Virus record (IMG/VR): IMGVR_UViG_3300033148_001030
Coordinates: 1 to 34,550 of that record
DNA: 34,550 nt
Strand: one strand, 5' to 3'
Source of the DNA: a virus
Below the pieces are notes generated by a model that ran no database searches, was not told where the DNA came from, and saw nothing but the letters and a program-made list of their open reading frames with translations. The translations under genes and the position numbers were made by a program. Below are positions 1-34,550 of this stretch, piece after piece; within the stretch, counting starts at the first letter, position 1; the number at the start of each line of letters is the position of its first letter.

Positions 1-1428
1 TACTAGGTCTTTTGTGGCGACAAGTTCTGCGTTAACATAAAGTTTGACCTGAGAGCCGTCATAAACGCCTGCCAAAAACACCCAATCGGTATTATTGTTG
101 TGATTATATCTAGCCAGATACGATGTACCACCTTGCGCTACCCCAAAAGTCCAATGATTAACACTGCTATAAAGCAGCCATCCTGAATTAACCCAATTGT
201 TCCTTACGAAGTTATGGTAATTCCCATGACTAGCAACCTTCACCCAAGCTGTAACAGTTACATACTGAGAGGACAAGGGTACGCTTGATGGAAGCGTGAT
301 GTAATCGCCACTGCTACCAAAATGTAGGCACCTGCCACTAATGCCATCCTCCCACGTGGGGCTTCCATTTACTGTTCCGTTGTTTTTGTTGGTGGTAAAG
401 TCCTGGGCGGCAGAACCCACGCCATCATCTAAGGGCCAGTAACCCGCCAAGTTCACGTCGTATGGCTTGTTAGGTGTAACACTAATAGGTAAAACACCCG
501 TGCTAAGATTGCTTGCATTGGTGTAATAGGAACCGTCTTCTCCATCCAGCAAATCCGCATTAAGCCCCGAAACAAGTTGGCCTTGAGCGTTGGCGTTAAG
601 CACGAAAGGCGCAGCCGCGGAAGAAGGCGAAATGTTAAGCTGGGCAAATGTCGGGGAGTCGGCGGTACCTATATCTTGGATGGTGCCAAGCGTAGAACCG
701 CTAATGGTTAAATTGCTATCTGTAGCCAACCACTTGAGCGCCCCCTCCGAATCATCCCAAAACATGATCCGGTCTGTATCAGGGTCACTTAGGGACTCAA
801 GGCCAAGATGAGAAAGATTGAGTGTAACATTTCCCGTAATGTTGCCACCACCGCTTAGGCCGGTTCCGGCAATTATTGACACTGAAGAGTGGTCAACATG
901 CTCGTTTGCCACAAAGCCAGCAAAAGAATCATGGTTGAGGGAGTAAATATTAGAAGGGCTGCTCAAGGTGAGGTCATTAAACGTAGGCGAGGCCCCTGTA
1001 TGAATGTCTTGTGGCGTGGTAAGGGTTATGTTGTTTGTATTGTGGGTGACAGTAATACGGTTTGTGGTCCCTAAAATATCAACCCATTCTAAGCCGGTCG
1101 CTTTACTATTTTTCGCGCGCAATATTCTATTGTCATTGCCAACCGTCAACTCTCCAAAAGAATGAATACCCGTTCCCGCTATTAGGCTTCCTTTTGCGCT
1201 GAAGCTATTGACGTTGACGGTTGTTCCGCCTACGCTTGTGACCGTCTCTTGGTCGGTCGTTAAAAGGCTGCGAAGCTCTCTTACAGTGACAAAACGATCG
1301 TCAGGGTCGCCGCGCAAGCCTTCGCGGGTTTCAATGATTTGTTTTATAGCGTCAAGCGTCCGTTGAACAGCCGGAGAAAGGCCCCTAAGCCTTGCAAACG
1401 AAGGAGTTTTGGTAGCTCGATTGCTCAT
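1..1428 (-). CDS. Tail fibre with C-terminal LamG-like domain, 3' end beyond window
   Basis: An open frame of 476 codons begins at ATG 1428 and runs off the left edge with no stop; I checked every in-frame triplet. The N-terminus (to about residue 60) is a charged helical stretch. Then come fibre-stem motifs: two SPTFxxL segments after a QDI(H/G)T lead-in, a GTGLSGGG segment near residue 187 followed by DPDTDRIMFWDD, and GLNADLLDGEDGSYY near residue 300, all familiar from phage tail fibres. From about residue 325 (AGYWPLDDG) to the edge the pattern fits a laminin-G/concanavalin-like jelly roll, with GVYDGSQVKLYVN near the visible end. Likely role: receptor or surface-glycan binding. It starts 5 bases after the previous stop, with only a weak ribosome site (AAGAGAA). 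The family assignment comes from motif recognition, not a search. Confidence 0.85.
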   Translation of the reverse strand, partial: MSNRATKTPSFARLRGLSPAVQRTLDAIKQIIETREGLRGDPDDRFVTVRELRSLLTTDQETVTSVGGTTVNVNSFSAKGSLIAGTGIHSFGELTVGNDNRILRAKNSKATGLEWVDILGTTNRITVTHNTNNITLTTPQDIHTGASPTFNDLTLSSPSNIYSLNHDSFAGFVANEHVDHSSVSIIAGTGLSGGGNITGNVTLNLSHLGLESLSDPDTDRIMFWDDSEGALKWLATDSNLTISGSTLGTIQDIGTADSPTFAQLNISPSSAAAPFVLNANAQGQLVSGLNADLLDGEDGSYYTNASNLSTGVLPISVTPNKPYDVNLAGYWPLDDGVGSAAQDFTTNKNNGTVNGSPTWEDGISGRCLHFGSSGDYITLPSSVPLSSQYVTVTAWVKVASHGNYHNFVRNNWVNSGWLLYSSVNHWTFGVAQGGTSYLARYNHNNNTDWVFLAGVYDGSQVKLYVNAELVATKDLV

Positions 1429-1433
1429 TTCTC

Positions 1434-1781
1434 TTACTTCACCGCCATTGTCACATCAAGATCTGTGATAGGATTAGTGCCTCCGGATTCGGTTGCTATT
1501 ATTTCCATGTACGGGGCCGTGGGAAGCGTAAACTCAACGGTAACATCGCCGGCTGCTTGATCCGTCACAATGCTGGTTTTCCCGCTAACGTCGTTGTATT
1601 GACTGTTATCGTGAGAAAACTTAGCTGTAAGTGTAACAGTTCCCGTGCCAGCCACATGAATCTGAAAAGTCACAGAGTCAGAATCCGGCTTGTAATCATT
1701 GAGGTTTATTTTTTTTGAAGCGTTTCCACCAGCCGATAGCGTTTGGTTGCGAAAAATGGGCACAATGTATGTTTCTCTCAT
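1434..1781 (-). CDS. Small beta-rich virion protein, function unknown
   Basis: This gene encodes 115 aa with a good ribosome site (AGGAGGG, six bases before ATG). It is rich in Thr, Val, Ser and Asp with alternating hydrophobic residues, as in a single beta-sandwich; there is no signal peptide or membrane segment. It lies between the C-terminal part of the giant protein (stop 11 bases upstream) and the tail fibre (start 5 bases downstream). Its look (TVTLTAKFSHDNSQY, then TLPTAPYMEI) recalls small decoration or fibre-associated proteins found beside phage structural genes. I do not recognise a named family; a structural role is inferred from position and composition. Confidence 0.7.
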   Translation of the reverse strand: MRETYIVPIFRNQTLSAGGNASKKINLNDYKPDSDSVTFQIHVAGTGTVTLTAKFSHDNSQYNDVSGKTSIVTDQAAGDVTVEFTLPTAPYMEIIATESGGTNPITDLDVTMAVK

Positions 1782-1792
1782 TTTTAACCCTC

Positions 1793-3349
1793 CTATCTTT
1801 TTTGCCGCAAAGCGGCCCTGATTGATTCTCTGGTTATGAAACTGATTCCCTTAATCCTATACAATTTTCCAGTTGTTACCCGGTCATTGTATTCCCGTAT
1901 GTCTTGCAGAATATCTTCGTATTCCGCCCGAGACCGCATGGTATAAGGAACGCTGTAATAATGCCTAAGCCTCTCATAAATATCAGAACGCCGGCGCTGA
2001 TACTCTTTTATGAGTTTTGTTTCGGCCCACTTTTGCTCCTTCATGGCTGCGAGATGAGAAGGGTTGAAGTTCAACACCCTATAGAAAGTATCAAGGGGCG
2101 TCGGCCTCATAGGTTTGCCATGAAGCATTTTCGGTACACCCCGCACCGTGGTTACTCCATACCGATGCTCCCGTATAGCCTGAAGGATTCCGCCGGCAGC
2201 CCGCGGCAACACTTTTTCCATCGCCCTTCCCCATTGGCCTTTTCTGGCCTCTTGGACACCCTGTTTTATGTCTGTGTAGATTGAGCCTGGCGCGCCAAGC
2301 AGTTCTGGTATTGTTGTGGGGATAGAACCAACAGGGTCAATGGCGAGGGAATTTTTAAGCGACACACCATAACCGAAAGCGCCCAATAGCCCGTGGCGTG
2401 CAAGGTATTCCAACCAGGGGTCAAAGTTCTCGCCTAACGTCTTGTAAAACTCTTCTTCCGGATCATCACGGTCAAAGAGCTTTTTCAAGATCGCCATAAG
2501 TATCGACCATCCCGCCATACTTCCTGCTCCACCAATGATAGCCGGAGCGAATAGCATGTAGAGCAACGCGCGGCGGTTCCTTTTCTTCCACCCTAGCTCA
2601 TACATGGTCTGTAGGTATGTATGGCTAAACTTGCTAAACACGTAGAACATCTTCATGGCATAGGCCGCCGGGTTTTGGCCCTGGGCAAAGTGAGGTAATG
2701 CAGCATTGCCCATGTAAATACCATGAGCCCTATCAGAAGTTTTCTTCGCTTTTTTGAATGCTTCTTCAGCATTCGAGCCACCTTCCCTTGCGCCAAGATA
2801 CGCGGCAGCCAAGGTAATAGCCCTATTCATTCTTTCTGTGGTTCCGAACATATACATGCTCGCGGATATTAAATCTCTAGTGGCTGCTCCTACTTTGGAC
2901 TGGATAACAGCCAGGGCCTCTTGGCGGAATTGCGCCTCTGTCCATCCCTTTTGCTCGAAAACATCAAACATGGACACCACTTCAGGAGGCAATTCTGCAC
3001 GGTTGCCAAATTTATATTTGGCGTACAGGCTCGCAGCCTTAGCCATAAGGGCCGGGATTCGTTTCCAGGGCACGCCTGCATATTCATTGAGAGTAGCAGG
3101 CACGCTTGTAAGCAACGCAGTAAGGTTTACCACCGGGGCTGCAACCCTGAAGCCAAGGTATTTCAGAACAGCAAGGGCCTTAACCATACCGATCACGCGA
3201 TCCACAAACTCTTGGTTGCGCAGTTGCTCTTCCATGTAAACCTTAACGTCATGGTAGATATTGCGCTGTTTTGCCGGGTCGATCCGGCGGCGCTTTACTT
3301 CTTCGAGGTATTCCTCGTAGCTAGGAAAAGGCAGCGATGCTTGCGGCAT
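1793..3349 (-). CDS. Split C-terminal part of the giant polyvalent protein
   Basis: This is a 518-codon frame that overlaps the end of the giant gene by 29 bases in the +1 frame. Residues 54-88 (KYLGFRVAAPVVNLT core) and 227-253 resemble the C-terminal module of phage polyvalent proteins; I think of the Pfam LPD38 family, unverified. Residues 261-291 form a strongly hydrophobic segment (MLFAPAIIGGAGSMAGW). The rest is helical and basic, ending ALRQKR. ATG 3349 has no Shine-Dalgarno sequence at a usable distance; the nearest purine-rich stretch (GAGGAAG) is over 20 bases away. In relatives, as I recall them, this module is continuous with the preceding one, so this may be the tail of a single protein made by a +1 frameshift, a recent split, or a one-base error in a T4 run. 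Translational coupling from the giant gene is the other option. Confidence 0.8.
   Translation of the reverse strand: MPQASLPFPSYEEYLEEVKRRRIDPAKQRNIYHDVKVYMEEQLRNQEFVDRVIGMVKALAVLKYLGFRVAAPVVNLTALLTSVPATLNEYAGVPWKRIPALMAKAASLYAKYKFGNRAELPPEVVSMFDVFEQKGWTEAQFRQEALAVIQSKVGAATRDLISASMYMFGTTERMNRAITLAAAYLGAREGGSNAEEAFKKAKKTSDRAHGIYMGNAALPHFAQGQNPAAYAMKMFYVFSKFSHTYLQTMYELGWKKRNRRALLYMLFAPAIIGGAGSMAGWSILMAILKKLFDRDDPEEEFYKTLGENFDPWLEYLARHGLLGAFGYGVSLKNSLAIDPVGSIPTTIPELLGAPGSIYTDIKQGVQEARKGQWGRAMEKVLPRAAGGILQAIREHRYGVTTVRGVPKMLHGKPMRPTPLDTFYRVLNFNPSHLAAMKEQKWAETKLIKEYQRRRSDIYERLRHYYSVPYTMRSRAEYEDILQDIREYNDRVTTGKLYRIKGISFITRESIRAALRQKR
3321..3349 (-). other. Overlap and candidate +1 frameshift site between giant ORF and its C-terminal part
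   Basis: On the minus strand the giant frame reads GCT GCC TTT TCC TAG. The downstream frame reads the same bases as CCT TTT CCT AGC TAC. Slipping one base forward on the TTTT run (3326-3329) lets the UUU-reading tRNA re-pair perfectly, avoids the TAG, and gives a joined sequence reading ...AAFPSYEEYLEEV. Deleting one T has the same effect. This is a site worth testing rather than a demonstrated recoding signal; I did not see an obvious stimulatory Shine-Dalgarno sequence or pseudoknot. Confidence 0.4.
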
Positions 3350-6300
3350 ATTGTGCGGCAGCGGTTAATGGGTCTTCCTCGTAACCTTCCCATACATCCA
3401 AGCCAACTCCCTCATGGCGTTTTATCATGCGGCTGCGGAAGCCCCTGCCTTTGACGATATTGGCAAGCTCCATTGCAATGGAATAGGCAAATAGCGGTTC
3501 CGTATCAAATGGGCCTATACCAGCAACCATGTTATTTAAGGCGTCGGTCAAACGTGACTCGAAATCTTTTGGAGCATCATGAAAATGCCACGCCATATCG
3601 TAGAACCTACCACCAAGGGCCTTGAATACTTCTGTCATGCGCTTTGAGTATGGGCCTCTTACTTGAAACTCTTTGCCAGCCCATTCGCCCTGAAGTCCAA
3701 AGTCTTCCAAAGTGCGAGCTTCCTTTTCCATCCTTGCCACGCGCTCGAAGGCTTCGTTGACCATAGCCCCAAGAGCTATTGTTCGGCCTGCCATCTCAAA
3801 AACATCCTCTGGCATGCTCTTGGTTTTTTGCTTTGTGACGGTATAGCCTTCCGCAGCCCATTTTGCATGAAGCAAATTAGCAGCGGCCTTGCTATCGCGA
3901 AACTCCATGCGGGTATGCGCGCCCTTCTTTGTGCCGATTATCATCCATCGGCCAGGCTTACGGATACGTGGTGCGTAGTAGCCCCTCATATCGCCCATCA
4001 TGGCAAGGGCCACCTTGAGATCAATTTTTACTCTTTTGCCATCAACCCATGTCACCACCTTGGGCACTTCAAGACCGGCTTTCTCATAGGACTGGATAAT
4101 GTCAAGCATTTCGGCATAAAGCTTGTCGAAGCCGTGGTTCATTATCTGGCGGTATGCCTGCCACGCCTTGATTCCAAGATCAGAGAAGCCCATTTCTTTC
4201 AGGTCTTCAGCTTTATAGACCTTCTTGTATTGGTCAGCGTGCTTGATTAACTTTTTAAGCCGGGTGTACTCCTCTTTGTTTTCTTTCTTGAGCAGCTTAA
4301 TTTGTTCAATCAGCCTGTCATGCTCGGTGATGTCTGCAAGGTGACGGCGGAAGTTTTCAGGCTTTTCTAGTCGCGCCTCTAACACGCGTTGTGCAGCCGG
4401 AACCTTCTCGAAATAAAACTCCGGTGATTGTAGTAATCGCTCAAGGAAAGTTGTATCGGGGCGCTCTGGCAGCCAGCCTGATTTTGCTATCTTGGGGTAT
4501 TGCTTAATGACCGTTTTTCCCGCCTCAAACAGGTTCTTGTGCCAGTTTTCGGCAAGGTATTTTTGCTCTTCCTTTATGCGTTCAACCTTCTGTTTCCGCT
4601 CCTTGGTAGCCGCGGGTTTTGTCCCGGCCTCCAAAATTTCCTTGATATATTGCTGTGCCCATTGCTTGTACTCGTTTTCTGGTACTCTAGCGGGCTTAAA
4701 CATCACCTGCCCGGTGTAAAGCACATCTTCCCGCATCTGTGGTGTGATCGGTACTGCATGAAAGGTTTTGGTACGGAAAGGTTCAAGCTGAATTTCTACA
4801 ACCTTACTGCCCCATTGCTTTACGTATTTCCGCATTATGCCGACAAGTTTATTGTCGTAAAACTCGATCATCCCCTCTCCACCTATTTCCAGATCGACGT
4901 TTTCAAGACTTTGAGGGTCGCCTACTTTGGCGCTGGAGACAATTTTCTTGGCTATGTCTTTGCCGAACCACTCTTCAAGGGTTTGCTCGTCCATCACGCT
5001 GGGTATTCGCGATATTGTATCGCCATAAATATCCTCAACCCTTATCCATATATCCCCGTCTTCTTGCTTCATAAAATCAATGCGGTTGATGTATTTTCGT
5101 AGGTTGTACCTTTCTATTTGAATCTCACCGGGAGACCATGCAAGGTAGTCGGCTCCAAGCTCGGCAGCATGGCGCAGCATGCGCTTGAGGACGAATAGGG
5201 GCCAGGATTCAGTAAAAGGTGCAGGTGGTACGCGCCCTTGTCTTTTTACGATTTCTTCACCTATGCGCGTATCCGGGTAGCTTGTGGCCTGGGTAATTTG
5301 CTCCCATAGAAACCTTTGTATGTCATCAGGCGGCTCTCCATGGTTAACAACCCAATCATCTTTTTTACCACCTTTTAGCCGAAAGATCGTAACAGGAGCG
5401 TCCACAGGAATACCACGTTCTCGTCTGTATTCTCTGCCGTGACGTTCTGCTACCTCTGCTAAAGTTGGATGCAGTTCTTTTTTTGCCTCTTCCCAGGGCA
5501 AAATCTTGATCTCAAAGTCATCAGGAGTGATAGGCTTTGCATATCCCTTTTTCTTTCCTTCTTGGTGCCAGTCAGACTGTACTTCGTCCACATATAACAC
5601 CTTGTCGCCCTCAATTGTACGAGCATCGGTATAGTAGCGAGCATGGGCCAATACGTTAGGTTCATCCCAATGGCTACTTTCATATTCATGTGGTTGGATT
5701 TCCTTTGGCAGAATAAAGAGCGCCTCCCGATAGTCGAAATCAGTGCCGAAAAGAGAGTATTGTTCATACTTGGTTTTTGTTTCTATTATTTTGTCATAGG
5801 TCTCTGCGGCAATGTCATTTGCCATGTCTTTGGCTTGATCAACGCTATCAACCGGTTCATCAGTTTCCTGAACAACACGCCCTTCACCATTTTCTACAAC
5901 AACATGAAGCCTCCAACCCCAATCATCATTACCATAAATTCTAAAGTTCGCCACATAACCCTCTGGCCCATCAAAGTAACCTTCGATTTCGTACTCGCCA
6001 ATGTACTCGTCACCTATCCATGACTCTTCATCATCCTCGTCCACCATGTAAGGCTCTTGCCATTCAACCTTATCTTCATAACCTTGGTATATTTCTTCGG
6101 GTGAGATAGGCTCTTTTACAATTTCATGTATCATAAGCTCATTGGCTTTAAGGAAGTTCACAAAGGCTTCCCGATCTATCTTGCCGTCCTTTTGGTTTTC
6201 CTTTATCCACTCCTCTACCCCATACCAGCGCAACTCTTCAGGCTTGACCTGTTTGCGCTGTAACCATTTAAGGAGAGACTGTGTTTTGGCAGGCATGTCT

Positions 6301-9300
6301 TTGGCAGTCGTTACCACCTTGAGCAGCTTGGAGTAAAATGGAGGGGCCATTTCCCTTTGCTTTGCCGCTGATGCAATGAGCCTTTTATCTACCTGCCACT
6401 GGGGAAGCCGCCGGTATTGCTTTGCCAAGATTCGATCAAACACTTGTTGTACCCTAGCCCCTTTGTCACCCAGCTTTGCCCTAATAGCGGTAAATATTTT
6501 ATTCAAGTACATGAATATTTTTCGCACAAAAGAGGGCTTTTTTGCCAGTGTTTTGGCCTTTTTCTCTAACGCAAACCGAGCGAAGTCATTAGCTGCATCT
6601 TCCTCGTTGCCCTCGTAAAAGTCCATCAGGGCTTGATAATCTTTTTCCGGTAGCAACAGTTTGGCGGCCACATGGAATGCCTCATGATAAGCAGTAGCCT
6701 CAAACGCCTTTTTGTTCGTGGCAAGAGACATCACGATTAGCGCCCGCATGTTCTTTACCTGTGTGACACCAAGCAACTCAGCTATATTGCCGCCATGCTC
6801 ACGCAGGCTACGGGCAAACTCATCGGGCTTGTTGACGATCCGCAACAAGTCCTTCATTGTGAGGTTTGGCCTAAGTTTTACTGTTACGTCTTTGAGGACA
6901 GAGGCGGGTAATACGTCTTTGAGGACACGCCTAATTATTTCTGTGGCTTTTGCTGCTTCGAGGGCATCTGTTCGCGTAGATGGCCGAACCTTTGCTCGAA
7001 GTAGGCTTCGGCCCGTTTTCCTGCTTCTTGAAACTCTCGCCTTAACGAGGCGATCTCTGAGTCTGTCAACGTCCTTGTACCTTGAAAGCTCTCTGAGTTG
7101 GCTTTGGGTGAGGCTTTCGAGGCCGCCTGTGATCCCGTGTTCTTCGAGGATTCTTTCAAGGTTATCCCTCCCTATGTTGGCTTCGATTTTATCAAGGGTT
7201 GCCTGCGAAGGGGCAAGCCTACCAGCAAACTGAGCAAGCCCCATTGCAGATACCTCAACAACCTTTCCGCCCCAGGATTCTATGTAATTTCGGAGGCTCC
7301 GTATGGTCCCGCCGCTAGTTACAACATCATCAACGATTATGTATTCGCGTCCCAGCTCGACCGTACCTTCAAATATAGCAGGGGTGACAAGCCTTGTCAA
7401 CGCACCTGCTCCCGTGTGGCCCACAAAATTAGCCTGCACAATATCATCATTGACCTCTAAGCCGGTAATTTTCTTTATTGCCCTAGCATAAGCCTCTGGA
7501 ATCATGTTGCGACCAGTAGCTTCTTGCGCTCTTACCGGCACAATAATAGCATCAGGGTGGCGCTTGCCAAGGGCTTGAATCTTTGCAGGCTTAATAAGAT
7601 CACCTACAAGGCGTTGTGCGGCCTCCATGTCGCCGGCTTTAGCAGCCTTAAAATCAGGGTGTGCCCGCATTGCCTTAATGGTCGTCTGCGGTATAATGAC
7701 CGGAAAATCCTTGGGCCATGGCATCGCTGGTGGTTCTTTGCGTTTTACCTGCATCGAAGTGGAGCTTGGTTCTTGTGGGCCCTTGCCAAACTCATGTTCA
7801 TATATCGCCGCTGGTACGGAAAAACTGTCTCCAAGCTCATACAACCTTTGGACGAAGGCCATTATGTTTTCTTCATTAACATGGGCCACCATATAAGCGC
7901 CCGATGTCTCAAAGCCTTGTGCGGCGGTAAGGGCAACTAATATGTTGTCCAGGAAGTATTTTCCGCCCCGCTTTTTAGTCCTTGGCACTCTTACCCGATA
8001 TAGCCGTTGCCCATCATCCCACTCAACGTCAATGGTTGGCCCATTAAACCCACTAATGGCACGCTTAACTAGCAACTGGCCTAGCACATCCGCTGTAACC
8101 CTCACGGTACGGGCCATTTCTTCTGACGGCTTGTAGGATAGCGGCATCAAGATCCCCTCGCGGGTTCTGCCGTCTTCCATTGTAAAACGAACGATCTTTG
8201 CGCCCGCTGGGGCATCCGCAAATCCCTGAATTATGTTTCCTGTTATCATGTAGCGGGTAACCCGAACGTCAGGGCCTACGGTTTCATCCCAATTTTTTGG
8301 TATATTCCGATTGATTTCCCATACCGAAACATCGTTCGTTTCTGCCTGGTTAAGGCTGCATGAGTATGTCCGCAAGGCGTTATTCACAGCAAAACGAAGC
8401 CTGATTCTTCCGGGGTTGGCAGGGTTACTTGTAAGCGTTGTTGGCAAGGCAACATCTATCAAGACTCCTTGCATCTTAAAATCAGGGCTTAGTGAAATCT
8501 CGTAGGTTCGACCTATAATGTACTCGTTTTTAAGTGACCACCTAGTTTTATTGAACCTGGATTTTACAGCCTCTCGCAGAGTAGCTTTCTTTTCTTCTGC
8601 AATATCTCGGTTCTCAATTTCGCTAACATATTCGTTGACCTTTTCCTCAAGCTCCTCAACCTTTGCGTTCATTAAGTCAACCTGCGAACCATTGTACCGT
8701 TTTAACTTTTTATCTATAAGCGCCTCTAGCTGTTTGCGCGTGTATGGCTTTTTGGTGGATTTTACATGAAGCTCTTCAAGGCGGGTACTTTTGCCAAACG
8801 GGTTAGTTTCGTCATTTCCAACGGTCAAGATTTTGGACTGCACCATTCGCGCTTTAAAATCATAATAGTCAACATCAAGATCATAAAGCCCGTCTTCTTT
8901 TAGCTGTTCAATGCGCTCATTGTATGCGCTTTCAATTTCTTTGTAAAATCGCTCCTGAAGGGCCACGGGCTCTAAGCTGATTTTGCCAGTGGCAGCAAGC
9001 GCGATCCCTGTCCTTGCTTTTCCGCCAAGGTTCATGCGGCCCTGAATTTCGGGGTTTGCCTCAAGCCATTTTTCAACAATCTCGTCTCCGTATTTGTTAA
9101 AAATATCAGGAATTTCCTTTTGCGCCAGAGGGCTATCAGCATTTGCAGAGGTGTTGGCCGAAAGGCTTCTCATCTTCTTCATATGTATGGCCGCAGGCCG
9201 TAGCTCTGCGGGCAAGTCAAGCTGTAAATTCAAGTAAGAAGGCGTTACGACTTGCCCTTTACGGTTGATTCGGCCCATCTTTTGTACTTCCGTGTCGATA

Positions 9301-12300
9301 TTTAGCTCTTGCTGGGCGCAGATGTAAATACGTGGCCGCTGATCTTTGAATTTAGGGGAAGCATGTAGTGAAAGCCCCGCAGCCCCCGCCTGGTTGATAA
9401 CAAGCGCGTCTATTTCTCCATTATTGAAGCCTCTAATTATGGCGTTGCGGTCATTTATTTCCTTGTCGCTTCGCCTCCTAATTGGCATTCCATCTTCCTC
9501 AAGGTCTGCCACATACTTTCGGCCCGTGATCTCTGCCACCTTATAGCCTTTATCCTTTAGGGCCTTGAGGATGCTGTCAATAGGGCTTGCTGGAATGTCA
9601 GTGGTGAATTTTTCAATCTTTTCTTCAACCTTCCTGTATGCTTGTTGCAATGTAGGTGGTAAATTTTCCAGTCTTACTTGATATGTAGTGCCTTGACGTT
9701 GCCCGGGCTCTTTCACCTTAATTGTTAAGCAGCCTTGTAGGTACTTCTTTAATATATCTGCATAGGTCATAGAACCCATAGGATCGCCCACGCGGATATA
9801 ACCAGCTTCTTCTATTTGGTATTCAAGAAACGATCCCAGCGTGTTGGCAAGGGCAATAACCGGCTTTTTGCCTTCTTTTAGGGACTTCAAAGCCTGTTCA
9901 ACGGCAAGGTTGACCTTCATGCAGAGCATCAGGGTGCGAACGGCATTGTGAACAATGGAGGCAAAGTTGGTTGTAGTGACTTTTACCCGGTTTCGACCGC
10001 CCGCTGATATGTCTCCCCCACCAGGTATTCTAATACCAAAAACTTCTCCTGGTGGCCCTTTTCGTTGTCCGCGCTCTCCTTTAGGCGGATTGACGATTGC
10101 ATTAAACTCTGCCACAAAACGTTTATCAAAGGCCAATATGTCCCTCAGTAATTCAGTTACTTCATCGGCCCGTTTTACGTCTCTAGCTCTGTTCTTTGTG
10201 TCAACATAAGTTTCAACCGTGATCCCGCGGAAGCTCTTTTCTCTGCGTACCAATTGCCCGCGCTTTGCAAGATACGTTGACATTATCTCCTGCAATGGCG
10301 TACCACCGCTTACTACCGCCTCTATAAGCTCTTCCATGCTCAGGTTGGCCTTTGAAATATCCGTCCTAAAATAGATAGGCATGGTGTCAGGACGTTTGGC
10401 AAATGTGGCAGAAAGATATGTTACACCTTTGGCAGCCTGTAGCTGGTTGAATAGGTAGTTGAAGGTATTGGAATCTGTGCCGCTGGCATTGTGGGATTCG
10501 TCCATTATTACATAGTTGCCAGGGATAATCTTTTCAAGGGCCTGCTGAACCTTATTGGGCGTATTGATTTGGGAGTAGGTTGTCACGATCCCGTCATAGT
10601 CGGCTATGGCCTCCAGACCTTTATCAATTATTTCATTGAGCATTTTGGTGCGCCGATTGCTAACTAACGGAACCATTACCACGTTGCCTTTTTGGTCTGT
10701 AATCGTCGCTTTAGCTTTGTCGCTGGCTATTATCAGTGGGTTAAAGGGCTGCCCTATATCCGTCATATCGCGGTAAAAATCAGAGAACAGATTAGCCTTT
10801 TCAGTGAAGAAGATGGGAATCTTGCCCTGAAGCCTGGCATAGTGATAAATCGCAGCCGCAACCCTACCCTTTCCTATTCCTGTCTGATCTCCTTCTACGG
10901 TAGCCACGCCACCCTTTTCCAGGTTGCTAATTATAAGGGCAATGGCATCTACCTGGTCGGCTGAAAACGCCTTGTGGAGATCGGCAATAGAGGCATATTG
11001 CAGTTTATCCCTTACATACTCGTCAATATCGCCTACTTCTTTTTCAAGGTTGTCCAGGGCCTCAGCCGTGGCGTATGACATTGTTCGCGGTATCAGAGTT
11101 TCATCAATGATCGGGCCTTTTGATTTGGGCCTGTAGATAACTTGAAACTCGGTCTCGTGTTCTTTGCCCTGAAGCCGTGGCAGTTCGTCTTGTAGCCAAC
11201 GAGAGAAATATGGGCGGGCTTTTTCGCTGAGCGCTGCAAATACTTCTTTTACAAAATCGAGCGCTGACTTACCAGTAGCCAACGCATCGTGGTACATCTC
11301 ATTTAGGACTTCTTTGATTTGCTCATACTTGGAGGGATCAACTGGTTCAGAAGAGAAAATCTCGCCTTTTTCGCCGAGGATTTCATTGATTTTCTTAATC
11401 CCTTCGGCAAACTTCTTGGCGTACTCTATGGTTTCCTTGCCTTTTTCTTTGGCTCGTTCTGCGGCGGTCTTTTCTTGCTCTACAAGCTGGTCAAATGCGG
11501 AAAGAAGATCGGCGGGGTTTACCTGGTCAACACTTACATCAGCGATTCCAGAAAGAGCATCAGGCTCAGATCTAGGATGTCCTGCCTCGCTCCTTCCTCG
11601 CTCTCGTAGTCCGCTAGGTCGTCCTTGCTCAGGCCCACGCTTTCCAGAAACTCCTCCAGGCTCATGCGGTCGTTCAGTAGGGCGTGCAGGCTGTACGCCT
11701 CCCTCGTGAGCGGCGGGTTTTCCCATTCCATGAGTAGTTGGGCCACGTCCTCCGGGCTTGGATTGCCGTTGATTAACAGGTCGAACCCCGGAAGCCAGTT
11801 GTCCAGGAGGTACAGGACGTTCTCCATGCTCTCCTCTTTCGCCATGTCCTCCACCAGATACGCCACCTTGTCCTCGTACTGGTCTATGTACCCCTTCTCC
11901 GCCTCCTTCGTGAGGGGCCACGGGAGGCCGAGGACCAGGTTGAGGTGAGAACTTTTCCATAGTCCCATCGGCGGCAGCCAGACCTGTTGGTTGTCCACTG
12001 TATATCCTCCCTGTTTCATCAACAAGTTCGTCTATGGTCTTGACACGTTGAAATTCGGCCCTGTTGGAAGGATCGGCACTCGTGAAGGTGTCTGTAGCGC
12101 CTTTTGTCTTCCTTCCATCAATGACGATAAGCCGAACATTAAACTTCGTGCCTTGCCTTGCGTATTCCTTGCCAGGTATATCTATGTTGCGTATAACTTT
12201 ATAATTTTTGTGCAAATAATTCAAGAAAATTCGGTCGGCATTGCTCATCTTGCCCTTTTCAAAGTTATGCCCACCAATGAGAAAAGCAGCCCTTCCAGTG

Positions 12301-15300
12301 TAGCTCATGGCCTTAAGGGCATTAGCCATGATCTTGTGTTCCAGTTTCTTTAGCTCGTAACCTTCAAAGTCTTCCCATTCCTCTGAACCAAACGGCGGAT
12401 TGCCAATAACAACATCCATTGATCCAGGCACAACAACGCCTTTGCCCTTTGGTGCTACAGCCTCTTTGCCGTCTTCTTGGCTAACATTAAAGCCCTGATC
12501 TTCCAGTATCTCTGCCCGTGTTGGGTCGATCTCATTGGCAAACACCATGCGAGGGTTAGCGACCGTAAGCAGTGATCCCGTTCCGGCTGTTGGTTCATAA
12601 ACCGTAGTGTTGGGGTTGACTCCCACCATGACCTGCATAAGGTAGGCCAGATGTATGGGTGTAGAGTACGCCTGCTTTGCTACGCTGGTAGAAGTTCGAG
12701 TGCCAAGATTGGGTTGCCATTCATACAGCTTTTTAAGCTCCTTATAGACTTCCTGGTATGGCCTGCCCTTGTTCTTTTCAATAATATCGCGGGCCTTGCG
12801 GACAATGGCATACTCAAAGGCTTCCTCAACCTGTTTGTGGCTATAGTTGGGGTCTTTTAACAGCTTGGGGCGGGTAGTGCCAAGCATCTGCGCCACTTCT
12901 TTTTGTAGTGCAACCTTGTTCAACGGCTTTTTATTAATGTCAATCAACGCCTCAAAGCGCTTCGCAAGTGCAGGTATATTGAAGTTACCGGGCTTCCCAA
13001 TATCTTCCGCGGTCTCTTTTTCCCCGGGAAATGTGAGTTTACCCTTTAGAAAGCCTTGAGAGATAATATTCTTGCTGAATATATCCGCAAATGATCGACC
13101 ATCTCTTGTCTGGCCGCTTGTGCGCCATTCCCCTAATGGCCCCCGGCCAGCCACTTCAAGCAGGATCAGCTTACCGTTTGAGCCAATACCAAAGACCATC
13201 TCGGAGTCAAGCACAAGGTCTCCACCCTCCTTGACATAGTGGGTAACATAAAGGCCCTGGTCTTTGCCGTTAGGTAGGAGATGCCTTTCTATTACAAGGT
13301 CGAGGTATCCTTCGGAAGATATTTTTGCGTAGAAGTCTTCACCCTGCATGACCTTTGTTTCAAGGCCATGAGCATGAAGCAATTTTGCAATGCGTTTTTC
13401 AGGATTTCCGGTTTGTTGTTTTGGCGGGAGTATTTCAGGGGCTATCGACGGCCCAGCTTTTTCAGGCTTTTCCTTAATTCCTCCCTCTCTTTCTCCGGCA
13501 GACTTGACCACAACTCCCGGAGGTCTTTCACCCCGTCTGGCCCGTGTACCAGCACGTAAGCGCGCCCTTTTATGACTTTGGAGGGCCTTTTCTGCTTCTT
13601 CTTCTGTTTGTCCGATGCCATAGCTGAACCCCACTTCAACTAAAACTTCTGTTCCGTAAAGTGTTCCTTCAAGAATGTTGCTGCTCAAATACTCAATAGC
13701 TTTCTTAAATGCCTTTATTAGCTCTCCAGCGGTGTTTGCCTGTGCCTTAAATTCATCTCCGCTTATATGAAAAACATCTTCTATTGGCAAGCCGCAAGAC
13801 TTGAGAGCATCAGCCATTACTTTTAAGACCTGATCCCCAAAATCGTGGCCTATTTTGTCATTGTACCACTTTAAGCTATCGACATCTATCGACGCTATAT
13901 AAGCCTTTTTTTCTGCCTCGTCGAAGGCCCTGCGGTTCGGTAAACCCGTAAGATGATCAGTTAGCAACTCCCGGCGCATCTCTTCGGGAGTCATTTCTTC
14001 AACTTTTTTGCGTTTCTCTAAATCCTTGCGCCGTTCAGGGCCAGTATAAGGCTTTTTCTTTGGTGCGGCATTTTCCTTCAGCCACTCTTTCAAATCTCCA
14101 ATGGATTCAAGCCTTTCTATTTTCCCTAAGCCCTTCCATCCTTTTGGATAGTTCCTGAGATACGCCACCCTTGCCTGCTTTTCGCCAAGGTAGCCAAGCA
14201 TGACCTTGTACTCGTCAAATTTCCCTGTCTTGGGATCGTTCTGGTAAACGATAAAAACCGGTGTGGTATCAAGAGAAGATCGCGGTTCAGGGTTAATGAA
14301 GACATCCACCTGGTCGCCGTCAGGGGCTTCAGTGCGCCTGATATAGCCATAATGGTCGTATAGTTTGCTTTCCCATTTTTCAGGGGCTCCCGGTTTGCTC
14401 TTACGGGTAGAGCCGGCGGGGTTTTCAATGCTTATCTTGAGACCGCCTATTTCAATGTGACCTTTCTTGTAGTTACCAGCCTCGATCTGTGCAGCGCTAG
14501 GCTCTGTTTCGGCCTCCTCCGCGGCTGCCTTAATGTGTTCAGCCTGTTGCGAGGCTACCTCAGCCGACGGCTTGCCTTTGTGCGGGGAAACTTCTTGAAA
14601 AACTCCACCTGCTCCAGCCTTTTCTCCGCCTCCGCCCTGCTCTTGTACGGGCCTCCCAGGTTTCTGTGGTGGCCTTTTTTGTCCAGCTTCTCGCTCACCA
14701 CGTAGTACCCGTCCTTCCTTTTCACGATCATAAGGAACCTCCTCTCCAGCGGCTAACGCCTCTTTCCATGCCTCGTCAAGGTCTATGTACGGCTCTTTTT
14801 CGTCTTCGAGGATTGCTCTGATATAGCCCTCTGGAACGCCGGACTCTTTTGCAATCTCGCTAATAACACTGTCTTCAATCTCGCTGCGGTAACGGGCACG
14901 AGCTTCCTCAATAAGTCGGGTGGAATATCCTTCATTTTTCAACTCCTCAATGATTTGATGATATTCATCGTCTGTTATATCCTTGATCTGCTCTGGCCTT
15001 TGCTCGATAAGCTTGGCCACATCTATTATATCACGCTTGCGGGCCTCTTCAGCGTGTCGGACCACTGCATCCCAAATGGCCGCTCGCCTTGTTTCACGCT
15101 CGCTAAATTCCTCACCACGCAAGCCTTTTTCAATGGTAGTGATTGTTTCCTCTCGACCAAAACGTCCCTCGCGCATAAATTCAGGGTAGGTTGAGCTATA
15201 CCCTATCCATTTACCTTCAGGCAACTGTATTCTACCACCAGGTTCGCCCATCTTGACTTGCGTCAGAAGGTCCGAAATGTATGGCGCAAGTCCCCCTAAA

Positions 15301-16910
15301 GCCTCTACCCGCGCCTGTCTTTCTCTTTCTGCCAATTCAGCATTAAGGGCCTGCAATCCAAAGGGCGATTGACGCAGGTATTCTTCCCTGGCAAAGTGTT
15401 CCTCAAACGCCCTTGCTGATTCCTCAGCGGATTTACTAACGGGTATCGCCTCTTTGATCGGTTCAACAAGATCAATGGGTTGCGCTTCCTTGGCTCGTCT
15501 TTCATTCTCTATTTCAATGATTCGATCAAGTTTTCGCTTGATAGCATTGGTTAGCGGGTCGTCTTGCGTTAGCCCTCGCTTGATTGCATCTATGTGCTGC
15601 TTGGTGATCCTGCCCTGTCTATAATCTTGCTGAACAGCCTTGAGAAATTGTTTGGCCCGATCAACCTGCTCTTTGGTGTAGATCGGTTGCCCTGCTGGTG
15701 CAACAGGAGCTTTTGCTCTGCCTTGCTTTCCCATCACATGACCGCCAACCGCAATACCCGGTGTCGTGACGGCTGCGGCCAACGCCCCACCTATGGCTTG
15801 CTCCCCCATACCTTCGGTTAGAACCTTTTCAGGGTTGACCGTGTATTTTTCGGCCATATTCTGGACTAACTGCTCTATGGCACTTTGCGGGGCTTCTTCA
15901 ATAAGGGATTCGCTTAGTGTTTCCTTGATGATCGCTTTCCACAGTGGGCCTGCTTCACCGCCAACGATTCGCCCAAATATATGACCTGAAGGCGCACCTA
16001 ACGCACCCGTTGTAAGGGTTGTGGTTGTCCCGACAAAGGTTGCGCCAGCAAGGGCAAGGGCTTTACGGGCAAGGCGATCTTTCTCCTTTGCTGAAAGCCC
16101 TTCCGGTAGGCTGTTAATAATCTCTTGGTATTCAGGAGATTTTTTGATTAATTTATCAGGAGCGTTATAGATCTGGTCATAGGTTTGTTGGGCGTTAGAG
16201 ACGCCGGCTGTTATGCCTTCGCCTATAGCCCCACCAATCACACCGGCTAAACCACTTGACATGCCGCCGGCGATAAGCGAACCGGTGATTGCGCCTCCAC
16301 TTAGCATTCCGATTCCGGCCAGGGGTAACGACTGAAGCGCTATACCGAAAATCTTTGGGGCGCTCTTGAGTCCTGGGCCAGGTTTCCATTTGCCCTCTTT
16401 ATCCTTGGTAATAAAAGGTTTTGCCATCTCCCTTTTCATGGCGGGAGAAAGGCTTTCTTGCCAGTATTGTTGCGCTTGTTGCGCCTGCCTTGCGGCCTTG
16501 GCCCCTGGGGTGCTTTCAGCAATCAACTCACCGGCACGGGCCAATTCTTCCTTGCCTGTTAAAGCACCAGTCGCTTCCGTGGCAAGACCAAGGTAGGTCA
16601 TAGGGTTGTATGCCCGAGAGAAAAAACTCAACATTCGGCCCGCACCAGCGAACCCTTGCATAAGCTGTTTAAAATAATCGGAGGCTTTAACACCACCTTG
16701 CGGTTGTGGTAATGCACCGGCTTGCGTGGTTTCACGTGGAACCTCCGCAAATTCTTGTGGCTCTTGAGCCTGCAACTCTGTTACATCCGCAGCATCCTTC
16801 CAGTATTCAGGGTCAAAAATATCTCCCTGTTGAGAAGGTGGCGCTTGATCCGGCGCAAAAACATCGGCATTTTCCCAATATTTCGGGTCAAAAGGATCAT
16901 AATTAGGCAT
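3321..16910 (-). CDS. Giant multi-enzyme polyvalent virion protein (4529 aa)
   Basis: A start with AAGGAT seven bases upstream follows the previous gene by 3 bases. Domains by residue: FDPKYW 7-12 and FDPEYW 32-37 (duplicated motif); glycine-rich hydrophobic stretches about 182-240, 279-316 and 371-389; an inorganic-pyrophosphatase-like domain about 820-945 with DGDQVDVF at 864; a GGDEF-like domain about 975-1110 with LTGLPNRR, NDKIGHDFGD and SGDEF at 1050; an N6-adenine methyltransferase-like domain with EPTAGTG at 1439 and NPPF at 1504; a strawberry-notch-type SF2 helicase with GDQTGIGKGR 2007, DESH 2137 and GRINRKGQ about 2546; a phosphoribosyltransferase motif VDDVVTSGGT 3193; a zincin HEAFH 3409; and a conserved polyvalent-protein region with VDEVQSDWHQ 3774. 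Such proteins are thought to be ejected with phage DNA to protect or condition it. Linkers at about 727-786, 1097-1157, 1638-1793 and 3251-3326 overlap nested genes. The C-terminal module is in the next frame. Confidence 0.93.
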   Translation of the reverse strand: MPNYDPFDPKYWENADVFAPDQAPPSQQGDIFDPEYWKDAADVTELQAQEPQEFAEVPRETTQAGALPQPQGGVKASDYFKQLMQGFAGAGRMLSFFSRAYNPMTYLGLATEATGALTGKEELARAGELIAESTPGAKAARQAQQAQQYWQESLSPAMKREMAKPFITKDKEGKWKPGPGLKSAPKIFGIALQSLPLAGIGMLSGGAITGSLIAGGMSSGLAGVIGGAIGEGITAGVSNAQQTYDQIYNAPDKLIKKSPEYQEIINSLPEGLSAKEKDRLARKALALAGATFVGTTTTLTTGALGAPSGHIFGRIVGGEAGPLWKAIIKETLSESLIEEAPQSAIEQLVQNMAEKYTVNPEKVLTEGMGEQAIGGALAAAVTTPGIAVGGHVMGKQGRAKAPVAPAGQPIYTKEQVDRAKQFLKAVQQDYRQGRITKQHIDAIKRGLTQDDPLTNAIKRKLDRIIEIENERRAKEAQPIDLVEPIKEAIPVSKSAEESARAFEEHFAREEYLRQSPFGLQALNAELAERERQARVEALGGLAPYISDLLTQVKMGEPGGRIQLPEGKWIGYSSTYPEFMREGRFGREETITTIEKGLRGEEFSERETRRAAIWDAVVRHAEEARKRDIIDVAKLIEQRPEQIKDITDDEYHQIIEELKNEGYSTRLIEEARARYRSEIEDSVISEIAKESGVPEGYIRAILEDEKEPYIDLDEAWKEALAAGEEVPYDREKEGRVLRGEREAGQKRPPQKPGRPVQEQGGGGEKAGAGGVFQEVSPHKGKPSAEVASQQAEHIKAAAEEAETEPSAAQIEAGNYKKGHIEIGGLKISIENPAGSTRKSKPGAPEKWESKLYDHYGYIRRTEAPDGDQVDVFINPEPRSSLDTTPVFIVYQNDPKTGKFDEYKVMLGYLGEKQARVAYLRNYPKGWKGLGKIERLESIGDLKEWLKENAAPKKKPYTGPERRKDLEKRKKVEEMTPEEMRRELLTDHLTGLPNRRAFDEAEKKAYIASIDVDSLKWYNDKIGHDFGDQVLKVMADALKSCGLPIEDVFHISGDEFKAQANTAGELIKAFKKAIEYLSSNILEGTLYGTEVLVEVGFSYGIGQTEEEAEKALQSHKRARLRAGTRARRGERPPGVVVKSAGEREGGIKEKPEKAGPSIAPEILPPKQQTGNPEKRIAKLLHAHGLETKVMQGEDFYAKISSEGYLDLVIERHLLPNGKDQGLYVTHYVKEGGDLVLDSEMVFGIGSNGKLILLEVAGRGPLGEWRTSGQTRDGRSFADIFSKNIISQGFLKGKLTFPGEKETAEDIGKPGNFNIPALAKRFEALIDINKKPLNKVALQKEVAQMLGTTRPKLLKDPNYSHKQVEEAFEYAIVRKARDIIEKNKGRPYQEVYKELKKLYEWQPNLGTRTSTSVAKQAYSTPIHLAYLMQVMVGVNPNTTVYEPTAGTGSLLTVANPRMVFANEIDPTRAEILEDQGFNVSQEDGKEAVAPKGKGVVVPGSMDVVIGNPPFGSEEWEDFEGYELKKLEHKIMANALKAMSYTGRAAFLIGGHNFEKGKMSNADRIFLNYLHKNYKVIRNIDIPGKEYARQGTKFNVRLIVIDGRKTKGATDTFTSADPSNRAEFQRVKTIDELVDETGRIYSGQPTGLAAADGTMEKFSPQPGPRPPVAPHEGGGEGVHRPVRGQGGVSGGGHGERGEHGERPVPPGQLASGVRPVNQRQSKPGGRGPTTHGMGKPAAHEGGVQPARPTERPHEPGGVSGKRGPEQGRPSGLRERGRSEAGHPRSEPDALSGIADVSVDQVNPADLLSAFDQLVEQEKTAAERAKEKGKETIEYAKKFAEGIKKINEILGEKGEIFSSEPVDPSKYEQIKEVLNEMYHDALATGKSALDFVKEVFAALSEKARPYFSRWLQDELPRLQGKEHETEFQVIYRPKSKGPIIDETLIPRTMSYATAEALDNLEKEVGDIDEYVRDKLQYASIADLHKAFSADQVDAIALIISNLEKGGVATVEGDQTGIGKGRVAAAIYHYARLQGKIPIFFTEKANLFSDFYRDMTDIGQPFNPLIIASDKAKATITDQKGNVVMVPLVSNRRTKMLNEIIDKGLEAIADYDGIVTTYSQINTPNKVQQALEKIIPGNYVIMDESHNASGTDSNTFNYLFNQLQAAKGVTYLSATFAKRPDTMPIYFRTDISKANLSMEELIEAVVSGGTPLQEIMSTYLAKRGQLVRREKSFRGITVETYVDTKNRARDVKRADEVTELLRDILAFDKRFVAEFNAIVNPPKGERGQRKGPPGEVFGIRIPGGGDISAGGRNRVKVTTTNFASIVHNAVRTLMLCMKVNLAVEQALKSLKEGKKPVIALANTLGSFLEYQIEEAGYIRVGDPMGSMTYADILKKYLQGCLTIKVKEPGQRQGTTYQVRLENLPPTLQQAYRKVEEKIEKFTTDIPASPIDSILKALKDKGYKVAEITGRKYVADLEEDGMPIRRRSDKEINDRNAIIRGFNNGEIDALVINQAGAAGLSLHASPKFKDQRPRIYICAQQELNIDTEVQKMGRINRKGQVVTPSYLNLQLDLPAELRPAAIHMKKMRSLSANTSANADSPLAQKEIPDIFNKYGDEIVEKWLEANPEIQGRMNLGGKARTGIALAATGKISLEPVALQERFYKEIESAYNERIEQLKEDGLYDLDVDYYDFKARMVQSKILTVGNDETNPFGKSTRLEELHVKSTKKPYTRKQLEALIDKKLKRYNGSQVDLMNAKVEELEEKVNEYVSEIENRDIAEEKKATLREAVKSRFNKTRWSLKNEYIIGRTYEISLSPDFKMQGVLIDVALPTTLTSNPANPGRIRLRFAVNNALRTYSCSLNQAETNDVSVWEINRNIPKNWDETVGPDVRVTRYMITGNIIQGFADAPAGAKIVRFTMEDGRTREGILMPLSYKPSEEMARTVRVTADVLGQLLVKRAISGFNGPTIDVEWDDGQRLYRVRVPRTKKRGGKYFLDNILVALTAAQGFETSGAYMVAHVNEENIMAFVQRLYELGDSFSVPAAIYEHEFGKGPQEPSSTSMQVKRKEPPAMPWPKDFPVIIPQTTIKAMRAHPDFKAAKAGDMEAAQRLVGDLIKPAKIQALGKRHPDAIIVPVRAQEATGRNMIPEAYARAIKKITGLEVNDDIVQANFVGHTGAGALTRLVTPAIFEGTVELGREYIIVDDVVTSGGTIRSLRNYIESWGGKVVEVSAMGLAQFAGRLAPSQATLDKIEANIGRDNLERILEEHGITGGLESLTQSQLRELSRYKDVDRLRDRLVKARVSRSRKTGRSLLRAKVRPSTRTDALEAAKATEIIRRVLKDVLPASVLKDVTVKLRPNLTMKDLLRIVNKPDEFARSLREHGGNIAELLGVTQVKNMRALIVMSLATNKKAFEATAYHEAFHVAAKLLLPEKDYQALMDFYEGNEEDAANDFARFALEKKAKTLAKKPSFVRKIFMYLNKIFTAIRAKLGDKGARVQQVFDRILAKQYRRLPQWQVDKRLIASAAKQREMAPPFYSKLLKVVTTAKDMPAKTQSLLKWLQRKQVKPEELRWYGVEEWIKENQKDGKIDREAFVNFLKANELMIHEIVKEPISPEEIYQGYEDKVEWQEPYMVDEDDEESWIGDEYIGEYEIEGYFDGPEGYVANFRIYGNDDWGWRLHVVVENGEGRVVQETDEPVDSVDQAKDMANDIAAETYDKIIETKTKYEQYSLFGTDFDYREALFILPKEIQPHEYESSHWDEPNVLAHARYYTDARTIEGDKVLYVDEVQSDWHQEGKKKGYAKPITPDDFEIKILPWEEAKKELHPTLAEVAERHGREYRRERGIPVDAPVTIFRLKGGKKDDWVVNHGEPPDDIQRFLWEQITQATSYPDTRIGEEIVKRQGRVPPAPFTESWPLFVLKRMLRHAAELGADYLAWSPGEIQIERYNLRKYINRIDFMKQEDGDIWIRVEDIYGDTISRIPSVMDEQTLEEWFGKDIAKKIVSSAKVGDPQSLENVDLEIGGEGMIEFYDNKLVGIMRKYVKQWGSKVVEIQLEPFRTKTFHAVPITPQMREDVLYTGQVMFKPARVPENEYKQWAQQYIKEILEAGTKPAATKERKQKVERIKEEQKYLAENWHKNLFEAGKTVIKQYPKIAKSGWLPERPDTTFLERLLQSPEFYFEKVPAAQRVLEARLEKPENFRRHLADITEHDRLIEQIKLLKKENKEEYTRLKKLIKHADQYKKVYKAEDLKEMGFSDLGIKAWQAYRQIMNHGFDKLYAEMLDIIQSYEKAGLEVPKVVTWVDGKRVKIDLKVALAMMGDMRGYYAPRIRKPGRWMIIGTKKGAHTRMEFRDSKAAANLLHAKWAAEGYTVTKQKTKSMPEDVFEMAGRTIALGAMVNEAFERVARMEKEARTLEDFGLQGEWAGKEFQVRGPYSKRMTEVFKALGGRFYDMAWHFHDAPKDFESRLTDALNNMVAGIGPFDTEPLFAYSIAMELANIVKGRGFRSRMIKRHEGVGLDVWEGYEEDPLTAAAQYAASIAAFS
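6935..7159 (-). CDS. Candidate nested gene in +1 frame, 74 aa hydrophilic protein
   Basis: This frame lies wholly inside the giant gene, over the basic linker between its phosphoribosyltransferase-like and zincin domains (giant residues about 3251-3326). The start is TTG 7159, preceded by GGGAGGG with seven bases between GGAGG and the start, which is a strong site to meet by chance. The product is Ser/Lys/Gln rich, with a likely helix around SEIASLRREFQEAGKRAEAY and a lysine-rich tail (KQQKPQK). There is no Cys, membrane segment or known motif. I do not recognise a family. The non-ATG start and hydrophilic composition leave real doubt; the overlapping giant sequence (many Arg, Ser, Lys) is also linker-like. 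No other in-frame start with a ribosome site was found. Confidence 0.45.
   Translation of the reverse strand: MKESSKNTGSQAASKASPKANSESFQGTRTLTDSEIASLRREFQEAGKRAEAYFEQRFGHLREQMPSKQQKPQK
11534..11998 (-). CDS. Nested gene in +1 frame, 154 aa strongly acidic protein
   Basis: This gene is fully inside the giant gene, over its longest low-complexity linker (giant residues about 1638-1793), between the methyltransferase and helicase domains. I chose GTG 11998: it follows CAGGGAGGATATACA, an excellent ribosome site with six bases after the purine block. ATG 12019 and TTG 12025 lie upstream in frame but lack such a site. The protein looks globular, with Trp-containing hydrophobic patches (WLPPMGLW, LPWPLT, DNWLPGFDLL, MEWENPP) and acidic helices. 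By hand count it has 31 Asp/Glu and 9 Lys/Arg, net about -22. Most codons end in G or C, unlike the surrounding giant frame. No family is recognised. Such acidity is seen in DNA-mimic anti-defence proteins, which is only a suggestion here. Confidence 0.8.
   Translation of the reverse strand: MDNQQVWLPPMGLWKSSHLNLVLGLPWPLTKEAEKGYIDQYEDKVAYLVEDMAKEESMENVLYLLDNWLPGFDLLINGNPSPEDVAQLLMEWENPPLTREAYSLHALLNDRMSLEEFLESVGLSKDDLADYESEEGARQDILDLSLMLFLESLM
13442..13621 (-). CDS. Nested gene in +1 frame, 59 aa basic protein
   Basis: This frame is inside the giant gene, over the tail of the GGDEF-like domain and the linker after it (giant residues about 1097-1157). The start is ATG 13621, with a modest site (GTGGGG, seven bases away); a TTG six codons upstream extends the frame but has a poorer context. 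The product begins with a lysine-rich stretch (MASDKQKKKQKRPSK), then a short beta-like piece (GRAYVLVHGPDG), then an amphipathic helix (LRELWSSLPEKEREELRKSL), ending GRR. By hand count the net charge is about +11. It reads like a real small nucleic-acid- or protein-binding protein, but I cannot name a family. It lies about 0.9 kb downstream of the other basic nested gene, in the same frame. Confidence 0.6.
   Translation of the reverse strand: MASDKQKKKQKRPSKVIKGRAYVLVHGPDGVKDLRELWSSLPEKEREELRKSLKKLGRR
14555..14731 (-). CDS. Nested gene in +1 frame, 58 aa basic phage protein
   Basis: This short gene lies inside the giant gene over the Gly/Lys/Glu-rich linker just before its pyrophosphatase-like domain (giant residues about 727-786). 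ATG 14731 is preceded by GGAGAGGAGGTTCCTT, a near-ideal ribosome site with six-base spacing. The frame ends at TAG 14555. The product starts MIVKRKDGYYVVSEK, continues with GPYKSRAEAEKRLEQVEFFK and ends in a basic tail (ASRRLR); net charge is about +11. This pattern (a short beta strand pair, then GGPYxSxxEAExRLxQVExF) matches, from memory, a small protein family found across many tailed phages with no assigned function. About four fifths of third codon positions are G or C by hand count. The start site plus family likeness make it the best-supported nested gene. Confidence 0.85.
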   Translation of the reverse strand: MIVKRKDGYYVVSEKLDKKGHHRNLGGPYKSRAEAEKRLEQVEFFKKFPRTKASRRLR

Positions 16911-16913
16911 TTT

Positions 16914-18266
16914 TTAATCCTTTTTCTCTTTTTTCTTACCCTTTTTGATAACTCGCTTGGTCACATTTCCGTCTGCGTCCACCCTAACCTCAATGGTGTC
17001 GCCTGTCTCCTTGTCAACATAAATAGCCTTAACCGTCTCTCTTGACGTTAGTGCCCCCTTTTGCGCTGGTATTGCTGTTTTAGCCTCTTGTTTTTGGTTC
17101 AGTTGTGTTACTGGTTGACGAGCGGGCATTTTCCCGCTTAAAACCATGGCTCCATTTGCTTTTCTTCCTTTGTATTTAGCCCGGCTAGTTGTAGGCCGTG
17201 GTAATGCCGCTCGTGGAGCGGCTACAGAAGCTTGTCCCGGCGGTATCCGTGTCTTTCTGTATTTCTCAAAACCAATGCTTCCTTGCTTATATATGACACC
17301 ATCAGGGCTTTTTACGTATTGCACCTCGCCAGTCGGGGCCAAAAGCTCTTGTGTGCCATCCGACCATCTTCGTAGTCGGTTACCAGTACGACGATCCACC
17401 TTTTCCTGAATAAGTTGCGGTTGGCCGGCTTGTTGTTGGGCTTGCGCTCCGGGAGTAACTTGGCCTGCCGCCATATTTTCGGCAATAAAGTTTCTTGCCC
17501 ATGTGTCGCGATCAGGAGCATTGGGCTTTAGCTCCCCGCTTGGCTCCCTGAATCGTGCATCATACTCTTTATACGCTTGGGCTAGAGTGATCTTGTAAGG
17601 GTTTGCGCCAGCGGCCTTCGCAGACGCCGTAATTCGAGCTTTCTCTAAGTTTGTCTTGCTCCTAATGATTTCCTTCTGGACTTGAGGGTCGGCAAAACCC
17701 ATAAAAGCAGCGTAAAATTCATCCTTGCTTTTGAAGTAGGCAGGTTTTTTCTGGTTAGAAAACTTTACGAGGATGTCTCCATCAGGCCCAAACTCCATGT
17801 TTTCTATCTCTACACCCTGGTTCCCATACTTTTGAAAATAATCAATGATGGGCTGAGGATTATTCGTAGCAAGGCCCCACTTGGCAAGAGCAAAGTCACG
17901 ATCCTCTTGCTGTTTCTCACGAGTCATACCAAGACCTGTCTCAAACTTTCTTTCTTCAAGCCCTTGCCTTCGTTGCGCAAGAGCATTGGCGCGATCTTGG
18001 TTTATCTCATTGAAATACTCCGCCCTTTCAGCTAAAGCCACACGATTGCGCTCCTGTTGTTCAGCAAGAGCTATCCTTCGTTCTTCAAGCTCAAGCTTTT
18101 TCTGTTTAAGGGCTAGGTCTTTAGCCCTATCAATGATTATACGGGGCGGTGCGGTAGGTCGGCGTATATAAGCCATTGCCGCCCATGGATTAAAGCGCGG
18201 CAAGGCCCATCTATCCCTAAGCTCTGCCACCCTGGTTCCCGCTGCAATTCCTTCTGCAAAACCCAT
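16914..18266 (-). CDS. Internal virion (ejection-type) protein with long coiled coil
   Basis: This gene encodes 450 aa and starts after AAGGAGG with a six-base spacer. An N-terminal segment with AALPRFNPW-like hydrophobic character is followed by a long charged helix (about residues 45-125; many Glu, Arg, Gln, Leu) that should form a coiled coil. A compact middle part follows (YFQKYGNQGVEIENMEFG, then FYAAFMGFADP), then Gln/Ala/Pro-rich linkers and a C-terminal beta-like piece (IYVDKETGDTIEVRVDADG) ending in a lysine-rich tail. It lies directly upstream of the giant gene, 3 bases apart, and downstream of another helical protein. Position, helicity and lack of enzymatic motifs fit the internal core proteins of podoviruses that leave the head with the DNA. 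No named family is recognised. Confidence 0.75.
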   Translation of the reverse strand: MGFAEGIAAGTRVAELRDRWALPRFNPWAAMAYIRRPTAPPRIIIDRAKDLALKQKKLELEERRIALAEQQERNRVALAERAEYFNEINQDRANALAQRRQGLEERKFETGLGMTREKQQEDRDFALAKWGLATNNPQPIIDYFQKYGNQGVEIENMEFGPDGDILVKFSNQKKPAYFKSKDEFYAAFMGFADPQVQKEIIRSKTNLEKARITASAKAAGANPYKITLAQAYKEYDARFREPSGELKPNAPDRDTWARNFIAENMAAGQVTPGAQAQQQAGQPQLIQEKVDRRTGNRLRRWSDGTQELLAPTGEVQYVKSPDGVIYKQGSIGFEKYRKTRIPPGQASVAAPRAALPRPTTSRAKYKGRKANGAMVLSGKMPARQPVTQLNQKQEAKTAIPAQKGALTSRETVKAIYVDKETGDTIEVRVDADGNVTKRVIKKGKKKEKKD

Positions 18267-18281
18267 TTGTTTCCTCCTTGC

Positions 18282-19409
18282 CTACGAGTAAACGTTTAAA
18301 GCGGCCATGTTCTTTTGAGCTAATTGCTGAAAGTATGTTGGTTGAGCTTTTTGGCCTGTAGTTGCAGGCTGCGCCTGTGTTTTTGTGGTAGATAAGCTGA
18401 AATTGCTTGGCAATGCCCCTCCGCTTGTTCCCAAAAAGTATCCCGCCATTGTAGCGCGAGGCTGCACTACAGCCTGTGAATAGCCAGTGGCAAGATTGCC
18501 CATGGCGTTTGCGAGACTGGCTGCCGCCTGTGTCTTGGCTTTTTCAACATCTGCCTGGGTTGCAAGCACGTCAGCTTGCTTGGTAAGCAAATTTGTCCCC
18601 AGCCCTGCCAACTGCGCACCGGCCAATGCCGTTTGGCTAGGATTGACAAGGCTTGCTATTTGAGCATTGAGCTTTGCAGCCCTTTCCTTTTCGGCGTTAA
18701 CAGCCAAGTTTTCTGCTAAAGCCGTGGTCTTTGCCTGGTCAAGGTAAGAGCGCCGCGTTAGTGCGCCAAACTTTCCAGAAGTTGGGTCGATGCCATAAGA
18801 AAGCAATTGTTTTTGCAGTGCTTCACGGGCGCCGGCAGCTTGCTGCGCCACGTCCGAGGCCGCCCTTGCTCTCGCTCCAACGTAATCAGGCCGAGCAAGA
18901 GCCTGGAGTTGCCCGAGTGCCCCGGCTTGTGTTTGGTATTGCTCTTTTGCCTGATTAAGAATGTAATCCGCTGTTGGCGCATATTTCGTGCGATAATCCT
19001 CATAAGATTCTTGTAGCCTGTTAATTATTGTACTGAATTGATTGTCTAGCGCCCCACCACTGCCTGATCCGCCCTTGCCGGTTCCGGTGCCAGCAATAAA
19101 ATCCATGGCCTTACCAAACATTCCCTCCAGCCCCTTTAGGGAATCATTCCATGACGTTAGGAATTGGGCAGCAAGCTTACTGCCTTCTTGGGCCTGTTTC
19201 TTTTTAAGCTCCCATTCCTGCATTTCCCGGATAAGCTGAAATTGGGCCGCATCTGCGGCTGTTTGGGCAAGTTTGGTTTGCGCTTCTGTCTGAAGATTGC
19301 GTTGCTGTGTCTCAAAAACGTCTTGATACCAAGCGGGAGACTTGTAGTAACCATACATATCAAACGGGCCATAGTTATAATCCAAGTTGCTTGCAGATAA
19401 AGTCATCAT
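18282..19409 (-). CDS. Internal virion protein, Ala/Gln-rich helical
   Basis: The frame can be extended upstream to 19469, but that would overlap the preceding gene; ATG 19409 has AGGAGG eight bases upstream, so I take 375 aa. The protein is almost all helix, rich in Ala, Gln, Leu and Lys, with a Gly/Ser-rich hinge (GTGTGKGGSGSGG) about a third of the way in. Tyr/Trp residues near the start (NYGPFDMYGYYKSPAWYQDVF, split here as two patches) may mark an assembly contact. The C-terminus is Thr/Gln-rich. It sits between the nozzle gene and the second internal protein, which is where podoviruses encode ejection proteins lining the portal channel. The function is inferred from position and composition only. 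Confidence 0.75.
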   Translation of the reverse strand: MMTLSASNLDYNYGPFDMYGYYKSPAWYQDVFETQQRNLQTEAQTKLAQTAADAAQFQLIREMQEWELKKKQAQEGSKLAAQFLTSWNDSLKGLEGMFGKAMDFIAGTGTGKGGSGSGGALDNQFSTIINRLQESYEDYRTKYAPTADYILNQAKEQYQTQAGALGQLQALARPDYVGARARAASDVAQQAAGAREALQKQLLSYGIDPTSGKFGALTRRSYLDQAKTTALAENLAVNAEKERAAKLNAQIASLVNPSQTALAGAQLAGLGTNLLTKQADVLATQADVEKAKTQAAASLANAMGNLATGYSQAVVQPRATMAGYFLGTSGGALPSNFSLSTTKTQAQPATTGQKAQPTYFQQLAQKNMAALNVYS

Positions 19410-19422
19410 AATCACATCCTCC

Positions 19423-21423
19423 TCACCTGGCCGGTGCCTTGATTTCTTCCACAGAGGCGGCCAAGTCAATGCGTTTAATCTCTAGGTTGCCTTCAACTTC
19501 AAAATAAAGCGTTCTCGCTCTATATCCGCTTGCCAATCTAAATGGGCGATCGTTGTAAATTTCTTTTGTCATCTTTAGCGCACCATCAGCATAAAGCTTA
19601 AAAGTCATCTCAAAATCACCCGAATATGCCGGAGTAGAAGCAACATCTTCTAATTGATCGCCGTTTATGGAGATATTCTCGCCAATAGTGTTTTCCGCTA
19701 TCGCGCCCCCTATTTGATTTGCTGAAATAAGAGCAATGTTGCGCGCGCGAGCTTGTGCCTCTTGGTCAAGCAGGTCTTGATAGTCTGAACGATCTCCTAG
19801 CTCACAGATAACGCGAGCAACCAAGGGTGTTGCCTTGGCAGGAAGTAAAAACTCTTTACTTCGCCATACAAGATGATCCGGATGGGGTTGCGTCTGATCG
19901 CCTTCCCATTGGTACACATAATTGGTGCCACTCACGGTTTTAACGAAATATAAAATATCTTCTTCGGTATCCACGAAAGCAGCATCAGTATAAAGATCAA
20001 GCGTTGTTAGCTCCCCAAAGTATTCACCGCTAGCCTCGTCCTGGAAAAGGCCAACCACAATGGCACCTTCATTATCCCCATAGGAATAAAAGCCAAAGTA
20101 ACGCTCATCCTGGATGTAGCCGTGCATGGTAGCGGGCTCATAATCCGACCATGTTTCCGCATCAAGGGAAGATCGAGTAAGAAGAATGCTCCTGGAGCCA
20201 TCAATCAACGCCAAGCCGTCATTTGTGGCATAAACCACGCCACCTGAAAATTTCGCAACAGAACGCTTTGAGACGCACGGCCTTGATTCAGAAAGCGGCG
20301 TAGGCGTCATGGCTGCGGGATCAGCGCCGGTGACAATGACCGGCTTGTCCTCGGTCAACACCACCAATACGCCCGCCACTGTCTCAAGAGCAACGATAGG
20401 ATCTGGAACACTGATAATATAGTCTGTAGGATAGGCCCACGGTTTATAAGGCTCCGAAAAGTATATGTCTTTTCCGCTGAATCCGGCCAAAATACCATTG
20501 CCTATATATACAAGTCCTTGCAATTCATCTGGTGGTGGATCGTAAGTTTCTGTCAAAAGCACATCCTCAGTATTGAGATCATCGTCTGGCGTGGTGTCAG
20601 TGTAAGTCGTATCGCTAATGTCAATTGCGTCAAGGTAAACGTATTGGACCGAAACGCTTCCGGTAAGCACGCGGTATATTCTTTTTTCGAGGAGGTTGTT
20701 TTTGTAACACCTCCACTTTACAGTTCCATCATCGGTGTCTTCGTCAATGGTTGTGCCCCAGGTCGGCTCCGAGGTTCCACTGGTGCCGGCCTGGACACAT
20801 TTGTATACATAGGTGCCCCCCTCGCTACCAACTGGAAACACAAAGTTACCAACAGTGTATGCTTTTCCTGCCTGCCATTCCATTGTCATACCACTTAAAT
20901 TCACTGTCTGGCCTTGTTTTGCACTTACAGTGTTGGAAGCATCGGAGGGCAAGCCTTCCTCATACCAGTCTGTTACAACGGTCCAAACGTAGTTGACCGA
21001 GCGAGCATCACCAGTGCCGCCGCTACCAAGAGAGGCCGATGGTGCGGCTGCTGGTGTAGGCACGGCAAGAGGATAATAGTTCACGGGCTTGGCCCCACCC
21101 CCAGTAGTCGCCTGCGTCCGATTGCTTTTCTTGGGTATCCCAGCGCCGGTGAAATAGAATTTACCCGCTGTATCCCCGCTCACTGGCGCAAGAACAACAT
21201 CAACGTCGGCTTCCCATTCAAACCAATGTGAACCTTCGTAGAGATATATGGTTCTTATAGTCCCGCTATTGACAAGGGTTGCTTCTTCTGTCTCATTGTA
21301 CCAGGGACGAAGATGCCCGTTGGACAGCTTACAGTTTTTGGCTATCTGTGCCTCATGGGAGTTTAAAAGCTGAGAAGATATTTTCGGTCTTATGCCACCG
21401 AATCTTTCAAGGCTTACAAACAT
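19423..21423 (-). CDS. Tail hub/nozzle-type protein with inserted carbohydrate-binding-like module
   Basis: ATG 21423 follows GGAGG by seven bases and overlaps the previous stop as TGATG; a TTG one codon upstream is less likely. The 666-aa product is beta-rich. Motifs FGGIRPKI at the start, a YVWTVVTDWYEEGLPS piece near 145-160 (typical of a fibronectin-like strand pair), then repeated beta elements such as FSGKDIYFSEP and GGVVYATNDGLALID fit the propeller-like body of podovirus tail nozzle or stabilisation proteins. Residues about 183-240 hold an insert with VGNFVFPVGSEGGTYVYKC, then AGTSGTSEPTWGTT and DDGTVKWRC; I know this pattern as a small carbohydrate-binding-like module scattered in phage tail proteins. 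The role would be closing the tail and perhaps gripping the cell surface. Confidence 0.8.
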   Translation of the reverse strand: MFVSLERFGGIRPKISSQLLNSHEAQIAKNCKLSNGHLRPWYNETEEATLVNSGTIRTIYLYEGSHWFEWEADVDVVLAPVSGDTAGKFYFTGAGIPKKSNRTQATTGGGAKPVNYYPLAVPTPAAAPSASLGSGGTGDARSVNYVWTVVTDWYEEGLPSDASNTVSAKQGQTVNLSGMTMEWQAGKAYTVGNFVFPVGSEGGTYVYKCVQAGTSGTSEPTWGTTIDEDTDDGTVKWRCYKNNLLEKRIYRVLTGSVSVQYVYLDAIDISDTTYTDTTPDDDLNTEDVLLTETYDPPPDELQGLVYIGNGILAGFSGKDIYFSEPYKPWAYPTDYIISVPDPIVALETVAGVLVVLTEDKPVIVTGADPAAMTPTPLSESRPCVSKRSVAKFSGGVVYATNDGLALIDGSRSILLTRSSLDAETWSDYEPATMHGYIQDERYFGFYSYGDNEGAIVVGLFQDEASGEYFGELTTLDLYTDAAFVDTEEDILYFVKTVSGTNYVYQWEGDQTQPHPDHLVWRSKEFLLPAKATPLVARVICELGDRSDYQDLLDQEAQARARNIALISANQIGGAIAENTIGENISINGDQLEDVASTPAYSGDFEMTFKLYADGALKMTKEIYNDRPFRLASGYRARTLYFEVEGNLEIKRIDLAASVEEIKAPAR

Positions 21424-22187
21424 CAACTGACCTCCACGTACTGAATCTCTCCGTCCTCACCCACAAGGCAGAAGTAAGGCGCACCCCAGGCAACAGCTTT
21501 AAAGGTTTTGTTGTAGGATTCAGCCGCATCTCTATGTGTCCATGAATCCCCAGGGGAGCTAGAGCTTTGAATTTCGCCGTTTTCGCCGCACACCACAAAG
21601 AATGTCCGACCATAGGCAGCACCGTAAAACGTGCCGCTAAAGCTATCGGCGGGAGTAGCTGCGTGCCACGTAACGCCATCATCGGTACTGTATTGAATTG
21701 TGCCGTTAGCCCCACATACAACCCATATCCCGTCGCCATAGACCGCCCCATAAAGGTTGGCAGTCACACCATTTGCTAGGCTTCGTTGTGTCCAATTTTG
21801 GCCGCCGTCAGTGCTGGTATAGACAGCGCCGTTATCTCCCACGATGATCCACGTGTCACCACCAAAGGCAATAAAGTTGCCGTCAGGTGTGTCCGTTATC
21901 TCTGAATGACTTGTTAGGTTTTTGTTTGTTTTAAAAAGTTTGGATTGCGGTGTTGCTGGAAGGCCCAAAACAATACCATTTCCATTGTCGCCATCAGGAT
22001 CAGCCGCCATTGCTGCGAGGTTCAAAAGATCGGCGTCCCATCCGCCCCATCCTGTATCATCCCATATAATACCATCTTCACTTTTAAAAAAATTGCTGTA
22101 GTCGTGGTCCCCACCACTAGACATACCGCCAAGGTAGGCCAGATAGTAAGCCCCTGTGTGGACCAAACAACGAGTATATACTGCCAT
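21423..22187 (-). CDS. Beta-propeller tail protein with Asp-box repeats
   Basis: This gene encodes 254 aa. Repeats of the form G(D/A/E)xGxIxxSTDxGxxW are visible: GDNGAVYTSTDGGQNW, GANGTIQYSTDDGVTW, GENGEIQSSSSPGDSW, and a final half repeat GEDGEIQYVE. These are BNR/Asp-box style blades of a beta-propeller, as in sialidase-like and YCF48-like folds. I see no catalytic set that would make it a sialidase. The ribosome site is AAGGGGA about ten bases upstream. Its first base pair ends share a TGATG overlap with the nozzle gene, and it follows a longer propeller protein by 17 bases, so both probably form part of the adsorption apparatus. Receptor binding is inferred. Confidence 0.75.
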   Translation of the reverse strand: MAVYTRCLVHTGAYYLAYLGGMSSGGDHDYSNFFKSEDGIIWDDTGWGGWDADLLNLAAMAADPDGDNGNGIVLGLPATPQSKLFKTNKNLTSHSEITDTPDGNFIAFGGDTWIIVGDNGAVYTSTDGGQNWTQRSLANGVTANLYGAVYGDGIWVVCGANGTIQYSTDDGVTWHAATPADSFSGTFYGAAYGRTFFVVCGENGEIQSSSSPGDSWTHRDAAESYNKTFKAVAWGAPYFCLVGEDGEIQYVEVS

Positions 22188-22204
22188 TTAGCGCATTCCC
22201 CTTA

Positions 22205-23884
22205 TTAAAAGTCTGACTTATCAGCCACAATTACACCTGCAAAAGCCGTTGGGTCAAAGCCAACAGATCGTTCAATGGGTATAGCTTCCTCATTGTAAAC
22301 GCCTGGCTCGTGGTCAAACATTGGTGTGCCTACTGCGATGAAATTCTCTGGCCCTGCAATAATGCCCACTGAAGCAAAATAATCATTCGTGTATTCGGCA
22401 AACGTCGGCGTTATTTGCGCCCATGTATCTCCATCGCTTGAGGTGACGACTGCATGGCCCTTGTCCTTATACCCAATTTCAGCGGTGTAGTAATATCCTT
22501 GGCCTACGGCTATAAATTGTGAACCTGTGTAAAGTATCCCGTGAAGGCCAATATAGGTGTATCCACTCTGGACGCTGTAGCTTTTAGTTGTCCATGTGTC
22601 CGCATCAGAGGAGACGTTGAGCTTATTTCCATAACCATAGCCGTCCGTAATCATGTAATACTTCGAGTTTTCATAGATTATTTCCTTGGCATAGCCATGG
22701 TTATCGGGAAAGGTGGTGCCGTGCCAGGTACTTAGATCGGTGGACCAAATAATACTGTTATCGGTGTCTGAAGCGCCACCAGCCGCAACCCATTTCCCTC
22801 CACCGTAAACGATCGAATAAAAAGGGGTATTGCCGGTAGAAATGCCATGCGAAATTTCAGTCCAGGTGTTAAGGTCGGTGCTTTTTAAAAGCTTTGCCTT
22901 GTATGTGCTGGCATCGCCGCCACACGCCACATAATTTGTTCCATCAAAACCTATGTCATAGAGAGGATAATTTCCCCCTGTCCTTTTCTGTGTCCAGTTA
23001 TGGCCATCGCTTGAGACCTGTATCTGTTCGCTGTCCCCTACAGCAATAAATTGATTATTTAGGAAACGAATCTTATGAATCCGCCCACACCAATGATTAT
23101 CCCAATAAAAAACCGACCACGTTTCACCATTATCTGTCGAATAATAGCCTTTGCAGTTATTAGCCGCTTCTGCCGCAACCCACGTATTATTTCCGTATGC
23201 AATCGTTAACGCATAATCGTGATAATTCCACTCGCTATCCCGGTCAAAAAGCGGCTCAATGTCACGCCAGGTGACACCGCCATCGGTAGAAATAAGATCG
23301 CCATAACATCCAAGGGCTATAATCTTACTTCCATTTCTTCCAATAGCCTTCAGCGGTCCCCTTATAGGCCATGGTTCCAGGGCTTTGGGCGCTTGCATAA
23401 CTGCGCCAAAACAATATTGCTCACCTGCCAAGACATCCCAATTTGTTCCCCCACCCCTGTTGATATGCCAGCGTTTATGACAATCGTCAACACCGGATTC
23501 ATAGACCTTTTCACCGTCATACTCCGCAGCAAGCACTCCATCGGGCGGGGTGGTGGTTGTTCTGAAGACGCCCTTTTGAATGAAGTTCTCGAAATCAGCC
23601 GCAACACCGCGTTGACAGACGATAGCTCCTGCATTCCAGCTTCTTGCCGTTGTTCCGCCTTGTTGCCGCTCCACAGTTAACACGTCGCCCGTAATACCTG
23701 TTACCTTTACGATCTCAACGTTATGATTGGGATCGGTAATGGTGAGATACATGATCTTGCCGGAAGACCAGTTAGGCAAGAACACCGCAGCTCCCCCAGG
23801 GGCAAGCGCAATTTCGGTGTCGCTCGCAGTTATGGCCTCGCGCAAAGTCGCGTATGGCAAATTATTGTAAACGCGCTCTGTCAT
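22205..23884 (-). CDS. Tail fibre/receptor-binding protein with beta-propeller
   Basis: This gene encodes 559 aa. The N-terminal 150 residues are a fibre-attachment-like domain with VTGITGDVLTVERQQGG and QKGVFRT...PPDGVLAAEYDGEKVYES, shared with the gene just upstream. From about residue 175 to 530 there are repeats such as YYSTDNGETWSVF, QVSSDGHNWTQK, LLKSTDLNTWTEI, IIWSTDLSTWHG, NVSSDADTWTTK and VTSSDGDTWAQI, that is, at least six Asp-box motifs (S-x-D-x-x-x-W) of a beta-propeller. The C-terminus has an AIPIERSVGFDPTAF patch. It starts 1 base after the previous stop. The arrangement (virion-anchoring head, propeller body) suggests surface recognition. No enzymatic residues could be assigned. 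Confidence 0.8.
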   Translation of the reverse strand: MTERVYNNLPYATLREAITASDTEIALAPGGAAVFLPNWSSGKIMYLTITDPNHNVEIVKVTGITGDVLTVERQQGGTTARSWNAGAIVCQRGVAADFENFIQKGVFRTTTTPPDGVLAAEYDGEKVYESGVDDCHKRWHINRGGGTNWDVLAGEQYCFGAVMQAPKALEPWPIRGPLKAIGRNGSKIIALGCYGDLISTDGGVTWRDIEPLFDRDSEWNYHDYALTIAYGNNTWVAAEAANNCKGYYSTDNGETWSVFYWDNHWCGRIHKIRFLNNQFIAVGDSEQIQVSSDGHNWTQKRTGGNYPLYDIGFDGTNYVACGGDASTYKAKLLKSTDLNTWTEISHGISTGNTPFYSIVYGGGKWVAAGGASDTDNSIIWSTDLSTWHGTTFPDNHGYAKEIIYENSKYYMITDGYGYGNKLNVSSDADTWTTKSYSVQSGYTYIGLHGILYTGSQFIAVGQGYYYTAEIGYKDKGHAVVTSSDGDTWAQITPTFAEYTNDYFASVGIIAGPENFIAVGTPMFDHEPGVYNEEAIPIERSVGFDPTAFAGVIVADKSDF

Positions 23885-23885
23885 T

Positions 23886-24320
23886 CTACGTCATTTCCTT
23901 CCAGGTAGTTCCCTCGCAGTGTTTCCACCATTTCTGTGTAACTGAGTTGTAAACTTCTTCACCCTGGTATTCCGCGGCCAATGATCCATCGGGGTCACTG
24001 GTTACAGTGCGAAAAACGCCTTTTTGCAGAAAGCTCCCTAATATAGTGGCGTTGAGAACGAGCTTGACGCTTGCACCGGCAGAAAAGGAGTTGCTGCCAC
24101 CCCTTGTCACTGTCAGCGTGTCGCCACTTCGGGCCGTACAAAGCATCCATTCGGACTTTGAGGTGTCGGATACCAGGATATAGAAACCCTTGCCCGATCC
24201 GCCGCTTACGGATGGAAACTTAGCTCCATCTCCACTGTCCACGGTTATGTTTGTATCAGCCCCACCAATATCGGCAGCAAGAGTGCTTTCAGCGTTATTT
24301 GCAAAGAGATATTCAGTCAT
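23886..24320 (-). CDS. Short paralogue of the fibre N-terminal domain
   Basis: This gene encodes 144 aa and overlaps the upstream gene by 4 bases (ATGA). Its whole length lines up with the first 150 residues of the next protein: TARSGDTLTVTRGG against VTGITGDVLTVERQQGG, and FLQKGVFRTVTSDPDG followed by LAAEYQGEEVYNS against FIQKGVFRTTTTPPDG followed by LAAEYDGEKVYES. It ends after a WWKHCEGTTWKEMT segment, without the propeller. It may be an independent fibre adaptor or the remains of a duplicated fibre. The overlap with its neighbours points to coupled translation. The family is familiar from phage tail fibres; the exact role is not known. Confidence 0.75.
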   Translation of the reverse strand: MTEYLFANNAESTLAADIGGADTNITVDSGDGAKFPSVSGGSGKGFYILVSDTSKSEWMLCTARSGDTLTVTRGGSNSFSAGASVKLVLNATILGSFLQKGVFRTVTSDPDGSLAAEYQGEEVYNSVTQKWWKHCEGTTWKEMT

Positions 24321-25003
24321 AGCCAGCTATCTCCTCTGAATTGAACCGTAAGCTCTTGGTGCGTTAACCCTTTCATCGCCACCAGGTTTGCAGCCGCTAT
24401 CATCTCATCAAAGACTATCTCAAGCTCGTTGGCCTTGTTGGGGTTAGACCATGGCATCCCAGGCGTGCCATACAAATATGCCCGCGCCCCGGTAGCGATT
24501 TGCCGGCGGTATTGATTGTAAAGAATATCGGGCAATACGGTTGCCCCTTCTATCGGTCGGAGGCAAACCTTCACTAAGAGCCCCTCGTCACTGTCATCTT
24601 CTGGTATTGGATACAAATAAAGCGTAGTCGGGTCCGAAGCGTTGACGTAGTAATTCGAGGGAGTGGAAGAGCTGTCCAAGTGCCATGCGTCATATTGCAC
24701 CCTGTCTTCGTGATCTGCGGACAAGGGGTCAAGACGGGTGAAGCTGCTGTCTTCTTCCCCGTCCTGCTTATACCATGCAGCGGCCACGCCGATTATCCTT
24801 GCATAAGCGGCCATAGCCGTAGAAAGAGACAGGCTGTAGCCGGCCTGATCCCCCACCACATTGATGCGGTCGAGGGTATGCTTCCATATGTGCGAGCCTT
24901 CACAGAACCTTATGGCTGCATCCAAAACAGCCTGCTCAATAGCAGGCAACGGAACCATCGGCATTTGGATAAAAGGCCGCCATGATGATAATGCCACAGT
25001 CAT
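24317..25003 (-). CDS. Head-tail adaptor-like protein
   Basis: This gene encodes 228 aa, with a modest ribosome site (GGAG nine bases before ATG). The start, SSWRPFIQMPMVPLPAIEQ followed by VLDAAIRFCEGSHIWKHTL, is an amphipathic helical block common to adaptor/tail-tubular-type proteins next to portal and fibre genes in podoviruses. The middle is beta-like (STPSNYYVNASDPTTLYLYPIP), the C-terminal part helical (ELEIVFDEMIAAANLVAM). It follows a second adaptor-like gene and a small linking gene, and precedes the fibre genes. Assignment is by position and general pattern; which ring of the neck it forms cannot be told from sequence alone. Confidence 0.65.
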   Translation of the reverse strand: MTVALSSWRPFIQMPMVPLPAIEQAVLDAAIRFCEGSHIWKHTLDRINVVGDQAGYSLSLSTAMAAYARIIGVAAAWYKQDGEEDSSFTRLDPLSADHEDRVQYDAWHLDSSSTPSNYYVNASDPTTLYLYPIPEDDSDEGLLVKVCLRPIEGATVLPDILYNQYRRQIATGARAYLYGTPGMPWSNPNKANELEIVFDEMIAAANLVAMKGLTHQELTVQFRGDSWL

Positions 25004-25009
25004 GATCTA

Positions 25010-25213
25010 TTACTCCGTAGGCATACCAGCGGCTTTCCACTGCTCGAAAGACAATGGCACGTTTTTGCCGCCAGAGGTTTCCACCATTTGTCTGTACATT
25101 GCGTATCTGCGTTTTACGGCTTTGTTTGCTGCACCAAAAACAGAGTAAGGATTCTCTGCCTTTTCTTTTCGCCGGTTTTCTTCTTGTTCTGCCTGCATTC
25201 TTGTATTAGCCAT
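25010..25213 (-). CDS. Small basic/acidic helical phage protein
   Basis: I take ATG 25213 (GGGAGGA, seven bases upstream), giving 67 aa; the frame extends to 25255, but that would overlap more of the previous gene and has no better site. The start is Gln/Glu/Arg/Lys-rich (MANTRMQAEQEENRRKEKAE), followed by NPYSVFGAANKAVKRRYAMY and a C-terminal FEQWKAAGMPTE. It overlaps the previous gene by 8 bases. It probably works with the two adaptor-like proteins on either side. No family is recognised. Confidence 0.65.
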   Translation of the reverse strand: MANTRMQAEQEENRRKEKAENPYSVFGAANKAVKRRYAMYRQMVETSGGKNVPLSFEQWKAAGMPTE

Positions 25214-25871
25214 TTTGTGATCCTCCCTGCTGTTCTGCTTCTGCTGCAATTCCAAGCGCTTGCAAATATGCTTTAAGATGCTTCAAGGCCCGTTGTTCAT
25301 TGCCTGGATAATCAGCGTCTTTGCTGAAAGCCCTGAAAAGGATATAGTCTATCAACGCCCCAACATACTCATTGGAGATGCCAACAGTAGCCGTCTCCCA
25401 ATTGCCATTAGAATCCCAAACAATTGCATCTGGAATTTCGGAGCGGGCCACTTCAACATAAGTGGTGCCGTCTGCGGGCGGATAGACATAGAAGACCGTT
25501 GGTATCCTTGGGTCTGTGGCGAAGTTAGCAATCTCAGTGTCTTGGCTTGTCTCAGGCCACGAGGTAAGGTAGGCGCTTAAAAGCTCAAGGCTAGTGCGGG
25601 TGATAGCGGGGCCAGGGGTTTGGCCGTCTGTACCCATGTTACGTATAACGTCCATGACGGCAACCCCTTTTACGCCAAGCCGCTGCAATGATCCCGGGGC
25701 CAGCTTTAGTGAGCTAACCACGATATTGGCAGCCGGAACAAATGACACGATCTGCCTACAACCGATATTCGCCCAGTTGACAAGCTCCTGCTCGTCCCAG
25801 GCATCATTGTCGGCGTCCTGCAATTGCCCGGCCACCAAGTCGATGATGTATTTCAGGGTTACGTTTGCCAT
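25206..25871 (-). CDS. Phage adaptor-like protein (DUF6682-like)
   Basis: This gene encodes 221 aa. The opening, YIIDLVAGQLQDADNDAWDE followed by ELVNWANIGCRQIVSFVP, and the later PRIPTVFYVYPPADGTTYVE then ALIDYILFRAFSKDADYPGN, match my memory of the DUF6682 family, small proteins near portal and capsid genes in podovirus-type genomes and thought to act at the head-tail junction. The end is Gln/Gly-rich (EAEQQGGSQNG), likely flexible. The ribosome site (GAGGAG) is nine bases upstream. The gene lies six bases after a coiled-coil gene and overlaps the next by 8 bases. Confidence 0.7.
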   Translation of the reverse strand: MANVTLKYIIDLVAGQLQDADNDAWDEQELVNWANIGCRQIVSFVPAANIVVSSLKLAPGSLQRLGVKGVAVMDVIRNMGTDGQTPGPAITRTSLELLSAYLTSWPETSQDTEIANFATDPRIPTVFYVYPPADGTTYVEVARSEIPDAIVWDSNGNWETATVGISNEYVGALIDYILFRAFSKDADYPGNEQRALKHLKAYLQALGIAAEAEQQGGSQNG

Positions 25872-25877
25872 GAGGTA

Positions 25878-26426
25878 TTACTCCTCGTTTTCAAAAATCC
25901 TCTGTATCCTCGCTTCCTCTGCTTCGGCTTTTAGCTCTGCCATGGTCTTACGGCGGTTAATCTCAATGCCGTATTCTCTTAGCATGTATTCCTCAACCTG
26001 ATTTTTATTTGTCATCGCGCGAATTTCTTGAATTTGAGGATCTTGATCTATTCGTTGCTTGCGTTGCGCGCTCAATATGTCGTCCTCGGTCTCTAGCTTT
26101 ACCTGTGGCGTAAGCTCTTCTTCCTCTGCAAAGTTACCCTCCATAAGCCGCTGCTCTGTCTTGTCGAGTTCTTCCATCTGTTTTTCAAGCTCTGCCAGCT
26201 TTGCGGCAACTTCTTTGGCTTCATTAGCCATATCATTACCCAATGTTGCGTTTTCCTTTAGCGCAGCAATACGGGCCTTTTTCTCTTCTATGGCCTTTTT
26301 CATCGCGTCTATGCGCCGCTTGGCGGTGTCGATCTCTAGCGGAACCATGTCCTTTCTGGCTGCAAGCTCAGGAGTGTAAACGTAAATATGTCCGCTTCCC
26401 AACTGTCTCAAGTATCTCGGTGTCAT
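25878..26426 (-). CDS. Coiled-coil virion-region protein
   Basis: This gene encodes 182 aa with a strong ribosome site (AAAGGAGG, eight bases upstream). Residues about 35-110 are a regular Ala/Lys/Glu heptad-like coiled coil (KKAIEEKKARIAALKE, AKLAELEKQMEELDKTEQ). The first 30 residues (TPRYLRQLGSGHIYVYTPEL) resemble the short N-terminal motif by which small phage proteins handle the virion, and the C-terminal half is charged (RRKTMAELKAEAEEARIQ). It sits between a beta-rich capsid-associated gene and the adaptor genes. The function is unknown; an assembly or head-completion role is inferred from place alone. Confidence 0.65.
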   Translation of the reverse strand: MTPRYLRQLGSGHIYVYTPELAARKDMVPLEIDTAKRRIDAMKKAIEEKKARIAALKENATLGNDMANEAKEVAAKLAELEKQMEELDKTEQRLMEGNFAEEEELTPQVKLETEDDILSAQRKQRIDQDPQIQEIRAMTNKNQVEEYMLREYGIEINRRKTMAELKAEAEEARIQRIFENEE

Positions 26427-26454
26427 TGTATTGTCCTCCTTTCAAGATTGTTAA

Positions 26455-26487
26455 GTGGCCCCTGCCGCATTCAAAGGCAGAGGCCAC
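26455..26487 (-). other. Strong stem-loop after the beta-rich capsid-associated gene
   Basis: On the minus strand a 12-base-pair stem (one G-U pair) closes a nine-base loop. The arms are 26455-26466 and 26476-26487. It lies between the stop at 26501 and the next start at 26426. The bases that follow (TTAACAATCTT) are only weakly T-rich, so it may be an incomplete terminator, or a barrier that protects the 3' end of upstream messages. Confidence 0.7.
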
Positions 26488-26500
26488 GGGTTTGCCGGGG

Positions 26501-27004
26501 CTATGCTCCCAGGTCTGCCGCGAAGTAGCACTCCAGCCAGAAGTCGGCGATGAAGTTGTTGGTATTCGCGTTGTTAAAGAGGATGGTTACTGCACCGTCA
26601 GCACTGAAGAAGTAGCCAAGGGCATTGTCGGTGCCGTAGCCGAGGTCATCTGTGGTGTAGTAAACGGTTCCCGCAGTACCGTTCATGTCGGAGCCATCCA
26701 GGAAGCCGTCTGTGTCTGCACCGGTAATGCCCACGTCAATAGTGCAAACAGCGCCTTCGGCTTGTACCAGCCGGCAACACACTCTCTTGACCAGGGTGCC
26801 CTTGGGCAACCTGAAGATGTCGAGGGTGTCGTTGGCTGCAAAGCCAGTACTGGGAAGACTGGTCTTTTCAGTGGGATCACTGGTAAGAGCAAGCCCTCCA
26901 TTGGAAATCAGGTCGGGTATGTCCAACCTGCGTCTTGGTATAACCATGCCGGGGGAATCGAAGGGAATCGCATACCCATCGCCCCAAAACATATAATTAG
27001 CCAT
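26501..27004 (-). CDS. Beta-rich capsid-associated (decoration-like) protein
   Basis: This gene encodes 167 aa with a very good ribosome site (GAGAGGAGG). The N-terminus (MANYMFWGDGYAIPFDSPG, then RRRLDIPDLI) precedes a beta-sandwich-like body: FRLPKGTLVKRVCCRLVQAEG, then VDVGITGADTDGFLDGSD. This IPKGT...AEG...VDVGDG-type layout is one I know from small structural proteins coded just after the capsid gene in many phages, where they decorate or cement the shell. The gene follows the major capsid gene across a 65-base spacer with a tetraloop hairpin. The decoration role is inferred. Confidence 0.65.
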   Translation of the reverse strand: MANYMFWGDGYAIPFDSPGMVIPRRRLDIPDLISNGGLALTSDPTEKTSLPSTGFAANDTLDIFRLPKGTLVKRVCCRLVQAEGAVCTIDVGITGADTDGFLDGSDMNGTAGTVYYTTDDLGYGTDNALGYFFSADGAVTILFNNANTNNFIADFWLECYFAADLGA

Positions 27005-27035
27005 TTGTTAATCCTCCTCTCTGCTAGTTTTGTTT

Positions 27036-27059
27036 GGTCGAGGGCCGAAGCCCCCGACC
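27036..27059 (-). other. C(UUCG)G stem-loop between capsid gene and next gene
   Basis: The minus-strand RNA folds into a 10-base-pair stem (one G-U pair) with a UUCG loop closed by C-G, an unusually stable tetraloop. The arms are 27036-27045 and 27050-27059. It starts ten bases past the capsid stop. No T-run follows (AAACAAAACTAG), so it does not look like a simple terminator; it could shield the capsid message from exonuclease or reduce read-through. Confidence 0.8.
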
Positions 27060-27069
27060 GCTTCCAGGG

Positions 27070-27987
27070 TTATCCCTTGGTGATGTAGCAATCAGTCATT
27101 GCCTGGCCTTTCAGCACCTTGTAGCCGTACACATTGAGGCCACGTACCAGCGTTCCGAAGGTCGCCTCAGAGCGAAGCGATTCCATCTTGGTCATCTGCG
27201 CTGCAAAGCTCAGTGCGTGCCTTTGACCGAACATGGCGTGCCAGCATGTGTAACCGCTGTCAGACACGGAGGTGAGCAGGTTCGAGGAGTAAAGAGTGAA
27301 GCGGTCGATCATCCCGATCCTGCCATTGCGGAGTATGGAGGTGCCGTCACCGGCAAGGGAGGCGTCCTTGAGGTCGGACTTCTTGATCTTGCCGGCAAAC
27401 CAGGCGGGTATTACGCCCCAACGGTCGGTCTCAGGAGCATCGTTTTCATCCAGCACCGTACCGTTATCCACGATGATGTCGAGGATGTTGGCTGTGGTGA
27501 CTACCAGCGGAGAGCCAGTAGTACCAAGATTGATGTCGCCGCTTTTCTTACCGGCGCTTGTTCCCTTATTGTTGGAATCAGCGTCGGCGTAGATGTCGGC
27601 GAGGATGCCGGTATCTATGGTGATCTTCATCTGTTGGCCGGCATCGTCCGCCCAGGCGTCCATCAACTTGAGGTCGGTCTGGTGCTTGTCGATGTCGTCG
27701 CAGATGAAGTTGAAATACTTGGCGTGATCTATGGGCAACTCGGTCTTGGGGGACTCCGGCCTCTGGATCACGAGGGACTGGTTCTTGTTGTAGTCCCGGA
27801 TCACTATGTCGGGCACGGTCCTGATCCATACCTTGTCGCCCTTATCCTTGATCTCGCCTTCGTAGTCGGTGTTAGAAATGGCAGCAAGTACGGTGGCCGA
27901 GTAAAACTTAACCAGTAGCTTGCCGCTCCATATCTCAGGTATAAAGTTACCGCTGTATTGCGGGGTTCCACTAGCTGCGTTAATCAT
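27070..27987 (-). CDS. Major capsid protein (HK97-fold type)
   Basis: This gene encodes 305 aa with a strong ribosome site (AAGGAGGG). The opening (FIPEIWSGKLLVKFYSATVL, then AAISNTDYEGEI) and the following KVWIRTVPDIVIRDYNKNQ match a widespread podovirus-type major capsid family. The middle (NFICDDIDKHQTDLKLMDAW, then ITIDTGILADIYADA) holds the spine helix and domain core. The end (LYSSNLL, AMFGQRHALSFAAQM, then GLNVYGYKVLKGQA) is typical of the C-terminal strands. Length is normal for the family. It follows the scaffold gene, and its 5' leader can form alternative hairpins covering the ribosome site, so its output may be tuned. Confidence 0.93.
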   Translation of the reverse strand: MINAASGTPQYSGNFIPEIWSGKLLVKFYSATVLAAISNTDYEGEIKDKGDKVWIRTVPDIVIRDYNKNQSLVIQRPESPKTELPIDHAKYFNFICDDIDKHQTDLKLMDAWADDAGQQMKITIDTGILADIYADADSNNKGTSAGKKSGDINLGTTGSPLVVTTANILDIIVDNGTVLDENDAPETDRWGVIPAWFAGKIKKSDLKDASLAGDGTSILRNGRIGMIDRFTLYSSNLLTSVSDSGYTCWHAMFGQRHALSFAAQMTKMESLRSEATFGTLVRGLNVYGYKVLKGQAMTDCYITKG

Positions 27988-27994
27988 TGTTTAA

Positions 27995-28045
27995 CCCTCC
28001 TTGCTATCCGACACCTACAGGGGCAGCGATAGCCGCACAGCAAGG
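27995..28045 (-). promoter_or_regulatory. Capsid gene leader with alternative stem-loops over the ribosome site
   Basis: Between scaffold stop and capsid start, two pairings compete: the 6-base pair of 28003-28008 with 28028-28033, and the 7-base pair of 27999-28005 with 28039-28045. The second arm covers the left half of the Shine-Dalgarno sequence (minus-strand AAGGAGGG, 27995-28002) that serves the capsid start. The arrangement could let translation of scaffold, or a bound protein, switch capsid translation. This is base-pairing by eye, not an energy calculation. Confidence 0.4.
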
Positions 28046-28058
28046 AAGGTCTGTGGCC

Positions 28059-29174
28059 TTACCCTTGCTGCAAATTGAAGGCTTTCGCCAAGCTCCTCTG
28101 AAAGGCGTCTGAAATTTTCTGAAACTCATCTTCAGTTATCTTTCCTTTGGTGTAGTCCTCAGCCGCCTTTGCCATTTGTTCCCTGGTGACTGTCACTTCA
28201 CCTGGAGCAGGAGGCGGAGGCGCAGCACCGGCCGCATCGGGCATGACCTGAGACTCTAGGCCAGCACCGGCAGAAGCCTGTGGCTGCTGTTGCTGAGGTG
28301 TTTGTTGCTGTTGTGGAGCTGCCGAAAGACCAGCTTGTTGCTTGTAGGCGTTAAAGAAGTAGGCCACTCCATCAGGATTCATGTTGTAGAAGTGGTTATC
28401 TAGCAACTGCTTGCGGGTTTGGCCCGAAGCCATATCAACTTCCCCAAGCCAACGCAGGAAGCCGGGATCGTTATTGAGAGATTCCCAATCAGGGACTTGT
28501 TCTGCTAACCTGTTCCAGAACCTTTCTTCGGCAGTCTGCTTCTGGCCCTGGTACAAGCTGGCAACTGCATCACGAAGACGCTGGTTCTCTGCAATCAAGG
28601 CATTGAAGTTACGCACGAGCCCAACCATCTCTTCGCCATAAGGCTCGTAATCCTCTTCGTTGAGTGGTTGGAGACCTTGCTCTGTTGACGCTCCGGTTTG
28701 TGAAGGCTGCTGCTCAGTTGTTGCCGCGCCTTGCTGTTGAACTTCGCCAAGGCTTTGCCCTGTTGCGCCATTGGCGATAAGCTGGTTGAGCGTCGCAATG
28801 GTGGAGGCGGCTTCCATTAGCTTCTGCTGCAAGTCAGCGTTTTGGGCCTCCAATGCGGAAAGCCTTTCGCGCAACTCGCTAACATCCGCCTTCACTTCTG
28901 CGTCATACTTACCCTTGAGAACCTTGTACTTCTGCTCCCAATCCACTGGCTCCCCTTGCTCAGGAGGCTTTTCCCCTTGCACCGGCTGTTGTTGTGACGG
29001 TGGAGGAGTCGGTTCAGCCTGAGCGGGAGGCGCTGGCTGTTGCTGCGCTTGGCCCTTTTGGTCCTTGGCAGCGGGTTGATCCTTCTTTTGCTTCTTCTTG
29101 CCTTCCGCAAGCTCCTTCTGGAGTTTCTCTGCTTCCTTTGCCTGTTTCTCTACTGCTGCTGGCACACTCGACAT
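28059..29174 (-). CDS. Scaffolding protein
   Basis: This gene encodes 371 aa with a strong ribosome site (AAGGAGGG). The composition is typical of phage scaffolds: Lys/Glu-rich start (KQAKEAEKLQKELAEGKKKQ), a Gln/Pro/Ala-rich linker, a coiled coil about 85-135 (LRERLSALEAQNADLQQKL), a helical centre (ERFWNRLAEQVPDWESL), a Gln/Pro-rich linker, and a C-terminal helical part (DEFQKISDAFQRSLAKAF) of the kind that contacts the coat protein. It sits immediately before the capsid gene in the standard order. No protease domain is visible. Confidence 0.9.
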   Translation of the reverse strand: MSSVPAAVEKQAKEAEKLQKELAEGKKKQKKDQPAAKDQKGQAQQQPAPPAQAEPTPPPSQQQPVQGEKPPEQGEPVDWEQKYKVLKGKYDAEVKADVSELRERLSALEAQNADLQQKLMEAASTIATLNQLIANGATGQSLGEVQQQGAATTEQQPSQTGASTEQGLQPLNEEDYEPYGEEMVGLVRNFNALIAENQRLRDAVASLYQGQKQTAEERFWNRLAEQVPDWESLNNDPGFLRWLGEVDMASGQTRKQLLDNHFYNMNPDGVAYFFNAYKQQAGLSAAPQQQQTPQQQQPQASAGAGLESQVMPDAAGAAPPPPAPGEVTVTREQMAKAAEDYTKGKITEDEFQKISDAFQRSLAKAFNLQQG

Positions 29175-29190
29175 TGTTTTCCCTCCTTGT

Positions 29191-29215
29191 GCGAGCCCCT
29201 TTCGGGGGTGTTCGC
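29191..29215 (-). other. GNRA-type hairpin in the scaffold leader
   Basis: The minus strand reads a CCCC-GAAA-GGGG hairpin (arms 29204-29207 and 29196-29199) inside an outer GCGA/TCGC pairing (29212-29215 with 29191-29194). It ends just before the scaffold ribosome site. It is GC-rich and could be a stabiliser or processing site. Confidence 0.55.
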
Positions 29216-29272
29216 GGTCTGTGGGCTGATCGGAGCTGCCGCGATATGTTCAAGTACCTGAATTTCCTTTTG

Positions 29273-29299
29273 AAAAAAAATATCGAGGCGTCTTCCGAT
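29273..29299 (-). terminator. Weak candidate terminator after the small DUF6582-like gene
   Basis: After the stop at 29316 the minus strand has a small stem (ATCG with CGAT, 29282-29299) followed closely by eight T (29273-29280). The stem is short, so termination would be partial. If real, a new promoter would be needed for the scaffold; I see no convincing -35/-10 pair in 29175-29272. Confidence 0.3.
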
Positions 29300-29315
29300 C
29301 CATACCCTGTTAACG

Positions 29316-29543
29316 TTAGCTAATCTTGATATTCGGGAACTTGCGATGGATCTTCCTTTTCAGTCTCGCAAGCTCACTCGGTGACAAATACCGTGCGCCA
29401 TAGCGCAAGGCAGCCCTGGCGTGTTCCTCATCGTTGATGGGATACGCGCCTCGGCCTGCCGGATTCTTTTTGGTCTTCTTCTCTGGAAACGCAAAGCTCT
29501 TTTTGGTCATCTTCACGCGCTGTTTGTACGATAGCCTTGCCAT
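29316..29543 (-). CDS. Small DUF6582-like phage protein
   Basis: I take ATG 29543 (GGAAGGAG, eight bases from AGGAG), giving 75 aa; a GTG at 29564 is the longer alternative and has no better site. The core KSFAFPEKKT...YPINDEEHARAALRYG, then LSPSELARLKRKIHRKFPN, matches the small phage family I know as DUF6582 (motifs: FAxP, YPIxDxxHAxxAL, and a basic end with RxxIxxxFP). Its function is unknown; in other phages it lies near capsid or scaffold genes, as here. Confidence 0.7.
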   Translation of the reverse strand: MARLSYKQRVKMTKKSFAFPEKKTKKNPAGRGAYPINDEEHARAALRYGARYLSPSELARLKRKIHRKFPNIKIS

Positions 29544-29626
29544 TTTCCTCACTCCTTCCGACACATTGATCGTGTCCAGATTGCAGCGGGCTACTGGAGG
29601 TAAAGGAGGCCGAAACCCTCACGTCT

Positions 29627-30172
29627 TCACACCACCGCAACCGGACACGCAACTATGATCGAGTCGCGGTAGTTGGTGAAGACCACCAAACGATCCCACT
29701 GCTCTTTAAATGGCCTCCTTAAGTCCACCACCTTTTCGCCCTGGGACACTGGTTTAAGGCGCAGTGTACGGGCTGCAAACGGCTCAGAGATGAAGTACGC
29801 AATCTCATTGCGGTAATAGACATAAATTCCGGACCGAATAGCGTCTTCAGCTTTTTCATAAATACGCCGCTCCACCTTTACGCCCTTCATCTTCATTTGC
29901 AGGTCAAGGTCTGTAGCAGGGTCAACCACCACCTTATCGCTCATTCGCCTAAAAACAGGGATAAGGGCCTTCTTGACCGTGCCATCCAGATCAACCCCAA
30001 GGCGCGCAAGGGCTTTGCTCAGGATCTTGCCGCGGAACATCCCCGCATCCCGCGGGTTATCGAAAAAGTACGCCTGGCAATCCTTGTATACGAGCCCAAG
30101 GTTGTCCTTGTCCCGCTTGCCGATCTCTTCCAACGTCATGTCCTTGGTGGCATCAACTATTTCCTCAGCCAT
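29627..30172 (-). CDS. Head-region protein of unknown function
   Basis: This gene encodes 181 aa and starts 5 bases after the previous stop, with AGGAG nine bases upstream. The sequence starts acidic and helical, then becomes basic, with an alternating beta-like tail (IYVYYRNEIAYFISEPF, TLRLKPVSQGEKVVDLRRPF, then VVFTNYRDSIIVACPVAVV). There is no membrane segment except the short hydrophobic end. I do not recognise a family. Position between the small decoration-like gene and the scaffold suggests head assembly. Confidence 0.6.
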   Translation of the reverse strand: MAEEIVDATKDMTLEEIGKRDKDNLGLVYKDCQAYFFDNPRDAGMFRGKILSKALARLGVDLDGTVKKALIPVFRRMSDKVVVDPATDLDLQMKMKGVKVERRIYEKAEDAIRSGIYVYYRNEIAYFISEPFAARTLRLKPVSQGEKVVDLRRPFKEQWDRLVVFTNYRDSIIVACPVAVV

Positions 30173-30177
30173 AACAA

Positions 30178-30615
30178 TTAGCTCCTGGGCCTCACATAGA
30201 GCATGGTCACAACGGCCTTTCCTGCGGTGGCTGCGGTTCCGGTCTGTGTGTATTTCACGAAGACTTCAGTATCCGCGCTTACGCTCTTGCCCTTACCACT
30301 CACTATTGTGACACCTACGCTCGTCTCATCCACATCACCTGCTGCGACATAAGCGTCATCATCACCGCTAGTGCCCACCACGAGTACATTGGTACTACCG
30401 GCGTTAAAGGCGGTCTGCACATCGACGATAGTCGCCACAAGCTCCGCACCTGCCGGCAATATGCCCATGCTCACGGTGTACGGATCAGCCACATCGTAGT
30501 TGATGGTGGCCTTCAGGGCTTCCAGCACCATGGTCTTGGACAGGTTGTCGCCACGATCCAAAATGATCTTCTTTGCCCGTAACTCATTGACATTTAGCTT
30601 TTCATACCTACTCAT
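30178..30615 (-). CDS. Beta-rich head protein (decoration-like)
   Basis: This gene encodes 145 aa with a strong ribosome site (GAGGAGGGG). After a short helical start (LNVNELRAKKIILDRGDNLS) the chain is Val/Thr/Ala/Gly/Asp-rich with repeats of beta strands (GILPAGAELVATIVDVQTAF, NVLVVGTSGDDDAYVAAGD, TEVFVKYTQTGTAATAGKA). This is typical of small phage shell-decoration or head-fibre proteins. It shows the same general composition as the beta-rich protein next to the tail fibre, but I cannot align them convincingly. No named family. Confidence 0.6.
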   Translation of the reverse strand: MSRYEKLNVNELRAKKIILDRGDNLSKTMVLEALKATINYDVADPYTVSMGILPAGAELVATIVDVQTAFNAGSTNVLVVGTSGDDDAYVAAGDVDETSVGVTIVSGKGKSVSADTEVFVKYTQTGTAATAGKAVVTMLYVRPRS

Positions 30616-30629
30616 TTCTTTCCCCTCCT

Positions 30630-30887
30630 CTACCCTTGTTGTTCCCTCTCAAAATTGAGGATTTTTTCAGCCATCTGCCGCGACGCGGCGAATATGTTTA
30701 GCAGGCTTACAAGCGCCCTGCGTTGCCCAATAATGGTTTCATCGTAGTTGTCCAGGGATTCAAGTGATAGCTGTCTATCCACGCCTTCCAGGTATTCGAC
30801 AAACCTTTGAAAATCCTTGTCGTTCCGTAGCCGCGCGATAGCTTTCCACGCTTCATTGTCCGGTTCTGGCAAGTAATTCCTATCCAT
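30630..30887 (-). CDS. Small helical protein after the portal
   Basis: This gene encodes 85 aa and overlaps the portal end by 8 bases, so its ribosome site (GGAAGGATGATGGGAA) lies in portal coding sequence. The chain is helical (AWKAIARLRNDKDFQRFVEYL, then QRRALVSLLNIFAASRQMAEK). Small proteins like this between portal and head genes are common in podoviruses. Function unknown. Confidence 0.65.
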   Translation of the reverse strand: MDRNYLPEPDNEAWKAIARLRNDKDFQRFVEYLEGVDRQLSLESLDNYDETIIGQRRALVSLLNIFAASRQMAEKILNFEREQQG

Positions 30888-32991
30888 TTCCCATCATCCT
30901 TCCCGGCTCTTTGCCCATTGCGCCCCCATCAGGGGCCATAGCCGCTGGCCGAAACGGTATGGCCCCACTCTGAGGGGACACGGGAGGCATGGGCTGTGGC
31001 GAAGCAGGAGGCATGCTGGCGGCTAACTGCTTCCTGCGCAATAATTCTTCCCGCGAAGGCACCACCTTCTTGGTGGGCATCTTGAGACTCTTCACTGTTT
31101 CACGTAGCACTTCCGCCCTGCCTTCCTCGCCCATAATGGCAAGGTCAACAGGATTGTTGGTCTGCTGCAAGAACTCAGTCCGGCGTAGCTGTAGCTGCTC
31201 TTGGACGATCAGGTATTCGCTCGCTCGCGCGATAACCTCAATGTCGCCCCATTTCTCCACGTCCTCGTCATAGAGCATGATCTGCGTCCAGTGTTCCTTG
31301 ATCGTGGGTTGAATGATGTTACGGTCTATGTATCCAACCACGTTCTTCAGGGTCTTGGTGGCAGAATTAAGGAGCATGGAAAGCCCTGAAGCGGTCTTGC
31401 CCGCTCCACCTACCCGCTCGTTGCCGTACATATAGGCGGGGATACCCGATTGCTCGCTGGCCTGCTTGAAGAAATACTCATACACAGCCAAAAGCGCATC
31501 AGCGAGCAAGTTAGGTTGATAGAAGTTGATGGCCGGTTTCCCGTGCGGCATACGGCTTTCCTTGGTCTGCCATATTTTCCACGGCCAAATACGGGTGACA
31601 TCCTGGCCTGCATACAGCCGATCCATATTGGCTTCGACCTGCGGCCCGGAAGCGATCCCCATGTTGTTCACCAGGGCTCGGGCGGCAGCATTGCACACTC
31701 TCTGAGTGTCGCGCATAAGCTGAGGCACACCTTCGCCCCAAATAGAGTCATTGGTGGGGGAAAACGATGCGCTGTAGTATAGCCTCTGGCCAAGGGGATG
31801 AGGGTTAAGTCGCGCCATAACCACCCATCTACCGAAAAGCACCACTACAGCCTCGTAGTCCATGAGAGGGTCTTTGATTTGCTGCGGACTCATGCCCCAA
31901 TCCAAGAGCAACCGCCCACGGATAGGGCCATTGAAGATCCAACCAGTAAGCGGAGGATCAGGATCGTTGAATTCCTGTGGCCTGCCCTCTGCTTGCGCCC
32001 GCTGGTAGTCACCCACTAACATGCTATTGTCGCCACGAAAATAGCCGTACTGGTAGTCGTAAAGCACCCCTCGAATAGCAAGCTCGCTCCACCCAGGACT
32101 GCCGATCATCTCCACCAGTTGACGCCGGCGCAACCTGATCCGCTCGCACAAGTAACCATCCTGAACAGATCGCGCCCCAGGAGAGGGAAACATATCGAAA
32201 GGCGATACACGCTCGTAACAACGGAATAGCTTTTCACTCACAACGGGACGCCACGCCCCATCCGGTCCTTCTTGCCACACCAGGGTTTTCTTTCGCTTGA
32301 TGATGGGGCCTTTCAGGAAGGCAGCCGGAAAGGTCACAAAGTCGATGATGAAATCCTCTAGCGCCTGGTAATACCCGCCGGATTGCAACTCATCTTCGAT
32401 CCGTGCGCTAAGCAATTCAGTGGCTTTCTCTGCCTGCTCCAAACGCTCTTTCCTCACATTCTCCCTGATCTCCTGAAGCCTTTGCGCCACCTGCTCAGGG
32501 GTCACGGCCTCAATGCCCTGCGCCCGCATCACAGTGGCAGCCTCAAGGGTAACGGTCTTGGTGATCTCTTCCTCGATATTGTCTGGAAGCTCCGGCACCT
32601 CACTTGGAGCAAGCGACCACGGCCTCTCTCCTGCTGGAAGTATGATGTCCTTGATCCATGCTTCAGCGGCGCGGCACTTCATGCCCGTAAGCTTCATGAA
32701 GACCGTAGAGCCGTTGGTCTTCTGGATTTCAGCCAGCACATCATCGTCATACTTTCCCTTGCGCTGGTTGAGGCACTTGACCAAGGTATCATGCACACCG
32801 CTAGACTGTTTGGCGTTCACTGCTGCATCCACGGCCTTCTGCACATAGGCAGCCAAAGCGGTCAGGGGTTGGCGGTTCTGCTGCTCTTCAGCCTTTTTTC
32901 GATCCGCCTCCAACCGCTCTTTTGTGACGATTTGCTGCGGGGATGCGGTCTGCAATATCCTGTCTTCCAGCGGTAATGCGCTCTGTGTCAT
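30880..32991 (-). CDS. Portal protein
   Basis: ATG 32991 is chosen: it makes an ATGA overlap with the terminase stop and has GAGG seven bases upstream; ATG 32997 is the longer alternative. The 703-aa protein has helical ends and a beta/alpha core typical of podovirus portals: SPFDMFPSPGARSVQDGYL in the crown region, GEGVPQLMRDTQRVCNAAAR on the long portal helix, SGPQVEANMDRLY, and ASEQSGIPAYMYGNERVGGA, which in portals lines the channel. The C-terminus is Pro/Ala/Met-rich (SMPPASPQPMPPVSPQSG), as in many portal tails. It forms the dodecameric vertex through which DNA enters and leaves. High confidence from both sequence and position. Confidence 0.92.
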   Translation of the reverse strand: MTQSALPLEDRILQTASPQQIVTKERLEADRKKAEEQQNRQPLTALAAYVQKAVDAAVNAKQSSGVHDTLVKCLNQRKGKYDDDVLAEIQKTNGSTVFMKLTGMKCRAAEAWIKDIILPAGERPWSLAPSEVPELPDNIEEEITKTVTLEAATVMRAQGIEAVTPEQVAQRLQEIRENVRKERLEQAEKATELLSARIEDELQSGGYYQALEDFIIDFVTFPAAFLKGPIIKRKKTLVWQEGPDGAWRPVVSEKLFRCYERVSPFDMFPSPGARSVQDGYLCERIRLRRRQLVEMIGSPGWSELAIRGVLYDYQYGYFRGDNSMLVGDYQRAQAEGRPQEFNDPDPPLTGWIFNGPIRGRLLLDWGMSPQQIKDPLMDYEAVVVLFGRWVVMARLNPHPLGQRLYYSASFSPTNDSIWGEGVPQLMRDTQRVCNAAARALVNNMGIASGPQVEANMDRLYAGQDVTRIWPWKIWQTKESRMPHGKPAINFYQPNLLADALLAVYEYFFKQASEQSGIPAYMYGNERVGGAGKTASGLSMLLNSATKTLKNVVGYIDRNIIQPTIKEHWTQIMLYDEDVEKWGDIEVIARASEYLIVQEQLQLRRTEFLQQTNNPVDLAIMGEEGRAEVLRETVKSLKMPTKKVVPSREELLRRKQLAASMPPASPQPMPPVSPQSGAIPFRPAAMAPDGGAMGKEPGRMMGNG

Positions 32992-34550
32992 GTCCATGCC
33001 TCTGCTGATGGCGGTTCAACCTGAACCGGAAATTCCCTGTGTCCGGAAAATGCTCCATACGACGTGTCACGACTCCATGAATGAAGTGTCGCCATGGTGC
33101 GAAATGCGTCGGCCCCATGAGACGCCCAATCATGAAGTGGGCGGTTCTTGTAGCTCTCCGTGCGCTCGTCCCACTCCTTCCGGTACGCCTCCAATGATGG
33201 AAGCCCTACCTTCTGGCCGTTGTAGAGCTTGGTGCAGTTTTTCTCGTCGAACCAGCATACATTGAGAATCTTGCGCACCGCCTCAATGCCGCTCTGCACC
33301 CTGAGCCTGGGGGCCACTTCAAACCGGATACCCAGCTCCAGGGCGGCATCAAGCCGTGTCTTGGCATTGTTGCCCCACTCGCGCACGCTGATGTCGTGCG
33401 GAGCCCCGTGGATGCCGTAGATGTACCCATGCTCTTGCGCGTAGCGGTCCAGGACCTCGCGCTTGTAGAACTCCAAACCCTCACCTGAGTTTTCGTAATA
33501 GTTGATGACGTGAATCTCACGGCCCACTGTCTGTGTGAACCAAATGGCTGTGGTATCATCCAGGCCAATATCCCACCAGGTATCGACCAGGATGCCAGGC
33601 TGATGAGGCACAGAAGTGATCCGGCCAAGCTTGCGGAGCCGCGCAAAAGCAGAAGCGTAATACGTCCCTCGCACCGCCGCCTCGAATGCTTCCTCTGGCG
33701 TGGAAGGATGCTCACGCTTCATGTCTTCGCCCTGCTCGTTCCACTTCTGCACATACCAGTTGATCTGCTCACGGGTGAGATGGATGCCGTATTTAGCGCG
33801 TAGCTCATCGAAGTAGCGCTTCTGGTAGTCCAAGACCACCACGTCATCATCGAGGCGGTTGAGGGGATTCATGAACCAGGGAAAGAAATGAAACCGGTAA
33901 TCCATCTTCGTAAGTTTCCGGCGGGCAATGGAGAGCTTTCGCGCCCGGTCGCAAATCTCATAAAAAGCCCCGGTCTTGCCTTCTGCCGTAGACTCAATGA
34001 TTACCCAATTGCCAGGGTGAACCGTGTTGAGTGATCCAGTGACGATCTCGCGGGCCTTTTCAGGATAGCGGGCTGCGATCTTCCCAAGCTCAGAGATGTG
34101 CAGGAGTTGATAAGTGCCAGATCGACCGGAAGTAGTCACGCGAATAGAAGACCCGTTCGAGAACCGCAACGCTTTGGTGGAGCTTCGCTCCGCCTTCACC
34201 AAGGCTTTGAGCCAGGCAGGAAGGTTGTCGTAAGCGAACTTGACCTTGTTCTGGAAGAACTCCTCTGCGTCCTCGCGGTTGTGGGCAATGATTGCGGCGT
34301 GGATATTGGGAGTGAAAAGGCAGATGTCCAGGAAAAGCAGACAGGCAAGAGTGGTGATTCCGTGTTGGCGGGACTTCAGCACAACGTTGAGATACCAAAG
34401 AGCCAAGTATAAGAGCTTTTGCGTGCGGTTCATCCGAAACGGGATTTTCTTTCCATCAGCGTCCACGATATGATAAAGCGTGTTCAGCCGCTCATACTGA
34501 TTCGTGAGCCGCTTCCGGATCATCTGCCGTTCTAACGGCGATAGCTCAAT
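32988..34550 (-). CDS. Terminase large subunit, 5' end beyond window
   Basis: The frame is open to the right edge. ATG 34523 (511 aa) lacks a ribosome site, and the residues before it (IELSPLERQ) look like normal terminase N-terminus, so the true start probably lies outside the window. Numbered from that ATG: deviant Walker A KSRQHGITT at 50-58, Walker B with LLHISE at 140-145, a motif III-like IESTAEG at 176-182, and nuclease motif WWDIGLDDTTAI at about 316-327, with DWASHGADAF near the end as the last nuclease element. This is the ATPase plus nuclease motor that packages DNA through the portal. It overlaps the portal start. Confidence 0.93.
   Translation of the reverse strand: MELSPLERQMIRKRLTNQYERLNTLYHIVDADGKKIPFRMNRTQKLLYLALWYLNVVLKSRQHGITTLACLLFLDICLFTPNIHAAIIAHNREDAEEFFQNKVKFAYDNLPAWLKALVKAERSSTKALRFSNGSSIRVTTSGRSGTYQLLHISELGKIAARYPEKAREIVTGSLNTVHPGNWVIIESTAEGKTGAFYEICDRARKLSIARRKLTKMDYRFHFFPWFMNPLNRLDDDVVVLDYQKRYFDELRAKYGIHLTREQINWYVQKWNEQGEDMKREHPSTPEEAFEAAVRGTYYASAFARLRKLGRITSVPHQPGILVDTWWDIGLDDTTAIWFTQTVGREIHVINYYENSGEGLEFYKREVLDRYAQEHGYIYGIHGAPHDISVREWGNNAKTRLDAALELGIRFEVAPRLRVQSGIEAVRKILNVCWFDEKNCTKLYNGQKVGLPSLEAYRKEWDERTESYKNRPLHDWASHGADAFRTMATLHSWSRDTSYGAFSGHREFPVQVEPPSAEAWT

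Follow-up and report, generated by a model that had tools for sequence, protein, structure and literature searches.

In translational attenuation of the erm type, an RNA forms one hairpin or another but not both; one of the folds exposes a Shine-Dalgarno (SD) sequence, and the position of a ribosome chooses between them. In phage P22, the scaffold protein represses its own synthesis post-transcriptionally. How scaffold and capsid protein are proportioned in tailed phages is an old question, for which a conserved RNA element with two competing folds would offer a concrete, mutable handle. A well-established mechanism is translational coupling through unfolding of the RNA, as described in a review for Escherichia coli rpmI-rplT and MS2 coat-lysis (PMC12548453). 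At the level of transcript ends, phage T7 has one terminator for the phage polymerase, T-phi, directly after capsid gene 10 (PMC5592923).

Here, we compare these systems with the head genes of a viral sequence from a family of uncultured phages, IMGVR_UViG_3300033148_001030, positions 1 to 34,550 (34,550 nucleotides; the window, meaning the whole stretch analysed). Its scaffold-capsid joint shares with erm-type attenuation an SD that is free in just one of two mutually exclusive hairpins, and a choice that we propose is made through ribosome position. It differs in that the upstream frame is a 371-aa scaffold gene rather than a short leader peptide, in that the predicted sign is opposite, and in that no inducer-dependent stall is known for the element. 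Like the unfolding-coupled pairs, it has co-directional neighbour genes, a downstream SD held in an inhibitory structure, and a spacing of similar order (+52 nt in rpmI-rplT, 71 nt in the window; PMC12548453). Unlike in those pairs, the anti-SD arm is contested by the last codons of the upstream gene, and in the window ribosomes at the scaffold end are predicted by static folds to close the SD, not to open it. Placed immediately behind the major capsid gene, a hairpin would step down later genes, as T-phi would by its position (PMC5592923), and terminator-like U-tracts occur in part of the window's relatives; the window's own two 3' hairpins, however, lack such a tract, and the second of them follows the decoration gene. 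SD burial and unfolding coupling are already known. A competing partner formed by the last codons of the upstream gene at a phage scaffold-capsid joint was not found in the open-licence literature searched.

The explanation that we prefer, at a probability of about 0.48, is a cis-acting translational switch at the scaffold-capsid junction combined with 3'-end hairpins after the capsid and decoration genes. One spacer segment (segment 2) would pair either with the last codons of scaffold (segment 1; hairpin 1:2), leaving the SD of capsid exposed, or with that SD itself (segment 3; stem 2:3), burying it, and ribosome occupancy of the scaffold end would decide which of the two forms. As the fold would then depend on ribosomes at the scaffold end, capsid initiation would be tied to scaffold translation, thereby setting the protein ratio. 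The strong hairpins after capsid, and then after the decoration gene, would define mRNA 3' ends and step expression down, through protection or processing in the window and through intrinsic termination in some relatives. Control by ribosomes, the sign of that control and all effects on expression are what we infer from the structures described below.

Table 1. Genes and RNA elements of the head-gene region in the window (SD, Shine-Dalgarno).
Feature	Position	Strand	Remarks
Terminase large subunit	32988-34523	minus	
Portal	30880-32997	minus	small genes between portal and scaffold
Pre-scaffold hairpin, GAAA loop	29191-29215	minus	from sequence and fold; weakest of the four
Scaffold gene, 371 aa	28059-29174	minus	last codons carry segment 1
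Hairpin 1:2	28009-28109	minus	scaffold end (28061-28109, core 28063-28070) with spacer (28009-28047); leaves capsid SD free
Stem 2:3, 15 bp	27993-28051	minus	anti-SD segment 2 (28037-28051) with capsid-SD segment 3 (27993-28007)
Major capsid gene, 305 aa	27070-27987	minus	PHROG 267 major head protein, E 1.7e-53
Post-capsid hairpin, 10 bp, C(UUCG)G loop	27036-27059	minus	no U-tract
Probable capsid decoration protein, 167 aa	26501-27004	minus	AlphaFold2 model and Foldseek
Post-decoration hairpin, 12 bp	26455-26487	minus	no U-tract
Further gene, next after decoration gene	25878-26426	minus	
Adaptor	25206-25871	minus	

The head-gene cluster lies on the minus strand throughout (Table 1). The capsid protein is 34% identical to that of phage D6E, whose annotated order of portal, scaffold and capsid is the same as in the window. 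The scaffold product matches PHROG 13678 (function unknown), and a homologue is present in 90 of 100 non-redundant loci. The product of the gene after capsid is probably a capsid decoration protein: a PDB sequence search returned no match for it, and its AlphaFold2 model (mean pLDDT 85) has, as its two best Foldseek matches, chains from structures of phage capsids (E 1.8e-4 and 2.0e-4). The names scaffold and decoration, given to these genes in an earlier note on the sequence, therefore hold. Elsewhere in the window, a single open frame of 4529 aa (3321-16910, minus strand) takes up 39% of its length.

That note had described strong hairpins before scaffold, before capsid, after capsid and after the next gene, with little or no spacer and nothing of this strength at other joints. 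Folded as minus-strand RNA, each against 1000 dinucleotide shuffles, all four spacers do fold more stably than expected by chance: before scaffold (29175-29315; -41.8 kcal/mol, z -2.58, 14/1000 shuffles as low), before capsid (27988-28058; -35.0 kcal/mol, z -4.12, 3/1000), after capsid (27005-27069; -22.6 kcal/mol, z -2.15, 28/1000) and after the decoration gene (26427-26500; -27.1 kcal/mol, z -2.47, 14/1000). The reported C(UUCG)G loop after capsid is present. The other joints are overlapping genes or spacers of 1-17 nt with folds of 0 to -4.4 kcal/mol, and the sole other long spacer (29565-29626) folds no better than its shuffles (z +0.36). Strength thus marks the capsid-cluster spacers among gene joints but is not unique to them: among 60-nt minus-strand windows their folds rank 2nd, 3rd and 6th, and the strongest, in the 3' part of portal, spans 30921-30980 (minus, -37.1 kcal/mol). 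Because equally strong folds occur within genes, conservation was needed as the deciding test. A simple terminator scan of the window gave no excess of terminator-like sites and listed none in the four spacers; Rfam gave no match at gathering score in the window, and sigma-70 promoters showed no excess over shuffles within 17000-34550.

To collect relatives, IMG/VR was scanned six times and GTDB genomes once with the capsid protein. The first four scans, together with the window, gave 233 sequences examined, of which 220 were usable and 100 non-redundant (90% over the spacer and capsid start); a later, more distant sample added 27 further non-redundant loci. Clades were taken from a quick maximum-likelihood capsid tree, in which several relevant forks have support of only 81-95. 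There, the window falls in a group of ten rows that is sister to a clade of 18 rows, both within a clade of 39 rows. MAFFT shifted the divergent helix arms and alignment-based covariation counts were dropped, so that conservation of pairing is judged by shuffle tests and by examples read by eye, among loci that share descent.

In the window, the spacer segment GACCUUCCUUGCUGU pairs with the SD-bearing AUAGCAAGGAGGGUU over 15 base pairs, at -23.3 kcal/mol, and none of 1000 spacer shuffles yields a duplex as low. The same duplex lies within the lowest 5% of 1000 spacer shuffles in 29 of the 76 loci that could be tested (within 1% in 16), the remaining 24 of the 100 loci having spacers that are too short. 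Compared at equal upstream lengths in the first locus set, burial at 5% is found for 19/47 capsid starts versus 12/288 other gene starts (Fisher p 7e-11, relatedness ignored). SD burial is a clade-limited trait: it is found in 15/18 loci of the sister clade, in 18/39 of the larger clade and in 11/37 elsewhere, only the window passes within its own group of ten, and replication failed in the later distant sample, where none of the 15 testable loci passed. A buried SD is also surprising for the most abundant phage protein, and we count this against a switch.

The competing hairpin reaches into coding sequence. Its duplex in the window measures -47.0 kcal/mol, a value reached by 0/1000 spacer shuffles and 0/1000 synonymous redraws, where the upstream gene contributed its final 51 nt to pairing with the spacer and controls were made by shuffling the spacer or redrawing synonymous codons. 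Across relatives, the scaffold end pairs with the spacer at 5% in 34/75 loci by shuffling and 30/75 by synonymous redraw, and 5/15 of the later distant loci keep it. This pairing is concentrated at the scaffold-capsid joint. When joints are compared at 5%, it is found there in 30/64 loci (synonymous 25/64), versus 5/77 (2/77) after capsid, 3/62 (4/62) after decoration, 5/24 (1/24) before scaffold and 1/26 (2/26) at two other joints. Synonymous codon choice at the scaffold end thus favours pairing 1:2. Read by eye, L160-L163 carry AGGAGG (Arg-Arg) in segment 1, CCUCCU in segment 2 and AGGAGG as the SD, while L164 has AGAAGA (still Arg-Arg) facing UCUUCU, two compensating changes at synonymous sites. 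A conserved element with two folds in competition across the scaffold stop codon would show regulatory codon choice at phage gene ends.

Segment 2 is common to both pairings in most loci, and pairings 1:2 and 2:3 are mutually exclusive since they use the same spacer segment. Both pass at 5% in 17/75 loci, although the two tests are not fully independent, as a pyrimidine-rich segment 2 tends to pair with any purine-rich stretch. With its scaffold end free, the window folds best as 1:2 (-53.7 kcal/mol) with a probability of 0.62 that the SD is open; this falls to 0.00 when the scaffold end is masked and to 0.01 under a ribosome-sized mask at the scaffold stop, all of these being static folds of the RNA by itself. 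Masking the scaffold end lowers this probability by more than 0.2 in 15 loci of the 39-row clade and raises it in one; under the stop mask, 11 loci (the window among them) lose more than 0.2 and three gain more than 0.2. The open state is favoured in the window, by 2.2 kcal/mol in one frame and by about 4 in another. Among the 17 loci with both pairings, seven have their two states within 2.5 kcal/mol, and in ten the closed state is the more stable by over 4 kcal/mol, which led us to reject equilibrium bistability as a general rule.

Conservation extends to the downstream hairpins. Among spacers of at least 35 nt scored against shuffles, those after capsid fold within the lowest 5% in 62/76 loci (within 1% in 41/76) and those after decoration in 51/64 (32/64). 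The same comparison at 5% gives 23/56 before capsid and 12/48 before scaffold; the next joint upstream gives 3/15, and joints further downstream give 7/19 and 2/7. Support in relatives for the pre-scaffold hairpin is weak. In the later distant sample, 13/27 post-capsid spacers pass at 5%. In L001, a near relative with 92% DNA identity, the 3' arm of the post-capsid hairpin has three changes, all of which preserve pairing, and the post-decoration hairpin loses its two outermost pairs while inner changes keep pairing (both read by eye). UUCG-type loops occur in 15/78 post-capsid spacers. The post-capsid spacer of a cultured relative, Rhizobium phage RHph_TM3_14A, also folds strongly; between scaffold and capsid this phage has just 27 nt. 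The window's two hairpins (-19.3 and -23.8 kcal/mol) are GC-rich, as in terminators, but are followed by 0 and 3 T, respectively, in the next eight bases. When hairpins that reach -10 kcal/mol or below are taken, and 5 or more T among the next 8 bases are counted as a U-tract, such tracts stand after 18/39 post-capsid hairpins outside the 39-row clade, versus 7.9% of all spacer positions, and after 0/25 inside it. The two hairpins are position-conserved 3'-end hairpins whose likely role is to define mRNA 3' ends, likely by termination in some relatives and by protection or processing in the window's clade. Transcription attenuation before capsid was considered and rejected: a hairpin (-10 kcal/mol or lower) with U-tract occurs in 0/33 clade spacers and 1/29 outside. 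The four capsid-cluster hairpins are thus more than one kind of element. The earlier idea that such structures balance scaffold, capsid and decoration protein fits these findings, but not as a single device, as the pre-capsid element would act on translation and the later two on 3' ends; the absence of conservation in relatives, one part of what was to have refuted it, did not occur in the shuffle tests across loci.

How the junction would work can be read in several ways. In a ribosome-sensing version of the switch, which we hold to be rather unlikely, scaffold translation would shut the capsid start, and once translation slackens, the last scaffold codons would capture the anti-SD arm and turn capsid on. 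If so, translation may slacken for example through free scaffold repressing its own synthesis, translation itself would report assembly demand, and selection to maintain the switch would act on synonymous codons at the scaffold C-terminus. The main rival is classical coupling, in which stem 2:3 blocks capsid until a ribosome finishing scaffold opens it by unfolding or scanning, so that no capsid is made where scaffold is not, and hairpin 1:2 is a by-product or helper. We consider this doubtful, though a serious contender: across 29 loci, the anti-SD arm begins a median of 10 nt past the scaffold stop, where the edge of a terminating ribosome would lie, and the stop mask raises the probability of an open SD by more than 0.2 in L092, L176 and L096. 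Unfolding is moreover an established model even at a spacing of +52 nt, as in rpmI-rplT (PMC12548453). Against it, the same mask lowers that probability by more than 0.2 in 11 of the 39 clade loci, the window included, which makes coupling through a static ribosome at the scaffold stop a weak proposition, and classical coupling alone does not require codon choice that favours 1:2. For the window, the folds make inverse coupling the better guess, with ribosomes on the scaffold end predicted to close the capsid SD.

Two further readings dispense with ribosomes. A phage or host protein, such as the scaffold or capsid protein, could bind one of the junction hairpins as an autoregulatory operator and control translation of capsid or scaffold. 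The structure does cover both the scaffold end and the capsid SD, and scaffold self-repression in P22 is a precedent, but helix and loop sequences vary widely among relatives, which argues against a conserved protein-binding sequence; we hold this reading to be improbable. We give slightly less credence still to the view that these hairpins are ordinary, arising by chance in GC-rich spacers or in spacers simply kept free of coding sequence, with no regulatory role. The equally strong fold inside portal, the missing U-tract after the window's post-capsid hairpin and the failed replication of SD burial are in its favour; codon choice at synonymous sites, the concentration at certain joints and the U-tracts outside the 39-row clade all speak against it. 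The cis-acting switch with 3'-end hairpins remains our preferred explanation.

Several short words were seen in the spacers of relatives. In the sister clade, a run of 5-8 C lies no more than about 50 nt past the capsid stop (L162, L163, L160, L164, L092, L096, L094 and L105) and is not always paired in the fold. A GTAGAAT-like word with a G-run, resembling a -10 box, stands just before the post-decoration hairpin in L128, L123, L136, L213, L204, L135, L141 and L139; such words are listed for 9/77 post-decoration spacers, one of which (L158) looks unrelated. The window has one match to a further, promoter-like word, TTGACATANTGTATAA, in a different region and at chance expectation. In L012, this word brackets the capsid cluster, standing ahead of scaffold and behind the decoration gene at 4845-4860 and 7552-7567 (two matches with up to three mismatches; as many in 6/200 shuffles), and similar words are also present in spacers of L160 and L163.
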